Of a stretch of DNA of 64,000 nt, positions 1 to 64,000 are shown piece after piece. The notes below the pieces were generated by a model. It searched no databases. It saw only the letters and a program-made list of their open reading frames with translations, and had not been told where the DNA came from. Position 1 is the stretch's first letter, and each line of letters starts with the position of its first letter. The stretch spans positions 1-64,000 of IMG/VR virus record IMGVR_UViG_3300035185_000025; one strand, written 5' to 3'. Source of the DNA: a virus. The translations under genes were made by a program, and so were the position numbers.

Positions 1-48
1 GCTGGTGCGAGCACGACATGTCGGTGGCCTTCGGGCCGATGCGCATCC

Positions 49-741
49 TCATGGTTCAAACAGCCTTTCCTGACGGATCGCTCCGTCGAGTTTCCTCAAT
101 GTTTTCCCGTAGATAGAGACGCTCGTTCCGTCGAAGCTGTGCGCCCCGGCATCGCCGCAGATCCAGATCCGGCGGACGGTGTTGACGCGGCCGACGTGAA
201 GCCAGCAGCCAGCCTCGCGAGCGAGCGGACCCCAGACGGTCGGCGACGTGCGCTCCTTGAACTCGGTCAAGCCGCCGACGAAGATCCCCACGCGCTCGGT
301 CAACAGCGGCGCGACGTCGGCGGCAGTCATCCCGTCCTGCACCGGGATCAGCGCGCGCTCGCACCGATCCAGCGCCCAGGAGATCCATTCGGCCGAGCGC
401 TCGAGCGAGTCGAGACCTCCGGCGATCAGATCCGGGAGCACGATGAAGGACGCACGGTCGCCGAACCTGGCCACGATCGTCTCGTAGAGAGACGGATCCC
501 AGCCGCGGCAGATCTCGACGAGGTCCTCGGCCGGCAGGTCCTGGAACCCCTTCATGCCGCGACGCCGAGCCTCCTGGTTGCACGGGGTCACGACGCCGTT
601 GTCGAGCCCGACGTGACGATCGTCCGGGAGCCCACGGGTGTTGTGCTCGCCCTCTGCTGAAAGCATCAGGCCCCACTCGCCTGGGGCTTCGATGATCCTG
701 CGCATGTTCTCGCCGCCGGTCTGCGAGGCCATCGGGATCAT
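49..741 (-). CDS. DpdA-like (tRNA-guanine transglycosylase-related) protein
   Basis: This 230-residue protein resembles the short phage proteins usually annotated as DpdA or TGT-like, which in related systems insert 7-deazaguanine bases into DNA. The recognisable parts are VLPDLIAGGL, PVQDGM, VGIFVGG and the late block LHVGRVNTVRRI followed by HSFDGTS. The chosen ATG is preceded at six bases by TACCCG, the leaderless arrangement seen at other late genes; a GTG 21 bases upstream is possible. No queC, queD, queE or folE homologue is in the window, so any precursor would have to come from the host or from genes outside. The family call is from motif memory and moderate. Confidence 0.6.
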   Translation of the reverse strand: MIPMASQTGGENMRRIIEAPGEWGLMLSAEGEHNTRGLPDDRHVGLDNGVVTPCNQEARRRGMKGFQDLPAEDLVEICRGWDPSLYETIVARFGDRASFIVLPDLIAGGLDSLERSAEWISWALDRCERALIPVQDGMTAADVAPLLTERVGIFVGGLTEFKERTSPTVWGPLAREAGCWLHVGRVNTVRRIWICGDAGAHSFDGTSVSIYGKTLRKLDGAIRQERLFEP

Positions 742-765
742 GCGCTCGGGTAGGGGCCTCACGGC

Positions 766-897
766 TCACGTCCCGCCCTGGTCCATGGCCACGAGCCCGC
801 GGAGCCACGACCGGAGCCAGACCCGAGCGAAGCGCCACGCGAGCCCGAGGCCCCAGAAGGCCACGGAGACGAGGATCTCGCCGACGAGCGCGTTCAT
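766..897 (-). CDS. small membrane protein
   Basis: A 43-residue protein with one hydrophobic segment (about residues 2-22) followed by basic and aromatic residues. Its ATG overlaps the stop of the preceding minus-strand gene (ATGA), so it is translationally coupled. A holin-like role is possible but nothing specific shows it. Confidence 0.5.
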   Translation of the reverse strand: MNALVGEILVSVAFWGLGLAWRFARVWLRSWLRGLVAMDQGGT

Positions 898-1121
898 CGA
901 AGCAGGCCCCGCGCCTCGGCAATCTCGGCCACGATCTCCCAGACCTCGTGATCTGGATCGTCGAGCCACTCGTCGTGGTCGAGCTCGTGAGCCGCGGCCT
1001 CGGCGATCTCCGTCATGTTCGCCTCGCCGTGATCGATCCCGATCCCGTCGTCGATGAGAGCAGCCACGGTCCTGCGGATTGTGCGCGTTTCCTGCGTCAT
1101 GTCGAGCCCAACACGAGCCAC
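894..1121 (-). CDS. small acidic protein of unknown function
   Basis: Up to 75 residues, rich in Asp, Glu and His in the second half (HELDHDEWLDDPDHEVWEI). It starts at GTG 1121 or ATG 1100; no clear ribosome site or -10 box decides between them. It heads a tightly overlapping trio with the membrane protein and the DpdA-like gene. Bases 1122-1381 upstream hold no gene I can support. Confidence 0.5.
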   Translation of the reverse strand: MARVGLDMTQETRTIRRTVAALIDDGIGIDHGEANMTEIAEAAAHELDHDEWLDDPDHEVWEIVAEIAEARGLLR

Positions 1122-1381
1122 GCCTGCCTATTCCGTGGCTCCAAAATAAAGTGTGCCGGTAGCGGCGGCCGCGAGCTTCGCGCCTTTCGTTGGCCCCGCG
1201 CTGCTCTCCGACCCCGGATCCAAACCATGCCGGTAAGCGCGGCCAAACGGTTCCTCCGTCGCTGTCGGCCGCTGGCGGGCAAACGACACGATCCGCGGAG
1301 GTGCCGCTCGCGGTTGTCGGCGTGCTCGGTGGTGACGGTCGCGGTCCGCGCTGGTGATCGTGAGGCCACTAGGAGCACCCA

Positions 1382-1732
1382 TCACGGCACGTCCGTCCTG
1401 ATCGAGCACGCCCGCAGCACGGCGCCGCAGCAGACCGCCCCGGTCACCGGCTCCCCGGCCGGCGAGGTCGCCGCAAACTCGACGGTGCGCCACCCGCCGC
1501 CGCCGCATGCCCACGCGGAGAAGCCTGTGATGGCGACGTCGGTGTAGCCGTCGAGCTCGAGCGTGGACTCGGCGGCTGCCCGGCTCTTGGGTGTGCTGCT
1601 GCAGCCCCACCGCGTTCCGAGTAGCGCGCCAAGCACGAGGCCGAGGAGTGCCACCTGCGCGATCACCGGTGACCATACGTGGCTACGCCGACGACGCCGG
1701 AACAGGACACTGTCGGGCTGGAGCTTGCTCAC
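1382..1732 (-). CDS. conserved membrane-anchored phage protein, unknown function
   Basis: A 116-residue protein with a basic N-terminus, one transmembrane or signal segment (residues 20-42) and a C-terminal domain with the pattern GYTDV-ITG-WACGG-PVTGAVCCG-IR. I recall this pattern from small phage exported or lipoprotein-like proteins of unknown function. The cysteine after the hydrophobic segment (RWGCSS) may be a lipid site. GTG start overlaps the previous stop (GTGA), so it is the second gene of a pair. Confidence 0.65.
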   Translation of the reverse strand: MSKLQPDSVLFRRRRRSHVWSPVIAQVALLGLVLGALLGTRWGCSSTPKSRAAAESTLELDGYTDVAITGFSAWACGGGGWRTVEFAATSPAGEPVTGAVCCGAVLRACSIRTDVP

Positions 1733-2097
1733 GGCTTGGTCTCCGCGTTGCTCGACGCGAGCATCTCCAGGATCTCCGGCGTCATCTCGGGCAGGTCGTC
1801 GATCGGCATCCATCGTCCGAAGCTGAACCCACGGCATTCGGAATATCCGTCGTAGCGGAGCGTGATCTCGCGGTGCAACACGCGCCGAGCCTCGTCGCCT
1901 TCTGCTTCGTCCGCCTCGATCTCGCGGAGCACCCAGCGTGCGCACACGGCGGCATCCGGAACGAGCACCAGCGACCCGTCCGCCTTCACCAGCACGCCGC
2001 CCGGGACGTCCATCGCCTCGGTGGAAAGGGGCGCGATGATGTGCCAGTGGTGGTGGTTCGTCCATGGCCGCCCTCGGTCTACTTCGATCTCGCTCAT
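1729..2097 (-). CDS. unknown protein, first gene of a promoter-A unit
   Basis: A 122-residue mixed-charge protein (TNHHHWHIIAPLST near the N-terminus, FGRWMPIDDLPEM near the C-terminus) that I do not recognise. The ATG was chosen because a complete GGGAAGC-16-GGTAG promoter lies directly before it on the minus strand, back to back with the promoter of the plus-strand gene at 2169. Confidence 0.7.
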   Translation of the reverse strand: MSEIEVDRGRPWTNHHHWHIIAPLSTEAMDVPGGVLVKADGSLVLVPDAAVCARWVLREIEADEAEGDEARRVLHREITLRYDGYSECRGFSFGRWMPIDDLPEMTPEILEMLASSNAETKP

Positions 2098-2104
2098 GGC
2101 CGAC

Positions 2105-2132
2105 CTACCGACCTCAGGCGCTCGCGCTTCCC
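2105..2132 (-). promoter_or_regulatory. class A promoter (minus strand)
   Basis: On the minus strand GGGAAGC occupies 2132-2126, then 16 bases, then GGTAG at 2109-2105, then seven bases to the ATG at 2097. Its -35 box abuts that of the divergent plus-strand promoter. Confidence 0.75.
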
Positions 2133-2133
2133 C

Positions 2134-2161
2134 GGGAAGCACTCCGGCCGCACTCGAGTAG
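2134..2161 (+). promoter_or_regulatory. class A promoter
   Basis: GGGAAGC at 2134-2140, 16-base spacer, AGTAG at 2157-2161, seven bases to the ATG at 2169. No ribosome-binding site fits in between, so the transcript should be leaderless. Confidence 0.75.
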
Positions 2162-2168
2162 TGCCGCC

Positions 2169-2666
2169 ATGCAAGTGACGATCGAAGGCACACCGACCGA
2201 GGTCCGCGCGCAGATCCTCGAGCTCGCGGAGATGATGCGCGCCGAGCACCAGATCACGATCGACGGCGATCCCGTCTCCGACAAGATCATGGCCGGGATG
2301 CTCGAGCAGGCCGAGAAGCGCACGACAGATCAGTCGTCTGCCACGCCTCCGCGGGCCGTTCAGCGGACATCGGCGACGCTGGTCATAGCTATCGACAACG
2401 AGGGGATCAAGACTGTCGGAGGAGTCAATCCAGGAGATCGACGATCCGCGTGGATCGCATCTACCTGGTACAGCGTGCTCCGCGACCCGTGCATGGAGCT
2501 CATGGAGTCGGGCCGCGCTGAGGTCGAGTTCGTCGAGCGCCTCGTCAAGACGCGCGCCAAGTCGCTCATCGACCTCGGATGGTCCGCGGTCGAACTTCGC
2601 TCGCCTGGTCCAGGGACGCAGGGATGGACAACGCTCATCGACCTGCGTGAGGCCGGCGTCGACTAG
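2169..2666 (+). CDS. unknown protein, moron-type gene
   Basis: 165 residues, not recognised. The N-terminal half is helical and charged (EVRAQILELAEMMRAEH); the C-terminal half contains VEFVERLVKTRAKSLIDLGW. It stands alone on the plus strand between minus-strand late genes and has its own class A promoter. Its stop overlaps the end of the convergent gene at 2663-2992 by four bases. Confidence 0.7.
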   Translation: MQVTIEGTPTEVRAQILELAEMMRAEHQITIDGDPVSDKIMAGMLEQAEKRTTDQSSATPPRAVQRTSATLVIAIDNEGIKTVGGVNPGDRRSAWIASTWYSVLRDPCMELMESGRAEVEFVERLVKTRAKSLIDLGWSAVELRSPGPGTQGWTTLIDLREAGVD

Positions 2667-2992
2667 CCCTTGCCGCGCCGGCCCTTCGGCGGGGACTTCT
2701 TCGGCCCGCCAGGCGACCACAGGACCTTGTCCGCCCAGTAGGCCGCCGACAGCTTGCCCTTGGCGATTTTTTTCGCGTGCCTCGACTTGAACGCCTTCCT
2801 CGCCTCCGGGCTGTAGTTGTGGCCCATCGACTGATCCCCGAACCGGATCAGCTTCACGGCGTCGCCGTCCTTGGCGACCACGACGCCCTTCTTGGTCGGG
2901 TGGGCCGGGGTCATCTTCGGCTTGTTGACCCCGACGAGCCCGTGCTTCTCGGCCAGGCGCCTCGCCTTCTCACCAGGTGTCGCTTTCGCCAT
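2663..2992 (-). CDS. basic phage protein of unknown function
   Basis: 109 residues, strongly basic, with the segment YSPEARKAFKSRHAKKIAKG followed by SAAYWADKVLW, a pattern I recall from conserved phage proteins of unknown function. The ATG is preceded at six bases by TAGGAT, the late leaderless -10 form. Nucleic-acid binding is plausible from charge only. Confidence 0.7.
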   Translation of the reverse strand: MAKATPGEKARRLAEKHGLVGVNKPKMTPAHPTKKGVVVAKDGDAVKLIRFGDQSMGHNYSPEARKAFKSRHAKKIAKGKLSAAYWADKVLWSPGGPKKSPPKGRRGKG

Positions 2993-3057
2993 GCCCAGAT
3001 CCTACCCCTCGGACAGAATTCTCGAAATAGATCGAACGACCCACGGTTGAGGACGAC

Positions 3058-3333
3058 ATGAGCAAAGAACAGCAGAACATGATCCGGGCCTGGCTCGCGC
3101 GAGCGTGCGGCGTCGAGCTCGACCGCGTGACCGACGACCACGTGCGCGCGTGGACCGAGCTCAACGCGAGCATCCGAGCGCACCGCCCGACCGAGGCCGA
3201 AGCGAGCGGCGCTCGAGCGTGCGCCAAGAGCCTGTGCGTTGTGCCGCGCGACAGCGGTCCCGCGAAGGCCAAGCCGACGCCGGATCACGTCAAGTTCTTC
3301 GGGCCGCGCACGAAACTGCGAGGTGAGGCGTGA
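3058..3333 (+). CDS. unknown small protein
   Basis: 91 residues, not recognised; alternating basic and acidic helices. It lacks the class A promoter; the only start signal is a weak purine run (TTGAGGA) about five bases before the ATG. Its last codons read LRGEA, and the DNA across the stop is repeated at the end of the next gene. Confidence 0.6.
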   Translation: MSKEQQNMIRAWLARACGVELDRVTDDHVRAWTELNASIRAHRPTEAEASGARACAKSLCVVPRDSGPAKAKPTPDHVKFFGPRTKLRGEA

Positions 3334-3335
3334 GC
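3316..3335 (+). repeat. 20-bp direct repeat, copy 1
   Basis: The bases CTGCGAGGTGAGGCGTGAGC span the stop of one gene and the GTG start of the next. An identical copy is at 3687-3706, and weaker similarity continues about 15 bases further. Confidence 0.85.
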
Positions 3336-3704
3336 GTCGAACAGAAGGCCGTGGACCGCATGGTCATGGACAAACTGGTGTCAGCTTTGGCTGGCCATAG
3401 GATCCCCGGCGCCGAGATCTCGGCTTGGGCACAGTCGTCGCACGCGCTTCGCATCCTGGTGCGTGTGACGATGGGCGATCGCGTCTTCGGTGTGGATCGT
3501 TCGGTGACGACGATCTGCCTATGGTCGTCGGTCCTGTCCGGCTGTGTCCTCGAAGAGACGGTCGAGCAGATGGCTTACGAGCTGCGGAGGCCATGCCTGA
3601 ACTACGCGGACGAACTCGAGTCCGATGGTCGCATCGACGAGGCGCACATCTGGCGGCTGTGCTGCCCCGACTACCGAGCCAGGAAGCTGCGAGGTGAGGC
3701 GTGA
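3330..3704 (+). CDS. unknown protein between direct repeats
   Basis: 124 residues, not recognised, with a cysteine pair near the end (WRLCCPDYRA). The GTG start overlaps the previous stop (GTGA). It begins and ends in copies of the same 20-bp repeat, so the gene looks like a cassette inserted or duplicated between them. After the second copy a reading frame with the same start (GTGAGCTTCGACCCG) stops after seven codons. Confidence 0.65.
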   Translation: MSVEQKAVDRMVMDKLVSALAGHRIPGAEISAWAQSSHALRILVRVTMGDRVFGVDRSVTTICLWSSVLSGCVLEETVEQMAYELRRPCLNYADELESDGRIDEAHIWRLCCPDYRARKLRGEA

Positions 3705-3706
3705 GC
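3687..3706 (+). repeat. 20-bp direct repeat, copy 2
   Basis: Exact second copy of the repeat at 3316-3335. Here the GTG it carries opens only a seven-codon frame, probably the remnant of a gene start. Confidence 0.85.
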
Positions 3707-3839
3707 TTCGACCCGAGGCCGTGACGATCTCGCCAGCCGCTACAGGACCTACTTTCGGATGGGCGGCCGGTGACGACTTGGCGGAACAACTGCACGCCAG
3801 AGCCTTGACCGCGCAGCTTGGAAAGGAGCGGAGCATGGG

Positions 3840-3873
3840 AGGGGCCCGGACACACGGATGTGGCCGGGCCCCT
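3840..3873. terminator. strong hairpin between convergent genes
   Basis: A 10-bp perfect stem (AGGGGCCCGG at 3840-3849, CCGGGCCCCT at 3864-3873), with CACA and TGTG able to extend it inside the loop, lies between the plus-strand genes ending at 3704 and the minus-strand gene ending at 3876. There is no long T run. A bidirectional terminator is the simplest reading. Bases 3705-3839 hold no gene I can support. Confidence 0.6.
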
Positions 3874-3875
3874 CT

Positions 3876-4022
3876 TCACTTCGAAGGCTTCTCGCCTGTC
3901 TCGCCGCCTTCGGTCCCGTCGTCGGCCGGTCCAGGATCGTCGCCTGGCTGCTTGGGCTCGCTCGGCCGCGGGCATGCGCTGAGGCCGAGGCAGACGATGA
4001 TGATCGAGATCGCGCGCTTCAT
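3876..4022 (-). CDS. short lipoprotein, possible Rz1-like outer spanin
   Basis: 48 residues: a signal segment (MKRAISIIIVCLGLSAC) with a lipobox ending at Cys17, then a short Pro-, Gly- and acid-rich tail. Size, lipobox and proline content fit the Rz1 type of outer-membrane spanin. It is the last gene of an overlapping trio that also has two membrane proteins, which supports a lysis cassette, but the tail is acidic and no homology was tested. Confidence 0.55.
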   Translation of the reverse strand: MKRAISIIIVCLGLSACPRPSEPKQPGDDPGPADDGTEGGETGEKPSK

Positions 4023-4159
4023 TGGACGCCTTCGATAGCCTGAGGATGGGCGGCGCGCAAGCGGCCCTGGTACCACAGCGCCGACAGCCAGCCAGCGATC
4101 AGCGCGACCGCCAAGATCTGAAGGATCAGCCGTCGGCCGCGCCCGAGCGCGTCGATCAT
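4019..4159 (-). CDS. single-span membrane protein (possible inner spanin or holin)
   Basis: 46 residues with one hydrophobic segment (about residues 11-29, ILQILAVALIAGWLSALWY) and basic flanks. It overlaps both neighbours by ATGA, so the three are coupled. It is shorter than usual inner spanins and has no long coiled coil, so a holin or antiholin is equally possible. Confidence 0.5.
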   Translation of the reverse strand: MIDALGRGRRLILQILAVALIAGWLSALWYQGRLRAAHPQAIEGVQ

Positions 4160-4614
4160 CGGATCACCCCTCGGGTCATCGTCTGCTCGGCCTCGGCGAT
4201 GTTGAGCTTGGCGCTGTGCTGGGCGGTGCGCTTGGCGACGGCATTGTGGCCGCGAGAGAGATCCGCCAGCAGGTCGGCGTGCTCGAGCGTCGTGGACTCG
4301 ATCCCGTCGAGCCGCTTGTCGACGTGGGACTCGAGCATGTCGAGCCGGTCGCTGATCGGCGCGAGCTCCTCGCGGATGATCGCCTGGAACGAGCCGGTGT
4401 GCTGGCGCTTGGCCGTCGCGGGCGACCCGGTGCCAGCGTCGACCTCGACGCCCGTCGCCTCGCCGAGGATCGCCTGCATGCCCTCGTTGCCCTTGAGGAC
4501 AGCCCGGATCCCGCGCCAGAGTTTCCACCCCGCGACAAGCACCGCGAGAAACGTCGCGGTGAATGCTCCGCCGATCGTGCCGAACGCGATCGCCGCTTCA
4601 TCGAATCCAGCCAC
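4156..4614 (-). CDS. membrane protein with coiled coil, lysis-cassette candidate
   Basis: 152 residues: an N-terminal transmembrane segment (about 9-30) and a long helical region (75-140) with heptad-like spacing. The start is GTG, six bases after TAGGCT. As first gene of the trio it could be a holin, or the periplasmic coiled-coil partner of the small lipoprotein. Function not shown by sequence. Confidence 0.6.
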   Translation of the reverse strand: MAGFDEAAIAFGTIGGAFTATFLAVLVAGWKLWRGIRAVLKGNEGMQAILGEATGVEVDAGTGSPATAKRQHTGSFQAIIREELAPISDRLDMLESHVDKRLDGIESTTLEHADLLADLSRGHNAVAKRTAQHSAKLNIAEAEQTMTRGVIR

Positions 4615-4659
4615 ACGCGAAGCCTATCCCGCAAGGCGAGCCAGGCGCAACGTGGGCCG

Positions 4660-4687
4660 CGGAAGCGATCCGTCATCCGCGCGGTAG
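4660..4687 (+). promoter_or_regulatory. class A promoter
   Basis: CGGAAGC at 4660-4666, 16 bases, GGTAG at 4683-4687, eight bases to the ATG at 4696. Confidence 0.7.
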
Positions 4688-4695
4688 TGTGTGGC

Positions 4696-5193
4696 ATGGA
4701 CCGGAAGGATCACCGCCTCGTGCTCGCCTTCGTGCTCGGTACAGCAGCCTGCGGACCCGACCAGATCGACGTGACCGGCGCTGGATCCGAGACCGGATCC
4801 GTCGAGATCGAGGAGTGCGATGCCACCGTCGGGATGGTCGACGAGCACGGGCGCGTCTGGGGCAAGTGCGAGCAGTGGACCGCCTGGGCAGACGTGATCA
4901 CCGAGGAGGAGGTGCAGGGTGCGGTCGATGACGGCGACTGGGTCCCGACGACTTCTCGTGGAGGCTCGCCGTGCTACCTGTTCTCGCCGGACGCGATCGC
5001 GTGCACGCCGAGCTTCGGCGACTCGATGTTGTTCGCCCGGCCGCTGAGCCAACTCGAACCGATCGACGTGAAGCAGGACGACGTCGCCTGCTCGGGTGCC
5101 TCGGGAGCGTGGATCTGGACGTGGAGCGACGGGCAGAGGTGTCGCGGTGTACTTCCGGGTGGCCTCGTCGTTGTACTGCTGCCCGAGACCTAG
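4696..5193 (+). CDS. putative exported lipoprotein (moron)
   Basis: 165 residues with a basic start, a hydrophobic segment and a lipobox-like LGTAAC ending at about Cys19, then an acidic mature domain with three further cysteines in pairs (SPCYLFSPDAIACTP). It is a single plus-strand gene with its own class A promoter among minus-strand late genes. A surface lipoprotein from such a unit could act in superinfection exclusion, but that is inference from position only. Confidence 0.65.
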   Translation: MDRKDHRLVLAFVLGTAACGPDQIDVTGAGSETGSVEIEECDATVGMVDEHGRVWGKCEQWTAWADVITEEEVQGAVDDGDWVPTTSRGGSPCYLFSPDAIACTPSFGDSMLFARPLSQLEPIDVKQDDVACSGASGAWIWTWSDGQRCRGVLPGGLVVVLLPET

Positions 5194-6908
5194 CGCGCGG
5201 CGAGGAGCATGTCCTCGTAGCCGGTCAGGCCGATCGCCGAAGCAAGCGCGCCGGCTCCCTTCGTCACCAGGTGCTGTGCCGTCTGGGCGACGTTGCGCGT
5301 CACCAGCAGGTGCTCGACGCCGAATGTCGCATCTCCGAGCTCGAGGACCTCGTAGGATCCAAGCGCAAGCGCGAGGCTCGTGGCGCCGAAGCCGAAGGCG
5401 CTCGCGATTTTCAAGACGTGAGGACCAGGGCTGACGACGTCGAAGCGCGAGAACAGATCCACGGTGATCGCCGACGCGGGGATGATCTCGGCGTCTCCGA
5501 CCGCCATGTTCGGCCATCGCCCAGGGTAGAAGACTACGAGCCCAGCGGTGCTTGCCGACGTCACGAAGATCGGCCGGTTACCCGTTCCAGCGATCACGTC
5601 GACGGTGTCGATCACCCTGACGTAGCCGCGGCCCTTGTACGCCTGGCCAAGGAACAACCCGGCGCCGAGGCTGGCGATCGATCCGATGTAGACGCTCTCG
5701 GTCACGATCTGCGACACGCCCCAGCTGACGTCCTGAGTCGCGTCGAGCGTGATCGAACCAGCACCACCGAGCGCCGTGTCCGGGTGCGGTCCGCGGGCAT
5801 CCGTGACGCGTGCGGAAGCATTGCCGAGCGGACCCTGGTCGAGCCCCGTCGGCGTGCTCGAATCCCAGATCACGATCGCTGATCGGTGAGCGACGGTTGA
5901 CGTTACGGGCGCGAGAGAACTGAAGCTCGATCCGTCGCCACCGACGACTGACTCAGGTGTGCCGGCCAGGCTCAGCTGGTTCGGGTTCTGCTGCCACGCC
6001 TCGCGCGGCGCGATGTTCCCGTAGTCGGAGGCCCATGGGGGAGGCACTGCGTAGCCGTAGACAGGCTGCACCGCTCCCGCGAGCGTGGCCGGGTCGGTCG
6101 TGTTTGGCGTCCTCGAGTTCGCGAACACGGTGGCGCCCGAGATCCGGCTGTCGATCCCGAGCATCGACAAGTTGATGTCGTGCACGGTCGTGGTGTTGAG
6201 GTTGACCAAAACACCGCCGTTCTCCTCGCCGACGCTGACTCCGCCTCCGCGGACGTACCTGCGCGGGGCCAGCTTGTCGCCGAGCGCCTCGAGCAGCGGA
6301 CGGCACATGAGCACCGCGACCCACGTATCCGAGAAGGAGACCTGCGCCGTCGAGAGCTTCACGACCGCCAGCGGGATCCGGCCCGGGGTTCCTGCGGCCA
6401 CGACCGGAGACGCAGCCGCGGCCCCTGCGGTCGCTGTGAGCGTCGGCGAACTGCCTGTGACGACGTCTTGGTTGGCGACGCCGAAAGTCCCCGTCACCGG
6501 ATCGAAGACATCGACCGGCGCGTTCACCTTGGCGACCTGCGTGGCCTCGATCTCGATCGTGACGAGCCGCGGGCTTCCGCCGTCGACGAGACCGCCGAGA
6601 TCCACGCGCGTCGCGGCCCCGAGCTCGATCCACTCGACCGGCGCGTCGTAGGTTGCCGAGGCCGGAGTCTGGGCGACGAGCGCGATCCCAGGCTGGACCT
6701 CGACCTCGTTGGTGCCGACGACCGCGCGCACGGTGAGGCCACCGACGACGCCGCCGACCCCCGCGGCGGCGACCTTGTAGACGTCGGCGAGCCCCAGCGC
6801 GCTGATCGACTCGAGCAAAGCTCGACTGCTCAGGCGCTCGGCGTTGTTGAAGTCGGCGCTCAGGAGTCGCCGACGGGTACCGATCTCGATCTTGTCGACC
6901 TGGCTCAC
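5190..6908 (-). CDS. probable tail fibre or baseplate-distal protein
   Basis: 572 residues, rich in Gly, Ala, Val, Thr and Ser with the look of beta-structured fibre proteins. The N-terminal part (RRLLSADFNNAERLSSRALLE) resembles the start of phage fibre proteins. It follows baseplate J and the wedge genes in the late direction, the usual fibre position. The GTG start is preceded by GTGGTAGCCT at six bases. Receptor binding is inferred from position. Confidence 0.65.
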   Translation of the reverse strand: MSQVDKIEIGTRRRLLSADFNNAERLSSRALLESISALGLADVYKVAAAGVGGVVGGLTVRAVVGTNEVEVQPGIALVAQTPASATYDAPVEWIELGAATRVDLGGLVDGGSPRLVTIEIEATQVAKVNAPVDVFDPVTGTFGVANQDVVTGSSPTLTATAGAAAASPVVAAGTPGRIPLAVVKLSTAQVSFSDTWVAVLMCRPLLEALGDKLAPRRYVRGGGVSVGEENGGVLVNLNTTTVHDINLSMLGIDSRISGATVFANSRTPNTTDPATLAGAVQPVYGYAVPPPWASDYGNIAPREAWQQNPNQLSLAGTPESVVGGDGSSFSSLAPVTSTVAHRSAIVIWDSSTPTGLDQGPLGNASARVTDARGPHPDTALGGAGSITLDATQDVSWGVSQIVTESVYIGSIASLGAGLFLGQAYKGRGYVRVIDTVDVIAGTGNRPIFVTSASTAGLVVFYPGRWPNMAVGDAEIIPASAITVDLFSRFDVVSPGPHVLKIASAFGFGATSLALALGSYEVLELGDATFGVEHLLVTRNVAQTAQHLVTKGAGALASAIGLTGYEDMLLAAR

Positions 6909-6933
6909 GAGCGCAGGCTACCACGCGGCACGA

Positions 6934-7119
6934 TCAGAGCATGGACTCCATGGCCTCGACGAAGGCGGCGTAGGCCGCCCGCGTGACCTCGGGCCGGATC
7001 GTGCAGCTGCGCGCGCGCGATCGGGCGACGGCGAGGCCCCACGGATTCGTGATCAGCCAGCGGACGTGGGGATCGCCGAGAGCGAGCCGGACGTGCTCCT
7101 GGAGATCTTCGACCTTCAT
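6934..7119 (-). CDS. small unknown protein
   Basis: 61 residues (LALGDPHVRWLITNPWGLAV, basic middle), not recognised. It overlaps the preceding gene by ATGA and is the last of a five-gene minus-strand run from 8519. Confidence 0.55.
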   Translation of the reverse strand: MKVEDLQEHVRLALGDPHVRWLITNPWGLAVARSRARSCTIRPEVTRAAYAAFVEAMESML

Positions 7120-7385
7120 CGATCCGACCCCGCGAGGTACGGCCGCTCGTCGACCCACGCGATCAGCCGGTCGAGATCCTCGAGCGAGTCGAGGGGGCCG
7201 GAGTCGCGCCCGCCGCCGCAGCGCGTGAACATCCACCCGGTGTAGGACGCCAGGTCGACCCAGAAGACGGCGAGGTAGCGCGGGGCGTCGGAGGCGAAGG
7301 CGTGCCGGCCGTCGCCGGAGCCCACGTCGATCAGGCGGGGGCGGAGCGCGATCAGGGCGTCGAGGTCGTTGGTGGTCGGCAGCAT
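7116..7385 (-). CDS. small unknown protein
   Basis: 89 residues with the patterns LPTTNDLDALIALRPRLIDV and VDLASYTGWMFTRCGGG; no family recognised. A purine run (CGAGAGACGACC) precedes the ATG, a conventional ribosome site unlike the leaderless genes. Confidence 0.55.
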   Translation of the reverse strand: MLPTTNDLDALIALRPRLIDVGSGDGRHAFASDAPRYLAVFWVDLASYTGWMFTRCGGGRDSGPLDSLEDLDRLIAWVDERPYLAGSDR

Positions 7386-7430
7386 GGTCGTCTCTCGTGG
7401 GGCGCGTGCGGGGCTCCGGGTGGGCTCGGG

Positions 7431-7694
7431 TCAGTCGGAGACCGGTGTCGGCATCCACATTTTCCGGTAGGGGGCCACCGACTCGCGCACATAGACATCG
7501 GCGCCGTCGATGCCGCACAGCATCTCATCCCGGCCCGATCGAAACGCCCACGTGCCCCAGCCGTCCTCTGCACGGCGGCCCCAGTTGTTGGGGTTGTACC
7601 AAAGCTCGGACGGCGCCAGGCCAAGTCCGCGCGTCAGACCATCCCAGATCCGGCGGGCGTTCCCGGTCCTCGGTCGCGTGGTGTGAATCTTCAT
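7431..7694 (-). CDS. small unknown protein
   Basis: 87 residues, aromatic (WYNPNNWGRRAEDGWGTWAF), not recognised. A weak CAGG/CGGAA purine run precedes the ATG. Part of the run read from 8519. Confidence 0.55.
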   Translation of the reverse strand: MKIHTTRPRTGNARRIWDGLTRGLGLAPSELWYNPNNWGRRAEDGWGTWAFRSGRDEMLCGIDGADVYVRESVAPYRKMWMPTPVSD

Positions 7695-7711
7695 GGTTCC
7701 GCAGCCTGGGG

Positions 7712-8017
7712 TCAGAGGACGGAGTAGGTGCCGTCCGTGTTGCGCATCTTGATCGTGGTGCAGCCGAACGAGTAGCCGAAGCATTCGAGCACATCGAACT
7801 CGTCGGAGCCGTTCGAATCGAGGTAGTAGCCGTCGAAGTAGTGCTCGCCGTCATCGTCGTACACGCGGAAGTGCTCGGGCTTCATGCCGGATGGGCGCTT
7901 GCCGCTGGCGATGCTCTTGAGCAGGGCGACGTCGGCGTCGCTGATGTTTCCGGGTCCGCAGATAGCCGTGGCCCTCGGCTCGTCGTGGGTGATTCGGTCT
8001 TTGGTGATGATGAACAT
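7712..8017 (-). CDS. small acidic unknown protein
   Basis: 101 residues, acidic (YDDDGEHYFDGYYLDSNGSD), not recognised. GGAGACC lies about eight bases before the ATG as a ribosome site. Slightly lower GC than its neighbours. Confidence 0.6.
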   Translation of the reverse strand: MFIITKDRITHDEPRATAICGPGNISDADVALLKSIASGKRPSGMKPEHFRVYDDDGEHYFDGYYLDSNGSDEFDVLECFGYSFGCTTIKMRNTDGTYSVL

Positions 8018-8051
8018 TGGTCTTGGTCTCCAGGGGTACGGGGTCAGCGGG

Positions 8052-8519
8052 TCAGGCGTGGACGTCGACGTAGAGCAGCCCGGCGTCCTCCTGCGCGACC
8101 TCGCGGGCCTCGGCTAGGCTCAGGTCGGAGCGGGCGCACTCGACGGGGTCGGCGTGCTTGCAGACGGGGACGTCCTTGTCCTCGGCGTAGGCGATCGCGT
8201 CCGCGCCGGTGAGCCGGCGGATGGGCGCAGGCTCGGTCGGGGCGGCTGGGGTGGTGATCGGCGAAAGGAGGTACTCGACGCAGGCGGTGCCATGGTCCTT
8301 CGGAACCTGAGACGTGCGCACGGTCCGGCTCCTGCCCGCTCGCAGGCTCGCAAGAACGTCATCGATGGCCTCGCCGCCAGGGTTCCACCCGAGGATCTCG
8401 CCGAGATTCTCCGCGCTCAGCTCGACGTCGAGCGAAAAGTAGCTGCTCGGCTGATTGATGGTCTGGACGCGTACGGTTGCGGGGGTGGTCTCGGTGTTCA
8501 TGGTGTCTTGCGTGGTCAC
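8052..8519 (-). CDS. unknown protein, first gene of an RBS-type operon
   Basis: 155 residues, not recognised. It opens a run of five small minus-strand genes with conventional leaders. The 22-bp element at 8571-8592, shared with the operon that starts at 21096, lies 52 bases upstream, so the two operons may be regulated together. Confidence 0.6.
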   Translation of the reverse strand: MTTQDTMNTETTPATVRVQTINQPSSYFSLDVELSAENLGEILGWNPGGEAIDDVLASLRAGRSRTVRTSQVPKDHGTACVEYLLSPITTPAAPTEPAPIRRLTGADAIAYAEDKDVPVCKHADPVECARSDLSLAEAREVAQEDAGLLYVDVHA

Positions 8520-8570
8520 GCTGAGCCATACCGGCCCCGCGCGGATCTATTGCCGCCCGGACAAAGAAAA

Positions 8571-8592
8571 TCGCAAGCCAGCGAGATCACTA
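8571..8592 (-). promoter_or_regulatory. 22-bp shared upstream element, copy 1
   Basis: On the minus strand it begins TAGTGATCTCGCTGGCTTGC and ends GA. The same 22 bases occur at 21175-21196. Each copy lies at or just past the stop of a minus-strand gene and upstream of the next. It ends in TTGCGA, which could be a -35 box, or it may be an operator. Confidence 0.65.
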
Positions 8593-8979
8593 GCGTTTTC
8601 CGTGCACAAGGCTCGGCGCCGTCGAGTTCAGCAGCCGCGCGCGCGTCTGCGGATCCTGCTCGGCGAGCCCCCGGTGCAGGTCCACGGTGGCGCGGTAGAC
8701 GTGGTCTCCGCCGTGCCGGCGCTTGAGCTCCGCGGCGACCTTGTCGCGGTACTCACGCAGGCCAGCCGCGAGGACCTCGGGCGAGAGCACCGGGCGCGGG
8801 TAGCTCCGCACGATCACCCGGCCGAGCTCGTCGATCGTGGTCTCCGTGTGGGCGACGTAGCCGAAGCTGTGGCCGCAGACCTCGCAGGACGCCGTGTGCT
8901 CGTCCCACGGCGGCTCGTAGAGCACGTAGAGCTGCTTGCCGGCGCAGTCCGGGCAGTGCCAGTAGCCGATGCGCCGCAT
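8590..8979 (-). CDS. zinc-ribbon protein
   Basis: 129 residues with two CxxC pairs (CPDC near residue 9 and CEVC near residue 32), a typical zinc ribbon, and a helical basic C-terminal half. The ATG is six bases after GGTAGCCT, the late leaderless form. Its stop lies inside the 22-bp shared element. Function unknown. Confidence 0.65.
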   Translation of the reverse strand: MRRIGYWHCPDCAGKQLYVLYEPPWDEHTASCEVCGHSFGYVAHTETTIDELGRVIVRSYPRPVLSPEVLAAGLREYRDKVAAELKRRHGGDHVYRATVDLHRGLAEQDPQTRARLLNSTAPSLVHGKR

Positions 8980-8997
8980 GGGTTCAGGCTACCACGC

Positions 8998-9025
8998 GGG
9001 AAGCCGATCGCGGCGCGGATGGTAG
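8998..9025 (+). promoter_or_regulatory. class A promoter
   Basis: GGGAAGC at 8998-9004, 16 bases, GGTAG at 9021-9025, seven bases to ATG 9033. The late minus-strand -10 of the zinc-ribbon gene sits four bases from its -35. Confidence 0.8.
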
Positions 9026-9032
9026 GCCGTGC

Positions 9033-9305
9033 ATGAGCGACCGGATTCACCCACAAGTTGGAGAGGCCCATGGCGTTAGCGGTCGCGACGTTCACCGTCG
9101 AGGAGGAGCACTGCACCACTGCATGAACGAGGAGCAGGCGGAGCAGTGGGAGGCCGAGGCAGGCGAGCAGCGGGCTGCCGGGCGTGCCCTGTACCGCGAT
9201 GGCGAGCCTCGCGATGCCTGCATCGGGATCGATCAAGAGTTCGGCTGGGATATCGAAGCCGAACTCGCGGAGGCTGTCGGATTTAGCTCGCCGCCGTCAG
9301 GCTGA
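9033..9305 (+). CDS. small moron protein
   Basis: 90 residues, not recognised; the second half is acidic (NEEQAEQWEAEAGEQRAAG, DIEAELAEAVGF). The ATG at 9033 fits the promoter; an internal ATG at 9123 is the alternative. It converges with and overlaps the baseplate J gene by 23 bases. Confidence 0.55.
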   Translation: MSDRIHPQVGEAHGVSGRDVHRRGGALHHCMNEEQAEQWEAEAGEQRAAGRALYRDGEPRDACIGIDQEFGWDIEAELAEAVGFSSPPSG

Positions 9306-10422
9306 TCGAGTCGAGATCCGTCACGAGGTACTCGCCGCTCGCGGGCACCACGTCGTCTGTCGGGAGCGTGAGAGATCCGGCTGGGATCTTGAGGCCGTCG
9401 GTGTCGCGCAGCACCCCGAGCACGTCGGAGAGGTAGAGCTTCGCGCCAACCTGCAGCTCGCCGTCCTGCCCCACGGATCCGATCAAGGCCACGAGCGCGC
9501 GCCGGGCCTCGCTGAGCACGCCGGCCTCGTCGAAGCCGTCGAGGATCAGCAGGCCGGTCGCGGTGATCGCCACGGTCCGAGGGTTGAGCGCGTCGGTCGT
9601 CACGGGCACGCCGGCGCAGCGGAACTCGCGGACCCGCTCACGCACGCGAGCAGCGAGCGCAGCGTTGGTGGTCCCGCCGCCGCCGAGGATCTGCACGACC
9701 ACGCGGCCGACCTCGATCCCGTCGCTGTCGAGCACCTCGTAGGCGCGGGCGCTCGAGACACCTGGCGTCGTCGCGGCAGCAGCTTCGATCGCGCCGAGTG
9801 TCCCGCGTCGGGCTCGCGCGAACACGGACTGCAGTTGCGCCTCGTAGTCCTCGATCGACTGCTCGGCCTGGCCACCGCTCGCGCGCTCGTCGTTGGTTAC
9901 GCTCAGCGTCGGATCCGGGACCGAGCTTAGGATCTGCGTGATCGTGCCGTCGGGAACGTTGCCGCCGGTGCCGGCCGTGGTCGCGATGCCGACGACGGTC
10001 GCGGGTCCGGTCTCGCCGGATCCGATCGCAAGATCCGCGGAGGTCTCGAAGGTCACGCCGCCGGCCGTCGCCACGAGCGTGCGCTCCGCGATCACGATCG
10101 CCGCGCCGCCAGGCTCGCGGGTCCAGATCAGCGGAACGATCGCGGACTCAGGCCCCGAGCGAACCTCGCCGCCGAACTCGCTCGCGCCGAACTGCTCGAG
10201 CGCGTCCTCGCTCACGGAGCTCGCGGTGCGCAGGCGCGTCGCGTTGATCTCGCCCTGGGCGAACACGGCGGCCTTCTCCGCCATGCTCGCCTGGGCGGCG
10301 AAGGCGATGCTCACGTCGCTCCCGGGCTCGTCGATGATCTCGCGGCTCAGGCGGGTCGGCAGGCCGAGGGCCTCGCGCTTGCCGGACTCGATCAGGTCGT
10401 CGAACGTGGGGAGCGTGGCCAC
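9283..10422 (-). CDS. baseplate J-like protein (wedge)
   Basis: 379 residues matching the baseplate J / Mu gp47 family in length and layout: the N-terminal FDDLIESGKREALGLP, the middle ATAGGVTFETSADLAI and VGIATTAGTGGNVPDGTI, then NDERASGGQAEQSIEDYEAQ. These are the usual landmarks of this wedge protein, which joins the inner baseplate to fibres in contractile tails. GTG start with GTGGTAGCCT six bases before it. Confidence 0.9.
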   Translation of the reverse strand: MATLPTFDDLIESGKREALGLPTRLSREIIDEPGSDVSIAFAAQASMAEKAAVFAQGEINATRLRTASSVSEDALEQFGASEFGGEVRSGPESAIVPLIWTREPGGAAIVIAERTLVATAGGVTFETSADLAIGSGETGPATVVGIATTAGTGGNVPDGTITQILSSVPDPTLSVTNDERASGGQAEQSIEDYEAQLQSVFARARRGTLGAIEAAAATTPGVSSARAYEVLDSDGIEVGRVVVQILGGGGTTNAALAARVRERVREFRCAGVPVTTDALNPRTVAITATGLLILDGFDEAGVLSEARRALVALIGSVGQDGELQVGAKLYLSDVLGVLRDTDGLKIPAGSLTLPTDDVVPASGEYLVTDLDSISLTAAS

Positions 10423-10440
10423 GGTCGCAGGCTACCACGC

Positions 10441-10468
10441 GGGAAGCTGATCGCTGGGGCGACGGTAG
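10441..10468 (+). promoter_or_regulatory. class A promoter
   Basis: GGGAAGC at 10441-10447, 16 bases, GGTAG at 10464-10468, seven bases to ATG 10476. Confidence 0.8.
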
Positions 10469-10475
10469 GTCCGGC

Positions 10476-10709
10476 ATGAGCACGCCGACCCCAGACCCAA
10501 TCATTACCTTGTCCAACGGCGACGCCATCGCTGCTGAGGCCGTCCTCAGCGTTGCGATCGGCGTGATCGCAAAAGATCGAGTTCTCATATCGCGCAAGGG
10601 AGGGCCGGACCTTGTGGTCAAGCACGGTACTGTCGAGGCTGCACAAGCCGAACGCGACGCGGTTGTCTCGCGGTGGCGCGCATGGTCTCAGCACGCCAGG
10701 CAAACCTAG
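10476..10709 (+). CDS. small moron protein
   Basis: 77 residues, not recognised: a beta-rich core (SVAIGVIAKDRVLISRKGGP) and a helical end (AAQAERDAVVSRWRAW). Single gene, own class A promoter, placed between baseplate J and the gp25-like wedge gene on the opposite strand. Confidence 0.65.
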   Translation: MSTPTPDPIITLSNGDAIAAEAVLSVAIGVIAKDRVLISRKGGPDLVVKHGTVEAAQAERDAVVSRWRAWSQHARQT

Positions 10710-11602
10710 GAAAGCGGATGCTGGAACGCGAGCCGCACGAGCCCCTCGCTTCGCGGCTGTACCGTGATCAGGAACCGCAGGATCCCGCCGCCGGTCGCCG
10801 CGCTCACTTCGATCCGGGCCTCGACCGTCGCCTGCCGGACGTCGGCGAACTGCCTGATCTGCTCCTGCAACAGCGACGCGATCCGCTGCACGTCTTGCTG
10901 CCGCGCGACCGAGTTCGAGAGCCCGCGAAGCCCGAAGCGCGGCAGGTGAGCGAAGGCGCCCTGCTCGGTCGAGATCACCCGGAGCACGCGCTTCTTGAGC
11001 GAGGCCGCGTTGTCGTCGAGCACGATGTCGCCGGCCTCGTCGATCTGCCAGATCCCCGGACCCTCGACAGGCTGTCCGGTGACGGGGTCGATCAGGAAGA
11101 ATGGATTCGCCCAGTCGCGGAACGTGTCCACCGCCGCCGACTGCGGATCCCTGCGCGGCTCCGGCTTGTTGCGCGCGAGCACGTCGAAGGCCCGGCGGCC
11201 GCCGAACTCCTCGCACGCTGCCCCGCGGATGTCGCCCTCGAGCGTGACCGTGTAGGTGATCCCCGGCTCGAGTTGCGGGACCGTCTTGATCACGATCTGC
11301 GTGGCGTCGTCCTCGTCGACCACGATGTCCGCGATCCGCACGCCGAAGCTCGGCCTCCGCTTGCCGGGCTCGACGATCACCTCTCCGTTGATCCCGATCG
11401 AGATCGGATCGACGGGCACCAGCGACCAGAGCAGTGTGTTGGTCGCGTGCTGGTAGCCGAGCGGATCGCCGGCGCGCGGCGGAGATGTGAAGAACGCGAT
11501 CAGCTTGTTGGTCCCGACCGGCAGGATCGTGATCAGCGAGATCAGGCCAGGCCCGCCCCACGGCGCCTCGGTCCCGAACGGGAGCAAGCCGAAGGCGCTC
11601 AC
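10706..11602 (-). CDS. gp25-like baseplate wedge protein with N-terminal extension
   Basis: 298 residues. The C-terminal 110 (FAHLPRFGLRGLSNSV, then LQEQIRQFADVRQATVEARI and a last beta hairpin) fit the gp25/lysozyme-like wedge family that always neighbours baseplate J. The first 180 are an extra beta-rich domain not usual for the family. GTG start overlaps the stop of the previous gene (GTGA). Confidence 0.75.
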   Translation of the reverse strand: MSAFGLLPFGTEAPWGGPGLISLITILPVGTNKLIAFFTSPPRAGDPLGYQHATNTLLWSLVPVDPISIGINGEVIVEPGKRRPSFGVRIADIVVDEDDATQIVIKTVPQLEPGITYTVTLEGDIRGAACEEFGGRRAFDVLARNKPEPRRDPQSAAVDTFRDWANPFFLIDPVTGQPVEGPGIWQIDEAGDIVLDDNAASLKKRVLRVISTEQGAFAHLPRFGLRGLSNSVARQQDVQRIASLLQEQIRQFADVRQATVEARIEVSAATGGGILRFLITVQPRSEGLVRLAFQHPLS

Positions 11603-12435
11603 CGGATCGGCACCAACCGGAACTGCATCAAGAAGGTAACGTCGATCACATTGGCCGGCAGGATGAGCCCGGCGAGATCGGACTGCGGCGAGATCGGAGT
11701 CGCCGCCGGATCGGACTCGAACAGGACCGTCGCGGACTCGATCGACGCGATCGGCAAGATCTGCCAGGCCGTCCCCGGTCCGAACGTGGTGGAGATGAAC
11801 GCCTCGCCGCGGCCCTTCGCGGTCCCGATCGGGGCCGAGGTCAGGCGCGCGGTTTTGTTGCGGGGGACGTGGAAGGCGGCCGATCGCGACCTTCCGGCGC
11901 CGATCGGGATCGCCTCGAACTGGACCGCGCCACCGTCGATCACCGAGATGATCCCCAAATTGTTCACGCGAGGCGCTGCCTCGGTGGCTCCGAGCGAGAC
12001 GACAGCGAACGCGTCCTGCACCCGGAACACGTTGGCGACGATGCTGCTTCCAGTCGGAGGAGTCGGGCCTTGCGGCGGCCTCGAGTTGTCTCCGAGGATC
12101 CCGTCGTCCGGCTTGTAGGTGACCGGAACTGGAGTAGCCGCGTTCATCGGGAGCAGGTCTGAGTTCCGCCAGTCTCCGAACTCGTCGATGAACGTCACGA
12201 TCGCGAACTGGGCGCCAGATACTCCGAACTGATCGGCGCCGGTGCTGACCACGAACATCGGCTTCGGCGCGAGAGGGAGCGGGCGGGTGTTCGTGGTGCC
12301 AGACCACACGTCAGCGAGCACGCCATTGGCTGCGTTCTGGCGGCGACCAAACACGGTCTGGATCCCGCGCCCGCGGATGACGTCGACCTCGACGTTCAGA
12401 GATGGAGTTGCGTTGCCGCCGCCTGGCTCTGCCAT
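11599..12435 (-). CDS. beta-rich virion protein of unknown role
   Basis: 278 residues. The start (RGRGIQTVFGRRQNAANG) and the later pattern IISVIDGGAVQFEAIPIG resemble beta-sandwich virion proteins seen in many phages. It sits inside the baseplate gene block and is coupled to both neighbours, so a baseplate or fibre-associated role is likely. Confidence 0.65.
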   Translation of the reverse strand: MAEPGGGNATPSLNVEVDVIRGRGIQTVFGRRQNAANGVLADVWSGTTNTRPLPLAPKPMFVVSTGADQFGVSGAQFAIVTFIDEFGDWRNSDLLPMNAATPVPVTYKPDDGILGDNSRPPQGPTPPTGSSIVANVFRVQDAFAVVSLGATEAAPRVNNLGIISVIDGGAVQFEAIPIGAGRSRSAAFHVPRNKTARLTSAPIGTAKGRGEAFISTTFGPGTAWQILPIASIESATVLFESDPAATPISPQSDLAGLILPANVIDVTFLMQFRLVPIR

Positions 12436-12878
12436 CAGACCCCCACCGCCGCGCCGCGGATGAACCGGTAGCTGAGCCAGAGGTGGGTTGCCGCGCTCGC
12501 TCCGACCCCGAGCGAGATCATTTGCAGCCAGCCCTCGGCGTTGCTCGGCAGGTCGCGCTCGATCACGGCCTGGCCCCACGGCAGGAGCCCCCCGAGCGTG
12601 ACTGAGATCGGGGTGAAGCCGAGGTACTCGTAGCCGCGCCCGTCAGCAGACTGGGTCCGGATCACGAGCCGAGCGTCGAGAGTCGCGCCAGAGCCGTCGA
12701 CCGAGCTCGCGTTCGCGTCGGCCCCGTCCTTCCCGATCCCCCACCACAACAGGGTGCCCGGGCCCGGCACGCGGATCGTCTCGACAAGATCCGGCGCCAT
12801 GATCGCGGGATCGGCCTGGGTCACGGACCACTCTGGATCGGCAGCGAAGCCAGAGACGGCGACTCGGCGGTGCAGCAT
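12435..12878 (-). CDS. virion-region protein of unknown function
   Basis: 147 residues, beta-rich with a hydrophobic loop (GPGTLLWWGIGKDG). ATG six bases after TAGCAT, the late leaderless -10. It opens the coupled set 12878-10706 with the wedge protein at its end. Confidence 0.6.
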   Translation of the reverse strand: MLHRRVAVSGFAADPEWSVTQADPAIMAPDLVETIRVPGPGTLLWWGIGKDGADANASSVDGSGATLDARLVIRTQSADGRGYEYLGFTPISVTLGGLLPWGQAVIERDLPSNAEGWLQMISLGVGASAATHLWLSYRFIRGAAVGV

Positions 12879-12890
12879 GGCCGGATGCTA

Positions 12891-13427
12891 TCACGCGCAG
12901 GAGCAGGCGCCCTGCGGATGCGGCAGCAGGATCACGGTGTAGCCCGACTCGAGCACGGCGCAGCCGGCTCCGAGCACGTCGAAGCCGAGGGCCCCGCACG
13001 CGCCCCCGGAAGCACCACCGCCGATCCCGCTCGAGCATGTGAACAACGGCTGCGGGATCCCGTTGCCGACCAACTCCCAAGGGCCTGAGACGATCGTCTT
13101 CGAGGTCGTGCCGTCGGTCAGGATCAGCGCCCAGGATCCGAACTCGGTCCAGCCCACGGTGGCGTTGATCGCGGCGGAGATTGTGACCACGCCCGTGGTC
13201 GGCAGACCGGCGGCGGACTGGTCGACGTCGACGGTCATCGTGTGCAGCGCGGCGCCGGCGAGCGCGGTCGCGTAGACGTTGGCGACGCCGGACCAGCCCG
13301 TCAGGACGATCGGCCGGCCTGTCGCGGCGGAGACCAGGCGCAGCTTGATCGAGATCGAGTCGCCTCGCACGGGGCGGAGCGACGCGGGCACGGGGCAGGA
13401 TGTCTGCGCGATCGGGTCGAGCGCCAC
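12891..13427 (-). CDS. beta-rich virion-region protein
   Basis: 178 residues with an Ig-like beta pattern (IVLTGWSGVANVYATALAG) and a Gly/Cys-rich tail (five cysteines in the last 50 residues). GTG start preceded by GTGGTAACCT. Likely a baseplate or fibre accessory; family not recognised. Confidence 0.6.
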   Translation of the reverse strand: MALDPIAQTSCPVPASLRPVRGDSISIKLRLVSAATGRPIVLTGWSGVANVYATALAGAALHTMTVDVDQSAAGLPTTGVVTISAAINATVGWTEFGSWALILTDGTTSKTIVSGPWELVGNGIPQPLFTCSSGIGGGASGGACGALGFDVLGAGCAVLESGYTVILLPHPQGACSCA

Positions 13428-13445
13428 GAGGTCAGGTTACCACGC

Positions 13446-13473
13446 GGGAAGCTGATCGCGATTCATGCGGTAT
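13446..13473 (+). promoter_or_regulatory. class A promoter
   Basis: GGGAAGC at 13446-13452, 16 bases, GGTAT at 13469-13473 (G replaced by T in the last base), eight bases to ATG 13482. Confidence 0.7.
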
Positions 13474-13481
13474 GGGTGGGC

Positions 13482-14030
13482 ATGGGACGAGAAGTTCGAA
13501 AAGTGCCAAAAGACTGGGAGCATCCGCGGGACCACCGAGGGCAGCAAACCGCATGGACAAGTGGCGAGGGTTATCGCTTCGAGCAGCCCTACAGGCCGTT
13601 GTCCCCAAGCGCCGATGTCGGAGCCCTGCAGAAGCGCTGGGACACTGACGAGGCGGCGTGGCTCGCGGGCACGAGCGACGTGTTCAAACGGCACCCCGAC
13701 ATGCGAGGGACTCCGTTCTCGGAGTGGGAGGGTCTACGCCCCGACCCGGCCGACTACATGCCGAACTGGCCGGAGAACGAGCGAACGCATTTCCAGATGT
13801 ACGAGGACACCACCGAGGGCACGCCGATCTCGCCGGTGTTCGAAACGCCCGAAGAACTCGCGCGCTGGCTCGCCGACACTGGCGCGAGCGCCTTCGGTAA
13901 AATGACCGCCGACTACGAGCACTGGCTTCGAATCTGCCTCGGTGGGTGGGCTCCGATCATGGTCATCGCGGGCGGAAAGATGATGTCGGGGGTTCAGGCT
14001 ATCGATGACGCGACGGATGGTGATCGCTAG
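13482..14030 (+). CDS. conserved phage protein of the MGREVR type, unknown function
   Basis: 182 residues. It starts MGREVRKVPKDWEHP and later has YMPNWPENERTHFQMYEDTT with EGTPISPVFETPEELARWL, the landmarks of a phage protein found in many unrelated genomes and annotated as hypothetical. The promoter fixes the start. Function unknown. Confidence 0.8.
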   Translation: MGREVRKVPKDWEHPRDHRGQQTAWTSGEGYRFEQPYRPLSPSADVGALQKRWDTDEAAWLAGTSDVFKRHPDMRGTPFSEWEGLRPDPADYMPNWPENERTHFQMYEDTTEGTPISPVFETPEELARWLADTGASAFGKMTADYEHWLRICLGGWAPIMVIAGGKMMSGVQAIDDATDGDR

Positions 14031-14398
14031 CGCTTCTTCTTCGCGGTCTTCTTCTTCGCCATCATCGCCGGGTTCGGCTTCTTGGCCACCGGCTTGACCG
14101 CTGGCAGTTTGCCGCCCTTCGCCTTCTTCGCGGCCTTGATGATCTCGGCCGGACCCATGCGCCCGGCCTTGGCCTTGGCTCCTCCGCCGAGGACCGCGTC
14201 GGCCTTGGCGATCACCTTCTTCGCGTCGGCCGGAGTGATCTCGCCGTCGCGTAGCGCCTGAGCCACGCGAGCCTTGGCGTTGCGGGCTCGCGCGGGCGTG
14301 TCGACCGGGTACTTGCCCTTCTCGGGCAGGCCGAACTTCTTGGCCGGGAGCTTGCGCCTTCGAGCCGCGGTCATCGCCGGTGACTTGGTCTTCGCCAT
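14027..14398 (-). CDS. Lys/Ala-rich basic protein with ARNAKARV motif
   Basis: 123 residues, very basic, ending KKKTAKKKR. The part LPEKGKYPVDTPARARNAKA resembles a short motif found at the end of phage structural proteins with LPE-YP-ARNA-RV. Nucleic-acid binding or virion packaging is plausible from composition. Confidence 0.65.
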   Translation of the reverse strand: MAKTKSPAMTAARRRKLPAKKFGLPEKGKYPVDTPARARNAKARVAQALRDGEITPADAKKVIAKADAVLGGGAKAKAGRMGPAEIIKAAKKAKGGKLPAVKPVAKKPNPAMMAKKKTAKKKR

Positions 14399-14424
14399 GG
14401 CCGACGGTAGCACGGCGCGGATCG

Positions 14425-15180
14425 CTAGATGATCGTCAACTTGGTCAGGAGCAGCGGCGTCGTGCCCGTGATCATGACCAGCGCCCAGATGTCGCCGATC
14501 GTCGTTCCGCTGGTGTCCAGGTCGACCGTAGCCACGCAGATCGACGCGAGGCCGCCGGCCCCTGGCACGTCGGAGAAGGTCTCGCCGTTCACCGTCGGAG
14601 GTGGACCGAGGTTGCCGCCCATGATGTCGATGAAGTCGTACGCGTCGACCTCGGCCGATGAGGACGGCAGACCGATCGCCCCGATCGTCACGATCTCGGA
14701 CGCGGACACCGCCACGCCGTCGGACTGCGCAGCGTTGAGGAGCTGCGGCGCGCCGAGCGAGCGTAGGATCCGCTCGACCTCCTTGGCCCAGCCGTTCTGG
14801 TTCGGCGTTCCTCCGACCAGGTAGTTCGCCTCGCCCGCCTGCTGGCTTGCCGCAGGGTACAGGCGGCCGAAGCCATCCCGGACCCCAGCGATCCGACGGT
14901 CGATCTGCCCGGTGAGCCCGTCGTTGACTGCGAGCTTCACCAGATAGCTACCGGGGATGTCGGGCGTGAAGCTCACCTGCGATGCCGTCAGGCTCGAGAG
15001 TGTCACCGTCGATCCGATCGGGACGTCGATCAGCGACCAGCGCCAGCGATTGACGTCGGTGTCGTTCGCGTTGCGCAGCGTCACCGGCTGGCTGATCAGC
15101 AGGTCGTCACGAGCTCGGCCAGCGACGCCGATCGGGCTCGTGTTCGCGGGCTGGTCGATCGTGATGAGCGCGCTGGCCAC
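14425..15180 (-). CDS. tail-region protein with PKD-like domain
   Basis: 251 residues. Residues 30-90 have the PKD/Ig-like pattern (DIPGSYLVKLAVNDGLTG). The rest is beta-rich. GTG start with GGTAGCCT six bases upstream. Position between spike and wedge genes suggests a baseplate or fibre accessory that may contact the cell surface. Confidence 0.65.
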   Translation of the reverse strand: MASALITIDQPANTSPIGVAGRARDDLLISQPVTLRNANDTDVNRWRWSLIDVPIGSTVTLSSLTASQVSFTPDIPGSYLVKLAVNDGLTGQIDRRIAGVRDGFGRLYPAASQQAGEANYLVGGTPNQNGWAKEVERILRSLGAPQLLNAAQSDGVAVSASEIVTIGAIGLPSSSAEVDAYDFIDIMGGNLGPPPTVNGETFSDVPGAGGLASICVATVDLDTSGTTIGDIWALVMITGTTPLLLTKLTII

Positions 15181-15232
15181 GTCCGCAGGCTACCACTTGC
15201 GGCTGACCGCGGTCTGCGAGAGGATCTCGCGC

Positions 15233-16102
15233 ATGGCGACTCAGACGCAACGACGCTCCGCGCTCACGCTCACCCTCCAGCAGTTCGCCACCGGGTCGGC
15301 GGCTGAGTTCGTCTCGTCCCAGATCCAGGAGTTCGCCGCGGCCGGAACTCTCGACGCGGACAAGGACTACGCGGCCTGCGACGCGAGCGGCGGCGCCTTC
15401 ATCCTCACGCTCCCGGGCGGCGCGAGCGTCTACGTCGGCAAGCACTACGTCGTCAAGGAGTGGGAGGGAACGAACGCCGTCACGATCGACCCCGAAGGAG
15501 CAGGGACGATCGACGGCGCTGCGAACCTCGTGCTGCCCGCCGGCGAGTCCGTGATCCTGGCGGCTCGGTCGGTGTCGGCCGCCAACCTCGTCGTATGGGA
15601 CATCGTCTCGCAGACCCAGATCGCGGAGGCCGGAAGCGACACGGCCGCGGTCCATGTCAACGTGGCGGCCGAGATCTCTGCGGTCGCGGCCAAGGCGACG
15701 CCGGTCGCGGCGGACTACCTGCTGATCGAGGACTCGGCTGCCGCGGATGCGAAGGCATCGATCACGATCGGGACGATCCCCGTCGCTCAGGCGCAGGTCT
15801 CACAGGTCGTTGCGCAGCCGGCCGCTGATGCGGCGTTCGAGATCGACGCGACGATCGGCGGAGTGCAGTTGACCGTGACCGCGGCCGGCAACGTGGCGAT
15901 CACGACGAACGCCAACGCCTTCCCCGGCCAGCGCGTGAACCTCTTTGCGCTCTCCGTCGCTGGCGGCGGTAGCTACACGCTCGCGCTCGACGTCGGCACG
16001 CTGACGCTCAACGCCACGAGCGAAGGAGCGATCGTCATGCGCAACGCGGGCGACACGGCGTGGGTGTGCGTCGGCCTCAGCGGCGGCGCGACGATCGTCT
16101 AG
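15233..16102 (+). CDS. beta-rich structural-type protein in inverted orientation
   Basis: 289 residues, Ala/Gly/Thr/Val-rich. The middle (DKDYAACDASGGAFILTLPG then GKHYVVKEW, TIDGA, ESVILAARS) is a pattern common in fibre and virion decoration proteins. Unlike every other virion-type gene of this region it is on the plus strand, with a ribosome site (GAGAGGA) nine bases before the ATG and no class A promoter. A swapped fibre segment is one explanation. Confidence 0.65.
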   Translation: MATQTQRRSALTLTLQQFATGSAAEFVSSQIQEFAAAGTLDADKDYAACDASGGAFILTLPGGASVYVGKHYVVKEWEGTNAVTIDPEGAGTIDGAANLVLPAGESVILAARSVSAANLVVWDIVSQTQIAEAGSDTAAVHVNVAAEISAVAAKATPVAADYLLIEDSAAADAKASITIGTIPVAQAQVSQVVAQPAADAAFEIDATIGGVQLTVTAAGNVAITTNANAFPGQRVNLFALSVAGGGSYTLALDVGTLTLNATSEGAIVMRNAGDTAWVCVGLSGGATIV

Positions 16103-17013
16103 ACCAGCTCGAAGTCGCCGCTGGCCGTGTGCTTCGAGCCCGGCCCCGCGGCGCCGCTGACAGCCGAGTAGACGTTCGTGGGCGCAGGAGGCAGCGCTTG
16201 ATTGATGCCGCGCGCGACCGCGTCGACACCGATGATCCAGGCCCAGAACACAGGATCGATCGCGACGTTGGACTGGAACAGATCCTTCGCGCGGACGATC
16301 CCGTCGTCGTTGCCGACGTAGGGCGTCTGCGCCGGAGGCTGTGGCGCCGGAGGCACGTACGGCGTCGGCACGTACGGGACCGCAGGCACGCCAGGGATCT
16401 CCTCGCCGCCCGGAGCCGCGGAGCTACCGATCGGCGGTGTGATCGGCTTGGCTCCGAGGTGCGTCGTGCCGTCGAGGTGGATCGCGCCGGCGGTCGCCTT
16501 CAGGTGCAGGCCGGCGCCCGCCCAGATGTTGATGTCGGCGTCGTTGGTCTGGATCGCGAGCATGCGCCCGTTTTCCAGCCTGACGAATCGCCACGTCGCC
16601 CCTGGCACGCGCACGCCCTTCTCGGTCGCAGCCCCGGCGCCGGTGAGAACGCCGGCCACGCTCGACGGTGCGGGCTCGAGCGCGCTGTTGAGCACGCCGA
16701 CGATGATCGCCGCGTTGGGTTCGCCTTCCGGGAACGCCAGCGCGACCTGCTGGCCCTCGACCAGTTCGCACTCGCACCCGAGACGCGCGCAGATCCGGTC
16801 CTCGTCCTTGAGCGTGACCTCGACGAGCAGTTCGCCCTGCTCCCACCGAAGCCACGCGGGCGTGCCCTCTGGCAGCGAGGTGCGGCTGTCGGCGTAGCCC
16901 ACCGTCCCGATCCCGGTCTCGATCAGCGCCGGCGGTGCGCCGTTGCGGTTCTGCCGCGCGGGGTCGGACGACATCCTCGGGGCGGGGCGCTTGAACTTGA
17001 TCGGGACAGCCAT
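16099..17013 (-). CDS. baseplate spike (gpV/gp45-like) protein
   Basis: 304 residues. The N-terminal OB-like part (GTVGYADSRTSLPEGTPAWL, VEGQQVALAFPEGEPNAAII) and the repeats that follow (MLAIQTNDADINIWAGAGLH) fit the spike family of contractile tails. A proline-rich linker (about residues 210-235) and a further domain follow. ATG six bases after TAAGCT. It precedes the wedge genes and follows the hub, as expected. Confidence 0.8.
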   Translation of the reverse strand: MAVPIKFKRPAPRMSSDPARQNRNGAPPALIETGIGTVGYADSRTSLPEGTPAWLRWEQGELLVEVTLKDEDRICARLGCECELVEGQQVALAFPEGEPNAAIIVGVLNSALEPAPSSVAGVLTGAGAATEKGVRVPGATWRFVRLENGRMLAIQTNDADINIWAGAGLHLKATAGAIHLDGTTHLGAKPITPPIGSSAAPGGEEIPGVPAVPYVPTPYVPPAPQPPAQTPYVGNDDGIVRAKDLFQSNVAIDPVFWAWIIGVDAVARGINQALPPAPTNVYSAVSGAAGPGSKHTASGDFELV

Positions 17014-17015
17014 GC

Positions 17016-17043
17016 GGGAAGCTTACCCGGCGCGCGCAGGTAG
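17016..17043 (+). promoter_or_regulatory. class A promoter overlapping a late divergent promoter
   Basis: GGGAAGC at 17016-17022, 16 bases, GGTAG at 17039-17043, seven bases to ATG 17051. Read on the minus strand, the same bases give TAAGCT plus six bases to the spike ATG. Confidence 0.8.
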
Positions 17044-17050
17044 TCCGGCC

Positions 17051-17233
17051 ATGAAGATCACCGTCATCCCCACCACAGAACAGATCGCCGCAGCCATCGC
17101 TCACGTCTGGGGCTGCACGCTCGCCGACGTCACGATCAGCGAGTCCGGCGCGGTCGAGATCGAGACCTCGCTCAAGGGCGCCCAGAAGGCCGACCGCATC
17201 ATCGGAAAGGTCGAGAAGGGCGCCGCAGGATGA
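17051..17233 (+). CDS. small moron protein
   Basis: 60 residues with a compact alpha/beta look (TEQIAAAIAHVWGCTLADVT), not recognised. First gene of a two-gene unit that overlaps the next by GTGA/ATGA-type coupling. Confidence 0.65.
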   Translation: MKITVIPTTEQIAAAIAHVWGCTLADVTISESGAVEIETSLKGAQKADRIIGKVEKGAAG

Positions 17234-17523
17234 GCCGGCGAAAGGAGATCGCGGACGCGTTACGGCGATCGGCATGCACACTCGACCCGCACTCCCCGGA
17301 CGTGGATCGGCTCATGTCCGGGCTCATCCAGTACGCCGAGAGCCAGGATGCAGTCGAGCGTGGTCCCTGGATTGCGGACGCACTGGACCGCGCGTCCGAC
17401 GAAACGGAGGCGTCAATAGCTGACGTTCCATGGTGGTGGTGGGTTGAAAAACGGCAAGCGCGAATCGCTGTCGGATACATGCGGACGCTCGCTCACTACA
17501 TCCGAAATCCCAGCGACGACTAG
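17230..17523 (+). CDS. small protein carrying a copy of the tape-measure C-terminal motif
   Basis: 97 residues. Residues 23-39 read PDVDRLMSGLIQYAESQ, nearly the same as PDVDRLMAGFIQYAEKQ at the C-terminus of the tape measure protein encoded at 24816-27008. The DNA is also similar over about 46 bases. It is translated from the unit promoter at 17016. It could imitate the tape-measure end and bind the same partner; otherwise it is unrecognised. Confidence 0.7.
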   Translation: MSRRKEIADALRRSACTLDPHSPDVDRLMSGLIQYAESQDAVERGPWIADALDRASDETEASIADVPWWWWVEKRQARIAVGYMRTLAHYIRNPSDD

Positions 17524-19412
17524 CGAGGCACCGTGATCCCCGTGCGCGTCTCGGTCACCTGGATCGAGTCGCGCACGTCGAGGAAGTTCACGGCCTGGAT
17601 CGCCGCGTCCCACCCGTCGGTGACGGACCAGGTCCACGTGACGATCCGAGTCCTGAACTCGCGCTGGATGTACTGAGTCGATGCTGCCGCCGCGTACTTT
17701 GCCGCGACGTCGATCGGCAGCCCGGCCAGCCGCGCCTGCTCGAGCTTCTCGAACTGCCCGCCCTCGGCGAGGATCAGCGCGGTCGAGATCAGCCCGCTCG
17801 CCGGATCATGCGGAGGGATCTCGACGGCGATCGGATCGCGCGGGCGCAGGGCGAACAGGTCTCCGATCACGCCGGCCTGAAGGTTCTCGGGCAGCGCCGA
17901 GAGCACCGGCGTCCGGATCGAGACGACAAGATCCCCGCGCGAGAGTTGCTCGTAGACCGAGGCAGCCGCCCGGGTGAGCGCGGACACGATCGCGTCCGGC
18001 GAGCCTCCGGTGATCGAGTCGAGGTTCACGACCTTGATCTCGTCTCGGTCGCCCTGGCCTGTTGGGCTCGGCCTGCCGTTGCGAGCGAGCGGTGGCCACG
18101 TACCGGAGTAGCGGATCCCGGTCGCCGTATCGAAGCCGCGGATCTGGATCGTCGGCACCGCCGTGCCCTTGAGCGAGCGCTCGAACGTGATCTCCTCCGC
18201 GTTGCCGCCGTGGACGAACACCCGCGTCGAGGTCGGCGGCGGGAAGATGTCTCCGGCGGTCGTCGATGCGCGGTAGTAGTTGCGCGGGTTCGTGATCACG
18301 ATCTCCGACGCGGTGAGGAACGGATCCCGCGGCAGCCTGACGTCCACGATGTAGCCGGCGCTGTATACGAGCTCGGTGATGAAGTCCCAGTAGCTCACCT
18401 TCTGGCGGTTGCCCTTGCTCTTGCGGCGGCCTCGCTTCGCAGCCCCTCGCGAGTCGACCCACTGCTTGGGCCTGATCTCGTCGATCGTCGGCAGCAACTC
18501 GGGCACGCCGGGTGCGGACTGGACGTCGTTGAAGACCCGCATGCCGCGGAAGCCGGGGAGGCCGAAGCGGCGTGACGCCGGCGGTAGCGCGGAGCCAGAT
18601 TGCTTGAGCCCGTTCGCCTGCTGGCGGAGCGCCTGCGCCTCGGCTCGCGCAGCGATGGCGCCCGCGTCGTTGCCGTCCGCAGCGAGATCAGCAGCCTCGG
18701 CGTCCTTCGCTCGCGCGTCCTTCAGGAGCCGCCTCCTACCGCGTCCAAGCTCGCGCGTCTTCTGCTCGTTGAAGCGCTTGTCGACGGACTCGGTCTGCGC
18801 GAGCGCGTCGCCGGTGAGCAGGAGTTGGATCGCCTCGTCGAGTCGAAGGAAGCCCGGCAGATCCTCGAGCATGTTCGGCGGGATCTCGGCGTCGAGGAGC
18901 TCGCCCGTCAGATCCCGGCCTTCGATCTCGACCACGTGCTCGCCGATCTGGATCCCATGCTTGTCGGCGAAGCCCCGGATCAGCTCGTTGCTGACGCCGC
19001 CGAAGCTCGTGGGGACGCCGGTGAGCGGGGACGGGACGTCCGGCAGGTAGAGCGCGTCGGCGTCGGGCGCCTGGCCTGCGGCGTACTCGGCAGGCGTGAA
19101 GACGCCTCCGAAGATCTGCACCGTCATCGCCCGGATCAGCCGCGGATCGAACGGCAGCCGCGCGAGCGGGATCGAGACCTTGAATGTGTCCGCCTTGCGG
19201 TAGTTGTTCAGCTCGAGCGTGCAGGTCTCGGGCACGATGTCGTCGCCGAGTTGGACGAAGGTCGACGCGAGCGCGGCGAGGGTAGGCGCGCCGAAGGACT
19301 CGACCCCGCTCCCGGGTGCGGTCGGCGACGGGACCGGTGGCGCGAACGCCTGCGCCTGGTCCTCGAACCGGACCTTGATCCTGACCTTGCAGCCGACCCA
19401 GTACTGCGTCAT
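17520..19412 (-). CDS. baseplate hub / late control protein D-like
   Basis: 630 residues, beta-rich at both ends with a charged helical insert (about 220-265) and a basic stretch near 330. The C-terminal segment (FRTRIVTWTWSVTDGWDAAI) and position between the LysM protein and the spike fit the gpD/gp27 hub. The size is larger than P2 gpD because of the inserts. ATG six bases after TACACT. Confidence 0.7.
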   Translation of the reverse strand: MTQYWVGCKVRIKVRFEDQAQAFAPPVPSPTAPGSGVESFGAPTLAALASTFVQLGDDIVPETCTLELNNYRKADTFKVSIPLARLPFDPRLIRAMTVQIFGGVFTPAEYAAGQAPDADALYLPDVPSPLTGVPTSFGGVSNELIRGFADKHGIQIGEHVVEIEGRDLTGELLDAEIPPNMLEDLPGFLRLDEAIQLLLTGDALAQTESVDKRFNEQKTRELGRGRRRLLKDARAKDAEAADLAADGNDAGAIAARAEAQALRQQANGLKQSGSALPPASRRFGLPGFRGMRVFNDVQSAPGVPELLPTIDEIRPKQWVDSRGAAKRGRRKSKGNRQKVSYWDFITELVYSAGYIVDVRLPRDPFLTASEIVITNPRNYYRASTTAGDIFPPPTSTRVFVHGGNAEEITFERSLKGTAVPTIQIRGFDTATGIRYSGTWPPLARNGRPSPTGQGDRDEIKVVNLDSITGGSPDAIVSALTRAAASVYEQLSRGDLVVSIRTPVLSALPENLQAGVIGDLFALRPRDPIAVEIPPHDPASGLISTALILAEGGQFEKLEQARLAGLPIDVAAKYAAAASTQYIQREFRTRIVTWTWSVTDGWDAAIQAVNFLDVRDSIQVTETRTGITVPR

Positions 19413-19435
19413 GGGCGGAGTGTAGCGCGGCCGGT

Positions 19436-19450
19436 GGCGCGCACCTCAGA
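19436..19450 (+). repeat. 15-bp direct repeat, left copy
   Basis: GGCGCGCACCTCAGA; the identical sequence is at 19868-19882. The two copies bracket one moron promoter and gene. Confidence 0.85.
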
Positions 19451-19452
19451 TC

Positions 19453-19480
19453 GGGAAGCGATCGTGTCTCGCGTCGGTAG
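19453..19480 (+). promoter_or_regulatory. class A promoter
   Basis: GGGAAGC at 19453-19459, 16 bases, GGTAG at 19476-19480, eight bases to ATG 19489. Confidence 0.8.
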
Positions 19481-19488
19481 GGGTAGAC

Positions 19489-19863
19489 ATGTTCACATCC
19501 CTCTACATCAAGCTGACCACCGAGAACGATGACGGGTATGTCGAAGTCTCGCGCTGGGATGGCGTCGACCCTGTCGAGCCAGGTGACCTCCTCACGATCC
19601 ACGGTCCAGGTGCCGGTATGGTGACCGATATGGTGACCGCCAAAATCGACGCTCGTCGATGGGGTGTCCAGCGCGGCGACCGGGTTCGCTCACTCGAACT
19701 CTACGCGCATCTCGTTCGCTTCGACGGGACGCCTGGCGACATCCCTGCCGACGAAGCGGTGCAGATCGTGCGCCGAGAACTTGCGGCGTCAGGCGACGAC
19801 GCCGAAACGATCGACGACGTGATGGAGAGCGATTTCTCGAAGATCGTGTTGGACAAGCGGTAA
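19489..19863 (+). CDS. moron protein bracketed by direct repeats
   Basis: 124 residues, not recognised: beta-rich N-terminal half (LYIKLTTENDDGYVEVSRWD, GDLLTIHGPGAG), acidic helical C-terminus. The whole cassette (promoter and gene) lies between perfect 15-bp direct repeats, so recombination between them would remove it cleanly. Confidence 0.7.
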   Translation: MFTSLYIKLTTENDDGYVEVSRWDGVDPVEPGDLLTIHGPGAGMVTDMVTAKIDARRWGVQRGDRVRSLELYAHLVRFDGTPGDIPADEAVQIVRRELAASGDDAETIDDVMESDFSKIVLDKR

Positions 19864-19867
19864 CCGC

Positions 19868-19882
19868 GGCGCGCACCTCAGA
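19868..19882 (+). repeat. 15-bp direct repeat, right copy
   Basis: Identical to 19436-19450. Confidence 0.85.
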
Positions 19883-19919
19883 GGTTGCGCCGTCGGCCTG
19901 TCCGCGCGAGCCTGGTGCG

Positions 19920-20787
19920 GTGGACAGCGACGCCCCAGCCCTGCACCCGCGCCTGGTCCCGATCGCGGATCTGAACCTGGATCCGAAGAACGCTCGGCTG
20001 CACAGCGAGCGCAACCTGTCCGCGATCGGCTACTCGCTGAGCAAGTTCCGGCAGCGCAAGGCGATCGTGGTCAACCGGCGCACCATGACGGTCGAGGCCG
20101 GCAACGGGACGATCACCGCGGCGCTCGAACTCGGTGCGGATCACATCGTGGCGGTGTTCGTCGACGATGAAGACGCGGACGCGGCCGAGTACGCGCACAT
20201 CGACAACCGAACCGCAGATCTGGCCGAGTGGGACCCCGACCAACTCGCGGCCAACATCGGCGAGTTCCCGGACCTCGACTGGTCCGCGGGCGGATGGGAG
20301 CCCGCGGACTTCGAGGACTTCGAGGTTAATGCGGTGGCTCCTGCGACTCGTCACGCCTCCTGGCGGGACGGTGCTCGAATCGTTCGGCGGCAGCGGGACC
20401 ACGCTCGTCGCGGCCGCTGGGCTCGACTGCAAGGTCATCGTGGTCGAGATGGCTCCCGAGTACTGTGACATCATTCGAGCACGCGGCGAGTGGTCGATCT
20501 CCGACAGGTCCGGGTCACCGCAGACCCGCCCCGCGCGAGCGCCTCGGACAGCCGCCCGCGACGGCGACAAGCGGCAGGCCCGGCGGCGCATCCAGACCTT
20601 GATCCAGAATGGCACGCTGCCCGCCCCAGCAGACGTCACCTGCGTCGACTGCCAGGCCGCTCCGGGGCGCGAGTACGATCACCACCTCGGGTATGCGGCG
20701 GAGCACCACGAGGACGTCGAGGCCCTCTGCGCGAGCTGCCACCACAAGCGCGAGGCTGACCGCGCGAACGCGAAAGCCCCGGCATGA
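19920..20787 (+). pseudogene. ParB-like / DNA methyltransferase / HNH remnant
   Basis: The first frame (GTG 19920) encodes a ParB-like domain: LVPIADLNLDPKNARLHSER, VEAGNGTITAALELG, VDDEDADAAEYAHIDNRTAD. At about 20330 the coding sense moves to another frame, which reads LLRLVTPPGGTVLESFGGSG followed by TTLVAAAG, the last motif of a beta-class N4/N6 methyltransferase, and then an HNH-type zinc end (CVDC, DHHLGYA, CASCHH). The catalytic DPPY part is missing, so this looks like a ParB-methyltransferase fusion that lost its core. An ATG at 20329 with GAGG before it could still give a 152-residue HNH-type product. Confidence 0.6.
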
Positions 20788-20796
20788 TCCGGGGCT
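20775..20796. terminator. perfect hairpin between convergent units
   Basis: AGCCCCGG at 20775-20782 and CCGGGGCT at 20789-20796 with a six-base loop. It overlaps the end of the plus-strand remnant and precedes the end of the minus-strand gene at 20803. Confidence 0.65.
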
Positions 20797-20802
20797 CGAT
20801 GG

Positions 20803-21096
20803 TCACGCAGCCGAGGCGCGCGCGGATCGGAGAGACGCGATCCCGTCGGCCGTCGCAGTGACCGCCGAGCGGGCGCTATCGGTGTCGTACCCAGCCTCGT
20901 CGAGGTAGAGCAGAGCATCGGAGGCGATGCGGGCGACCTGCTCGGCGATGGCGTCCCAATCGTCCTCGTCGAGGTCCGCGAAGGCGCGGTCCTGCGGAGA
21001 CTGGACGGGCGCGTTGCTCGTGGCCTTGGTGGTCAGCGCGCGGAACTTGCGGGCGATGTCGGCGAAGCGTTCGGGGGCGGTTTTGTAGTTGGTCAT
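20803..21096 (-). CDS. small unknown protein under the 22-bp element
   Basis: 97 residues, helical and acidic in the centre (FADLDEDDWDAIAEQVARIA), not recognised. GAGGAAG stands about five bases before the ATG, so it has a conventional leader. The 22-bp element at 21175-21196 is 79 bases upstream, as at the 8519 operon. Confidence 0.6.
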   Translation of the reverse strand: MTNYKTAPERFADIARKFRALTTKATSNAPVQSPQDRAFADLDEDDWDAIAEQVARIASDALLYLDEAGYDTDSARSAVTATADGIASLRSARASAA

Positions 21097-21174
21097 CGGT
21101 CTTCCTCGGGCTCGGTGGGTCCAACCGCGACCCTCTGGCGCTATTCCTCGCCATGCGATGTTTTTCGATCTTTC

Positions 21175-21196
21175 TCGCAAGCCAGCGAGATCACTA
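21175..21196 (-). promoter_or_regulatory. 22-bp shared upstream element, copy 2
   Basis: Exact copy of 8571-8592 in the same orientation relative to the next gene. The bases after it differ from copy 1 apart from an AATAG that is ten bases further away here. Confidence 0.65.
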
Positions 21197-21198
21197 CG

Positions 21199-21507
21199 TT
21201 ATTCGCCGTCGAGCCGCCCGCGCATCACCGCGTTGTCCATCGCCTGCTCGGCCGACGCAGCCTCCGCGCCGCAGATCTCGCAGACCGGAGACGGCAAGCA
21301 GTGGTGCGGCTCGGCGGCCCATCGGAGCGCGGCACGGACGAACCTGGCGGTCTCCGTGTCCGCCGTCGTGTCGACCTCGGCGATCACGATCTCGCCCGGG
21401 TGCTCGTCCATGTCGCACGGGCTGATCGCGATCGTTCCGTCGGCGAGCCCGATGCCGATCGCCGGCAAGCCGTGCTCGTTGAAGCACCAGCAGATCGTGA
21501 CCTTCAC
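21199..21507 (-). CDS. small protein with CxxC, unknown
   Basis: 102 residues with a zinc-type CEIC and another Cys/His cluster (AEPHHCLPSPVCEICGAE). The GTG start overlaps the preceding stop (GTGA). Last of three coupled minus-strand genes read from 22177. Family not recognised. Confidence 0.6.
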   Translation of the reverse strand: MKVTICWCFNEHGLPAIGIGLADGTIAISPCDMDEHPGEIVIAEVDTTADTETARFVRAALRWAAEPHHCLPSPVCEICGAEAASAEQAMDNAVMRGRLDGE

Positions 21508-21917
21508 GGCGCCCTGCACCCGGAGATGATCCGCGACTTCATCATGTCGAGCGCGCCGAGGATCCGGAACATGTCGTGCTCACCCGCGACGCCCGTGATC
21601 ACCTCGCGCCCGGTGAGCTCCCCGGCGATCGCAACCGCGAGAAGTTCGCCGGACTCGGCTCGCTCGAGCAGGGTGCGGAGGTAGGCGACCACGCGATCGT
21701 CGGCTGCCGGCTTGACCTCGGCGAGCGCGGGCGCGTCGTCTGGTTGCTGGCCGGCCTCGTACGGCGTGCCCTCAAGCTCGGTGTAGACCCAACGCTCGAC
21801 CTCATTACGGTAGTGAGAGAGGCCGCCGACGTTGCGGCAGACGGTGTCTGCGATGGCCATCGACAACTTGATGATCTGTTTCGTGGTCAGCGCGAGCTTG
21901 TGCGGGTTGTCGCTCAT
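21504..21917 (-). CDS. unknown helical protein
   Basis: 137 residues, mainly helical (LTTKQIIKLSMAIADTVCRN); not recognised. ATG overlaps the stop of the previous gene. Confidence 0.6.
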   Translation of the reverse strand: MSDNPHKLALTTKQIIKLSMAIADTVCRNVGGLSHYRNEVERWVYTELEGTPYEAGQQPDDAPALAEVKPAADDRVVAYLRTLLERAESGELLAVAIAGELTGREVITGVAGEHDMFRILGALDMMKSRIISGCRAP

Positions 21918-22177
21918 GAAAGCCCCTCAATCATGTCCTCGATGAGCGGCATCCCGGAGTCGACAGCCTCTCGCTTCATGATGCCTAGTCGCCTCGCCGC
22001 CTCCGCGCGGTCTTCTTCTGGGACTAGATCGATGACGCGTGCGAGTGCCCACAGACGACCGTCCCAGAACCCGTCGGTGAACGCGTCGTCGCGGCCGAGG
22101 CTGTACTTGGACGCCTTGACTGCCCATGCTCCGTGCGCCGTTGTCTTTGCGCTCGATAGATCTTTGTTTTGCAGCAT
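21914..22177 (-). CDS. unknown protein, first gene of a class A unit
   Basis: 87 residues; the segment RDDAFTDGFWDGRLWALARV is followed by a helical acidic end. The start is fixed by a minus-strand class A promoter that is back to back with the plus-strand promoter of 22247. Confidence 0.65.
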   Translation of the reverse strand: MLQNKDLSSAKTTAHGAWAVKASKYSLGRDDAFTDGFWDGRLWALARVIDLVPEEDRAEAARRLGIMKREAVDSGMPLIEDMIEGLS

Positions 22178-22184
22178 GGTCGAA

Positions 22185-22212
22185 CTACCGCGCCGGCGGC
22201 TGGCCGCTTCCC
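22185..22212 (-). promoter_or_regulatory. class A promoter (minus strand)
   Basis: GGGAAGC on the minus strand at 22212-22206, 16 bases, GGTAG at 22189-22185, seven bases to the ATG at 22177. The -35 shares its outer C/G pair with the divergent promoter. Confidence 0.75.
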
Positions 22213-22239
22213 GGAAGCGTTCGCGCTCGCCGTCGGTAG
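22212..22239 (+). promoter_or_regulatory. class A promoter
   Basis: CGGAAGC at 22212-22218, 16 bases, GGTAG at 22235-22239, seven bases to ATG 22247. Confidence 0.75.
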
Positions 22240-22246
22240 GGTGGTC

Positions 22247-22534
22247 ATGGCCAGCGCACGCGACCTCATCATCAGCCTTGGCGCCGAGTTGTCGGACCAG
22301 GAGAACGTCGCCCACGACCTCTGGACATGGCTCCCGTCCTACAAGGTCGCCAAGGAGTTGCGAGGGGACTACGCCTGCGAGTACCGGCCTGGCGTCGCCG
22401 ACGTGATGCGCGATGCCATGGCGTTGATCTCCACCCTTCAGGATGCGCTCGGGGAGGCGGCTTTCGATGATGTGATTGAAGCTCTGGCCGAGACCGTCCG
22501 CGAGGAGTGGGCAGCCGACCTCAAAGAGGTCTGA
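22247..22534 (+). CDS. small moron protein
   Basis: 95 residues, helical (FDDVIEALAETVREEW), not recognised. First gene of a two-gene plus-strand unit opposite the LysM protein. Confidence 0.65.
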   Translation: MASARDLIISLGAELSDQENVAHDLWTWLPSYKVAKELRGDYACEYRPGVADVMRDAMALISTLQDALGEAAFDDVIEALAETVREEWAADLKEV

Positions 22535-22537
22535 TCC

Positions 22538-22948
22538 ATGTCGCTGGCCGACACGCTACGAGCAGACGCAGCCGAGGTCCTCGACGCGATCACGTCCGCG
22601 CCGGACGGCTTGACGGTCCGCGAGATCACGTACTCGACCACGATCCGCCAAGGCCGCGCACGCGAAGCGCTGGCCTATCTGCTCGGCGCGTCGGCGGTCA
22701 CGTGCGCGACGGAGCCAGGCCGTGGCGCCACCGTCAGCGGCACGAAGGGACCGGCGCAGGTCTGGCGCGTGGCTGAGCCGGGCTCGCTGCCGCCGTTCGA
22801 CCACGTCTACGCCGCGATCGAGGACGTGCAGGAGACCCTCGGCGAGGTCTGGGCCAGCGCTCCGAGCGGGCTTCGAAACCGGATGGAGTGCTGCATGGCC
22901 TGGCTCGGGCGCGCGATCAAGCGCATCGACGGCGAGCCGGTCGACTAG
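22538..22948 (+). CDS. possible winged-helix protein
   Basis: 136 residues. Residues 10-60 (VLDAITSAPDGLTVREITYS then TTIRQGRAREALAYLL) have the pattern of a winged helix-turn-helix; the C-terminal half is helical. It follows the previous gene by three bases. DNA binding is inferred from the pattern only. Confidence 0.6.
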   Translation: MSLADTLRADAAEVLDAITSAPDGLTVREITYSTTIRQGRAREALAYLLGASAVTCATEPGRGATVSGTKGPAQVWRVAEPGSLPPFDHVYAAIEDVQETLGEVWASAPSGLRNRMECCMAWLGRAIKRIDGEPVD

Positions 22949-24099
22949 TTGATCGCCGGCACCCGCACCAGAGTCCCGCGCGGCACCGTGTCGCTGTAGA
23001 AGCCGTTGTAGTTCGAGATCACCGTCCACTGCGTCGGATCCCCGTAGTTCTCCGAGGCCACGTCGCGCAGGCTCGTCAGCGTGTCAGCGAGGAACGTCGA
23101 GAGGATCTCGGTCCCCTCGAACAACTCGAGGAGCCGCTGCTGCTCTGCCGCGAACGCAGCGAGTTCCTGCAGCCGTTCGCGCAGCAACGACTCGATCAGC
23201 GCCGCGTTCGCCGTGGCCGAAGGCGATCCGACGAGCGAGGCGTCTCCTCGGGCTGATCGGATCTCGGAGATGTCCTGCAGCAGCCCCCGCGCGGCGAGAC
23301 GGATCAGCGCGAGCTGTCCCTGGATCGTCGAGAGCAGATCCTGAGGCACCGACGCGATCGAGACGATCCCGCGCAGCGCTTCGATGATCCCGACGATCAG
23401 CGCGCCGATCGTGGTGATCGCTGCGACGAGCCGGCGAACGAATGCGTTCGGCTGTCGCAGGCTCAGCAGCGCTTCGATCACGGCGAGGATCGTGGCCAGG
23501 ATCGCAGCGAGGCCGGCCGCGACGCTGAGCGCGTTGAACTCGACGAAGCGGCGCACCGGGCTGAACTCGGTGACGCCGCTCCACTCGAACTCGAGCTCGA
23601 ACTCGACGTCGCTGATCCGCAAGAACCGCGGCGTGAAGCGCTTGATGATCCCGTAGCGGACGTATTGATCCCACGTCACGCGGACCTTCTGCTGGTCCGT
23701 GGTCATCAGCGTGAGCGCGTCGACGACCACGCGCGCAAGCTGGGCGGGCTGCGACGACGGGAACACGGCGGTCGTGACGAAGGTGCCGCCGGCAGCGACG
23801 CCGGACTGCGGGATCCCGGCGCCGCTGACCTGCGGGAACCCGACCAGGTCGACGCCGTTGCTCGCCGTGTTGCTGAGCAGGAAGCGGTCCTTCCACATGC
23901 CGGTGAGCACGGTGTTGCTCAGCATCGAGCCGAGCACCTGCTGCGTCGCCACGGGGTTCGCGGGGAGCCAGGTCTGCTTGGTGCGGATCTCGACGCCGAG
24001 TTCGATCGGCTGGTAGGGCAGGCCGCGGCCCTTGAAGATCATCAGCCGGCGCGGGCCCGTGACCTGCTCGATCGTCAGCGGCGAGGCGTTGCTGGGCAT
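22945..24099 (-). CDS. LysM-type tail protein (gp53-like)
   Basis: 384 residues. The C-terminal 45 residues have a LysM-type pattern: TLTSLRDVASENYGDPTQWT, then PRGTLVRVPAI. Such proteins sit between tape measure and hub in contractile tails and may hold the tail centre. The middle (residues 190-310) contains hydrophobic helices. ATG six bases after TAGACT. Confidence 0.75.
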   Translation of the reverse strand: MPSNASPLTIEQVTGPRRLMIFKGRGLPYQPIELGVEIRTKQTWLPANPVATQQVLGSMLSNTVLTGMWKDRFLLSNTASNGVDLVGFPQVSGAGIPQSGVAAGGTFVTTAVFPSSQPAQLARVVVDALTLMTTDQQKVRVTWDQYVRYGIIKRFTPRFLRISDVEFELEFEWSGVTEFSPVRRFVEFNALSVAAGLAAILATILAVIEALLSLRQPNAFVRRLVAAITTIGALIVGIIEALRGIVSIASVPQDLLSTIQGQLALIRLAARGLLQDISEIRSARGDASLVGSPSATANAALIESLLRERLQELAAFAAEQQRLLELFEGTEILSTFLADTLTSLRDVASENYGDPTQWTVISNYNGFYSDTVPRGTLVRVPAIN

Positions 24100-24101
24100 G
24101 C

Positions 24102-24129
24102 GGGAAGTCTACGCGACGAGCGGCGGTAT
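24102..24129 (+). promoter_or_regulatory. class A promoter overlapping a late divergent promoter
   Basis: GGGAAGT at 24102-24108, 16 bases, GGTAT at 24125-24129, seven bases to ATG 24137. The same bases supply the late minus-strand TAGACT of the LysM gene. Confidence 0.7.
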
Positions 24130-24136
24130 GGCGGGC

Positions 24137-24217
24137 ATGAGCCACAACAATACGCTCGCAGCGGCCTGCGGCCTGTTCGACCGTGACACGAACGCTGCTC
24201 TTGAGGTGGATGCGTGA
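24137..24217 (+). CDS. 26-residue leader-type peptide
   Basis: A 26-codon frame (MSHNNTLAAACGLFDRDTNA and six more) directly after a class A promoter; its stop overlaps the GTG of the next gene. It may only serve to bring ribosomes to that gene. Confidence 0.5.
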   Translation: MSHNNTLAAACGLFDRDTNAALEVDA

Positions 24218-24471
24218 GCTATCGAAGCCTCTCCGTCGTAGAGAAAGCGTATCCAGAAAGCGAGTGCTGGCGATGCGATCACGGTATCGACGAAGGTATC
24301 GCCGTGCGCTGCGCGATCTCACCTCGGTTCAGCATCGATGAGCCGGCGTGGACGGCCTGGTACAGGCGCGCTGATGCGAAGCGATGTGTCGATTTCGAAC
24401 CGAACTGGTGGGTTCGCCTGCGCGTGAAGGCGAGGCGATGGCCCATGTTCGTCGTGACGCAGGATCACTAG
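24214..24471 (+). CDS. small Cys/Trp-rich moron protein
   Basis: 85 residues with ECWRCDHGIDEGIAVRC, a likely metal-binding Cys set, and a basic aromatic C-terminus. Not recognised. Ends four bases into the convergent minus-strand gene. Confidence 0.6.
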   Translation: MSYRSLSVVEKAYPESECWRCDHGIDEGIAVRCAISPRFSIDEPAWTAWYRRADAKRCVDFEPNWWVRLRVKARRWPMFVVTQDH

Positions 24472-24800
24472 ATCTTGACCAGATCGGTTATCCGTCCACA
24501 GGTCGGGCACGCGCATGGTGGCTTGACCACCTGGCCAAGATCAATCGCCTCGGCGAAGACGAATCCAGAAAACGCCAGAACTGGATATTTCTCGGCGTTG
24601 GCGCGCTCAGGCTCAGGCTCAGGCGTGCCGCCTTGAGGCGCGGGCATCTTATGGCAGTAGGCGTTGCCACGCAGGTGACCGTAGGGACCGATGGTCATCT
24701 GGATCGGCATCTTGATGACCATGTCATCAAATGGATCCTTGATGGCGCCGAGGCTCTTCGTCTGGAACGACATCTCGGACAGTATACTGCGCGTGGCCAT
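24468..24800 (-). CDS. tail-region protein with C-terminal CxxC
   Basis: 110 residues: N-terminal beta part (MVIKMPIQMTIGPYGHLRGN), a proline-rich linker and a C-terminal CACPTCG. Located between the tape measure and the LysM protein, so probably a tail component. Not recognised. Confidence 0.6.
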   Translation of the reverse strand: MATRSILSEMSFQTKSLGAIKDPFDDMVIKMPIQMTIGPYGHLRGNAYCHKMPAPQGGTPEPEPERANAEKYPVLAFSGFVFAEAIDLGQVVKPPCACPTCGRITDLVKI

Positions 24801-24815
24801 GGTCGCTTCCTACGG

Positions 24816-27008
24816 CTAGGTGCCCTGCTCGACGGCCTCGTACGGCTGCACGCGCCTGTCTGACTGCTTCTCGGCGTACTGGATGAATCCGGCCATCAAC
24901 CTGTCCACGTCCGGGTCCGTCGTGTTGATCACGATCTTCTGGTCGATCTTCGTGGCCTTGCCCTTGCGGCCTCCGCCCTTGGCGCCTTTGCCGGTGAGCA
25001 TGTCGGTGAGCGCGCCCTCGAGGCTCTTGGCCTTCTTCTTCGCGGCCTCGAGTTGCATCGGGGAAAGCTGGGCCTCGGCGATCGCATCGGCGGCCTTCTT
25101 GAACTTGTCGGCCTGCTGGAATGTGTTCTGCGCCGAGTCGTGCGTCGCCTGCGACATCTTCTCGATCGATCCGATCGCGCCGTCGAGCCCGTCGCCGATC
25201 TTCGGGATCTTGGCGAGCACGCGCAGGCCCTCGCCGATCAACTGGAACACTGCGGCGAGACCGAGCTTGAGCGCGCCCCAGGCTTCGATCCCGAACGCGA
25301 CCACGCGGATCATCCCGCCAAGGACGGTGCTCGCCATGTCGACCGCTCCGGTGAGCATGTCGAGCCCTCCGACCATGACGCCGGCCGCAGAGATGTCGCC
25401 AAAGATCGCCTCGCCGACCAGCTTGAGGCGCTCCCAGAACGTGTAGAGCGCGGTGATCAACGGGACCAGCGTGATGCGTCCGTCCTCGATCGCGGTGACG
25501 ATCGACGACTTGATCTTGTCCCAGTTGGAGATCATGTAGGCCGCGAGTCCGCCGACGATCAGCGCGACGCCGGAGAACGCGAGTAGCAGCCCACCGGCCG
25601 CCACGCTCGCGCCCGCGAGCATCGTCGCCATGGTCCCGAAGCGGAGCACCGTCCGGTCGAGGTTGGGCCCGACCTTCGCGCCAAGCATGCTGGCGAGCGC
25701 GCCGAAGCCCTTCTGTACTCGCGACGGTCCCTTATCGCTCATCCTCCGGCCGCGGCGGAGGTGCTCGGCCTGCATGCGCTTGCGCCCGAAGTCCCTAGCT
25801 CGACCGACGCCGGCCCCGACGGCCTTGGCTGCGGCTGCGCCCTTGCCCACCGCGATCATCCCGTAGCCGGCGACCAGGCGCGCCGTGGCGACGACGCTCG
25901 CGGCCTTGAGCGCTGCGCCGGCCAGCACGCCGGCCTGTTGGATCTTGGTGGCGATCATCGCCCAGTTGTTGGCTACGTACTCGGCCCCCTTGATCAGCTT
26001 TCCGAACACGTAGTCGGCCGCTCGAGCGAGCTGCTGGCCGGCGAACGAAGCGACGATCTCGAGTCGCTTCAGCGGGGAGTCTGGCCCGGCCGCCGTCTCC
26101 ATCGCGCGCTTCATCGAATCCATGAGCGGCTTGCCGAACGCGCCCGCGAGCGTCTGCCCCATGGACTTGATAGTCGAGGCCATGCCGCCGAAGGACTTGC
26201 CGAACGCGTCGGAGACTTCTCCGCCCATCGACTCGCCGACCATCTCGACGATCCGCAGCGCTTGGTCCGGGTCCAGCTTGGCGGCCTTGTTCCACTGCGC
26301 GTTGAAGTCGGCGACGGCCTTCTCCCCGGTCACGGTCTCGAACGCCTTCTCGAACGCCGGCCGCAACTGTTGGAACGTCAGGTTGTCCATCTCGGCCATG
26401 CCCTTGACGATCCGGCCGACGTCCATCCCGAGCTGCTTGTAGTCGCCCGCCGTGGCGAACCCGAGCAGCGACATGTTCGCCATGAGATCACGCTGGCGCT
26501 TCAGATCTCCGGTCACGCCGCTGACCGCAGGTGCCATGGAGCGATACGCGAGCGCGACGTCCTCGAACGTGGCCGGCGACTTCTTCGCGATGTCGTACAG
26601 CTCTTGCTGCATCGCCTCGGCTTGCTCGACCGACTTCTCGAACAGGCTCATCTTGCCGCTGGCGACGTCGGCCGATTTGTTCATCAGGCCGAAGGTCGTG
26701 TACATGGTGCCGAGACCGAGCGCGCCCTGCTCCATCACGTTGTTGAAGCGGATCCCCTCGCGCGCCGCCAAGGCCACGCCGCCCGCGAGCCCTGCCGCGC
26801 CGGCGAAGATCGCCCCGCGAGCCATGTCGCGGATCGTCGCGCCCATGGTCCCGCGCACGCGCTCGCCACCGGCCACGAGCCGGTCGGACATCGACGAGTA
26901 GCTGCGCCCGAGCTTGTCGGCCGCGCGCGCCGAGCCGGCCATCTCCTTTTGAAACGAGCCCTGCGTGCGCAAGAACGCGTTGACGTCGTATGTCACGCCC
27001 TGCGGCAT
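24816..27008 (-). CDS. tape measure protein
   Basis: 730 residues. N-terminal helical region with the usual tape-measure look (LGRSYSSMSDRLVAGGERVR), a glycine/alanine-rich hydrophobic centre (about 440-600) and a helical end. It follows the overlapping chaperone pair. About 730 residues would give a tail near 110 nm at 1.5 angstrom per residue (family rule, not measured). The C-terminus carries PDVDRLMAGFIQYAEKQ, which is duplicated in the small gene at 17230. ATG six bases after TAGACT. Confidence 0.88.
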   Translation of the reverse strand: MPQGVTYDVNAFLRTQGSFQKEMAGSARAADKLGRSYSSMSDRLVAGGERVRGTMGATIRDMARGAIFAGAAGLAGGVALAAREGIRFNNVMEQGALGLGTMYTTFGLMNKSADVASGKMSLFEKSVEQAEAMQQELYDIAKKSPATFEDVALAYRSMAPAVSGVTGDLKRQRDLMANMSLLGFATAGDYKQLGMDVGRIVKGMAEMDNLTFQQLRPAFEKAFETVTGEKAVADFNAQWNKAAKLDPDQALRIVEMVGESMGGEVSDAFGKSFGGMASTIKSMGQTLAGAFGKPLMDSMKRAMETAAGPDSPLKRLEIVASFAGQQLARAADYVFGKLIKGAEYVANNWAMIATKIQQAGVLAGAALKAASVVATARLVAGYGMIAVGKGAAAAKAVGAGVGRARDFGRKRMQAEHLRRGRRMSDKGPSRVQKGFGALASMLGAKVGPNLDRTVLRFGTMATMLAGASVAAGGLLLAFSGVALIVGGLAAYMISNWDKIKSSIVTAIEDGRITLVPLITALYTFWERLKLVGEAIFGDISAAGVMVGGLDMLTGAVDMASTVLGGMIRVVAFGIEAWGALKLGLAAVFQLIGEGLRVLAKIPKIGDGLDGAIGSIEKMSQATHDSAQNTFQQADKFKKAADAIAEAQLSPMQLEAAKKKAKSLEGALTDMLTGKGAKGGGRKGKATKIDQKIVINTTDPDVDRLMAGFIQYAEKQSDRRVQPYEAVEQGT

Positions 27009-27017
27009 GCAGGGAGT

Positions 27018-27239
27018 CTACCCCTTCGAGGACGCATCGTTGCGCCGCGAGCAGGCGTCAGCCCAGCGGCACAGATCCTTGATCGGGTGACGGTCGCACT
27101 CGGTCGGCGACCAGCCGCACTCCTGCCCGAGGTAGCTGTACAGATCCGGCAACTGCCCGTCGAACGCGGGCCCGAGGTTGCCCGAGCACGCGATGATCCA
27201 CAGGCACCAGATCCGCTCGGAGAAACGCGCGCGCCTCAC
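27018..27239 (-). CDS. tail assembly chaperone, frameshift-extension frame
   Basis: 73 residues if begun at GTG 27239; Cys/Trp-rich (WCLWIIACSGNLG, YLGQECGWSPTECDRH). It is the -1 frame of the preceding gene, which ends in a run of six G before TGA. In lambda, P2 and Mu the equivalent frame (GT or E') is made by -1 frameshifting, so this is probably the extension domain rather than, or besides, a separate protein. Confidence 0.7.
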   Translation of the reverse strand: MRRARFSERIWCLWIIACSGNLGPAFDGQLPDLYSYLGQECGWSPTECDRHPIKDLCRWADACSRRNDASSKG

Positions 27240-27766
27240 CCCCCGACCCATTGCCTTGAGGCGCGCAGCGATTCCCCCTCCTCCTCCGTCGGCATGATCA
27301 TCTCGACGAACAGGCTCGTCACCATGGTCTGCGCCTTCGGGGTGAGCCTGTGCCACCAGGGGCTCACGTCGCTGGTGCTGTCGGCGGGCATCAGCACGGG
27401 CTTGCCGTTGGCGTCGCGCGCGAGCTTCCCGGTCTGCTGATCGAGCACGCCGAGCGCGGCGATGAAGTTCTTGGCGCCGTCGGAGAAGTCGGTGCCGGCC
27501 TTGACGAGCTTGCGGACCTCGCCGCCGTTCGGCTCCCACATGCCGAAGGCCCGGTCTGCGTCGGAGCCGGTCCAGTTCATCGACTGCACGATCGACTCCG
27601 GGAGCTCGAGCGACCAGTAGCCGCGCGTGGGCTTCGGCGGCGCGTCGCGGATCATGCGACCGAGATCGCCGGGGGCTCCGGTCTGGACTTGTTGCTGTTG
27701 CTGGGACGCGGGCGCGGACATGAAGCCGCCCTGGTCCCACATCTGCTTTGGCTGGTGGTCGGACAT
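27236..27766 (-). CDS. tail assembly chaperone (gpG/gpE-like)
   Basis: 176 residues, unrecognised by family motif but in the chaperone position between tube and tape measure. A Gln-rich N-terminus (ASQQQQQVQ) is followed by a helical body. The gene ends GTC-GGG-GGG-TGA, and slipping back one base leads into the frame at 27239-27018. Its promoter TACCCT lies directly against the palindromic operator at 27779-27794. Confidence 0.7.
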   Translation of the reverse strand: MSDHQPKQMWDQGGFMSAPASQQQQQVQTGAPGDLGRMIRDAPPKPTRGYWSLELPESIVQSMNWTGSDADRAFGMWEPNGGEVRKLVKAGTDFSDGAKNFIAALGVLDQQTGKLARDANGKPVLMPADSTSDVSPWWHRLTPKAQTMVTSLFVEMIMPTEEEGESLRASRQWVGG

Positions 27767-27778
27767 GGCGCGAGGGTA

Positions 27779-27794
27779 GCACCCGCACGGGTGC
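27779..27794. promoter_or_regulatory. palindromic operator between divergent promoters
   Basis: GCACCCGCACGGGTGC, two 7-bp arms around CA. It abuts the minus-strand -10 of the chaperone gene and lies in the spacer of the plus-strand promoter (GGGTAGC at 27774, GTAG at 27799) of the gene at 27812, so one bound repressor would block both. Confidence 0.7.
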
Positions 27795-27811
27795 GCGAGT
27801 AGAGTGGAGCC

Positions 27812-28180
27812 GTGACCGTCCGAACCCGCATCGCCAGCGACCTCCGCGACTCCGGCGAGATCGAATCCGAGGCCGCGATCCTCGTGACCACGGACAAGGT
27901 GATCGTCGCCGCCAGCGAGGCCGAGGCGTTCAAGCTGTGGATCGCGCTCACGGCCTACCTCGCGGAGAGCCTCAAGCCGTCGCGGCAGTGGCAGGCGCTC
28001 CACGTCGCGCTCGCGCATGGCCTGGCGGCCGAGAACGCCGACGCGCAAGCGCAGGCCCAGCCGGACTACACCAGCGCCTCGACGGTGCTGGAGATGGTCA
28101 AGGAGATCGCGGGCGCCGACGTCTACGCGAAGGTGCGCCAGGGGATCGTTGACCGGATGCTCGGGCGGTCGGGAAGCTGA
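27812..28180 (+). CDS. unknown protein under operator control
   Basis: 122 residues, helical, not recognised (ILVTTDKVIVAASEAEAFKL near residue 24, VLEMVKEIAGADVYAKVRQG near the end). GTG start ten bases after GTAG. The palindromic operator lies within its promoter. Confidence 0.65.
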   Translation: MTVRTRIASDLRDSGEIESEAAILVTTDKVIVAASEAEAFKLWIALTAYLAESLKPSRQWQALHVALAHGLAAENADAQAQAQPDYTSASTVLEMVKEIAGADVYAKVRQGIVDRMLGRSGS

Positions 28181-28198
28181 CCGGCGCGCAGTCGGTAG
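28171..28198 (+). promoter_or_regulatory. class A promoter
   Basis: GGGAAGC at 28171-28177, inside the end of the previous gene, 16 bases, GGTAG at 28194-28198, seven bases to ATG 28206. Confidence 0.8.
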
Positions 28199-28205
28199 AC
28201 CGACC

Positions 28206-28706
28206 ATGTTCAACCTACCGATCGAGGACGGCGCATCAGCCGAACTGTGTGCAGAAGAAGGCCGCGGCCGCATCGTGGTCGAGTGCTCGCGCGCGAAAGA
28301 TTCTCCGCGCTGGTCGCTGCGCTTCGAGGTCGACGAGCGCTACGAGGACGGCGACGGGTCCGAGCTCGTCGAGTGGATCCCGGGCATCCCGATCAGCATG
28401 TGGATCAGTGCGTGGGTGGATCTCTTGCTCCCACTGCGCGACCTCTCCAACGCGACCGTCGCGTCTCTTGTCAGGGCTGTCACCAGCGGCAGCAAGAAGA
28501 TGCCCGTCCATAAGAAGGTGCGCGTCGCCAAGTCGCGGGGCTGGTGGGTTGACCTCGAATGCATCGGCGACCTTCAGAGCGGAGAGCCGATCGTCGTCAT
28601 CGAGTTCAAGCGTCCGCTGGCGGCTGAGGAGATGGTCGCGTTCCTCGGGCAGATGGCGCTGGCGTTCGATGCTTGGCGATCTGAGGGATACGACTTCCTC
28701 GACTGA
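28206..28706 (+). CDS. unknown moron protein
   Basis: 166 residues, not recognised: beta-rich first third (GRIVVECSRAKDSPRWSLRF) and an aromatic middle (ISMWISAWVDLLLPLRDL). One of four consecutive plus-strand units at 27.8-29.7 kb, mostly with their own promoter. Confidence 0.65.
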   Translation: MFNLPIEDGASAELCAEEGRGRIVVECSRAKDSPRWSLRFEVDERYEDGDGSELVEWIPGIPISMWISAWVDLLLPLRDLSNATVASLVRAVTSGSKKMPVHKKVRVAKSRGWWVDLECIGDLQSGEPIVVIEFKRPLAAEEMVAFLGQMALAFDAWRSEGYDFLD

Positions 28707-28725
28707 GGATCACCGTCTTCGAGCC

Positions 28726-28753
28726 GGGAAGCTGACGCCGAGGAGGACAGTAG
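28726..28753 (+). promoter_or_regulatory. class A promoter
   Basis: GGGAAGC at 28726-28732, 16 bases, AGTAG at 28749-28753, seven bases to ATG 28761. Confidence 0.75.
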
Positions 28754-28760
28754 GCTCTGC

Positions 28761-29042
28761 ATGGCCGATCGACAGACCCAGAAGAACCTAGATCCGATGC
28801 GCGCAGGCGCATGTCTGCTCGCCACGGTCACGGCCATGCGCGAGCACGACGACGTCTCGTGTGCCGAGATGGACCGCCGCATGGGTCGGCCGTCTGGCAC
28901 CTGGGCTCGGCGAGAGCGCAACGATGCCGGGCTCACGCTGTTCGACTTCTTCTCGGCCTGCGTCGCCCTGGATCTCCGCGCGTCGGCGGTCGTCGGGTTT
29001 GCCGAGAACGCGTTCTGCGATGACGAGCACGCCATCGGGTAG
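28761..29042 (+). CDS. small helix-turn-helix-like protein
   Basis: 93 residues; SCAEMDRRMGRPSGTWARRE could be a helix-turn-helix region, followed by a hydrophobic helix. Not recognised further. Its end overlaps the -10 (TAGACT) of the next gene. Confidence 0.55.
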   Translation: MADRQTQKNLDPMRAGACLLATVTAMREHDDVSCAEMDRRMGRPSGTWARRERNDAGLTLFDFFSACVALDLRASAVVGFAENAFCDDEHAIG

Positions 29043-29051
29043 ACTCGGAGC

Positions 29052-29357
29052 ATGCCCGAGCCGATCCGCATCAGCACCAAGCCCACCGCTGCCCAGGTCG
29101 AGGCGATCAAGTCCGCCGGCACCGGCGCGACCGTCTCGCACCCGAACGTCGCGTTCCCCGGGCGCCGACGACAGCTCGAGCAGGCTCTTGGGCGCGCTGG
29201 CGTCCCGCACAGGCTCGTCCGCACGCTGGGCTGGACCACCAAGGGGCCGGCTCCTGTGGCCGCTCCTGAGACGGCTGAGGCGCAGGTCGACGAGCACGAG
29301 CCTGGCGACACGGTCGTCGACGGCGAGCGGCCGAAGTCCAGCCGGCGCAAGCGCTGA
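29052..29357 (+). CDS. small basic protein
   Basis: 101 residues with TKPTAAQVEAIKSAGTGATV, a basic middle and a charged tail ending SSRRKR. ATG follows TAGACT by six bases with no GGGAAGC box, so it uses the late-type signal although on the plus strand. Confidence 0.6.
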   Translation: MPEPIRISTKPTAAQVEAIKSAGTGATVSHPNVAFPGRRRQLEQALGRAGVPHRLVRTLGWTTKGPAPVAAPETAEAQVDEHEPGDTVVDGERPKSSRRKR

Positions 29358-29362
29358 TCATC

Positions 29363-29390
29363 GGGAAGCGTCGCGCGTCGCCGGCGGTAG
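29363..29390 (+). promoter_or_regulatory. class A promoter
   Basis: GGGAAGC at 29363-29369, 16 bases, GGTAG at 29386-29390, eight bases to ATG 29399. Confidence 0.8.
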
Positions 29391-29398
29391 TGTCCTGC

Positions 29399-29692
29399 AT
29401 GGACCGACATGAGATCTACGAGAAGCTCGACGCATCATCTGTCGAGCGCGCTCGACTTCGCATGGACTATCTTCTGGCCCTCGAGCGTGAGTGCGAGGCG
29501 ATTCCATTCCCGTGGAAATGGTTGCGGTCTTCGCCTGCTCTCGTGTGCGCTGCGGTCATGGGAACCGAGGAACGGGAGACGATTACATTGTGCAGCAACG
29601 GTGATTTGGTCGTTCACACCAAGCACATCATTGAGGCCAATGTTCTTGGCGCGCTTCGTAGGCAGCTCGACATCGAACTGTCGAACACGTGA
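29399..29692 (+). CDS. small moron protein
   Basis: 97 residues: helical N-terminus (RARLRMDYLLALERECEAIP) and a beta-rich end (ETITLCSNGDLVVHTKHI). GC is lower than in its neighbours, a hint of recent acquisition. Not recognised. Confidence 0.65.
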   Translation: MDRHEIYEKLDASSVERARLRMDYLLALERECEAIPFPWKWLRSSPALVCAAVMGTEERETITLCSNGDLVVHTKHIIEANVLGALRRQLDIELSNT

Positions 29693-29693
29693 T

Positions 29694-29984
29694 CTACTTG
29701 AGCTTGCGCGTGCGGATCGGAACGATCGCCGGCACCGTCGGCTGCGTCATCACCGGCAGCGATCCGGGCGCGACCTCGCTCGACGGGTAGCCCGAGAGCA
29801 CGGCGCCGCGCGGGGGCGGGAAGTCGGTCCGCGTGTCGCCGATCGGCTCGACGAAGCTGCGCTGCGGCTGGACGCGACGGGCCTGCGGGATCTCGTCGGT
29901 CATGCGGGCAGTCGGCGCGCGTGGGAGCGCTTGCGGGAGCGGGATCGACGTGGATGGATCGTTGGGTTTGAACGGGCCGGCCAT
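29694..29984 (-). CDS. small proline-rich tail-region protein
   Basis: 96 residues, Pro-rich and probably disordered (NDPSTSIPLPQALPRAPTAR). Located between tail tube and chaperones. ATG six bases after TACACT. Function unknown. Confidence 0.6.
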   Translation of the reverse strand: MAGPFKPNDPSTSIPLPQALPRAPTARMTDEIPQARRVQPQRSFVEPIGDTRTDFPPPRGAVLSGYPSSEVAPGSLPVMTQPTVPAIVPIRTRKLK

Positions 29985-30012
29985 GCGTCGAGTGTAGCGC
30001 ACGCAAAGCCAA

Positions 30013-30049
30013 GGGCGCGGCCGCGACCCTACCCGCCGCGACCGCGCCC
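30013..30049 (-). terminator. GC hairpin after the tail tube gene
   Basis: GGGCGCGG at 30013-30020 pairs with CCGCGCCC at 30042-30049, and CGCG/CGCG can extend it. It lies just after the tube stop in the late direction and could reduce read-through so that sheath and tube are made in excess of downstream proteins. Confidence 0.55.
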
Positions 30050-30061
30050 CGGGGTCCACCG

Positions 30062-30505
30062 CTACAGGTTGAGGCTCTGCACGACCGAGCAGCTGCCCTC
30101 GAACGACATCGTCACGTACTCGGCGCGCGCGCTGTCGCTGGTCTCGATCGGTCCGAACTGGAAGTCGACCAGCGTGAACAGCCGCGACTGGCCGTTCGGC
30201 GCGGTCAGAACGTAGGCGATGTCGAATCGCGCGGCAGCTCCATCCCGCCGCTGCGCCTTGGCGACGATCTCATCGCGCAGATCGAAGCTATCCACCCGTT
30301 CGATGTGGATCTCGAAGCTCGCGCTCGTGCCCTTGTAGATCGAGTCGTAGCGCGCCTCGGTCTCGCCGAGATACTCCTCCTCGAGAACCTCGAGCTCGTC
30401 GGTCATCGAGAACGACATGATCGCGTTGATCGCCTGGGTGGGCGCGCCGTTCCGCAGGAGACGGATCTCGGTCTCCTGGCCTTTAATTCGAAGTGGTCCT
30501 GCCAT
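30062..30505 (-). CDS. tail tube protein
   Basis: 147 residues. Size, position directly after the sheath gene and the beta-rich layout (MSFSMTDELEVLEEEYLGET, SASFEIHIERVDSFDLRDEI, SRLFTLVDFQFGPIETSD) fit tube proteins of contractile tails. GGAGA about ten bases before the ATG is a conventional ribosome site, unlike most late genes here, as expected for high expression. Confidence 0.82.
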   Translation of the reverse strand: MAGPLRIKGQETEIRLLRNGAPTQAINAIMSFSMTDELEVLEEEYLGETEARYDSIYKGTSASFEIHIERVDSFDLRDEIVAKAQRRDGAAARFDIAYVLTAPNGQSRLFTLVDFQFGPIETSDSARAEYVTMSFEGSCSVVQSLNL

Positions 30506-30530
30506 GATCTCGGTCTCCTATCAGGGCCGC

Positions 30531-33074
30531 TCAGGCGGCTTCTTGGCTTACGACGACGGTGGGTCCAACGGTGGTCTCGAACACGATCGCCTCGGCGACG
30601 GCGTACATGCGGACCTCGACGACCAAGCGGAGGATGCTCGGCACGGCCGGGTCCGTGGTGTCGGTGACGCTGAATGCTTCGAGCCGACTCGCGCTCGGGT
30701 TGCCGGGCGAGGCGAACAGTTCGAGCGTCCCCTCGACCTGGCTGATCAGATCCCGGCGAAGCTGCGGCGTGATGATCTTGTTGCCGAACGGCACCGCGAT
30801 AATGAACAGCGTGTCGTTGATGAAGTCGGCGAAGGCTCGGCGGTTCGCGGCCGTGCGACCCGGGTTGGTCACGCGGTCGACCGAGGTCACGTCGTCGACC
30901 CAGCCGGCGCCGGCATTCCTGTCGACCTTCGGTGCCGAGATGCCCTCACGCTTGAAGCGCTGATAGTCCCCGACCTTCAGCTTGATCGAGCCCTCGCTCA
31001 ACGGGTTGTAGGCGTCTTCGAGCCCGGCCACGTCGAGCTTGCCGAAGTTGGTGCCGCGCTGATCCTCGGCGGCCGACTGCTCGGGGTTGATGATCGACCG
31101 GATCGCCGCGAGCCAACTGTCGGAGTGGACGTTGACCACGCCGTCGTCAGCGAAGCCGATGCCGCCGACAACCCCGGTCTCGCGGATCTCGGGAACGGCG
31201 GTGAGGAAGCCGGGGAACGGCACCTGCACGCGCTCCTCGCGAAGCGCCACCGCCCAGGCGACCGCGTCGTCGCGGCTCACCCCGATCCGCGGGCTCGAGT
31301 AGCCGGTCCGGCCTGCGCTGCCCGACGCGGTCGCCGTTCGGCAGTTGGCCGCGATCTCGTCGCGGATCACCGAGGAGCTGCGCGCCGAGAAGATCCGGTT
31401 GATCTCGTTGGCTGGAGGCGCGTCGACGACGGTCTCGCGCAGGGCGGTGACGTAGCGGTTGTCGAGCTGCGCCGCGGTCAGGCGCGTGATCGCGGCCGGG
31501 TTGCTGACCGCGAAGCCGCCGGGCAGGTCGGACAAGATCACGGTGACGTCGGTCGCCGAACTCGCCAGCGCGGTGTCGGTGTCGAGGTAGGGCCGGACCT
31601 TCGCGGTGAATGGCCCGCCGCCGGTCCCTGTCGAGACGTCGCTGAGCGTGATCCAGATCGTCGCGGTCGCGGTCGAGTCCTGCACCCGCGTGCCGGCCGG
31701 GATCGTGATGTCGGCCCCCTCGTCGGCGCTGACCACCGTGGTGGTGTCGAAGCCGAGAGCGGTGAGCCAGGTCCCGGAGCTGCCCTTGATCGAGCCGGTG
31801 ACCGGCGTGAGCTCGTTGCACACGCGCAAGGTGCCGTCGCTGTTGATCGCCGCTCCGAGGTTGCCGACGGCGTCGATGATGTCGACGGCCTCCTGCGTGC
31901 TGATCTGCTGGTCATCGCCGACGTTGCCGGTGCCGTAGACCTCGAGCGCGACGCCGGGGACAGTGTTGAGGATCGTCAACTCCGCGCCGCCTTGCAGGGC
32001 CGTGATCGCGGTGAGGATCTGGTTGTCCTCGCCCGTGATCGTGATCGTGTCGATCCCGGTGGCCGCGAAGCCGAAGCCTGGCACGCTCAGTTGCGCGAGT
32101 TGGGGCGGATCCGTGATCGCGTCGCTGAGCAGCTTGTCGCGCTTGAGCGTCACGCTGCCGACGGGCCCGAGGAACGGCGCGGTGTCGTAGTCCGTGGCCA
32201 CGCCGTTGACGATCCGGCTGACCCGGACCTCGGTCGTGATCGCCGTGTCCGCGATGACTTGGATCGTCCACACGTCCTGCACGACGGCCGTGGGCAGGCC
32301 GAGGACCGCGAGCGCAGTGCCTCCGACGATCTGGAACCGTGCCCGCGCGCCGGACCGGACCGAGCGCAGATCCAACTGGCCGCCGTTGTCGGAGGCGATC
32401 GTGGTCGCGACCTTCGCGTTGATCCGGTCGATGACGTTGGCGAGCGTGGTGTCCGTGTCCGTGAACGTGATCGTCTGCGCGTCGGTGGAGAGCATGTCGT
32501 CCCACGCGACGAGCAGCGTCAGGCCGTCGAGCGCTCCTGGGGCGAGCGGGTAGACGACGCCGGACGCGAGGATGTTGGCCTTGGCCGAGACGACCGTCGC
32601 CGTCGCGGTCGTGGGGCCGCCGTTCAGCTCGAAGACCGCCGTGTCGCCGTTGGCTGCCGCGTACGGGCCAGCGTCGCCGTTGAGGCATGCGAGCCGCGAG
32701 AACTCGACCGAGCCCGCGGAGTTGTCGACGCGCATGATCACGAGCCGCCCGAAGGGCTTGTTCACCAAGGCGATGAACCCGTTCCCGTTCCAGGGCTCGG
32801 AGCCGCCGGACTGCTGGGCGACGGGGCCCGCGTGGAGGTTGCCGCCTACCGACCAGCCGAGGCCGCCGAAAGTGCGCTCCCGATCCGTGGGACCGAAGAC
32901 CTCGGTGGGCGTCAAGACCGGCCCGCGCTCGAACTCGCCGACGACGCAGACGGTGCCCGCGCCCGCGCCGAGCACGAGTGCAGGCGGTGCGCGATCGATG
33001 ACCGCAGTCTGTGAGACCGAGAGAAGCTCGGCCTGGCCAGGATCTTGGAGATAGACTCGGCGGAAGGCGACCAC
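30531..33074 (-). CDS. tail sheath protein
   Basis: 847 residues. The C-terminal half has sheath landmarks: SPRIGVSRDDAVAWAVALRE, INPEQSAAEDQRGTNF, GAGWVDDVTSVD, ADFINDTLFIIAVPFGNKII and FETTVGPTVVVSQEAA. The N-terminal part is longer than in P2 or Mu because of inserted beta domains (about 120-480), which probably face outward. GTG start six bases after TACCCT. Confidence 0.88.
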   Translation of the reverse strand: MVAFRRVYLQDPGQAELLSVSQTAVIDRAPPALVLGAGAGTVCVVGEFERGPVLTPTEVFGPTDRERTFGGLGWSVGGNLHAGPVAQQSGGSEPWNGNGFIALVNKPFGRLVIMRVDNSAGSVEFSRLACLNGDAGPYAAANGDTAVFELNGGPTTATATVVSAKANILASGVVYPLAPGALDGLTLLVAWDDMLSTDAQTITFTDTDTTLANVIDRINAKVATTIASDNGGQLDLRSVRSGARARFQIVGGTALAVLGLPTAVVQDVWTIQVIADTAITTEVRVSRIVNGVATDYDTAPFLGPVGSVTLKRDKLLSDAITDPPQLAQLSVPGFGFAATGIDTITITGEDNQILTAITALQGGAELTILNTVPGVALEVYGTGNVGDDQQISTQEAVDIIDAVGNLGAAINSDGTLRVCNELTPVTGSIKGSSGTWLTALGFDTTTVVSADEGADITIPAGTRVQDSTATATIWITLSDVSTGTGGGPFTAKVRPYLDTDTALASSATDVTVILSDLPGGFAVSNPAAITRLTAAQLDNRYVTALRETVVDAPPANEINRIFSARSSSVIRDEIAANCRTATASGSAGRTGYSSPRIGVSRDDAVAWAVALREERVQVPFPGFLTAVPEIRETGVVGGIGFADDGVVNVHSDSWLAAIRSIINPEQSAAEDQRGTNFGKLDVAGLEDAYNPLSEGSIKLKVGDYQRFKREGISAPKVDRNAGAGWVDDVTSVDRVTNPGRTAANRRAFADFINDTLFIIAVPFGNKIITPQLRRDLISQVEGTLELFASPGNPSASRLEAFSVTDTTDPAVPSILRLVVEVRMYAVAEAIVFETTVGPTVVVSQEAA

Positions 33075-33086
33075 GAGCAGAGGGTA

Positions 33087-33299
33087 TCAGCCTCGCTGGC
33101 CGCGCGCGAGATCAGGCGTCGGGATCGCCTGGACCTCGGCTCGCATCGCATCCACCTCTGCCACCAGCGCACAGAACATCCTGTGCATGTCTGGATTGAA
33201 GCCCCAGCCAATCCCAGAATTCTGCGCGGACGCGATGGTGCGCGCCTGGTCAAGTTCTGCGGGCGTCATCCGTACGGGAGGATTGATCAACTGGCTCAC
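33087..33299 (-). CDS. small helical protein before the sheath
   Basis: 70 residues (MTPAELDQARTIASAQNSGI, VAEVDAMRAEVQAIPTP), not recognised. GTG start after the overlapping stop and -10 sequence GGTAGACC of the previous gene. Confidence 0.5.
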   Translation of the reverse strand: MSQLINPPVRMTPAELDQARTIASAQNSGIGWGFNPDMHRMFCALVAEVDAMRAEVQAIPTPDLARGQRG

Positions 33300-33306
33300 G
33301 CCAGGT

Positions 33307-34182
33307 CTACCCGACCGGGTCCTGCCCGCTTCCCGCGACCGAGACGACCGACGAGATTCCGACCGTATCCACGCGCCCTGGCGACCACACGAGCTCGACG
33401 TGCGGCACCTCGGCGAGCACCGAGACGTCGAGGACCCACTCGTTCCCGCGCGCGCCTTCTTCTGCGTCCGGCCTCGACGTGCTCTGGATCGTGTAGCGGA
33501 TCACGCGCGAGAAGTATTCGGGCAGGATGATCCGCCGGCCGCACTTGTCGTCGTGCCGCTCGGCCGCGAGCAACTGCGCGACCCTGGCCTCGAGACCGCG
33601 GCGCTGATCCTTGTGCGCCGTCCAGAAGATCAGGCGCAGCGGGATGATCTGGTCGTGGCCGAGGTAGCGCAGGAGCGTCTCCGGGTAGAAGCGATCCGCG
33701 GTCTCTTCGAGGATCCGCGCGCCGCGGCCGGATGGCTCGAAGACGGCGTCCTCGACGCTCGTGATCAGGGCCGTCTGCGCCGGCATCGACTCCTGCTCGG
33801 ATCGCGGCCAGTCCAAGAACACCCGCGTGAGCGGGTGGACGCTGACCCGGGCCTGCGGTGCGCCGTCCTTGGCGAGCGCTTCGAGGTCGACGCTGTGCCA
33901 GCGCAGGCCCTCGATCAGACGGTACAGCCCGAGCATGGCCGCGTCGCGGGGCGCGAGCGTCAGGACCGGCGGCCCGTCGAAGGGGAACGACGCCGACCGG
34001 AGCTCGCTCGGGTACCTGCCGATCTGCGTGGCCGAGTTGAGCGTCGCGGTGCCGTCGAGGTTGCGCAGGATCTCGACCTCGTAGACGTTCTCAGGAAGCG
34101 CTCCGCCGGATGGTCGCGGTGGCTGGCCTGCGGTCGGGATGTCGGCGCACAGGCTGTCGGGATCGAACTGGCGATCGTTCAT
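33307..34182 (-). CDS. neck or tail-terminator region protein
   Basis: 291 residues, not matched to a family by eye. It lies between the gp10-like neck protein and the sheath, where tail terminators and sheath initiators are found. Segments RFYPETLLRYLGHDQIIPLR and DAEEGARGNEWVLDVSVLAE look well folded. ATG six bases after TACGCT. Confidence 0.6.
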   Translation of the reverse strand: MNDRQFDPDSLCADIPTAGQPPRPSGGALPENVYEVEILRNLDGTATLNSATQIGRYPSELRSASFPFDGPPVLTLAPRDAAMLGLYRLIEGLRWHSVDLEALAKDGAPQARVSVHPLTRVFLDWPRSEQESMPAQTALITSVEDAVFEPSGRGARILEETADRFYPETLLRYLGHDQIIPLRLIFWTAHKDQRRGLEARVAQLLAAERHDDKCGRRIILPEYFSRVIRYTIQSTSRPDAEEGARGNEWVLDVSVLAEVPHVELVWSPGRVDTVGISSVVSVAGSGQDPVG

Positions 34183-34184
34183 GC

Positions 34185-34212
34185 GGGAAGCGTACACGCG
34201 GCCACGCGGTAG
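34185..34212 (+). promoter_or_regulatory. class A promoter overlapping a late divergent promoter
   Basis: GGGAAGC at 34185-34191, 16 bases, GGTAG at 34208-34212, nine bases to ATG 34222 (six to a GTG at 34219). The minus strand of the same bases is the late TACGCT signal of the gene ending at 34182. Confidence 0.8.
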
Positions 34213-34221
34213 AGTCAGGTG

Positions 34222-34473
34222 ATGGCCACGAACGAAGACGAGCGCACCGACGTTTTCGACCCCAAGACCGGGATGTTCTACGACTCAGCGGACGGACCGC
34301 CTGACCCGGAGTCGGCTCAGGCCAAGGCGTCACGCAAGCGGCGCGCGCCAGTTCCCAAGCCGGCGATCGCCCCCGTCGACAGCCGCAGCTACAAGTACCC
34401 GGACGTCGCCCGCGTCGGCCCCGTGCGCTCGGGCAGCCTGCGCGAGTTCGAGGACGAGGAGCCGACGTCGTGA
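34222..34473 (+). CDS. small polar moron protein
   Basis: 83 residues, mostly disordered (DVFDPKTGMFYDSADGPPDP), ending in an acidic tail (REFEDEEPTS). GTG at 34219 is an alternative start. Coupled to the next gene (GTGA). Confidence 0.6.
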   Translation: MATNEDERTDVFDPKTGMFYDSADGPPDPESAQAKASRKRRAPVPKPAIAPVDSRSYKYPDVARVGPVRSGSLREFEDEEPTS

Positions 34474-34739
34474 GCGCATTGATCCGAGCGCGGGCGCGCT
34501 TGCCGATCCGTCGAGTTGATGATGCCTGCCGATGTGAGCCCGGAGACGATGTCTACATTGAGGCCGACGCTCCGTGCGGGTTGAAGGTCTGGATGCGATC
34601 GCCCGGATGCGTCGGCGGAACGCCTGGCCATGGCTGGGGCTTCGCTAGCATGGTCCCGATCGATGCGATCGCGGCGTACGGTGATCTTCCCGAGCAGACT
34701 CCATTCGGGATCCTTCGACCGATGACGGTGCCGGCGTGA
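34470..34739 (+). CDS. small moron protein
   Basis: 89 residues with CRCEPGDDVYIEADAPCG and CVGGTPGHGWGF; beta-rich, possibly metal-binding. Not recognised. Second gene of the 34222 unit. Confidence 0.6.
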   Translation: MSALIRARARLPIRRVDDACRCEPGDDVYIEADAPCGLKVWMRSPGCVGGTPGHGWGFASMVPIDAIAAYGDLPEQTPFGILRPMTVPA

Positions 34740-34764
34740 GCGCCATGGTCTTGTTGTGCGAAGA

Positions 34765-35274
34765 TCACCCCTTCGAGCGCCGCGCCGCCCGGTCGATCGA
34801 GCGCTGCATCTGCAGGCTGATCTCCAGCGGCAGGCGCTTCGCCACGAGCGGCATCGTCCGGCGCAGCACGTAGCGGCCCTTGGTGCCCTTGCGCCCGATC
34901 TTGCGCTGGATCGCTACCGCCACGCGCACCGCCTTCGAGCCCTTGGCGAGCCGCTTGATCCGCACCCACTCGATGATCGACTTGAGAGGCGGCCGCTTGC
35001 CCGGCCGGCGCCCGACCTCGACGAAGATCGAGTGGCGCGCCGTGTTCGTGAGGACCGCGCCGTCCGGCACCTTGATCACGGTGAAGCTGCGCTCGTAGGT
35101 CCCGGTGGCGCGCGGGCGGTATGGCTTCGACTTCGCCGAGACCTTCACGGCCTGCGTCGCGCCGTAGCGAGCGGTCTTGCGGAGGGCTCGGATCACGCCG
35201 GCGTCGAACTGCCTGGCCAGCGTTCGGACGGCCGGCCCGAGTTGCTTCGGGTTGCGCAGCTTGATCGTGGTCAC
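34765..35274 (-). CDS. HK97 gp10-like neck / tail completion protein
   Basis: 169 residues. The block YRPRATGTYERSFTVIKVPD, then TARHSIFVEVGRRPGKRPPL, is typical of the HK97-gp10 family, which completes the head-tail joint. GTG start six bases after TACGCT. Confidence 0.75.
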   Translation of the reverse strand: MTTIKLRNPKQLGPAVRTLARQFDAGVIRALRKTARYGATQAVKVSAKSKPYRPRATGTYERSFTVIKVPDGAVLTNTARHSIFVEVGRRPGKRPPLKSIIEWVRIKRLAKGSKAVRVAVAIQRKIGRKGTKGRYVLRRTMPLVAKRLPLEISLQMQRSIDRAARRSKG

Positions 35275-35276
35275 GC

Positions 35277-35304
35277 GGGAAGCGTAGCGCGGCTCCGGCG
35301 GTAG
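35277..35304 (+). promoter_or_regulatory. class A promoter overlapping a late divergent promoter
   Basis: GGGAAGC at 35277-35283, 16 bases, GGTAG at 35300-35304, eight bases to ATG 35313. Shared bases give TACGCT for the gp10-like gene on the minus strand. Confidence 0.8.
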
Positions 35305-35312
35305 GGTCCGGC

Positions 35313-35630
35313 ATGACCAGCAAAGCGAAGTCCAAGAAGATTCTCGTCGCCCGTATCGTCACCGCGATAATTTCGTTTCCCTACGCCGCATGGGTCGCAT
35401 CGCTCATGTGGGGCTGGTTCGTCGTACCATTGGGCGTGAGTCAGATCGGCATGTGGCACGCCGGTGGCCTCGTGCTGTTCATGACGTGGCCTTCTGCGTC
35501 GGCCGCCGTCGCACTGGTCGATCTAGGCCGCAAAGAGGATGAGATCGACGACCTGGCAAAGTCACTTGGCGCCCTGTTCGTGCCGACGATCATGTTGGCG
35601 TTAGGGTACGCATATCGCCTGTTCATGTAG
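35313..35630 (+). CDS. membrane moron protein
   Basis: 105 residues with three likely membrane segments (about 13-38, 46-70 and 86-104) and a polar loop (DLGRKEDEIDDLAKS). GC is lower than in its neighbours. A single-gene unit; a small membrane protein with its own promoter fits exclusion or host modulation, but this is inferred. Confidence 0.7.
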   Translation: MTSKAKSKKILVARIVTAIISFPYAAWVASLMWGWFVVPLGVSQIGMWHAGGLVLFMTWPSASAAVALVDLGRKEDEIDDLAKSLGALFVPTIMLALGYAYRLFM

Positions 35631-35631
35631 A

Positions 35632-36309
35632 TCAGGCCAGCAGTACCGCGTCCTCGAACACCTCGTCATCGACGACCACGGTCTGATCGACGAGATCCTC
35701 GCGCCGGTAGCCGGACTGCGTGGTCAGCCGCACGCGCCACTCGTTCGAGTCCAAGCGAAGCACCGGCGCACCGGCGAGTTCGAATCGATACGTCCGCGGC
35801 GTTCGATCTGCCGGACACATGCCGATCGCCTGCACCTCGTAGAAGAACTCGCGCGTCGCCGTGTCGTCGCCCCACGGCTCGCCGTTGCGGTAGCCGCGAA
35901 GCGTCCAGTCGTCGACCTGCAACGGGCTCACCTCGCGCAGGTTGACCACGCCGTCCGGCTTGCGAGCGGCCTGCTCGACGATGAGTTCGACCGCGTCCAG
36001 ATCTCGAAGCTCGACCGGCATCAACTCGAGCGAGGCGTCCTCGGACCAGGTCCCGGAGATGTCGTCCTGCACCTGCCACACGAGCCGCACGCGGTACGGG
36101 CGTTGCCCGATCTTGTGGATGGCCAGGCGCGCGCGGTCGATCGCCTTCTGGCGGCGCAGCGCTGGCGTACACGCGAGCAGGTCGATCGCCGGCGGCGTGT
36201 TGCTCGGCGCGACGGGGAAGTCAGGCCCGCGACCGGGCGGGCAACTCGACGGGCTCGCCGTGGGGACGCAAGAGCAGGGCTTGCGCGAGCATGATCCGCA
36301 GACGGCCAT
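35632..36309 (-). CDS. neck-region protein with N-terminal Cys cluster
   Basis: 225 residues. The N-terminus MAVCGSCSRKPCSC has four cysteines in 14 residues, perhaps a metal site; a beta-rich body follows (VRLVWQVQDDISGTWSEDAS). Located between connector and neck genes. ATG six bases after TAGCAT. Confidence 0.6.
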   Translation of the reverse strand: MAVCGSCSRKPCSCVPTASPSSCPPGRGPDFPVAPSNTPPAIDLLACTPALRRQKAIDRARLAIHKIGQRPYRVRLVWQVQDDISGTWSEDASLELMPVELRDLDAVELIVEQAARKPDGVVNLREVSPLQVDDWTLRGYRNGEPWGDDTATREFFYEVQAIGMCPADRTPRTYRFELAGAPVLRLDSNEWRVRLTTQSGYRREDLVDQTVVVDDEVFEDAVLLA

Positions 36310-36318
36310 GGCCACATG

Positions 36319-36516
36319 CTAGCCGGCTCGACGGACCCAGCGCTCGCCGTCCTTGCGGTAGGACTTCTTCACGGCGGCCCAGGCGATCTTCGCGGCCTTC
36401 GACTCGCTCCCGCCGTCGGACGCGACCGAGTTCCAGGTCTTGCGGTAGATCGTCTGGCCTCCGGCCGGGAGCTTGCGGACAGGCGGCGGAAGCTCGGCGT
36501 TGCGTCGGTACGGCAT
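36319..36516 (-). CDS. ChaB-like protein
   Basis: 65 residues with the ChaB pattern: MPYRRNAELPPPVRKLP, AGGQTIYRKTWNSV, KIAWAAVKKSYRKDGERWVR. ChaB domains occur in phage genomes with no settled function. ATG overlaps the preceding stop (ATGA). The only oddity is its place inside the head-tail connector block. Confidence 0.8.
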   Translation of the reverse strand: MPYRRNAELPPPVRKLPAGGQTIYRKTWNSVASDGGSESKAAKIAWAAVKKSYRKDGERWVRRAG

Positions 36517-36920
36517 CACCAGTCCCCTTCGACGACGCGGCCGCGCATGGCCTCTTGGTTCGACACCGGATTGACGAAGGTCCCGAGTTGATCCGCAAGC
36601 CGTAGCTGGTACTTGCGGTAGCGCAGCTCCAGCAACTCGTTCGGCCGCTCGTACTCGAACTTTGTCGAGCCTGACGCGACCACGCCCGACGACATCGTGT
36701 CCATCAACTCGTCGAGCTGCTTCTCGGTGCAGTCCAGCCGATCGATCGTGGCGATGACGTCGGGCTCGGCGATCGGGTCCAGGTTCGCCGCGTTGCTGTC
36801 GAGCAGCAGCTTCGCCTGGGTCACGACCGCCGAGCCCAACGAGAGCGCGGTCGGTGTCGTCAGCTGGGTGTAGCTGAGGTGATACCGAGCGCGCTGGATC
36901 GTCCGCTGGGACAGGGCCAT
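36516..36920 (-). CDS. probable head-tail connector protein
   Basis: 134 residues, helical (TQLTTPTALSLGSAVVTQAK, NELLELRYRKYQLRLADQLG), next to ChaB-like and neck genes. The connector role is inferred from position and helical content only. Confidence 0.55.
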   Translation of the reverse strand: MALSQRTIQRARYHLSYTQLTTPTALSLGSAVVTQAKLLLDSNAANLDPIAEPDVIATIDRLDCTEKQLDELMDTMSSGVVASGSTKFEYERPNELLELRYRKYQLRLADQLGTFVNPVSNQEAMRGRVVEGDW

Positions 36921-36924
36921 GGGA

Positions 36925-37356
36925 TCACGCCGCCCGTGCGACCTGCAGCTTGCGGCCGCGGATCATCGACAGCATGGTCGCGGTCGTCGAGAACCGCTGG
37001 CGGGGCTCGAACACCTCGCCGGGACCGAGCCCGGACGCCCGGTGATGGCTGAGGCTGACGAGCTTGGCGAGCGGCTGCTCCTCGAGCAGCTTGGCGACCT
37101 CCTCGACGCTGAGCGGGACCTGTGCCCGGGAGCGAAGCGCGGGAACGTCGACGCGCAGTTCCTCGAGCGCGGTCTCGATCCGGGTCATCTGCGCCGTGAG
37201 CTCGAGCATCGCGGCACGCGGATCCAGATCCGCGATCGCGGCCTGAGTCGCGGCGCCGGTAGCCCGGAGCTCGGTCAGAGAGGTCTCGATCTTGTCGAGC
37301 CGAGACTCGACGCTGGTGGGGCTGGACTCGCCCCGGCGATCTTTTTGGCCGGCCAT
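36925..37356 (-). CDS. coiled-coil protein, virion region
   Basis: 143 residues; residues 15-80 have heptad-like hydrophobics (RLDKIETSLTELRATGAATQ, MTRIETALEELRVDVPAL), a likely coiled coil, followed by VEEVAKLLEEQPLAKLVSLS. Could be a head or neck accessory. Not recognised. Confidence 0.6.
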   Translation of the reverse strand: MAGQKDRRGESSPTSVESRLDKIETSLTELRATGAATQAAIADLDPRAAMLELTAQMTRIETALEELRVDVPALRSRAQVPLSVEEVAKLLEEQPLAKLVSLSHHRASGLGPGEVFEPRQRFSTTATMLSMIRGRKLQVARAA

Positions 37357-37360
37357 CGGA

Positions 37361-37603
37361 TCAGCCCTCCTTGGGGTCCGAGTGGTACATGAGCGGCGTC
37401 ATCGCGACCTTCTGGTCGCCGGCCGCCTTCGCGGTGAAGACCGCGCCGTTCTGGTACTCGGCGGACTCGGGGCCCGCGGGAAAGCTGACGAGCCCGGGCG
37501 GGGTCAGTTGCCCGGCGCCGGTCTTCGACTTGGTGAAGGAGTTGGTGGTGCCGCTGCCCTCGATGCCCCGGGAGCCGTCGGTCATGTAGCTGGGCTTCTT
37601 CAT
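37361..37603 (-). CDS. small virion-region protein
   Basis: 80 residues, polar (DGSRGIEGSGTTNSFTKSKT), first late minus-strand gene of the block. ATG six bases after TACGCT. Not recognised. Confidence 0.55.
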   Translation of the reverse strand: MKKPSYMTDGSRGIEGSGTTNSFTKSKTGAGQLTPPGLVSFPAGPESAEYQNGAVFTAKAAGDQKVAMTPLMYHSDPKEG

Positions 37604-37625
37604 GCGGACAGCGTACCAGAAAAGT

Positions 37626-37669
37626 GGGGGCCGGGCGCTTGGCTGTCCGAGCCGCCACGCCCGACCCCC
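37626..37669. terminator. GC-rich inverted repeat at the early/late junction
   Basis: GGGGGCCGGGCG (about 37626-37637) pairs with CGCCCGACCCCC (about 37657-37669), with GGCT/AGCC inside. It lies in the 142-base gap between the divergent late and early transcription blocks, which otherwise contains the class A promoter of 37746. Confidence 0.5.
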
Positions 37670-37710
37670 GTCTGACGATTGCCAGCCGCGCAGACGGTAC
37701 CACAGCGGGC

Positions 37711-37738
37711 GGGAAGCGGGCGGGCGCGTGATCGGTAG
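37711..37738 (+). promoter_or_regulatory. class A promoter (head of early block)
   Basis: GGGAAGC at 37711-37717, 16 bases, GGTAG at 37734-37738, seven bases to ATG 37746. It heads the six-gene run to 41031. Confidence 0.8.
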
Positions 37739-37745
37739 TGCGGGC

Positions 37746-38063
37746 ATGACCAATCAAGAATTCTGCTACTGGCTGCAGGGCTTCTTCGAACTGCGCGCCG
37801 AAAACGATGCGCTAACTGCGACGCAGGTTGAGTGCATCCGCCGCCACACCGACCTCGTCAAAGAGAGCCTCGGCAAGCCTGGCCCGGCGGTGCTCGCCAT
37901 TCGGGCCCTGCTTCCCTACGCAGAGCGGAGCGATGACATCACTCGCGCCGTGCAGTCCATCCTCTCCGATGTATTCGAGCACGTCATCGACCCGCAAGCT
38001 GGCGAAGCGTCCCCGCACCTCAGCCACGTTCACAACCCGGGCGGGCCACTCACCCGCTGCTAG
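37746..38063 (+). CDS. conserved phage protein (MTNQEFCYWLQGFFE type)
   Basis: 105 residues. The start MTNQEFCYWLQGFFELR is a widely conserved signature of a small phage protein of unknown function, followed by ALTATQVECIRRHTDLV. First gene of the early operon. The promoter fixes the start. Confidence 0.8.
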   Translation: MTNQEFCYWLQGFFELRAENDALTATQVECIRRHTDLVKESLGKPGPAVLAIRALLPYAERSDDITRAVQSILSDVFEHVIDPQAGEASPHLSHVHNPGGPLTRC

Positions 38064-38072
38064 GAGCAAGCC

Positions 38073-38360
38073 GTGACCGCCATCCCCAGCACCTACAAGG
38101 ACGCGACCAAGCTCAGCGCCAACGCCCGAGCAGCGCTCGCCGCCGCCAGGCTCGTGTGGGACGGGCTGCCCAAGGGCCCAAGGGCCGCGCTCTCAGAAGC
38201 TGTCCGTTATGCGCACGGGAGGTTCCTCGATACCGGTCGCCGCCGAGACATCCAACGACTCCATGACGAAGGTATCGCCATCGGCGCAAGGGTGACGCCG
38301 CTCGGCGAGTTGGTCCGCGAGGCCGGCACGCGCACCAAGATCGAGGTGTCCGGTGGCTGA
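38073..38360 (+). CDS. unknown early protein
   Basis: 95 residues, helical and basic, not recognised. GTG start with GGAG eight bases before it, a normal ribosome site inside the operon. Overlaps the next gene. Confidence 0.6.
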   Translation: MTAIPSTYKDATKLSANARAALAAARLVWDGLPKGPRAALSEAVRYAHGRFLDTGRRRDIQRLHDEGIAIGARVTPLGELVREAGTRTKIEVSGG

Positions 38361-39066
38361 GCGCCCGATCCTGTTCAGCGGCCCGCTCGTGCGGTCGATC
38401 CTCGACGGTCGCAAGACCGAGACCCGGCGGCTGGTCACGAAGGGCACGAGCCAGGTCAGCGACGTCGTCGGCGAGCAGGCTCCCTGGTGCGGTCTCGCCG
38501 ATGCGTCCCGCGCTGGCACATCGATCTTGTTGGTCGGATCTGGTGTTGACGGTCACTTCATCGACTGCCGCATCCAGCCAGGCGACGCGCTCTGGGTGCG
38601 TGAGTCGTGGCAGCCGATCGGCGGAAACATCTACGGACCAGCGGGTGTGATGGTTCGCTACTCGGCCGACGGTCATCCGCGCGACTGTACGGGGACGTCC
38701 GACGCGTGGCGAGTGGCGCGCATGAAGAAGTACGGCCTGCACTGGACACGCGTCGGCGGTCAGCACAAGGGGGAGTGGCCCTCGATCCACATGCCGCGGT
38801 GGGCCTCTCGGATCAGCCTGCGGGTGACCGACGTCCGGGCCGAGCGGGTGCAGGAGATCACCGGAGCGAGCGCTCAAGCAGAAGGCGTCTCGCTGCCTGA
38901 CCCCGGTCGAACTGTGGTCATGCCGCGTTCCGCCATAGACGATCTATATGTCGGAAAATTTGAGGAGCTATGGGACCAGATCAACGGCAAGCGCGACGGC
39001 GCTGCGTGGGCCGATGATCCCTGGGTCTGGGTGATCAAGTTCGAGGTCGCCGAGGTGAAGCGATGA
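38353..39066 (+). CDS. ASCH-like phage protein
   Basis: 237 residues. MAERPILFSGPLVRSILDGR, KTETRR, then QPGDALWVRESWQPI, RYSADG, WPSIHMPRWASRISLRVTDV and RVQEITGASAQAEG are the standard blocks of the phage/prophage protein with an ASCH-type (RNA-binding PUA-like) fold, often annotated as a morphogenetic protein. Molecular role unsettled. Confidence 0.85.
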   Translation: MAERPILFSGPLVRSILDGRKTETRRLVTKGTSQVSDVVGEQAPWCGLADASRAGTSILLVGSGVDGHFIDCRIQPGDALWVRESWQPIGGNIYGPAGVMVRYSADGHPRDCTGTSDAWRVARMKKYGLHWTRVGGQHKGEWPSIHMPRWASRISLRVTDVRAERVQEITGASAQAEGVSLPDPGRTVVMPRSAIDDLYVGKFEELWDQINGKRDGAAWADDPWVWVIKFEVAEVKR

Positions 39067-39290
39067 CGCGCCCGCTCGCCGACAGGCTCAACCCGCCGCC
39101 ACGGCCAGCGGCTCCACGAGCGAACCGCGAACGCAAGGCTCGTGACCGCGGCGAGGCGATCGAGCCACGTCCGGCAACGCTCCGAGCGATCGAGGAGATC
39201 TCGACATTCAAGACCGTCGCGGACATGCTCGCGTCGGACCACGCGTCGAGCGGACCGCGCTGGTGGGACTGCAAGGCAGGCGCCGAGTGA
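39063..39290 (+). CDS. small basic early protein
   Basis: 75 residues, Arg/Pro-rich first half, then TLRAIEEISTFKTVADMLAS. ATG overlaps the preceding stop; its own stop overlaps the next GTG. Not recognised. Confidence 0.55.
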   Translation: MTRPLADRLNPPPRPAAPRANRERKARDRGEAIEPRPATLRAIEEISTFKTVADMLASDHASSGPRWWDCKAGAE

Positions 39291-39412
39291 CCGTCCTGCG
39301 AGCGATCATCGGGCTCGTGCTCGGCTGCGCTTCGTTCGGCGTCGTCATGCTGCTCGTTGCGGCGGCAGTCGTTGTCGGCCGGATCCTCGAGATCGTCTCG
39401 GTGATCCCGTGA
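39287..39412 (+). CDS. 41-residue single-span membrane protein
   Basis: A very short gene with GTG start overlapping the previous stop and a TGA overlapping the helicase GTG. The product is nearly all hydrophobic (AIIGLVLGCASFGVVMLLVA and onwards). Tight coupling on both sides supports a real gene; role unknown. Confidence 0.55.
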   Translation: MTVLRAIIGLVLGCASFGVVMLLVAAAVVVGRILEIVSVIP

Positions 39413-41031
39413 AGCTCCGCGACTACCAGCGCGAGGCCAAGCGCGAGTGCTTGCGCGCGCTCGAGCACAACCGCAGCGCGCTCGTCGCGATGCCGACCGG
39501 GTCCGGCAAGACCGTCACGTTCGCCGACCTCGTCAGGACAGGAGTCGAGCACGGCAGGCGGATCCTCGTGCTCGCTCACCGCGAGGAACTGCTCGACCAG
39601 GCCGCCGAGAAGATCGCTCTCGTCGCTGGCTGTCCAGTTGTGATCGAGCAGGGCTCGCGCAAGCAGGCCGGCGCGGATGACCACGTCGTGATCGCCAGCG
39701 TTTTCTCGATGATCAAGCGGCTCGACAGGTTCGGCGCCGACCGGTTCGATCTCGTTATCGTGGACGAATCGCACCGCGCGCTGGCCCAGACCTATCGAGA
39801 CCTGCTCGACCACTTCGCCGGGGCGAAGGTCCTGGGCTTCACGGCGACTCCGAACCGAGGCGACGAGAAGGCGCTCGCGCAGGTATTCGACACCGTCGCC
39901 TACGACATGACGATCGGCGACGCGATCGGCCTCGGCTGGCTCGTCCCGATCAGGTCGCGGTCGATCAAGCTGCGGTCTCTCGATCTGTCGAAGGTGCGCA
40001 AGCGCCAGGGCGAGCTCGCGGCCGGGGAGCTCGGCACGGTCATGTCCGAGATCGCCGTGCTGCGCGAGGCGATCGTGCCTGCCGTCGAGATTGCCGGGGA
40101 GCTGCAGGCGATCGTGTTCACCGTCACACGGGCGCACATGCACTGCGTGGCGGAGACGATTCGGCGCGTCTCCGAGGAGCGCGCGCTCGAGTTGCCGATC
40201 GCGTGCGTCGACGGGACCACGCCGAAGGACGAGCGCCGCCGGATCATGGCGGACTTCCGGGCCCGCAAGATCCGCTGGCTGATCAACGTCGAGGTCGCGA
40301 CCGAGGGATTCGACGCGCCGGCTGTCGAGGCCGTGATCTTTCTGCGGCCGACGCTAAGCCGGGCGCTGTACCTGCAGATGGGCGGGCGCGGGACTCGTCC
40401 GCTGCCTGGCGTCGTGGACGGGCTCGGCTCGCCTGACGAGCGCAGGGCCGCGATCGCGGCGTCGACCAAGCCGCATTGCCTGTGGCTCGACTTCACCGAC
40501 AACACCTCGCGGCACGACCTCGCCTCGCCGATGGACCTGCTCGGCGGTGACTACGATCTGCCCGAGCAGCGTGAGGCTGAGCGCCTGCTCGCGGCGGGCA
40601 AGGCTGACGATCTGCTCACCGCGCTCGAGATGGCGCGCGCCGCCCGAGCCGCGGTGCTCGTCGAAGCCTGCGCGCGGGCCGGGGATCCGCTCGCGCTGTT
40701 CGGGATCACGTGCTCGAAGGACCGCTGGTCCAGGCCGGCGACGCCGAAGCAGCTTGCGGCGCTCGGGCCCATGCCGCGGCGCCTCGACTTCCGCGAGTCA
40801 AACGCCGTGCTCGCAGAGATCGGCAGGCGAAAGCGCGAGGGCCTGGCGCTCTACGAGCAGCTCGCCGTGCTCGCGCGGCCGAAGATCCGCCACGAGATCG
40901 AGCCGCTACGGACGATGTCGCGGCGCGATGCTTCGTCGCTCGTGCGGACGCTGGCGGATCGGTACTGGCTCGCCGACTGCGGGTGGGAGCGGATCTACGA
41001 CCTGGCCGGGCTCGTGCCGCCGGGAAGCTGA
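39409..41031 (+). CDS. DEAD/DEAH-box helicase (superfamily 2)
   Basis: 540 residues. Motif I MPTGSGKT (about residue 27), motif II VDESH (about 119), motif III GFTATP, and motif VI-like QMGGRGTRP after VATEGFDAPAVEAV are all present, so the ATPase is probably active. The layout fits UvsW or type III-like SF2 helicases of phages acting on branched DNA in replication or recombination. GTG start coupled to the small membrane protein. Confidence 0.88.
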   Translation: MKLRDYQREAKRECLRALEHNRSALVAMPTGSGKTVTFADLVRTGVEHGRRILVLAHREELLDQAAEKIALVAGCPVVIEQGSRKQAGADDHVVIASVFSMIKRLDRFGADRFDLVIVDESHRALAQTYRDLLDHFAGAKVLGFTATPNRGDEKALAQVFDTVAYDMTIGDAIGLGWLVPIRSRSIKLRSLDLSKVRKRQGELAAGELGTVMSEIAVLREAIVPAVEIAGELQAIVFTVTRAHMHCVAETIRRVSEERALELPIACVDGTTPKDERRRIMADFRARKIRWLINVEVATEGFDAPAVEAVIFLRPTLSRALYLQMGGRGTRPLPGVVDGLGSPDERRAAIAASTKPHCLWLDFTDNTSRHDLASPMDLLGGDYDLPEQREAERLLAAGKADDLLTALEMARAARAAVLVEACARAGDPLALFGITCSKDRWSRPATPKQLAALGPMPRRLDFRESNAVLAEIGRRKREGLALYEQLAVLARPKIRHEIEPLRTMSRRDASSLVRTLADRYWLADCGWERIYDLAGLVPPGS

Positions 41032-41049
41032 CGGCGGCGCGGGCGGTAG
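41022..41049 (+). promoter_or_regulatory. class A promoter
   Basis: GGGAAGC at 41022-41028, overlapping the helicase stop, 16 bases, GGTAG at 41045-41049, seven bases to ATG 41057. Confidence 0.8.
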
Positions 41050-41056
41050 CCATCGC

Positions 41057-41692
41057 ATGGAACACGACCTCGAACCGTCGGCCACCGTCACCATCACCCT
41101 GACGAGCTTTGGCAGGCATATCGTCGCCAAGCACTACAGCAGCCCCGAGTGGGACGCAGATCCTCGACGCGACGGGTTGCGGTCTCAGAAGATCCACATG
41201 CCTCTGTGGGAGGCGTTCGCCGTTTTCGGACCGCACATCAAGGGCAGCAACGCGTTGCCAGTGGCCTACCTGTCGGTCCCGTTGCCGGAGGACCCGCTCG
41301 TCGATGGGTTGCGGGTAGAAAACACGTCGCTTGCGCTGGACGCAAAGCGTCGGCTCCGGCTGCTCAGGATGCTCGGCAAGGACATCGGGCTCGGCGACCT
41401 CGACTACTGCTCGCCGGAGGATGTCGAGCGGCGCGTCGAGGGCTACGTCGAAGCGCAGATCCCTCGCATCCCAACTGCCAGCGGACTCTGGTTCTACGGC
41501 GACCGCGTCGTCGAGGTCCTCGACATCGAGCCTGGCTCCGGCGCCGACGGGTTGTTCGTCAAGCTGCGCAACGGCAGGCGCAAGCGCGTCGACCAGATGA
41601 ACGCGAACCTCTGGCTCGGGCCGGCGAGGGTCGACCACCGGATCCCGAAGCTCGAAGCGGACGCGGACAACGACGAGGACATCCCGTTCTGA
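41057..41692 (+). CDS. unknown protein with SSB-type acidic tail
   Basis: 211 residues that end DADNDEDIPF, the form of the SSB C-terminal peptide that recruits replication and repair enzymes in bacteria. The rest (SFGRHIVAKHYSSPEWDADP, LWFYGDRVVEVLDIEPGSGA) does not look like the SSB OB fold, though a divergent one cannot be ruled out. Position between helicase and initiator fits DNA replication. Confidence 0.7.
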   Translation: MEHDLEPSATVTITLTSFGRHIVAKHYSSPEWDADPRRDGLRSQKIHMPLWEAFAVFGPHIKGSNALPVAYLSVPLPEDPLVDGLRVENTSLALDAKRRLRLLRMLGKDIGLGDLDYCSPEDVERRVEGYVEAQIPRIPTASGLWFYGDRVVEVLDIEPGSGADGLFVKLRNGRRKRVDQMNANLWLGPARVDHRIPKLEADADNDEDIPF

Positions 41693-41994
41693 TGAGCCTG
41701 CGCGCCGACGAGACGATCGCCGTGCTGGTCTACGACGGCACGGTGATCTCCGCGCACATGCGAGGACGGCACCGAGACGGCAAGCCCGTCGTCGCGTTCG
41801 GCCGCCGCTGGCGAGTCGTGCAGATCAAGCCGACCGACGGCGCGCGCCTCGTCGAACTGCGGGCTGAGCCGAGCGAGCGGCCGCTCATGTGCTCGGCGTG
41901 CGGGTCCTTCGACGTCGATCAGCCCGACATCGGCGGCGCGTTCGAGTGCTCGGAGTGCCCGCGTCGTGGGCCCGGCAACGGCGTGCTGCTGTGA
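41692..41994 (+). CDS. zinc-ribbon protein
   Basis: 100 residues: a small beta domain (TIAVLVYDGTVISAHMRGRH) and a C-terminal zinc ribbon (MCSACGSFD and CSECPRRG). Overlaps the previous stop (ATGA-type). Role unknown. Confidence 0.65.
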   Translation: MSLRADETIAVLVYDGTVISAHMRGRHRDGKPVVAFGRRWRVVQIKPTDGARLVELRAEPSERPLMCSACGSFDVDQPDIGGAFECSECPRRGPGNGVLL

Positions 41995-41995
41995 C

Positions 41996-42023
41996 GGGAA
42001 GCGCCCGGGCTCGGGCGAGGTAG
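41996..42023 (+). promoter_or_regulatory. class A promoter
   Basis: GGGAAGC at 41996-42002, 16 bases, GGTAG at 42019-42023, seven bases to ATG 42031. Confidence 0.8.
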
Positions 42024-42030
42024 ATCCGGC

Positions 42031-42333
42031 ATGAGCACGAAGCCAGACCCGGCCACCGTCAGTGCAGAGTCACCCAAGGGCCGCGAACGCATCGCGCGGA
42101 TCCACACAAGGATCGATTTCCTCGGGACGTGCGATGGCTACATCGCCAAGGCCGAGGCGTCGGCACTTCGATGGGCGCTCGCTCGGCTCGACTTCCTCGA
42201 GAACCGCGCGCCGAAGATCTCGCAGGCCGCCGCCGCTGACATCATCGAGGCTTGGCGCGTCGACTCGGTCGAGGACCACAACGGCCGGCCGGTGCTCGAC
42301 GGGCTCGACCTCGACGCGCTGGGGATCGGCTGA
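42031..42333 (+). CDS. unknown early protein
   Basis: 100 residues, helical (SALRWALARLDFLENRAPKI), ending in an acidic stretch (GLDLDALGIG). Not recognised. The 147 bases after it contain a short frame (42333-42497) that I do not trust and a leader for the replication genes. Confidence 0.6.
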   Translation: MSTKPDPATVSAESPKGRERIARIHTRIDFLGTCDGYIAKAEASALRWALARLDFLENRAPKISQAAAADIIEAWRVDSVEDHNGRPVLDGLDLDALGIG

Positions 42334-42480
42334 TGGACGCGCAGGCCCGCGCGCGGATCGAACTAGCGCTGGAAACCGACCGCGACCATGCGGTAAAAGT
42401 GGAGAGCCCCAGCAGTGTCAGCTGCCGAGGCTCGGACCGGCACGCGGCCGGATCGACAACCCGAGGAAGGAAGGGCCGCC

Positions 42481-42969
42481 GTGCCCGAAGAACATAGCCC
42501 CGCGCAGGCTCACCGCGCAACACCAACCGGCGATCTGGAGCCGGTGAATCCTCTGCTTCCTTGCGGGCACCGCAAGCTTGCAGGATGCTCTGGATGCGAA
42601 CCGTCGCCTCACGACCCGGCGACAGCAGAGGCGCTGCTTGAGGCGGGATTCTCCAACGACGCCGACCTCGGGCTCGCCGTTCGCCTGTTGGTCACCGAGA
42701 TCGGGATGACCGATTTCTATATCGGATGGGTCTGGGAGATCGTGTTTGGCCATCGAGCGATGCCGACGAAGGCCGAGAGCTTCTCGGTTGGCCCGCGCCG
42801 GACAGCGCTCAAGCGCATCGCCGCCATGTGCTCGCGCGTCGAGTGGCCCTGGCAGAAAGATCTCCCAGAAGGCGTGGAGGTCGCCGTGAGTGACAGGTCA
42901 AACCGACGCTGTCCTCACCTTGTGTTCCACAACCTGCTCGGGTGGCGAGGCGGTGGGGTTCATGACTAG
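42481..42969 (+). CDS. unknown protein before the initiator
   Basis: 162 residues. Cys/His cluster near the N-terminus (LPCGHRKLAGCSGC), then a helical domain (EIGMTDFYIGWVWEIVFGHR). GTG start with GGAAGGAAGGG close upstream, a strong ribosome site. Its stop overlaps the start of the initiator. Confidence 0.65.
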   Translation: MPEEHSPAQAHRATPTGDLEPVNPLLPCGHRKLAGCSGCEPSPHDPATAEALLEAGFSNDADLGLAVRLLVTEIGMTDFYIGWVWEIVFGHRAMPTKAESFSVGPRRTALKRIAAMCSRVEWPWQKDLPEGVEVAVSDRSNRRCPHLVFHNLLGWRGGGVHD

Positions 42970-44017
42970 GCCAGATTGGTGCCCGACGATGCCGCCGTGG
43001 GTCCGCCGGATCCCAGTCGGACGCGGGCGAGATCTCAACGTGACCGCCAGGACCGTGATCGAAGGGCTGTGGTTTTGCGCGCCCGTCTCACGTAGCGGCG
43101 CGATGTTCTCCGGCCCTGTCGATCTCGGCCGGTGGACACCATCTGCGTCCGAGCTTGCGGAGGCAAACGGGCTCAGCCAGGTCAGCGCAAAGAAGGGTTT
43201 GGCGCTTGCGATCTCTGTGGGCTGGGTTACGCGACGAGGCCGATCGCTCGTGCTCGCGTGGGAGTCGCCAGGCAACTTCGGTGATCTTGCGAGGATCCTC
43301 GAGGATCCTCTCAAGGATCCTCTGGGATCCGACGGATCCTCGAGGATCCGGATCCTCGAGGATCCGTCGGAGGATCCTCGGGTAACCGGCCTCGGATCCT
43401 CGGGTAACCGGCCTCGGATCCTCGAGGATCCTTCCATTTTAACTACCCCGCTACCCCAAGCTACCCCACTACCCCAAACGCGCGAGACGTCGATCTCTGG
43501 TGAGCAGTTCGCGCTGATCCCACAGGTGCCCGATCCGGAGCGTGACGCGATCACCGACGCGAAGCTCCGCGCCTGGTGGGCGGAGATCTTCGTGCCGCTC
43601 CGGGCCTCGACCCTCGACGCCTACCGGCCGGGAACCGCGCAACCGATCGCCTGCTCGCCCTCGCGGCTCAAGGCGATCCGTGCGAGGCTCGTCGAGACAT
43701 GCCCCGACGAGACCTGGACCGAGCAGCGCGCGCGCCTGACCCACGTGGTTCGAAACGCAGCCGCACGAGTCCACGAGCACGCGGGGGCCGAGACCTCGTG
43801 GGGCTGGAGTTCGCTCGACGCGATCCAGCCGAAGCACTGGACCGCCGAGAAGAACTTCACGCGGTACTACGAGGCTCCGCCGTCTGACCAAGCCGCCGGG
43901 AAGCAAGCGCCAGACGTCGAAGTCATCGGTGGCGTGGTCCAATACCCACGAGCAGACGGCACCGACTGGGGCACCGCGACGGCCTACGGGGATCCGGCCC
44001 GGAGGCGTCCTCGATGA
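42962..44017 (+). CDS. replication initiator (lambda O-like organisation)
   Basis: 351 residues: an N-terminal winged-helix-like domain (WTPSASELAEANGLSQVSAK), a repetitive linker (about 110-180) encoded by dense DNA repeats, and a helical C-terminal domain (AARVHEHAGAETSWGWSSLD). The DnaB-type helicase gene follows with a four-base overlap. The order initiator with internal repeats, then helicase, is that of lambda O-P and similar phages. Binding of the repeats by this protein is inferred. Confidence 0.75.
   Translation: MTRPDWCPTMPPWVRRIPVGRGRDLNVTARTVIEGLWFCAPVSRSGAMFSGPVDLGRWTPSASELAEANGLSQVSAKKGLALAISVGWVTRRGRSLVLAWESPGNFGDLARILEDPLKDPLGSDGSSRIRILEDPSEDPRVTGLGSSGNRPRILEDPSILTTPLPQATPLPQTRETSISGEQFALIPQVPDPERDAITDAKLRAWWAEIFVPLRASTLDAYRPGTAQPIACSPSRLKAIRARLVETCPDETWTEQRARLTHVVRNAAARVHEHAGAETSWGWSSLDAIQPKHWTAEKNFTRYYEAPPSDQAAGKQAPDVEVIGGVVQYPRADGTDWGTATAYGDPARRRPR
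43291..43476. other. candidate replication origin inside the initiator gene
   Basis: About 145 bases contain some dozen GGATCC hexamers, mostly as CTCGAGGATCC palindromic units, including two tandem copies of a 21-base unit starting GGATCCTCGGGTAACC. They are followed by a less GC-rich stretch (CCATTTTAACTACC) and four CTACCCC repeats at 43443, 43451, 43461 and 43469. Iterons beside an easier-melting stretch inside an initiator gene is a classical origin layout. Confidence 0.7.
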
Positions 44018-45537
44018 GCGACCAAGGTCTCCCCAACAACCCTGCGGCCGAGCTCGCCTGCATCGCGGCGATCTACGCTCGAGGGATCCCAGGTCTCGAC
44101 ACGGTGGTCGCCGAGGTGCGCGACGCCGAGGCGTTCTTCGTGCCCCGCAACCGGGCGCTGTTCGCCGCCATGCTGGCCTGCGCAGACGCGGCCGAGCCGA
44201 TCGCCGACCAACAGATCTTGAGCGAGCTTCGGCGCCTCGGTGAGTTCGATCGAGTTGGCGGCGAGTCGGCGATCGCCTACATGCGATCGGGGATCACGAC
44301 GAGGACCGAGGACGCGGCGAGGGCCGTGCGTCGCGACTACCTCCGGCGGCAGTTGTTCACGCAGCTTCGCGAGGTCTCGGAGCTGCCGCTGCGGAGCGAC
44401 AACGTCGGCGAGTCGATCGCCGCCGTGCGTCAGGTGCTCGACAGGCTCGAGCGCGACCAGGCGCAGCTCCGGGTGTCGATCCGAGAGGCCGTCGCGGAGA
44501 CGCGCACGGAGCTCTACGCGGACCCATCGGAGGCGACTGGGCATGTACCCATCGGCTTCGACTCCGTCGACTCCTACGCCGGCGTGAGCGAGCCTGGGGA
44601 CCTCGTGATCCTGGCCGGCGAGTCGGGCACCGGGAAGACGGCGGCGCTGCTGTCGTGGATCCGAAACGGCGTGCTCTCGTGGAACCGCGAGTCGGAGCGG
44701 TACCGACCTCGACAGATCCAGATCCCGGCGCTCATGTTCTCGGGCGAGATGCTTCTCCCGAAGCTCGTGCGGCGATGGTTGTCCGACATGGCGCAGATCG
44801 ACGGCCGCGATCTGCGAGGTCGTCTCGACGCTGGCTGGCTCGAGTCTCGACGCGACGGCAAGACGCACCGGCAGATCGTGGAGCGCGAGCTCGACCTGCT
44901 CGCCGCCTGCGAGATCGAACTGACCAGGCCGGAGGCTTCGACCGAGATCGACGGGATCGCTGCGATCTCCAGGGCGTGGCGCGCGACGAAGGTGGCGAAG
45001 TACGGCGCGAGCTCACCGGGTTTGATCGGCGTCGACTTCTTGCAGCTCGTAGAGCCGCCGTCCGGCCTGCCGCGCAACGCTCGGAGCGACGAGCGCGAGG
45101 AGGCGAAGGCGAAGTCGCTCAAGCGGCTTGCGATGTCGACGGGCACGGTGGTCACGGCGCTCTCGCAGCTCACGGTTCCGACTGGCCGAGAAGGCGAGCG
45201 CCCGAAGGTATCGTGGCTGCGCGGGAGCAAGGGGATCCGCAACGCCGCGGACAGGATCTACCTGCTCCACAGGCCGTGGATCCACGACAACAACGTCGAC
45301 GACCGCGAGGCCGAATACCAGCGCCTTCGTGGGCTGTACAACGAGGGCCGACTCGGCGATCAGGCCAAGCGCTTCCACGGGCTCGAGCGCGCGCGGCACT
45401 ACGCCGAGTTGGGGATCGCCAAGGGTCGAGACGGCGCGGCGTTCCGCTGGCTGCCGCTGGACTTCGCGCCCGAGTACACGCGCTTCCTGGACCGGCGCGG
45501 AAGCGACGACTACGCCGGAGGGTACGACGGCCGATGA
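44014..45537 (+). CDS. dnaB: DnaB-type replicative helicase
   Basis: 507 residues. The N-terminal domain (NNPAAELACIAAIYARGIPG) and the RecA-type core are those of DnaB: Walker A GESGTGKT (about residue 208), Walker B LIGVDFLQLV, an arginine-finger region WLRGSKGIRNAADRIYLL. Length is normal. ATG overlaps the initiator stop (ATGA). Confidence 0.9.
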   Translation: MSDQGLPNNPAAELACIAAIYARGIPGLDTVVAEVRDAEAFFVPRNRALFAAMLACADAAEPIADQQILSELRRLGEFDRVGGESAIAYMRSGITTRTEDAARAVRRDYLRRQLFTQLREVSELPLRSDNVGESIAAVRQVLDRLERDQAQLRVSIREAVAETRTELYADPSEATGHVPIGFDSVDSYAGVSEPGDLVILAGESGTGKTAALLSWIRNGVLSWNRESERYRPRQIQIPALMFSGEMLLPKLVRRWLSDMAQIDGRDLRGRLDAGWLESRRDGKTHRQIVERELDLLAACEIELTRPEASTEIDGIAAISRAWRATKVAKYGASSPGLIGVDFLQLVEPPSGLPRNARSDEREEAKAKSLKRLAMSTGTVVTALSQLTVPTGREGERPKVSWLRGSKGIRNAADRIYLLHRPWIHDNNVDDREAEYQRLRGLYNEGRLGDQAKRFHGLERARHYAELGIAKGRDGAAFRWLPLDFAPEYTRFLDRRGSDDYAGGYDGR

Positions 45538-45935
45538 CCACCGCGACCGCGCCGCCGGCCGAGCTTCGGGCGCGTGCCCTGATGGAGCTGTGCGCCGACT
45601 TCATCGAGCGGGCCGAGGCCAAGGCGAGGTCCGGCGACGGCGACGATGATCGGCGGCTGAGCTTCCTCGTGGCCCTCGACGAGCTTCGGCGCGTCGCGGA
45701 GCGTCGCCCGCTACGACAGGCACCTCCAGGCGCCAACCACCGACACGCTGCCGTGGACAAGTTCGCCCGGATGGCCAGGGCGTCGCTCGACTCCGTCGCC
45801 GAGCGCACCCGAGAGCTCGAATGGAGGCACGCGGCGCTCGAGCTGGATCTCGCCAGGACATCGTCTGTGCTCGAACGCCGCATCCGGGACCACCGTCGGG
45901 CTCGACGCCTGCTGAGGGCAGGATCCACGTCTTGA
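45534..45935 (+). CDS. helical protein coupled to dnaB
   Basis: 133 residues, helical and basic (DKFARMARASLDSVAERTRE), not recognised. ATG overlaps the helicase stop. A helicase loader or accessory is a guess from position. Confidence 0.6.
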   Translation: MTTATAPPAELRARALMELCADFIERAEAKARSGDGDDDRRLSFLVALDELRRVAERRPLRQAPPGANHRHAAVDKFARMARASLDSVAERTRELEWRHAALELDLARTSSVLERRIRDHRRARRLLRAGSTS

Positions 45936-45952
45936 AATCTTCTACGACTCGC

Positions 45953-45968
45953 GCAACCCTACGGGTGC
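45953..45968. promoter_or_regulatory. operator-like half palindrome at the XRE gene
   Basis: GCAACCCTACGGGTGC, one good arm (ACGGGTGC) and one weaker. It ends three bases before the ATG at 45972 and covers the -10-like TACGGG, so binding would repress the gene itself. Confidence 0.55.
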
Positions 45969-45971
45969 GCC

Positions 45972-46244
45972 ATGCCGACCCGCCTCACCAGCACCAAGCT
46001 TGCGACCGTCGGACGACGGTGGTCGACGGCCGTCCGAACGGAACTCGGTCGGCAGAGCAAGACGCTCACCGATGTCGCCAAGTCTGCCGGAGTCACGCGC
46101 CAATACCTGGGCCGCGTGCTCGACGGTCGGACACCCACCCTACCCGTCGAGACCTACCTCGCTGTCTGCAAGGCGCTCTCGATCGACCCTAACCGCTACG
46201 CCAAGATCGACAGGAGTACACCGCCATGGGAGTCATCCAAATGA
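45972..46244 (+). CDS. XRE-family helix-turn-helix regulator
   Basis: 90 residues. The helix-turn-helix of the Cro/CI type is clear: LTDVAKSAGVTRQYLGRVLD followed by VETYLAVCKALSIDP. There is no C-terminal oligomerisation or protease domain, so it is Cro-sized. The operator-like site over its own start suggests autoregulation; similar sites elsewhere suggest a regulon. Confidence 0.85.
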   Translation: MPTRLTSTKLATVGRRWSTAVRTELGRQSKTLTDVAKSAGVTRQYLGRVLDGRTPTLPVETYLAVCKALSIDPNRYAKIDRSTPPWESSK

Positions 46245-46900
46245 GCCGCCAGAATTCCAACCCCGACCCAGACGACCCGCAGTTCGTGAAGGCCCGCGCC
46301 TTCGATGTGATCTCCGCCCTCGCCTCCGCGCGCGCGCGCCTCGAGAAGCAGAAGGCCGACGCGCTCGCCAAGTGGACGAAGCTCCTCAGCGACAAGACCA
46401 AGCAGTACCGAGAGATCCTGCGCGACCCTGACCACCACAAGGCCGGGCAGAAGGCGAAGGCCGGGTACTTCGACAGCGTCGTTGGACTCGTCCAGGAGCG
46501 CGACGGGCTCAACGAGGACAAGAAGTCCGACATGGCGGCGCGTAAGGCCAAGATCGCCAAGATCGACGAGGCCGACGCCGAAGCCAAGAGCGCGAGCAAG
46601 TCAGGCGACGGCGCCCAGATGGCGCTCCTGCAGGACGCGAGCAAGGTCGCCGGCATGCCGTGGGCGACCGACGGCACGCTCGGTGTCGTCTACGCGGCGC
46701 TGCTGCACCTCGACGAGGCCGGCGCGGATCTCGACGACGACCAGCGCGCGCTGCTTCAGGAGCTCGCGGAAGTCGACATCGAAGGCGCGGACCTCGGGCT
46801 CTCCGCCGAGGAGGCGATCGAGGACGACAGCGAGGTCGAGGCGTTCGAGTCCGAGGACGACGAGGAGGTCGACCTCGACGACGAGACGTTGCCGTTCTGA
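46241..46900 (+). CDS. coiled-coil protein with SSB-type acidic tail
   Basis: 219 residues: helical first half (ASARARLEKQKADALAKWTK), a middle domain (MPWATDGTLGVVYAALLHLD) and a very acidic end finishing DLDDETLPF, like the SSB C-terminal peptide. Next come exonuclease and RecT genes, so a role with DNA ends, such as a Gam-like factor, is possible. ATG 46241 overlaps the XRE stop; ATG 46226 is an alternative. Confidence 0.7.
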   Translation: MSRQNSNPDPDDPQFVKARAFDVISALASARARLEKQKADALAKWTKLLSDKTKQYREILRDPDHHKAGQKAKAGYFDSVVGLVQERDGLNEDKKSDMAARKAKIAKIDEADAEAKSASKSGDGAQMALLQDASKVAGMPWATDGTLGVVYAALLHLDEAGADLDDDQRALLQELAEVDIEGADLGLSAEEAIEDDSEVEAFESEDDEEVDLDDETLPF

Positions 46901-46904
46901 TCTC

Positions 46905-46932
46905 GGGAAGCTGACGGCGAGCCCGTTGGTAG
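46905..46932 (+). promoter_or_regulatory. class A promoter (recombination genes)
   Basis: GGGAAGC at 46905-46911, 16 bases, GGTAG at 46928-46932, seven bases to ATG 46940. Confidence 0.8.
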
Positions 46933-46939
46933 AGCGAGC

Positions 46940-47554
46940 ATGAGCACCGAGATCGAGCACCCATTCTCCGACAACCACGCGCCGCTCTGGTCGCAAGCGG
47001 CCCCGAGCGACGCGCAACTCGGGGCCGCTCTGCGCAAGATCGCCGAGGCCAACGGCCAGACCACGAACGGGTTCGCCTACTACGCGAAGCGGTTTGTCGA
47101 GTGGGCGAGCGATGACGAGTGGCTGTGCCGGATGTCGAAGCGCAAGATCCACCGCGTCAAGATCTTCGTGCAGCCTGCCGGCCAAATCGACGGCGTACTC
47201 GAACGCGCCGTCGAGATGCTCGCGGGTCACAACGTTCCGGGGACGGTGTCCGCAGCGTTTGGTGAAGACGAGACCTTCGAGCAACTTCGGCGCGAAACGA
47301 TCAAGCTCCGCGCGCTCCTGGACGCCGAGACGGCGCGACGAAAATCAGCCGAGGAGAGGGTCAATGTTCTGTCCGAGGCACTCGATAAGGCCCACGGAGA
47401 GCAACGCCAGGCAGAGATCGACTATGCCTCGATGAATGCCAGCCTCGAACGGATCGTTGGCGAGCGGCGCCAGGCAGAGATCGACTCCGCTATGCTGAAG
47501 GCCAAACTCGACCGGCTCGTCGCCGTGCTGAGCGAGGTCGCCGGTGACGCCTGA
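46940..47554 (+). CDS. coiled-coil protein before the exonuclease
   Basis: 204 residues with a long helix in the second half and an internal repeat (GEQRQAEIDYASMNASLERI and GERRQAEIDSAMLKAKLDRL). Not recognised. First gene of the exonuclease-RecT operon; it overlaps the exonuclease gene by 11 bases. Confidence 0.65.
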   Translation: MSTEIEHPFSDNHAPLWSQAAPSDAQLGAALRKIAEANGQTTNGFAYYAKRFVEWASDDEWLCRMSKRKIHRVKIFVQPAGQIDGVLERAVEMLAGHNVPGTVSAAFGEDETFEQLRRETIKLRALLDAETARRKSAEERVNVLSEALDKAHGEQRQAEIDYASMNASLERIVGERRQAEIDSAMLKAKLDRLVAVLSEVAGDA

Positions 47555-48467
47555 GATCCAGGACCTCGAACCTGGCCAGGCGATCACCGTCGACTGGACC
47601 GCGGCCGAGTACCACGCCGACCGCGAGTGCGTGAGCCGATCGATGCTCGTGGATCTCCCGGAGAATCCGGCGATCTTCATCGCCAAGCAGCGCGGCGAGA
47701 TCGAGCCGGCATCGTCGAAGGCGCTGGACTTCGGGACGCACGTGCACCTGGCCCTGCTCGAGCCCTCGGAGTGGAGCCGTCGCCTGTTCGCTCCGGCGCC
47801 CGCGAAGCCGGAAGACGCCGACGGACGCCGAAAGGCCGGGAGCCCGGAGCGCAAACTCTACGACGCCTGGAAGCTTGAACTGGCCGAGTGGAACGCCGCG
47901 CTCGAACTCCGGCCCGACGCGATCGTGCTGAGCGAGGATGCTCGATCCGCAGTCGAGCGCTGCGCCGGCTCCATGCGCGCTCACCCGATCGTCGCGGCTC
48001 TGTTCGACGCCCCCGGGTCCAACGAGCAGACCGTGATCTGGCGATGCCCCGATCCAGATGTGCTCGTGCGCGTCCGCTGCGATCGCATCGCGTTCCCCGA
48101 CGCCGACACCGTGGTGGTGTTCGACGCGAAGACGACAGTGAACCCGAGCCCGGAAGCGTTCGGCAAGTCGATGGCGGTCTACGGCTACGACGTCCAGGGC
48201 GCACTCTACAGCGACGCCGTGCGGGCGCTCCACCCAGGCAAGGCCGTCCACTTCATCTTCGGCGCGGCGAGGTCTCGCGCGCCATGGGAGGCCGCCTGCT
48301 ACTCGCTCGAAGCCGAGGAGTACGAGGCCGGACACCGCAAGTACATGGCTGCGCTTCACGATCTCGTGCGGCGCCGAGAAACGAACGACTGGATCGCGCA
48401 GTGGCAGCGCGGACTCAACCAAGCCCGGATGCCACGATGGGCACTCACACAGGACCACGACCAATGA
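47544..48467 (+). CDS. RecE-like PD-(D/E)XK exonuclease
   Basis: 307 residues. SRSMLVDLPENPAIFIAKQR, LDFGTHVHLALLEP, VRVRCDRIAFPDADTVVVFD-AKTT and YGYDVQGALYSDAV are the landmarks of the RecE/DUF3799-type nuclease fold; the D and K of FDAKTT are the catalytic pair. It should resect double-strand ends for the RecT protein encoded next. GTG start. Confidence 0.85.
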   Translation: MTPEIQDLEPGQAITVDWTAAEYHADRECVSRSMLVDLPENPAIFIAKQRGEIEPASSKALDFGTHVHLALLEPSEWSRRLFAPAPAKPEDADGRRKAGSPERKLYDAWKLELAEWNAALELRPDAIVLSEDARSAVERCAGSMRAHPIVAALFDAPGSNEQTVIWRCPDPDVLVRVRCDRIAFPDADTVVVFDAKTTVNPSPEAFGKSMAVYGYDVQGALYSDAVRALHPGKAVHFIFGAARSRAPWEAACYSLEAEEYEAGHRKYMAALHDLVRRRETNDWIAQWQRGLNQARMPRWALTQDHDQ

Positions 48468-49234
48468 CCAACGCAGCGCTAGCTACCACCACCAAAGACG
48501 ACCGCAGCCTCAACGCGTTCAGCTCCGCTGACGCGTTCGAGACCGCCCAACGAATGGCGAGGGCACTCGGCGCGAGTTCGCTCGTTCCGGCCGAGTACCG
48601 CGGGAACATCTCGAACGTGATGATCGCCATGGAGCTCGCGGCGCGGATCGGCGCGTCCCCGTTCGCGGTGATGCAGAACCTCGACATCATCCACGGCCGG
48701 CCGAGCTTCCGATCAACCTTCCTGATCGCGACCGTCAACGCGTGCGGCCGCTTCACCCCGCTTCGCTTCCGCTTCGAGGGCGAGCCCGGCACGCAGGCGT
48801 GGGGGTGCCGCGCCTACGCCAAGGACACGAAGTCCGAAGATGAGTGCGTTGGGACGCTGATCACCATGGGCCTCGCCAAGGCCGAGGGATGGACCAACAA
48901 GAAGGGCTCGAAGTGGCTGACGATGCCGGAGCAGATGCTCATGTACAGGGCCGCCGCGTTCTGGACACGCGTCTACGCGCCGGAGTTGAGCCTCGGCATG
49001 CACACCCGCGAGGAGCAGGAGGACGTCCATTTCGCGGGGCAGGTCGAGCGCGCGCCGAGCATGCTCGAGCAGAAGCTCATGCAGATCAACACGCCGGCGC
49101 AGGCCGACGAGGAGCCGCAGCTTGTCGACGTCGAGCGCGTCGAAGAGCCGGCCGAAGCCGATGCGCAGCCGGAGCACGTCGAACACGACCCGGACACGGG
49201 CGAGGTCTACGGTGTCGAGGACGACGGGAAGTGA
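48464..49234 (+). CDS. recT: RecT-family single-strand annealing protein
   Basis: 256 residues. The conserved core MELAARIGASPFAVMQNLDI, GRPSFRSTFLIATVNACGRF, TNKKGSKWLTMPEQMLMYRA and AAFWTRVYAPE fits RecT-type annealing proteins of phages. An acidic tail follows. ATG overlaps the exonuclease stop, the usual RecE-RecT arrangement. Confidence 0.85.
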   Translation: MTNAALATTTKDDRSLNAFSSADAFETAQRMARALGASSLVPAEYRGNISNVMIAMELAARIGASPFAVMQNLDIIHGRPSFRSTFLIATVNACGRFTPLRFRFEGEPGTQAWGCRAYAKDTKSEDECVGTLITMGLAKAEGWTNKKGSKWLTMPEQMLMYRAAAFWTRVYAPELSLGMHTREEQEDVHFAGQVERAPSMLEQKLMQINTPAQADEEPQLVDVERVEEPAEADAQPEHVEHDPDTGEVYGVEDDGK

Positions 49235-49253
49235 TCGGCGCGGTCGACGGTAG
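49226..49253 (+). promoter_or_regulatory. class A promoter
   Basis: GGGAAGT at 49226-49232, overlapping the recT stop, 16 bases, GGTAG at 49249-49253, seven bases to ATG 49261. Confidence 0.75.
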
Positions 49254-49260
49254 GCCGGAC

Positions 49261-49425
49261 ATGAGCGCACGTGAGAAACTCGGACCATACGTCTGGGACA
49301 TGGTCGTCAACCGACCGGACGAGCCGATCTGGTGGGGCGCGGACATACCATCGCTGAAGCCGTCCGACGTCCGCGAAATCTGGGACGCGCGACGGGACGC
49401 TCATGCCAAGAGGTCGAAGTCATGA
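49261..49425 (+). CDS. small unknown protein
   Basis: 54 residues (GPYVWDMVVNRPDEPIWWGA), not recognised. First gene of a run to 51180 of closely coupled small genes. Confidence 0.6.
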   Translation: MSAREKLGPYVWDMVVNRPDEPIWWGADIPSLKPSDVREIWDARRDAHAKRSKS

Positions 49426-49856
49426 ATCGTGAGGCGGCACTAGCCCACGGGCGCGAGTGGATGGCGGCCGGATGGGAGCTGAAGCCGGGCCAGGTCCTTC
49501 GGCATGGCGAAGACACCGGGGCCATCGTCCTGGTTGTCGGTGTCCATCTCGCCGAGCGCGGAGCCGAGGGCTACTGGCTCGATCTTGTGCGCCTCGGAAC
49601 GGGCGAGAAGATTCACCGACGAGCGCGGCACTATGTTCCCGACCCGCGAGACGACGGGTTCCTCGGTCACGCGCTCGCGCAGGTCCGTCGTGCGTGGGGT
49701 TGGATCGTCGAGGTAGACGTGCTCGCCGATGCCGACGGGTTCGAGGTCGTCTGCCCCGACCTGCGAGGCGATGACCGTGAGTTGGTTGGCGAGCTTCGGT
49801 TCGGAGGCAACACCGAGTCCGAGGCCCTGCTCGCCGCTCGGAAGGCCGCACCGTGA
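49422..49856 (+). CDS. unknown protein
   Basis: 144 residues: helical start (ALAHGREWMAAGWELKPGQV), beta-rich middle, and an end (PDLRGDDRELVGELRFGGNT). Not recognised. Overlaps both neighbours by four bases. Confidence 0.6.
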   Translation: MNREAALAHGREWMAAGWELKPGQVLRHGEDTGAIVLVVGVHLAERGAEGYWLDLVRLGTGEKIHRRARHYVPDPRDDGFLGHALAQVRRAWGWIVEVDVLADADGFEVVCPDLRGDDRELVGELRFGGNTESEALLAARKAAP

Positions 49857-50374
49857 CCGTCGTCATCGACCCCGGCCGCAAGACCGGCGTGGCGATCTAC
49901 GAGGGCACCACGCCGATCGTCGCGGCCTTCACCGACGCGACACCGGCCGAGGCCCACGACCTGCTCAGCTGGTCGAAGGCGCGCGGGCACACGCACCTCG
50001 TGGTCGAGGATCAGCATGCGCCGCGGGATCCGAAGCGCTTCTCGTGGCCGCGGCTCATGACCCTCGTCCGCAGCGCTCACCGGTGGGTGGTGATCGGCGA
50101 GTTGCTCGGGTTCGTGATCGAGCGTCCGAAGTCGAGCGAGTGGCAGAGCGTCATGTTCCGGCCGATCCCGACGCACGACGTGGACACCGGGAAGAAGCTC
50201 ACGACCAAGCATCGCAGCAAGCTCGTCGTCGCGGCGACCTTCGATTGGCTTCCACGGTTCAAGCAGGGCGAGTCCCCCGAGGACGCGAGGCTCGTGCCCG
50301 CCGCGAAGCTGCCGCACGACATCTGCGACGCGGTCGTGATGGGCCGCTGGCACCGCCTGCACAGGAGCAGCTGA
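49853..50374 (+). CDS. RuvC-like Holliday junction resolvase
   Basis: 173 residues with the RNase H-type fold of RuvC-like resolvases: TVVIDPGRKTGVAIYEG carries the first catalytic Asp, HLVVEDQHAP the Glu, and KLPHDICDAVVMGRWH the last Asp pair. It probably cuts branched DNA made by recombination and replication before packaging. GTG start coupled to the previous gene. Confidence 0.8.
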   Translation: MTVVIDPGRKTGVAIYEGTTPIVAAFTDATPAEAHDLLSWSKARGHTHLVVEDQHAPRDPKRFSWPRLMTLVRSAHRWVVIGELLGFVIERPKSSEWQSVMFRPIPTHDVDTGKKLTTKHRSKLVVAATFDWLPRFKQGESPEDARLVPAAKLPHDICDAVVMGRWHRLHRSS

Positions 50375-50607
50375 TGGAGAAGGTCACAGAGGTACTGGAG
50401 AGCCACGCATTCAGGCGAGACCATGGTCCGGCCGCGATGTGGGCAGTAATAGTCCTCGTGATGCCGGCATGGGCACTGCTCGCCGTCGCCGCTTGCGCAG
50501 CAGGGCTCGTCCTCGCGCTGCCCGGCATCATGGTCGCGCTCGTCCTGGCGATCCCGCACTGGATCCGGGCCCGATCCGACGGACACACGGAGGACACGGA
50601 ACGATGA
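50374..50607 (+). CDS. two-span membrane protein
   Basis: 77 residues with hydrophobic segments at about 22-42 and 44-62 and charged ends. ATG overlaps the resolvase stop. Holin-like shape, but it lies in the early block, so another membrane role is likely. Confidence 0.6.
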   Translation: MEKVTEVLESHAFRRDHGPAAMWAVIVLVMPAWALLAVAACAAGLVLALPGIMVALVLAIPHWIRARSDGHTEDTER

Positions 50608-50825
50608 TCGAACTCAAGAAATTCACCGAGACTCGTGACGGCCTGACCGCTCGCGCGTACACGCCGACCGACGCGCTGCAGGAACGCATCCCGATCAAAG
50701 TCGAGCGCGACGGCACGGTGGTCTACGAGATCGAGTTCATAGTCTCCAAGCGATCTCTGGCCCTCGACCTGGAGGTCGCGATCCAGAGGGCTATCCGGGC
50801 AGCGCTCGAACGGTCGGTGAACTGA
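50604..50825 (+). CDS. small unknown protein
   Basis: 73 residues (RIPIKVERDGTVVYEIEFIV), a small beta sheet and a helix. Overlaps both neighbours. Not recognised. Confidence 0.6.
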   Translation: MIELKKFTETRDGLTARAYTPTDALQERIPIKVERDGTVVYEIEFIVSKRSLALDLEVAIQRAIRAALERSVN

Positions 50826-51043
50826 TGGCGCTCAAGCTCAAGCCCGGAACGGAACTCGTCCTCGCCGTGCGCCAGGACGCCCACGGCTTCGTGCTCGAGC
50901 AGCGTGTCCGCGTCGGCAGGACCGAGGCTCGCGTCAAGGGCAGCAAGGCCCGCCGCTGTCGGACCGAGGAACAACTCTGGATCGAGATCGAGATCCTCGC
51001 GCAGAAGAAGCTGGCGAAGGTCGGCCTGGAGAAGACGTCGTGA
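50825..51043 (+). CDS. small basic protein
   Basis: 72 residues (KPGTELVLAVRQDAHGFVLE, RVKGSKARRCRTEEQLWIEI), beta-rich N-terminus, basic centre. Not recognised. Confidence 0.6.
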   Translation: MALKLKPGTELVLAVRQDAHGFVLEQRVRVGRTEARVKGSKARRCRTEEQLWIEIEILAQKKLAKVGLEKTS

Positions 51044-51180
51044 CCGAGGCCTGGAAGATCATGACGCTGGCTGATCTGCCGACCGCCCGAGCCACGATGC
51101 GAGCCACGTCCTCGCCCGACCAAGAGCCCACTCCCGGCGCTCGTCCTGCCGGAGCCGACGACCGAGATCCGCCGTACTGA
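51040..51180 (+). CDS. short coupled frame, 46 residues
   Basis: GTG overlaps the previous stop. The product is polar and probably disordered (LPTARATMRATSSPDQEPTP). It is antisense to the end of the minus-strand gene at 51059-51773. Doubtful. Confidence 0.35.
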   Translation: MTEAWKIMTLADLPTARATMRATSSPDQEPTPGARPAGADDRDPPY

Positions 51181-51773
51181 TCGGCGCCGAGCAGTCGAAG
51201 CCGTAGCCGCTCAGGCGTGCGCAAAACCCACGTCGCCGGCGCGCGGACAGCGTGAAGCGGCAGCGGCCCTCACGGCACTCCACAGCGCCCGCGTAGACGC
51301 TCTGGACCTCGACGAGGTTTCGCGCCTCGTAACGCGTCACAGCCCGCCACACGAGCTCGTGGGCCACGACAGCGCTGACCTCCGGCGAGCAGAAGGCCGG
51401 ATCGGCGTCGGCGCCCCACTTCCCGGCCTGCCAGCGGAGCGAGAGGCCGTAGGCGCCGAGCCCATCCTCGCGCCCGAGCACGTCCTCCCCGCGCACATGG
51501 CGGACGCTGGCCTCGCCGCAGAACGCCTCGCGGCAGACCACGAGCGCGTGGAAGGCGGCGATGATCGGCGAGACGCCGAGGGCTTCGGTGGTCGCGGTGA
51601 CGCGTGCGGTCCTTGGCCTCGCGCGACCAGGGAACACGGGGCTCGTCACGGGCGTCGCAGTAGTCGCCTGGCACGACGCCAGGTGCCGGCGCCGCGCAGG
51701 CGTTGCAGGCGTAGAGCAGCACGAGGCAGGCGATGATCGCGAGGGCTACTCGCAGGCCGAGTCGATCGTCCAT
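51059..51773 (-). pseudogene. exported transglycosylase-like protein, frameshifted
   Basis: Frame 1 starts at ATG 51773 (TACCCT upstream) and encodes a signal or membrane segment (VALAIIACLVLLYACNACAA) and a short mature part to about 51620, then becomes arginine-rich nonsense. A different frame from about 51640 to 51059 reads on as a folded domain: ALVVCREAFCGEASVRHVRG, GLGAYGLSLRWQAGKWGADA, VAHELVWRAVTRYEARNLVE, VQSVYAG. The pattern resembles SLT-type lysozyme-like proteins with Glu in CREAF. An indel, programmed shift or sequence error in 51600-51650 would explain the split. Confidence 0.55.
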
Positions 51774-51792
51774 GGCCGGGCAGGGTAGCACC

Positions 51793-51820
51793 AGGAAGCG
51801 CACGCCGGCCGCGGCGGTAG
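51793..51820 (+). promoter_or_regulatory. class A promoter
   Basis: AGGAAGC at 51793-51799, 16 bases, GGTAG at 51816-51820, seven bases to ATG 51828. Confidence 0.75.
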
Positions 51821-51827
51821 GGCGAGC

Positions 51828-52175
51828 ATGGATCCTGAGCACACGATGATTCTGTTCGACCTTCGGCCGTTCAAGGCGGCCTGCCACCATGCGATCAGCG
51901 AGTGCGAGGCCGGCAGGCTGTCGCCGGATGACGCGGCCGATCAGATCGAGCGGCTCGCGGCTTCGGTGCCCGACCTCGACGAGGTCAAGTACCGCGGATA
52001 CCAGAGCAAGCTCCTGCGTTGCCGGTCGCACGATCGAGCGCGGCGCCTCGTCGACTGTCTCGATGACCACACGGTCCGGCCGTGGGTGCACCTGGCAGCG
52101 CGTGGCCTGGGCCTGGTGGCGAAGCTTGGCGCGCTCGCTCTGTTCGTGTGGTTCATCGTGTGGCTCGTCCGATGA
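51828..52175 (+). CDS. tail-anchored membrane protein
   Basis: 115 residues: a helical cytoplasmic part (SECEAGRLSPDDAADQIERL) and one C-terminal membrane segment (LVAKLGALALFVWFIVWLVR). Unknown role; plus-strand unit with its own promoter. Confidence 0.65.
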   Translation: MDPEHTMILFDLRPFKAACHHAISECEAGRLSPDDAADQIERLAASVPDLDEVKYRGYQSKLLRCRSHDRARRLVDCLDDHTVRPWVHLAARGLGLVAKLGALALFVWFIVWLVR

Positions 52176-52368
52176 ACATCAACCGGATTCGTCCGCCCGC
52201 ATCGCGCTGTGGCTGTCCGGCGTCATCAACGACGCGATCCGAGACGCGCGCGATGCTGGACTCGATCAGCGCTCGATCCATCTGCTGCTTCTGAACTACG
52301 CGAATGGCGAGGATCCGAGCGGCCGCGCTCGCACCTCCGCGGGTGCGCAGGTAGACTCGAAGGCGTGA
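52172..52368 (+). other. coding-like segment with unclear start
   Basis: One frame (about 52170-52368) reads ARIALWLSGVINDAIRDARD then GLDQRSIHLLLLNYANGEDP, which looks like real protein, but has no ATG or GTG at its beginning. The ATG at 52172 that overlaps the previous stop lies in another frame that ends at 52294. Either a frameshift or a rare start is involved. Confidence 0.4.
52331..52346. promoter_or_regulatory. operator-like palindrome
   Basis: GCACCTCCGCGGGTGC, arms GCACC/GGTGC. It lies three bases before GGTAG (52350-52354), the -10 of the gene at 52365. Confidence 0.55.
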
Positions 52369-52922
52369 AGGCCGACCTCGCCACGTTCCCAGTCGGATCC
52401 GCCGATGGCCTTCCGGTGCTGCACCTCGACTGCGACGGCGCACCGTGGTCCACCGAAGATGCCGACGCCGCGGTCCAGCGCATGGCCGGCGCGCGCGGGA
52501 TCTGGGGCGTGTGGATCGACAACCCTGAGACGTGGGAGAGCCAAGACCTCGACGTTTGGATCGCCGAGCAGCCGTGCGTGATCGCGCTGCGAGAACTCGG
52601 CGCCACGGACTGGCCGGCTGCGGAACTGAACACGGTGCTCGACGTCAGCGCAGCGCTCGAGCACGCGACCGACGTGGATCGGCTCGCCGACTTCGTGGCT
52701 GGATGCGCCGCCGGATCGATCCCGATCATCGCGGACGCGATCGCGCGCGTCGGACCGCTGCAGCGCGCTCCTGTCCCGGCGGCGCTCGACCTGCTCGCCG
52801 ACTTCACCGGCATGCACGGCGAGGGCTACCTGTACACGCCGGCCGACCATCCGCACTGGCCGCTGATGCTTCGTGCGATCTCGAAGTGCGGATCGCAGTG
52901 GTCGCTGAGGAGGTCAGCGTGA
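52365..52922 (+). CDS. unknown protein under operator control
   Basis: 185 residues, not recognised: GIWGVWIDNPETWESQDLDV near residue 45, ADFVAGCAAGSIPIIADAIA near 110. GTG start ten bases after GGTAG, with the palindromic operator in the promoter. The next two genes (small protein and terminase small subunit) are coupled to it, so they probably share this control. Confidence 0.65.
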   Translation: MKADLATFPVGSADGLPVLHLDCDGAPWSTEDADAAVQRMAGARGIWGVWIDNPETWESQDLDVWIAEQPCVIALRELGATDWPAAELNTVLDVSAALEHATDVDRLADFVAGCAAGSIPIIADAIARVGPLQRAPVPAALDLLADFTGMHGEGYLYTPADHPHWPLMLRAISKCGSQWSLRRSA

Positions 52923-53086
52923 GGCGATTTCAGTGGTGGAGGCGCCTCCGTGGAGGACGGTGGGAGTTGCAGCGGGCTGGCGGTGATGCGTTCGCTTGTT
53001 GGTGGCGTCGTGTTGAGTTGTTCGATCACGATTGCTTCAAGAGCGGAGGATCCTGCGTGATCGCCCGCGAGGACTGGCGACGGTGA
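52919..53086 (+). CDS. small Trp/Arg-rich protein
   Basis: 55 residues, very rich in Trp and Arg (RRFQWWRRLRGGRWELQRAG). GTG overlaps the previous stop; its stop overlaps the terminase small subunit GTG. Not recognised. Confidence 0.5.
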   Translation: MRRFQWWRRLRGGRWELQRAGGDAFACWWRRVELFDHDCFKSGGSCVIAREDWRR

Positions 53087-53742
53087 CGACCAGGCCCAAG
53101 CGCCCGTCCGACGAGGACTACGCGCGCGCGCTCGCGCTGTACCGCGGCAACGCTCCGCCCGAGCAAATCGCCGAGCGCGTGGGGCTGTCGCTCGACCAGG
53201 TCGAGCACGCGATGCTCGAGGGCTGGCCGCCGACACGCGGCCGGCATCCGCGTCCAGCGCTTCGAGCATGGGAGCACGAGATCGACGACCGGATGCACCG
53301 GGCTCGGCTCGCCACGCTCGACTGGGCGCAGGCCGTCGCCGAGAGCTCGGCCGTCAGCGCAAAGGACTGGGCAGCGACGCTGAAGAAGTGCTCGGCGATC
53401 AAGCAGTCGATGCTGAATGCGTGGGGCCTGCGCGTGAAGAAGGCGATCGAGGACGCCGACGGCAAAGCCCCGGACCTCGACGGACTCTCCATCGACCTCA
53501 ACTTCGCCCGATCTCTGCGCACGCTGCACCTGATGATGGACCCCGGTCAGCAGGGCAAGATCGCCGACGTCCACCGCGCGCTCGCCGGCGACGAGGACGA
53601 CGCAGATGTCGGCGCCGACGACCGGCTCGCGGCTTCGCTCGCAGGCATGACAGAGGAGCAGATCGATCACTGGGTCGAGACCAACAAACGGCCCGACCCA
53701 GATCAGAAGGTGCTGCCGTTCCCGCAGCAAGACGCGGGCTAG
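53083..53742 (+). CDS. terS: terminase small subunit
   Basis: 219 residues. N-terminal helix-turn-helix region (ALALYRGNAPPEQIAERVGL, SLDQVEHAML), central helices (MHRARLATLDWAQAVAESSA) and an acidic end. Layout and place about 1.2 kb before the large subunit fit TerS, which recognises phage DNA for packaging. GTG start. Confidence 0.7.
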   Translation: MTTRPKRPSDEDYARALALYRGNAPPEQIAERVGLSLDQVEHAMLEGWPPTRGRHPRPALRAWEHEIDDRMHRARLATLDWAQAVAESSAVSAKDWAATLKKCSAIKQSMLNAWGLRVKKAIEDADGKAPDLDGLSIDLNFARSLRTLHLMMDPGQQGKIADVHRALAGDEDDADVGADDRLAASLAGMTEEQIDHWVETNKRPDPDQKVLPFPQQDAG

Positions 53743-54050
53743 GTCGCCTTCAACATCCGTTCTGCGGACTTGTCGAACATGTGGATCTTCGTCTCGTCGA
53801 TCATCCCGATCGGACGCTGTCCATGCTTGGCCACGAGTAACAGGTTACGCAGCCGACCGATGTCGTCGTTGTCTTCGTGCTCGATATGCGTCGAGCACAT
53901 GTGCTGGTCTGGCTCGCCGTCTTCGCCCTCGAAGCGGTCGAGGAAAAACGTCGCGTGCATGCCGATGTTCTCGCGCTTCGAGATCTCGATGATCTTCGTC
54001 ATGAGCGGCGCGATCTCGTTGTCATAGACGGTTTCTTTTGGTCCTGGCAT
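53739..54050 (-). CDS. lower-GC small protein
   Basis: 103 residues, charged (DNEIAPLMTKIIEISKREN, HMCSTHIEHEDNDDIGRLRN), not recognised. Base composition is lower in GC than the neighbouring terminase genes, so it may be a recent arrival. It is on the minus strand inside the packaging block. Confidence 0.65.
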   Translation of the reverse strand: MPGPKETVYDNEIAPLMTKIIEISKRENIGMHATFFLDRFEGEDGEPDQHMCSTHIEHEDNDDIGRLRNLLLVAKHGQRPIGMIDETKIHMFDKSAERMLKAT

Positions 54051-54095
54051 GCAGCGACTACCAGCGCACCATACCGAAGCTTCCCGACGCGCGGG

Positions 54096-54425
54096 CTAGA
54101 ACACGAGCGCAATGGCGGCGAGGACGATCGTCGCAGCCTGTACAGCGATCATGACCTTGAGCTTGGTCGCCTGGCCCTCGTGCACTGCCGTCGCACAAAT
54201 CACGGCGACCTCGATCATGCTCCTGGCCTTGGCCTTCCTGTGCTTCATGACGGGCTCGATCTCCAGGCAGAGCATGTCGACGATCTCCAGCAGATCGTCG
54301 GACGTGTGAAGTACTCCTGCAATCTTCATCGACGCGGTCCTCGTCACAGGATCGAAGACCTCCGTCATCTCTTGTCGGATCTCTACTCGCGCAAGCGCGC
54401 GCGCCACGGCGTGTTCTGTCGTCAT
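54096..54425 (-). CDS. tail-anchored membrane protein
   Basis: 109 residues; helical charged part, then a C-terminal membrane segment (LKVMIAVQAATIVLAAIALV). Slightly lower GC. Divergent from the plus-strand unit at 54515; TAGACG lies close before its ATG. Confidence 0.6.
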   Translation of the reverse strand: MTTEHAVARALARVEIRQEMTEVFDPVTRTASMKIAGVLHTSDDLLEIVDMLCLEIEPVMKHRKAKARSMIEVAVICATAVHEGQATKLKVMIAVQAATIVLAAIALVF

Positions 54426-54476
54426 GTACCGTCTACAAGATCCGTCGGTGCATGCTTCCTGACGCAGGCGCTAGGC

Positions 54477-54504
54477 CGGAAGCGTTGCTATGCGGAGAAG
54501 GTAG
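54477..54504 (+). promoter_or_regulatory. class A promoter
   Basis: CGGAAGC at 54477-54483, 16 bases, GGTAG at 54500-54504, ten bases to ATG 54515, the longest gap in the set. Confidence 0.7.
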
Positions 54505-54514
54505 TCCGCGAGCC

Positions 54515-54925
54515 ATGAAGACCAAAGACATCCTCGCCAAAATCAAAGCCGACCCCGCCGCCGAGTTCGCCTTGCGCCCCGGCCCTCACGCCTGGGACTT
54601 CGCCAAAGTCCGGCGGCTTCGATCGCTCGGTAACGGCCGTTGGGCGTACGGCGAGCACAAGCCCCGAGGTCGAGCCGAATGGCTCCGCGGACCCTCCGAC
54701 AGCAGCGTGCGATCGCGTAACCTTGTGGACGTCGCCACGGTCGAAGCCGAGTTCGAAGAGCGAGCGAAACACCGTGCCGGCTTGCAGGCCGAATATCGGC
54801 GGGCGAACAGGGTCGTCGATCGGCTGCGGGCGATCGGTGTGCCTGCGACGAGCACTGGCAAGCGCATCACGATCTTCGACCTGGCCGATTGGGAACGCAT
54901 CCTCGCCCTCGCTGAGCGGTCCTGA
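54515..54925 (+). CDS. unknown protein before terL
   Basis: 136 residues, basic and helical (EAEFEERAKHRAGLQAEYRR), not recognised. Own class A promoter, while the following terminase gene has a separate operator-controlled start. Confidence 0.65.
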   Translation: MKTKDILAKIKADPAAEFALRPGPHAWDFAKVRRLRSLGNGRWAYGEHKPRGRAEWLRGPSDSSVRSRNLVDVATVEAEFEERAKHRAGLQAEYRRANRVVDRLRAIGVPATSTGKRITIFDLADWERILALAERS

Positions 54926-54938
54926 AGATCGGAGCACG

Positions 54939-54954
54939 CACCCGCGCAGGTGCG
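54939..54954. promoter_or_regulatory. palindromic operator at terL
   Basis: GCACCCGCGCAGGTGC, a 16-bp near-perfect palindrome two bases before TAGGAT, the -10 box that leads by six bases to the terminase GTG. Confidence 0.65.
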
Positions 54955-54967
54955 CTAGGATCCGAGC

Positions 54968-56521
54968 GTGGTAGCGCCACCCAAGCGCAGCAAGGCGAAG
55001 CGCCGCGTGTACCCGCACCGGGTCCGCCGCGCGTGGATGCGCGAGTTGGAGATGTGCCGGCGCGATCCCGTCCGGTTCATCGAATACGTCTTCCAGATCA
55101 AGCTCGACCCGATCCAGGTCGTGTGGATCCGGTTCTGGCAGCAGAACCGCAAGACCGTGCTCCACGGCTCGATCGGCCTCGGCAAGTCGATGCTGATGCG
55201 CGGGATGATCCTGTGGCTGATCGGCAACGACCCGAACGCTCAGGTGATCTGGCTCAGCGCGACGCAGCGGCAGCCGAAGAAGCACCTCAGCCTGCTCGCC
55301 GCGATGATCGAAGACGACCGCGCGCGCTCGAGGCTCCACCACGTGTTCCCCCGCATGCGCCCGGGCAAGATCTGGCGCAGCACGGAGATCACCGTCGAGC
55401 GCGAGGTGAGCCCGGTCGAAGCCGACTACACGATCAGCACCTACGGTGCCTACGCCGACTCGCTGCTTGGCTCGCGCGCGACGATCCTCGTGATCGACGA
55501 TCTGTGCAACTTCTCGAACACGCTGACGGAGGACGGCCGCACGAAGATGATCGAGTGGCTGGCGACGGTGCTGTCGCGCCTCACGGGGCCCGACTACCGG
55601 ATGATGGTCTTGGGCAACTTCTGGCACTCCATGGACGCGCTCATGGACCTCGTGAACAACAAAGAGTTCGCGTACTTGAAGACGCCGGCCTACACGCTCG
55701 CCGAGGACGGCAGCAAGATCCCGACGGCTCCGCGCGCGCTACCGGTCGCGGTCATCGACGAGAAGATCAAGGAACTCGGTCCCCGCAAGGCGCAGCAGAT
55801 GCTGCAGTGCGAGAAGCCTGATCTGAACCTCGGCCGGTTCAAGGAGTTGTGGTTTGAGGCCGCGCTAACGGCCGGGCTCGGGATGCCGTTCTCGCCGGCG
55901 CGGATCTTCTACCCAGCCTTCACCGGCGTGGATCTGGGTCACCGCGGCGCGCCCGGGGCAGACCGGACCGCGATGGTCACGGCGATCCTCCGGCCCGACG
56001 GGCGCAAGCAGATCATCGACGTCCGCAGCGGGTGCTGGAAGTCCGACGAGATCAAGGCGAACTTGCTCGAGGTCCGGCTCCGCTACGGCTCCACGATCGG
56101 CGTCGAGAACAACGGCGCGCAGAAGATGGTCATGGATCTGATCACCGACAGCACGGCGATCCCGTTGCTCGACCACAACACGAATCAGTTCAACAAGCGC
56201 GACATCGCCAACGGCGTCGAGGGTCTCGCCACCGGGCTGAGCCAGGGCGAGTGGGTGTTCCCGTGCCCGCCGAAGCCGACGGCGACCGGCCGCGGGCTCG
56301 ACGAAGGCGACGGCCAGCGCGGTCAGCCCGAGCCTGAGATCGAGCACCTCATGAGCGAGGCGCTCGTGTTCGATCCGAGCAAGCCCAGGGAGCACACCGG
56401 GGATCGGCTCATGGCCTGGTGGATCCTCAGCGAGACGATCCGCAAGAGCGCGCTCCGGGAGTACGACGACGCGATGCTGCCCGCGGTGGACGTGCCGGAT
56501 CTGGACCTGTTCAGCCGGTGA
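54968..56521 (+). CDS. terL: terminase large subunit
   Basis: 517 residues. ATPase: Walker A GSIGLGKS at residues 67-74, Walker B TILVIDDLCN, coupling region VLGNFWHSMDAL. Nuclease: FTGVDLGHRG with the first Asp, later VENNGAQKMVMDLITDS. Normal length. GTG start six bases after TAGGAT, with the palindromic operator overlapping the promoter, so packaging appears to be under regulator control. Confidence 0.88.
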   Translation: MVAPPKRSKAKRRVYPHRVRRAWMRELEMCRRDPVRFIEYVFQIKLDPIQVVWIRFWQQNRKTVLHGSIGLGKSMLMRGMILWLIGNDPNAQVIWLSATQRQPKKHLSLLAAMIEDDRARSRLHHVFPRMRPGKIWRSTEITVEREVSPVEADYTISTYGAYADSLLGSRATILVIDDLCNFSNTLTEDGRTKMIEWLATVLSRLTGPDYRMMVLGNFWHSMDALMDLVNNKEFAYLKTPAYTLAEDGSKIPTAPRALPVAVIDEKIKELGPRKAQQMLQCEKPDLNLGRFKELWFEAALTAGLGMPFSPARIFYPAFTGVDLGHRGAPGADRTAMVTAILRPDGRKQIIDVRSGCWKSDEIKANLLEVRLRYGSTIGVENNGAQKMVMDLITDSTAIPLLDHNTNQFNKRDIANGVEGLATGLSQGEWVFPCPPKPTATGRGLDEGDGQRGQPEPEIEHLMSEALVFDPSKPREHTGDRLMAWWILSETIRKSALREYDDAMLPAVDVPDLDLFSR

Positions 56522-56544
56522 TGCCGCCGTGGTAGCCTGCGCGG

Positions 56545-58554
56545 GTGCCCGTAAACCCGCGCCTGAGCAAGCTCCGCGTCCTGGGGCTCGAAGAGACCCC
56601 GCGCGCGCGGCTCCTGACGATGCGCTGGCTCTACTACGAGCAGCGCCAGGACGACGGGTGCTCGGTCGACTGGGAGGGCTATCAGCGCACGTCTGGAGAG
56701 CAGTTCTTGGAGTGGCGAATGCGCGGCTACGTCCGCGCGGATCAGGGCTCGATCCCGTGGGGCCAGAAGCGACCTACCTGCCACTCGATGATCGTCGGCG
56801 AGACCGTCGACACCTACACGTCGCTCCTGCTCGGCGACGGCCGCCAGCCCGCGATCAGGATCGCTGGCGACGACGCGAGCTCCGAGGCGATCGAGGCGCT
56901 GTTCAAGCACGCTGGGATCTGGCCCGTGCTCGCCGAGGGTCGCAAGCACGGCGGCGCGCAGGGAGCCTTCGGCATGCTCGTCGAGGTCCGCAAAGGGAAG
57001 CTCTCGACGCGAGTCCTTCGGCCCGAACATCTCCACATTGAGTGGTCCGACGAGTGCGACTGGATCCCTGAACTCGTGATCGAGCAGAAGCGCGTCACGA
57101 TTTATCGGATCGGATCGAGCGGCAAGGTCGAGTGCGGCGAGGTCTGGCGGACGCGGGCGTGGGATCAGACCCACAGCTACGCCTACCACGACCAGCCGAT
57201 CGGGACTTACACGCCGGTCGACGACGACGGCACGAAGACCGAGTTGCCCGAGGACATCGAGTTGAGCGAGGCGCCGGTCGAGCACAAGGCCGGCCGCTGC
57301 CCGGTGGTGTGGGTCCAGAACACGCTGTGCTCCGACGAGCCGCTCGGAGTCCCCGACTGCGAAGCGGTCTACGAGCAGGTCGACCAGCTCGACAAGTCGA
57401 TGTCGATGGTCATGCGCGGATCGAGGGCCAACAACGATCCAACGCTGGTGGTGAAGGACACGCAGTCCGGCCTCAACCAGTGGACCCGCAGGCGCAAGGG
57501 CTACGGCGCCGAGATCACGGTCTCGGAGAAGGGCGCCGTCGAACTGCTCGAGACGTCGGGCGCCGCGATCGACCAGTCGTGGAAGTCGATCAACGCGCTC
57601 GAGTCCAGGATCGAGCGGCGCACCGGTGTCGTCGCGATCACGCCCGAAAAGGCGAGCTCAAACTGGTCCGGCGTCGCGCTCAAGATCCTGCACCGCACGC
57701 AGATGAGCCGCGCCGGCGAGCGCCGCAACCCGATCGGAGTCGGGATCAAGCAACTCGTGCGGATCGTGCACACGCTCCTGCGCGAGCTCGGAATGCGCAA
57801 CGTCGGCAGCACGGGCAAGGGGATCGAGATCCCGCAGGCCGAGCGCAAGATCACCGCGGACGACGGCACGATCGAGACCGTCCGCGATCCCCACCAGATC
57901 GGGCCTGGCGGCGCTGTCCGGCTCAACTGGCCAGCGCTTCATGAGCCGATCCCGGACGAGCTTCGAACCGTGGCCGACGCGCTCACGAAGATGAACGGCG
58001 GCCGCCCCGTGCTCTCGCAGGAGACGGCAGTCGCGTACGCGGTCAACCTCGCGCAGACCGACACGGATCCAGCGATGGAGCTCGAGCGGATCCGCGAGGA
58101 GACGGCGGAGAAGGTCGCGGCCTTCGACGAGACGATGATGCCGGATGTCGAGGACGGCGGCGAAGGCGAGCCGGACATGCCGGACACCGGCGACGGAACG
58201 CAGACGGGAGATCAGCAAGTGCAGCACGAAGCGATGAACGGCATCCAGGTCAAGACGCTCGGAGACACGCTCGCTCGGACCGGCCGCGACCTCACCCCGG
58301 AGGCGGCGAAGTTCACGATCAACGAGGGCTTCCCGAACACGACCATGCCCGATGCGCAGCGCAGGCTGAACGAAGCGATCCAGGCGCAGCTCGAGCAGGT
58401 TGCTCAGGACAAGAAGGACGGCGTCGAGCCCGAGGCTGGAAAGCAGTTCGACACGCTCGGCCGAGCGATCACTCGGCGCGCCAAGGCCACAGCGGAGCCG
58501 AAGGCCGAGGAGTCCGAAGACGAGCCTGAGTCCGAAGACGAGGAGACCGAGTGA
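56545..58554 (+). CDS. portal protein
   Basis: 669 residues. EASRLLTMRWLYYEQRQDDG-type start (residues 15-35), later SDEPLGVPDCEAVYEQVDQL and the stretch VKDTQSGLNQWTRRRKGYGA fit the SPP1-type portal layout. A long acidic C-terminal tail is unusual but harmless. Follows terL by 23 bases. GTG start six bases after GTGGTAGCCT, the only clear late-type signal of this kind on the plus strand. Confidence 0.75.
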   Translation: MPVNPRLSKLRVLGLEETPRARLLTMRWLYYEQRQDDGCSVDWEGYQRTSGEQFLEWRMRGYVRADQGSIPWGQKRPTCHSMIVGETVDTYTSLLLGDGRQPAIRIAGDDASSEAIEALFKHAGIWPVLAEGRKHGGAQGAFGMLVEVRKGKLSTRVLRPEHLHIEWSDECDWIPELVIEQKRVTIYRIGSSGKVECGEVWRTRAWDQTHSYAYHDQPIGTYTPVDDDGTKTELPEDIELSEAPVEHKAGRCPVVWVQNTLCSDEPLGVPDCEAVYEQVDQLDKSMSMVMRGSRANNDPTLVVKDTQSGLNQWTRRRKGYGAEITVSEKGAVELLETSGAAIDQSWKSINALESRIERRTGVVAITPEKASSNWSGVALKILHRTQMSRAGERRNPIGVGIKQLVRIVHTLLRELGMRNVGSTGKGIEIPQAERKITADDGTIETVRDPHQIGPGGAVRLNWPALHEPIPDELRTVADALTKMNGGRPVLSQETAVAYAVNLAQTDTDPAMELERIREETAEKVAAFDETMMPDVEDGGEGEPDMPDTGDGTQTGDQQVQHEAMNGIQVKTLGDTLARTGRDLTPEAAKFTINEGFPNTTMPDAQRRLNEAIQAQLEQVAQDKKDGVEPEAGKQFDTLGRAITRRAKATAEPKAEESEDEPESEDEETE

Positions 58555-59270
58555 TCGTCGAAGGCGTCGACGTCAGCCACAGCCAGCGGCCTGACGCATG
58601 CGACTGGATCGAGGCGTCGGCGGCCGGCCTGACCTTCGCGTGGGTCAAGGGGTCCGAGGGCCGTGGTGGCGATGGTGCGTACGTCGACCCGGCTGCGGCA
58701 GATCACGCGGATCGGATCCGTCGATCGCCTGTGGTGCCGGGCATGTACCACTTCGCGCGTCCGGACAACCGCTTCGGCGAGTCGCAAGACGGCTACGCGA
58801 ACGGAGTCGCAGAAGGCGAGCACGCGGCGCGGACAGCCTTCGACCTCGGACTCGTCGAGCGCGCGCTCCCGATCGCGATCGACCTCGAGAAGTACTCGGG
58901 CAAGGACTCCGGCGGTAGGCCGATCGCAAACGTCGAGCAGCGCGACGACATGGTCCGCGGCATGGTCGACACGATCGTCCGGCTCACGGGTCGACGGCCT
59001 GTGGTCTACACCGGGGCCGGGTTCTGGGACTACCAGCACTCGACGGAGCTTGCGCTCGAGCTACGCGAGCGAGGCGTGCCCCTGTGGCTCGTCAGCTACT
59101 CGCGCGCCGCCGACCCGCCGAAGTCGATCGCTGGTTGGCCGTGGTCGATCTGGCAGTGGTCCGGAGGTGGCGAGTTCGAGTTCTCGGATGCGTGGCCGGG
59201 ACTGCCTTCGCCGATCGATCGCAACCGCTACCGCGGATCGGCTGCCGAGTTCTCGGGGCTGGTCGGGTAG
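58551..59270 (+). CDS. GH25 lysozyme (endolysin or virion muramidase)
   Basis: 239 residues. VEGVDVSHSQRPDACDW, FAWVKGSEG, PGMYHFARPD, PIAIDLEKYSG, RPVVYTGAGFWDY, PLWLVSY and WPWSIWQWSGGGEF are the GH25 landmarks, including DxE-type acids in VDVS and IDLE. No signal peptide or cell-wall domain is seen. It lies between portal and MuF genes, not with the lysis cassette candidate at 4 kb. GTG overlaps the portal stop. Confidence 0.88.
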   Translation: MIVEGVDVSHSQRPDACDWIEASAAGLTFAWVKGSEGRGGDGAYVDPAAADHADRIRRSPVVPGMYHFARPDNRFGESQDGYANGVAEGEHAARTAFDLGLVERALPIAIDLEKYSGKDSGGRPIANVEQRDDMVRGMVDTIVRLTGRRPVVYTGAGFWDYQHSTELALELRERGVPLWLVSYSRAADPPKSIAGWPWSIWQWSGGGEFEFSDAWPGLPSPIDRNRYRGSAAEFSGLVG

Positions 59271-59539
59271 CGACAGGCGCTCCTGGGGCGGGCGTACTTC
59301 TGCGGCTTGCACCCGCACGAGACGTGGTCGATGGCCGTCCGTGAACAGCCCTTGCACTCCAGGCTCCCGTAGTAGGCCCAGCGCGGACCCCATGCCGCTT
59401 CACGACCGCAGTCGGAACATGTCCACTTGCGCACCGCCGCGCCTGCGCTCACGGGGTTTTCGCCGCACGCTGGCTCGTTAGAGGCCACCACGCGGCTGTG
59501 GTCGTCGATGGTCTTGTGCGCGCATCCTCGGGAAGTCAC
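59228..59539 (-). CDS. zinc-ribbon protein
   Basis: Up to 103 residues with two Cys pairs (WTCSDCGREAAWG and LECKGCSRTA) and a further Cys set near the end. GTG start inside the end of the previous minus-strand gene; the stop lies 43 bases inside the lysozyme gene. Confidence 0.55.
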   Translation of the reverse strand: MTSRGCAHKTIDDHSRVVASNEPACGENPVSAGAAVRKWTCSDCGREAAWGPRWAYYGSLECKGCSRTAIDHVSCGCKPQKYARPRSACRYPTSPENSAADPR

Positions 59540-59690
59540 TCAGATCCCGCATGGTCGGGTAGCGACATCGTCCTCGCCACACGGTGATGGTGACACCGAG
59601 GCGCGTCCTGATGCGGATCATCTCGTCGGTGCGCTCCACGAGTTCGGCGAGCCCGCGCGCGATCCAGTCCTCGGCAGTGGACCAACTCAC
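59478..59690 (-). CDS. small unknown protein
   Basis: 70 residues; the first 45 (AEDWIARGLAELVERTDEMI, RIRTRLGVTITVWRGR) look real, the last 20 look like read-out of another frame. GTG overlaps the previous stop. Confidence 0.45.
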   Translation of the reverse strand: MSWSTAEDWIARGLAELVERTDEMIRIRTRLGVTITVWRGRCRYPTMRDLSDFPRMRAQDHRRPQPRGGL

Positions 59691-59767
59691 GGTGCGTCGC
59701 TCCGCGCTGTCTTGTCCTGCGGATAGGCCGGGTTGTTCTCGACGGCGGCGTCGGTGCGGAGGGTCAT
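59687..59767 (-). CDS. 26-residue coupled peptide
   Basis: MTLRTDAAVENNPAYPQDKT and six more residues, overlapping both neighbours by four bases. Only coupling supports it. Confidence 0.4.
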   Translation of the reverse strand: MTLRTDAAVENNPAYPQDKTARSDAP

Positions 59768-60576
59768 GGCGTGGGCTCCGTATCGGGCTCCTGCGGCGGG
59801 ACAAGCCGAGGGCCCCAGGCCAGCCCGTCGATGCTGTAGCCGTTCGTCATCAACTGGCCGTCGGGTCCACGATAGACCTCGGCGGGCGCCCAACTCCACG
59901 CGCGGTCGTCGAGGCCACGGATGCGGCGCCAGTAGAGCCCGGGAACTGTCGGGGTAGTCTCCACCTCCTCGCAGGGCCGCTTCGCTTCGGCTACGCGGGC
60001 GAGCAGGGCGTCACGCTCACGGGTGAGCCGATCGACGACGTCGCGCAGGCTGGTGAAAGCGGCGTGAGCGTCCGCCACCGCTGCGCCCATGTCGAACGGC
60101 GTGCCGTCGCCGTACTCCCACTCGGATGGGTCTGGCCGCCCGGACCACAGGGCCAGGCACCACAGCGCGATCTCGCCGGTCGCCGTGCGGCCGGGCGTCA
60201 GGCGACCGCGGACCCGGCTGGGCCGCTCGGCGAGGCGGGCCTCGGCGTCCTCGACGTAGCCCTCGAAGTTGGCTGCGGTCATCGCGTGGGCGCCCTCCTC
60301 GTCGGCGAGGGCTGCGGTGAGCCGCTTGACCTCGGCTCGCAGCCTGGTCACGACCTCGCCTCCGTGCTCGTAGACAAATGCGTTGGCGGACCAGTCCTCC
60401 TCGTCGACAGGCCCATTGTCGATGTTGACCACGACGCGTGCCCCGCAGCCCGGGCAGTAGTCCTCCTCGCCGTCTGAATAGCGATCGGCGTCGCGCCTGA
60501 AAACGCTCTCACCGCAGGCGTCGCACTCCAAGCCAAACGGTCCGGAGACATCGGGTTGAACTGGTGAATCGGCCAT
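59764..60576 (-). CDS. zinc-ribbon / coiled-coil protein
   Basis: 270 residues: N-terminal zinc ribbon (LECDACGES and EDYCPGCGARV), a coiled-coil stretch (VTRLRAEVKRLTAALADEEG), then a mixed domain ending VPGLYWRRIRGLDDRAWSWA. First gene of a four-gene minus-strand unit with a class A promoter. Function unknown. Confidence 0.65.
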   Translation of the reverse strand: MADSPVQPDVSGPFGLECDACGESVFRRDADRYSDGEEDYCPGCGARVVVNIDNGPVDEEDWSANAFVYEHGGEVVTRLRAEVKRLTAALADEEGAHAMTAANFEGYVEDAEARLAERPSRVRGRLTPGRTATGEIALWCLALWSGRPDPSEWEYGDGTPFDMGAAVADAHAAFTSLRDVVDRLTRERDALLARVAEAKRPCEEVETTPTVPGLYWRRIRGLDDRAWSWAPAEVYRGPDGQLMTNGYSIDGLAWGPRLVPPQEPDTEPTP

Positions 60577-60584
60577 CGTCGGGC

Positions 60585-60612
60585 CTACTCGCGCCGCCGG
60601 TGTACGCTTCCC
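60585..60612 (-). promoter_or_regulatory. class A promoter (minus strand)
   Basis: GGGAAGC on the minus strand at 60612-60606, 16 bases, AGTAG at 60589-60585, eight bases to the ATG at 60576. Its -35 overlaps the late-type TACGCT of the divergent gene at 60615. Confidence 0.7.
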
Positions 60613-60614
60613 GC

Positions 60615-60779
60615 GTGCCATACCGCGACGACCGCCCGCGCTGCCCGACCTGCGCCGAGCCGGCCGAAGGCTACGACGCGATGTGGGACTACCACCGCTG
60701 CCCGAACGGTCATCGATGGGACGGGCCGGTCAACGGTGGCCCGCCCGTCAGCCGCTCACAGGACGGCAGCAGGCGGTGA
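60615..60779 (+). CDS. small zinc-ribbon protein before MuF
   Basis: 54 residues with CPTCAEPAEGY and HRCPNGHRW, a one-ribbon protein. GTG start six bases after TACGCT. Its stop overlaps the MuF gene start. Confidence 0.6.
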   Translation: MPYRDDRPRCPTCAEPAEGYDAMWDYHRCPNGHRWDGPVNGGPPVSRSQDGSRR

Positions 60780-62692
60780 GCACCGAACTCGCGGCCGAGC
60801 TCGCCGACATCCAGCGCGGCCGTTTTGACGGGCTCTGGGAGACGCTCAGCGTGCGGCAGCGCCGGATCGTCGAGCGGAAGCTCGCTCAGCTGGAGAAGGA
60901 CCTCGCCAAGACGCGCCGCGGATCCTGGTCGGCCGCGAACTCGGCCGCGACGATGATCCAACTCGCGCAGGCGGTGAAGGGCCTCAGCGCATCGCAACTC
61001 GCGTCACTCCGGCGTGCGCTCCCCGGCATCGCCGCTCGCGCGCAGGACTCCTCGGCGAAGTGGCTGCGGCTGCTGGACCAGAGCTTCACGGGCTCGACGG
61101 TGCCGCTGCGGTGGGACTCGCTCGAGTGGCTCGAGGACTACCGCGAGCCGCTGCTGCGCTCGCGCCTTCGGATCTACCGCAAGAGCTTCGCCCGCTACGG
61201 GTCCGAGGCCGTCAGCGCGATCGAGGATGCGCTCGCGCAGCGCGTGCTCGTCGGCACGCCGTGGACCGACGCGCGCGACGAGGTGATGTCGATCGTTCGC
61301 GAGCATGTCAACGACAAGCAGTGGATGGTCGACCGGATCGTGAGGACGGAGACGGCGACGATCTACAACGCGACGACGATGGCGGCGCTGCACGCCGAGG
61401 ACGAGCCGGACGATCCGATGCTGAAGAAGCTGGTCGCGACATTCGACGCGGCGACCGGGCAGGACTCGCGGCTGCTGCATGGCCAGACGCGGAGGCTCAG
61501 CGAGCCGTTCGTCGACGTCACGACCGGCCGCGAGTACATGGCGCCGCCGAACCGGCCGAACGACCGCGAGATCGTCGTTGGGTGGCGAAAGTCGTGGGGC
61601 GATGATCGGGAGTTCGATCAGGAGACGGCCGAGCCGTTACCTGATCAAGACATCATGACGCAGGACGACCTTGACAAAGCTGTCGCTGAGGCGGTCTCAA
61701 CTGCCGCACCAAATGAACCGGAGAAGTCAGAGATCGAACGCCGGTGGGACGCACGGGTCATGACAGATGACGAGCGACGTTATAATGATCTACTCGCTCG
61801 GCGTCCGGTCATGGATAAATACTCCAATGCAGAATACCGAGCGCTCGACAAATGGACCGAGACGATTACGCCGTATCAGACTCGTGTTCAAGCCGAATAC
61901 CGAGCTATTCGTGATGAAATCATCGCTGAGCATGCAACTCGAGCTGGTGAAAGCGGTATCTTCGACACCGACGCGGATGCGATCGATGCCATGGCAGAGA
62001 GAGGAATAAAATGGAATGCCGACAAGATGCCAGCAGGGTTTGCTCGTATGATCGAAAGCGAGCTTAGGATGCTTGAGTCGACGCCGTTTGCGCCTGAGGT
62101 GACGGAGATCGTTATCGATGATCTTCGTGGAGGCACTGCGTTGGCCCAGAAAGTTATCCGTAATCCTCCGTACCCTCAGGGAATCAGACTATCATTCGAC
62201 CCGGACGGGATCCCGACTGCATCGGCTGCGCTACGCGACGACATGCGCGACATCGCTGACGGCAAGCAGCCATATCTTTCCGCTGCCAGGATCAGCACAA
62301 AACAACGTCATGATCTAGCACAACGGTACGGTCACCTGACAGATGATCCGGTAATCCTATCTCACCTGATACGGCACGAGTTTAGTCATGGAATCGACTT
62401 CAATCTTCGAGATCTTTCAAACCATCGAAATGACGGCTATGCGCTCATGCGCAAGGCGTGGATCCAATGGGGCGAGTCTTCGTTCAAGTCTGGAGGGTTC
62501 TCTTCTGTAAGTCGCTACAGTTCGACGGATAAGTACGAGTTTTTTGCAGAGGCGGTCGCGCTTGCGCTGTCCGATGGCAACACAAACGCGCTCCCGCAAG
62601 GTCTGCGTTCTGCTGTCTCCGCGATCCTTGGATGGGAGGACATGCCAGACGTATACGTCAAGATGCTACGGGAACGCGGACCCGAGTTGTGA
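60776..62692 (+). CDS. MuF-type minor head protein with C-terminal metalloprotease-like domain
   Basis: 638 residues. Residues 1-280 are a minor head (MuF/SPP1 gp7) protein: NDKQWMVDRIVRTETATIYN, ATFDAATGQDSRLLHGQTRR, YMAPPNRPNDREIVVGW. From about residue 290 the G+C drops (a sampled line here has 31/60, one in the head part 45/60) and a different domain begins. It contains HLIRHEFSHGIDF (HExxH at 534-538) and YEFFAEAVALAL (Glu 588/592), the layout of anthrax lethal factor-like zincins. Head proteins with toxin tails are known in the MuF family; here it may be injected with DNA or act on rivals. Confidence 0.75.
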   Translation: MSTELAAELADIQRGRFDGLWETLSVRQRRIVERKLAQLEKDLAKTRRGSWSAANSAATMIQLAQAVKGLSASQLASLRRALPGIAARAQDSSAKWLRLLDQSFTGSTVPLRWDSLEWLEDYREPLLRSRLRIYRKSFARYGSEAVSAIEDALAQRVLVGTPWTDARDEVMSIVREHVNDKQWMVDRIVRTETATIYNATTMAALHAEDEPDDPMLKKLVATFDAATGQDSRLLHGQTRRLSEPFVDVTTGREYMAPPNRPNDREIVVGWRKSWGDDREFDQETAEPLPDQDIMTQDDLDKAVAEAVSTAAPNEPEKSEIERRWDARVMTDDERRYNDLLARRPVMDKYSNAEYRALDKWTETITPYQTRVQAEYRAIRDEIIAEHATRAGESGIFDTDADAIDAMAERGIKWNADKMPAGFARMIESELRMLESTPFAPEVTEIVIDDLRGGTALAQKVIRNPPYPQGIRLSFDPDGIPTASAALRDDMRDIADGKQPYLSAARISTKQRHDLAQRYGHLTDDPVILSHLIRHEFSHGIDFNLRDLSNHRNDGYALMRKAWIQWGESSFKSGGFSSVSRYSSTDKYEFFAEAVALALSDGNTNALPQGLRSAVSAILGWEDMPDVYVKMLRERGPEL

Positions 62693-62891
62693 GCCCTGCA
62701 AGTCGCAGCGCATCGACGTCGGAGTCCTTGCCGATAACGAGCGTGTCTTTACCGATTTGCCGTTTCTGTACGCTTAGATGCAGTGACTCGCCGAGCCAGA
62801 AGCGGTCGGGAATCCTGGTCGTATACGCTGTGCAAGTCCGACCAGTTCCAGTTAGGTGGACGCAGTACCGACAGCCAGAGACAGGGATCAT
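62658..62891 (-). CDS. small Cys-rich protein convergent with MuF, possible immunity factor
   Basis: 77 residues starting IPVSGCRYCVHLTGTGRTC, then IPDRFWLGESLHLSV. The C-C-C-IP-G-H pattern is like small proteins I recall near phage head genes. It overlaps the end of the MuF gene by 35 bases on the opposite strand and shares its lower G+C. ATG overlaps the previous stop; a TTG at 62906 is an alternative start. Confidence 0.55.
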   Translation of the reverse strand: MIPVSGCRYCVHLTGTGRTCTAYTTRIPDRFWLGESLHLSVQKRQIGKDTLVIGKDSDVDALRLAGLTTRVRVPVAS

Positions 62892-63115
62892 TGGCTGAGT
62901 ATACAAAACGCCTGCACGAGCCCGGCCTTCGAGATGAACTCGACGGCGTCTTGCTCCTCAAATCCCACGAGCGCCATGGAGCGCTGGTCGTACCACCCGG
63001 ACGGGCCCCACGACCCTGCGTCCATCTTCGAGACGCGGGCAACAGCGGCTCCTGTGCTGTCGTTCACGCGGTATGTCGCGCCGGGTCGACCAGTGATCGA
63101 GTTCGGACTGTTCAT
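62888..63115 (-). CDS. small protein between Dam and the MuF end
   Basis: 75 residues (ATYRVNDSTGAAVARVSKMD, FEEQDAVEFISKAGLVQAFC), not recognised. Coupled by ATGA overlaps to the methyltransferase before it and the Cys-rich protein after it. Confidence 0.55.
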   Translation of the reverse strand: MNSPNSITGRPGATYRVNDSTGAAVARVSKMDAGSWGPSGWYDQRSMALVGFEEQDAVEFISKAGLVQAFCILSQ

Positions 63116-63918
63116 GCCGCACCCCGCGGATACACGCCGCGCCGGTCACCCGTGCGCACGTAGAGCGTCCCGAGCGAGGCGAAGTAGCGCGCGAACTCCT
63201 TGACGTCGATCGGGTGCTCGGCGCCCTCGTCTCGCAGCCCGTAGCGCCCGACGCGGTCCGCCCAGAACCCGACGAGAGACGGGAACGGCGCTGCCTGTGG
63301 GATCGCCGGCTTGCCTGGCTTGCCCGAGACCTCTGGCCCCACGGCGAGCCCAGGCCCGACGATCCTGAACGGCGCGGGCAGCTTCTTCTTCTTCGACGCC
63401 CACGGCCACCACTTCTGGAGGTAGTAGTCCGGGTCCGCCGACTCCGCGGCGACCTTGCGCGTGATCGGGATCGGCCGCCAGAACGTGAGCCGGCCCTTGA
63501 CCTCGACCCAGGCGTCGCACGAGCGATGGATCCCGGCCACGATCTTGACGCTGTTGCCGGACTTCTTGGTCCCGCCCTGCATCCAGCGCGTGTCGGTCCG
63601 CGCCGGCAGCAGGATGACGCCCGGCATGCCTACCTCGACGTGCCAGTGGTGCGAGGTCTCGATGCAGTCCTCGATCTCGGATCCGTACGGCGGGTTCTCA
63701 TAGCTGCAGTCCGCGTCGGTCCAGCGGATGTCGTGGCCCGAGACCCGGATCCCGTCGGCGATCAGATCCGCGCCGACTTGGCTCGCGTCGTTCGTCCACG
63801 GATCGATCAGCGTCCGGCCCGCGCCCGGTGGCACGAGCAGGCTTCGCATGCGCGTGATGATCTTGGGCGGTGAGCAGTAGTGCATGGACTTCGAAGTGAG
63901 GCACGCCGCGATCTTCAT
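63112..63918 (-). CDS. Dam-type DNA N6-adenine methyltransferase
   Basis: 268 residues. MHYCSPPKIITRMRSLLVPP, LIDPWTNDASQVGADLIADG, YENPPYGSEIEDCIE with the catalytic NPPY, ILLPARTDTRWMQ and RLTFWRPIPIT match the phage Dam family. It would methylate phage DNA, perhaps against restriction. The start is fixed by a class A promoter whose spacer is the palindromic operator. Confidence 0.8.
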   Translation of the reverse strand: MKIAACLTSKSMHYCSPPKIITRMRSLLVPPGAGRTLIDPWTNDASQVGADLIADGIRVSGHDIRWTDADCSYENPPYGSEIEDCIETSHHWHVEVGMPGVILLPARTDTRWMQGGTKKSGNSVKIVAGIHRSCDAWVEVKGRLTFWRPIPITRKVAAESADPDYYLQKWWPWASKKKKLPAPFRIVGPGLAVGPEVSGKPGKPAIPQAAPFPSLVGFWADRVGRYGLRDEGAEHPIDVKEFARYFASLGTLYVRTGDRRGVYPRGAA

Positions 63919-63925
63919 GGCTGAC

Positions 63926-63953
63926 CTACCGCGCACCCGTGCGGGTGCTTCCC
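63926..63953 (-). promoter_or_regulatory. class A promoter with operator in the spacer (minus strand)
   Basis: On the minus strand GGGAAGC at 63953-63947, 16 bases, GGTAG at 63930-63926, seven bases to ATG 63918. The spacer is almost entirely the operator palindrome. Confidence 0.8.
63933..63948. promoter_or_regulatory. palindromic operator at dam
   Basis: GCACCCGTGCGGGTGC, 16 bp, between the -35 and -10 boxes of the methyltransferase promoter. Best proof that the palindrome is a control site rather than part of the promoter. Confidence 0.7.
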
Positions 63954-63981
63954 GGGAAGCACCCGGGGCCCGCCGAGGTAG
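63954..63981 (+). promoter_or_regulatory. class A promoter
   Basis: GGGAAGC at 63954-63960, directly against the divergent -35 (GCTTCCCGGGAAGC), 16 bases, GGTAG at 63977-63981, seven bases to ATG 63989. Confidence 0.8.
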
Positions 63982-63988
63982 TCCATGC

Positions 63989-64000
63989 ATGGCCAAGAAG
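63989..64000 (+). CDS. start of a gene cut by the window end
   Basis: Four codons (MAKK) after a class A promoter. The gene continues beyond the window. Confidence 0.6.

Follow-up and report, generated by a model that had tools for sequence, protein, structure and literature searches.

Why should the middle of a putative replication initiator gene in an uncultured phage be packed with palindromic repeats, and do these repeats mark the place where the phage genome starts to replicate? The window analysed here, a stretch of 64,000 nucleotides, is the first 64 kb of the 81,566-base phage record IMGVR_UViG_3300035185_000025, a genome of 67% GC. Pattern scans showed that one relative, IMGVR_UViG_3300017971_000026 (84,078 bases), carries the same initiator-helicase gene pair. 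An earlier note on this DNA had proposed a lambda-type origin inside the initiator gene, a proposal that is supported by the layout of the locus and by the array found in the relative, while replication itself is something we infer. The cluster is very probably a phage replication origin that lies inside its own initiator gene and consists of two modules, the iterons and a meltable entry site with an ACCC array, that serve the phage's own helicase. The locus comprises the following elements.

42962 to 44017, plus strand: putative replication initiator gene (P0001, 351 aa) with the origin inside it; an open reading frame with a homologue in the relative (L004:5007-6131).
42962 to 43291, plus strand: initiator N-terminal domain, residues 1-110, the proposed iteron-binding winged helix; 25% identity to the relative, low-confidence models.
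43293 to 43431, no strand assigned: iteron array of seven 16-bp dyads, mostly at 22-bp pitch; the strongest repeat cluster of the record.
43328 to 43371, no strand assigned: perfect palindrome of 44 bp where two dyads abut; an inverted repeat with 22-nt arms and no gap.
43431 to 43445, no strand assigned: low-stability (meltable) spot between the iterons and the CTACCCC array; 99.98th percentile.
43443 to 43475, no strand assigned: four CTACCCC repeats (4 x ACCC), which on the minus strand are four GGGG runs; the only ACCCx4 array in the record.
43553 to 44014, plus strand: initiator C-terminal domain, residues 198-351, the proposed helicase-recruiting part; 75% identity to the relative.
44014 to 45537, plus strand: DnaB-type replicative helicase (P0002), with Pfam and PHROG matches.

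The helicase assignment of P0002 comes from its matches to PF03796 (E=1.3e-25), PF00772 (E=4.9e-8) and phrog_19 (E=3.1e-45). Its start codon shares four bases with the stop codon of the initiator gene (ATGA, 44014-44017), which bears out the earlier observation that the helicase gene follows the initiator directly. The initiator gene belongs to a block for replication and recombination that includes SF2 helicase, DnaB, exonuclease VIII-like, RecT-like and resolvase-like genes, most of which are kept in the relative. In its layout, the locus matches in-gene iteron origins that are paired with a phage helicase, like those of phages P22 and L.

GGATCC occurs 14 times across the whole initiator gene, and exactly 12 of these copies fall within the 139 bases of 43293-43431, in agreement with the dozen or so GGATCC-centred repeats reported previously. 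The dyads start at 43293, 43315, 43334, 43350, 43372, 43394 and 43416, giving spacings of 22, 19, 16, 22, 22 and 22 bp; four of the seven are the perfect palindrome GGATCCTCGAGGATCC, one reads GGATCCTCTGGGATCC and two read GGATCCTCGGGTAACC. Both copies of GGTAACC in the cluster stand at the right-hand GGATCC position of a dyad (GGATCCTCGGGTAACC compared with GGATCCTCGAGGATCC), and because they occupy the same half of the same dyad, we treat all units as one degenerate iteron family. The earlier division into two iteron families thereby gives way to a single family, and the CTACCCC array counts as an element of its own; the tandem unit, formerly given as 21 bases, measures 22 bp. The cluster reaches 69 repeated 8-mers per 150 bp, the runner-up site in the whole record 19, and the same scan of repeated 8-mers made no further origin-like repeat cluster evident in either phage record. 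The 44-bp palindrome at 43328-43371 could form a cruciform or an mRNA hairpin; the relative is without it and has instead a perfect inverted repeat of 19 bp around a 39-nt loop.

Dyads are also the typical architecture of operators and centromeres, and iteron arrays can act in copy control besides initiation. The cluster might accordingly be an operator or a partition/incompatibility site through which the protein represses its own operon or segregates the genome, with replication starting elsewhere. We consider this unlikely, since the array lies in mid-gene, more than 300 bp past the start codon and not at a promoter, and since iteron-like sites outside the array (allowing up to 3 mismatches) are only isolated and weak, which speaks against a dispersed operator. 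The adjoining low-stability spot and the neighbouring helicase suit an origin better. GC skew has no turning point at 43.4 kb and supports neither side.

The initiator gene carries GGATCC in each of its three frames and CTACCCC in two, and the 22-bp pitch, not being a multiple of 3, shifts the frame at every step. In a re-coding test, we held the peptide of the 186-bp linker fixed and redrew its codons from the phage's own usage in 2,000 trials; the linker exceeds the maximum over all trials in repeated 8-mers (74 observed, 41 at most), in GGATCC (12 observed, 7 at most) and in CTACCCC (4 observed, 1 at most). Codon choice for a fixed peptide cannot generate the iteron cluster. Because the repeats span frames and exceed all re-codings of the same peptide, selection on the DNA is the natural reading, and the earlier view that the DNA rather than the low-complexity linker is selected gains support. 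The relative, with a differently spelled array at the same place and the same four-repeat element, also points to selection on DNA.

Comparison with the relative divides the initiator in two. The helicases of the two phages are 80% identical and the initiator C-terminal domains 75% (116/154), whereas the N-terminal domains are only 25% identical (27/108). DNA identity stays at background over 42701-43500 and is 0.6-0.9 beyond, so the N-terminal domain and the origin have diverged, or been replaced, as a block. The linker of the relative holds nine CGGATCAAACCATCCG-type units, 22 bp apart with one 13-bp step and in all frames; eight of the nine contain GATC, eight share the same orientation, and they are only weakly symmetric (6-14 of 16 positions). 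This array is the relative's top local repeat, with 45 repeated 8-mers against 23 at the runner-up, and it has the same place and the same 22-bp pitch as that of the window but another sequence, the GGATC half-site being all that the two iteron sets have in common. The earlier note had named relatives in which the protein linker stays and the DNA repeats are gone as evidence against an origin; in this one relative, it is the linker sequence that is lost and a different array that is kept.

The comparison covers two genomes because one relative was found. Neither cultured phages nor plasmids yielded a further relative by tblastn, and pattern scans of viral contigs (for initiator, helicase and terminase) and of bacterial genomes gave this one only; phages with distantly related terminases are without the initiator and without a close helicase. 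Several candidates were set aside along the way: two of the distant-terminase phages have repeat clusters upstream of DnaB that are ordinary, an exact iteron-pair scan returned isolated chance matches in two contigs, and the p53 matches count as noise, as do those to Sphingobium and Rhodococcus plasmids (E of 3 or worse).

Immediately beyond the iterons, the duplex softens. By nearest-neighbour stability, 99.98% of the 15-bp stretches in the window are more stable than 43431-43445, which substantiates the less GC-rich stretch that had been noticed after the iterons, and the short AT-rich stretch 43432-43444, TTCCATTTTAACT, joins the iteron array to the CTACCCC repeats. In the relative, 40 bp from 32481 are less stable than 99.99% of its 19-kb locus on the nearest-neighbour measure; in both phages the iteron/ACCC junction is among the softest spots of the sequence. 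In lambda-type origins, this place is taken by the AT-rich tract, although the meltable tract beside the iterons here is far shorter and less AT-rich than that of lambda.

On the far side of the soft spot stand four CTACCCC repeats, the number originally reported, with starts at 43443, 43451, 43461 and 43469 (spacings of 8, 10 and 8 bp); the four ACCC copies of the relative are spaced 9, 10 and 10 bp. Across both genomes and both strands, ACCCx4 with 3-7 bases between copies occurs once per genome, both times at the origin. From the last iteron to the first ACCC there are 12-13 bases in the window (43432 to 43445, measured from the last 18-bp dyad, which ends at 43432, to the first ACCC at 43445) and 14 in the relative. 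ACCCx4 was absent from all 60 genomes of 82 kb that were simulated with the dinucleotide composition of the window, a figure that is indicative, as the pattern was defined after both origins had been seen; the match in position was not built into the pattern. Codon redraws yielded ACCCx4 in 0 of 20,000 cases for the window and in 132 of 20,000 for the relative.

These observations also bear on the idea that the array is a selfish or slipped repeat, functionless, that has grown in a tolerant protein linker. The linker is indeed of low complexity, and its protein is 16% identical to that of the relative, as such tolerance would allow. However, the array of the relative differs in sequence while pitch and place are the same, neither genome has dispersed copies, and repeat expansion on its own does not predict an ACCCx4 array at the same distance in both phages, so that we find this explanation barely credible.

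The minus strand of the array carries four G-runs in series, GGGGTAGTGGGGTAGCTTGGGGTAGCGGGG, with a G4Hunter score of 2.17, which is the window's extreme, and its sequence makes a G-quadruplex at the CTACCCC array possible. The four G-runs at the same place in the relative score 0.97, which is unremarkable there, and the motif itself follows from ACCCx4; given this weak score, we make no claim of a conserved G-quadruplex function. More tentatively, and with some doubt on our part, the ACCC array might be a second sequence-specific origin module that stays constant while iterons are replaced and that the conserved C-terminal domain or the helicase reads, either single-stranded or folded into a G-quadruplex. 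If this were true, the origin would have two separable locks, one pairing the N-terminal domain with the iterons and the other pairing the C-terminal domain or helicase with the ACCC array.

Palindromes can be read in RNA as well, and hairpins in the mRNA might control translation of the initiator or of the coupled helicase. As RNA, the two linkers fold much more strongly than shuffled sequence (z of -7.4 in the window and -6.7 in the relative), and the window has its 44-bp perfect palindrome, yet arrays with inverted copies fold strongly by construction. Eight of the nine units of the relative share one direction, and their symmetry is weak; the hairpins of the two phages differ in place and shape, and no Rfam match lies within 38000-50000. 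Control by hairpins would, moreover, leave the 22-bp phasing, the low-stability spot and ACCCx4 unexplained, and we regard it as very unlikely.

For an origin inside the initiator gene, we propose a mechanism in which the variable N-terminal domain would bind the seven dyads, phased at 22 bp, as a row of dimers, and the bound iteron array would strain and open the low-stability spot at 43431-43445. The exposed strands, with their four ACCC/GGGT repeats, would then offer an entry or second recognition site, the ACCC array acting either as a single-strand site for helicase or initiator or as a structure that holds the strands apart. The conserved C-terminal domain would bring the phage DnaB-type helicase, the product of the overlapping next gene, and host primase and polymerase would then take over. 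DNA binding, melting, helicase loading and the actual start of replication are steps that we infer from the P22, lambda, SPP1 and RepA_N systems (PMC8022706, PMC7466680, PMC6316719, PMC5703833), and the system may work like O or gp18.

Among known systems, gene 18-12 of P22 and L is a closer model than lambda O-P because a phage DnaB-type helicase follows the initiator directly. In the parts of the published account that we draw on, P22 and L have repeats within the initiator gene 18, related phages differ in these repeats, and gene 12 encodes a DnaB-type helicase partner (PMC8022706). The likeness, in-gene repeats that differ between relatives together with a DnaB-type helicase partner gene, is one of layout without initiator homology; unlike in P22 and L, the origin here is GC-rich and continues past the iterons into an ACCCx4 array, which does not appear in those parts of the P22/L description. 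In lambda and the Stx phages, ori-lambda lies in the middle of gene O, with iterons, whose number differs between relatives, followed by an easily melted tract (PMC7466680), an order that is shared by the present locus. In contrast to lambda, the helicase itself comes next and not a P-type loader, the melted tract is short and succeeded by C-rich repeats, and no O homology was found.

Two further systems place an origin within an initiator gene. The oriL of Bacillus phage SPP1, in gene 38, combines direct repeats with an AT-rich element (PMC6316719) and resembles the present origin in its repeats within the initiator gene and a DnaB-family helicase close by; SPP1, however, has the loader gene of gp39 before that of the gp40 helicase and a second origin, oriR, neither of which is seen here. 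In staphylococcal RepA_N plasmids (pSK41, pPR9), origin boxes lie in mid-rep, the N-terminal domain binds them and the centre is linker only, and the N-terminal domain and origin are exchangeable while the C-terminal domain stays (PMC5703833). The same pattern is found here, with the origin in the gene centre and the N-terminal domain and origin changing while the C-terminal domain stays, but the initiator has no RepA_N match, the C-terminal domain of those proteins contacts primase, and the present element is a phage and not a plasmid.

P0001 has no match in Pfam, PHROG or NCBIfam and no homologue among cultured phages, and we do not file it as an O-family member for this reason. Its C-terminal domain alone has no Pfam match, a RepA_N domain (PF06970) was not found in it, and no homology to lambda O or O-like initiators was detected; judged by these searches, the initiator appears to belong to no known family among the collections covered. 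The relative's protein, and only that one, weakly matches PHROG 391 'replication initiation O-like' (E=0.074), and the N-terminal domain is predicted to have the helix/strand order H-E-H-H-E-E of a winged helix in two models too poor to establish such a fold (pLDDT 34 and 40). Both are leads only.

The locus comes from an unsampled lineage of phages and offers an initiator-helicase pair whose initiator is without a match in the protein-family and cultured-phage collections searched. The two phages amount to a natural experiment in which the N-terminal domain and iterons changed together and the C-terminal domain, helicase and ACCC array stayed, and the pair makes the split between specificity and helicase loading in in-gene phage origins directly testable. 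It also raises the question of whether a C-rich, G-quadruplex-capable repeat can replace the usual AT-rich entry site in a genome of 67% GC.

Several observations lie beside this argument. In the sequence searched, GATC density peaks at the iterons of both phages, at 13 per 150 bp in the window (43293-43431) and 9 in the relative (L046:10292-10520; G002:32291-32519), against an average of about 2. Initiation might conceivably be under methylation control, given that GATC is densest at the iterons and that both phages carry possible DNA methyltransferases. These are a possible Dam-like enzyme at 63112-63996 on the minus strand (PHROG 111, E=1.3e-4, weak) and a possible N6/N4-type enzyme at L049:3909-4739, minus strand (E=1.3e-6), each with a relative in the second phage; a possible C5-type enzyme lies at L049:14639-15460, minus strand (E=2.8e-14). 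A 6-pyruvoyl-tetrahydropterin synthase/QueD-like gene (L049:17046-17453, minus strand; record 81046-81453; PTPS, E=1.6e-21) has no match in the relative and, from its sequence, could point to deazaguanine DNA modification. In an unrelated phage contig (L048:4347-5558, minus strand), an initiator-like protein has a long repeated stretch, GPAPVVNGSTNRATTG twice, and this gene could be another in-gene repeat origin. A second protein, with a weak portal-family match (PHROG 859, E=4.4e-8), is encoded at 60683-62692 on the plus strand, the portal itself being at 56545-58554.
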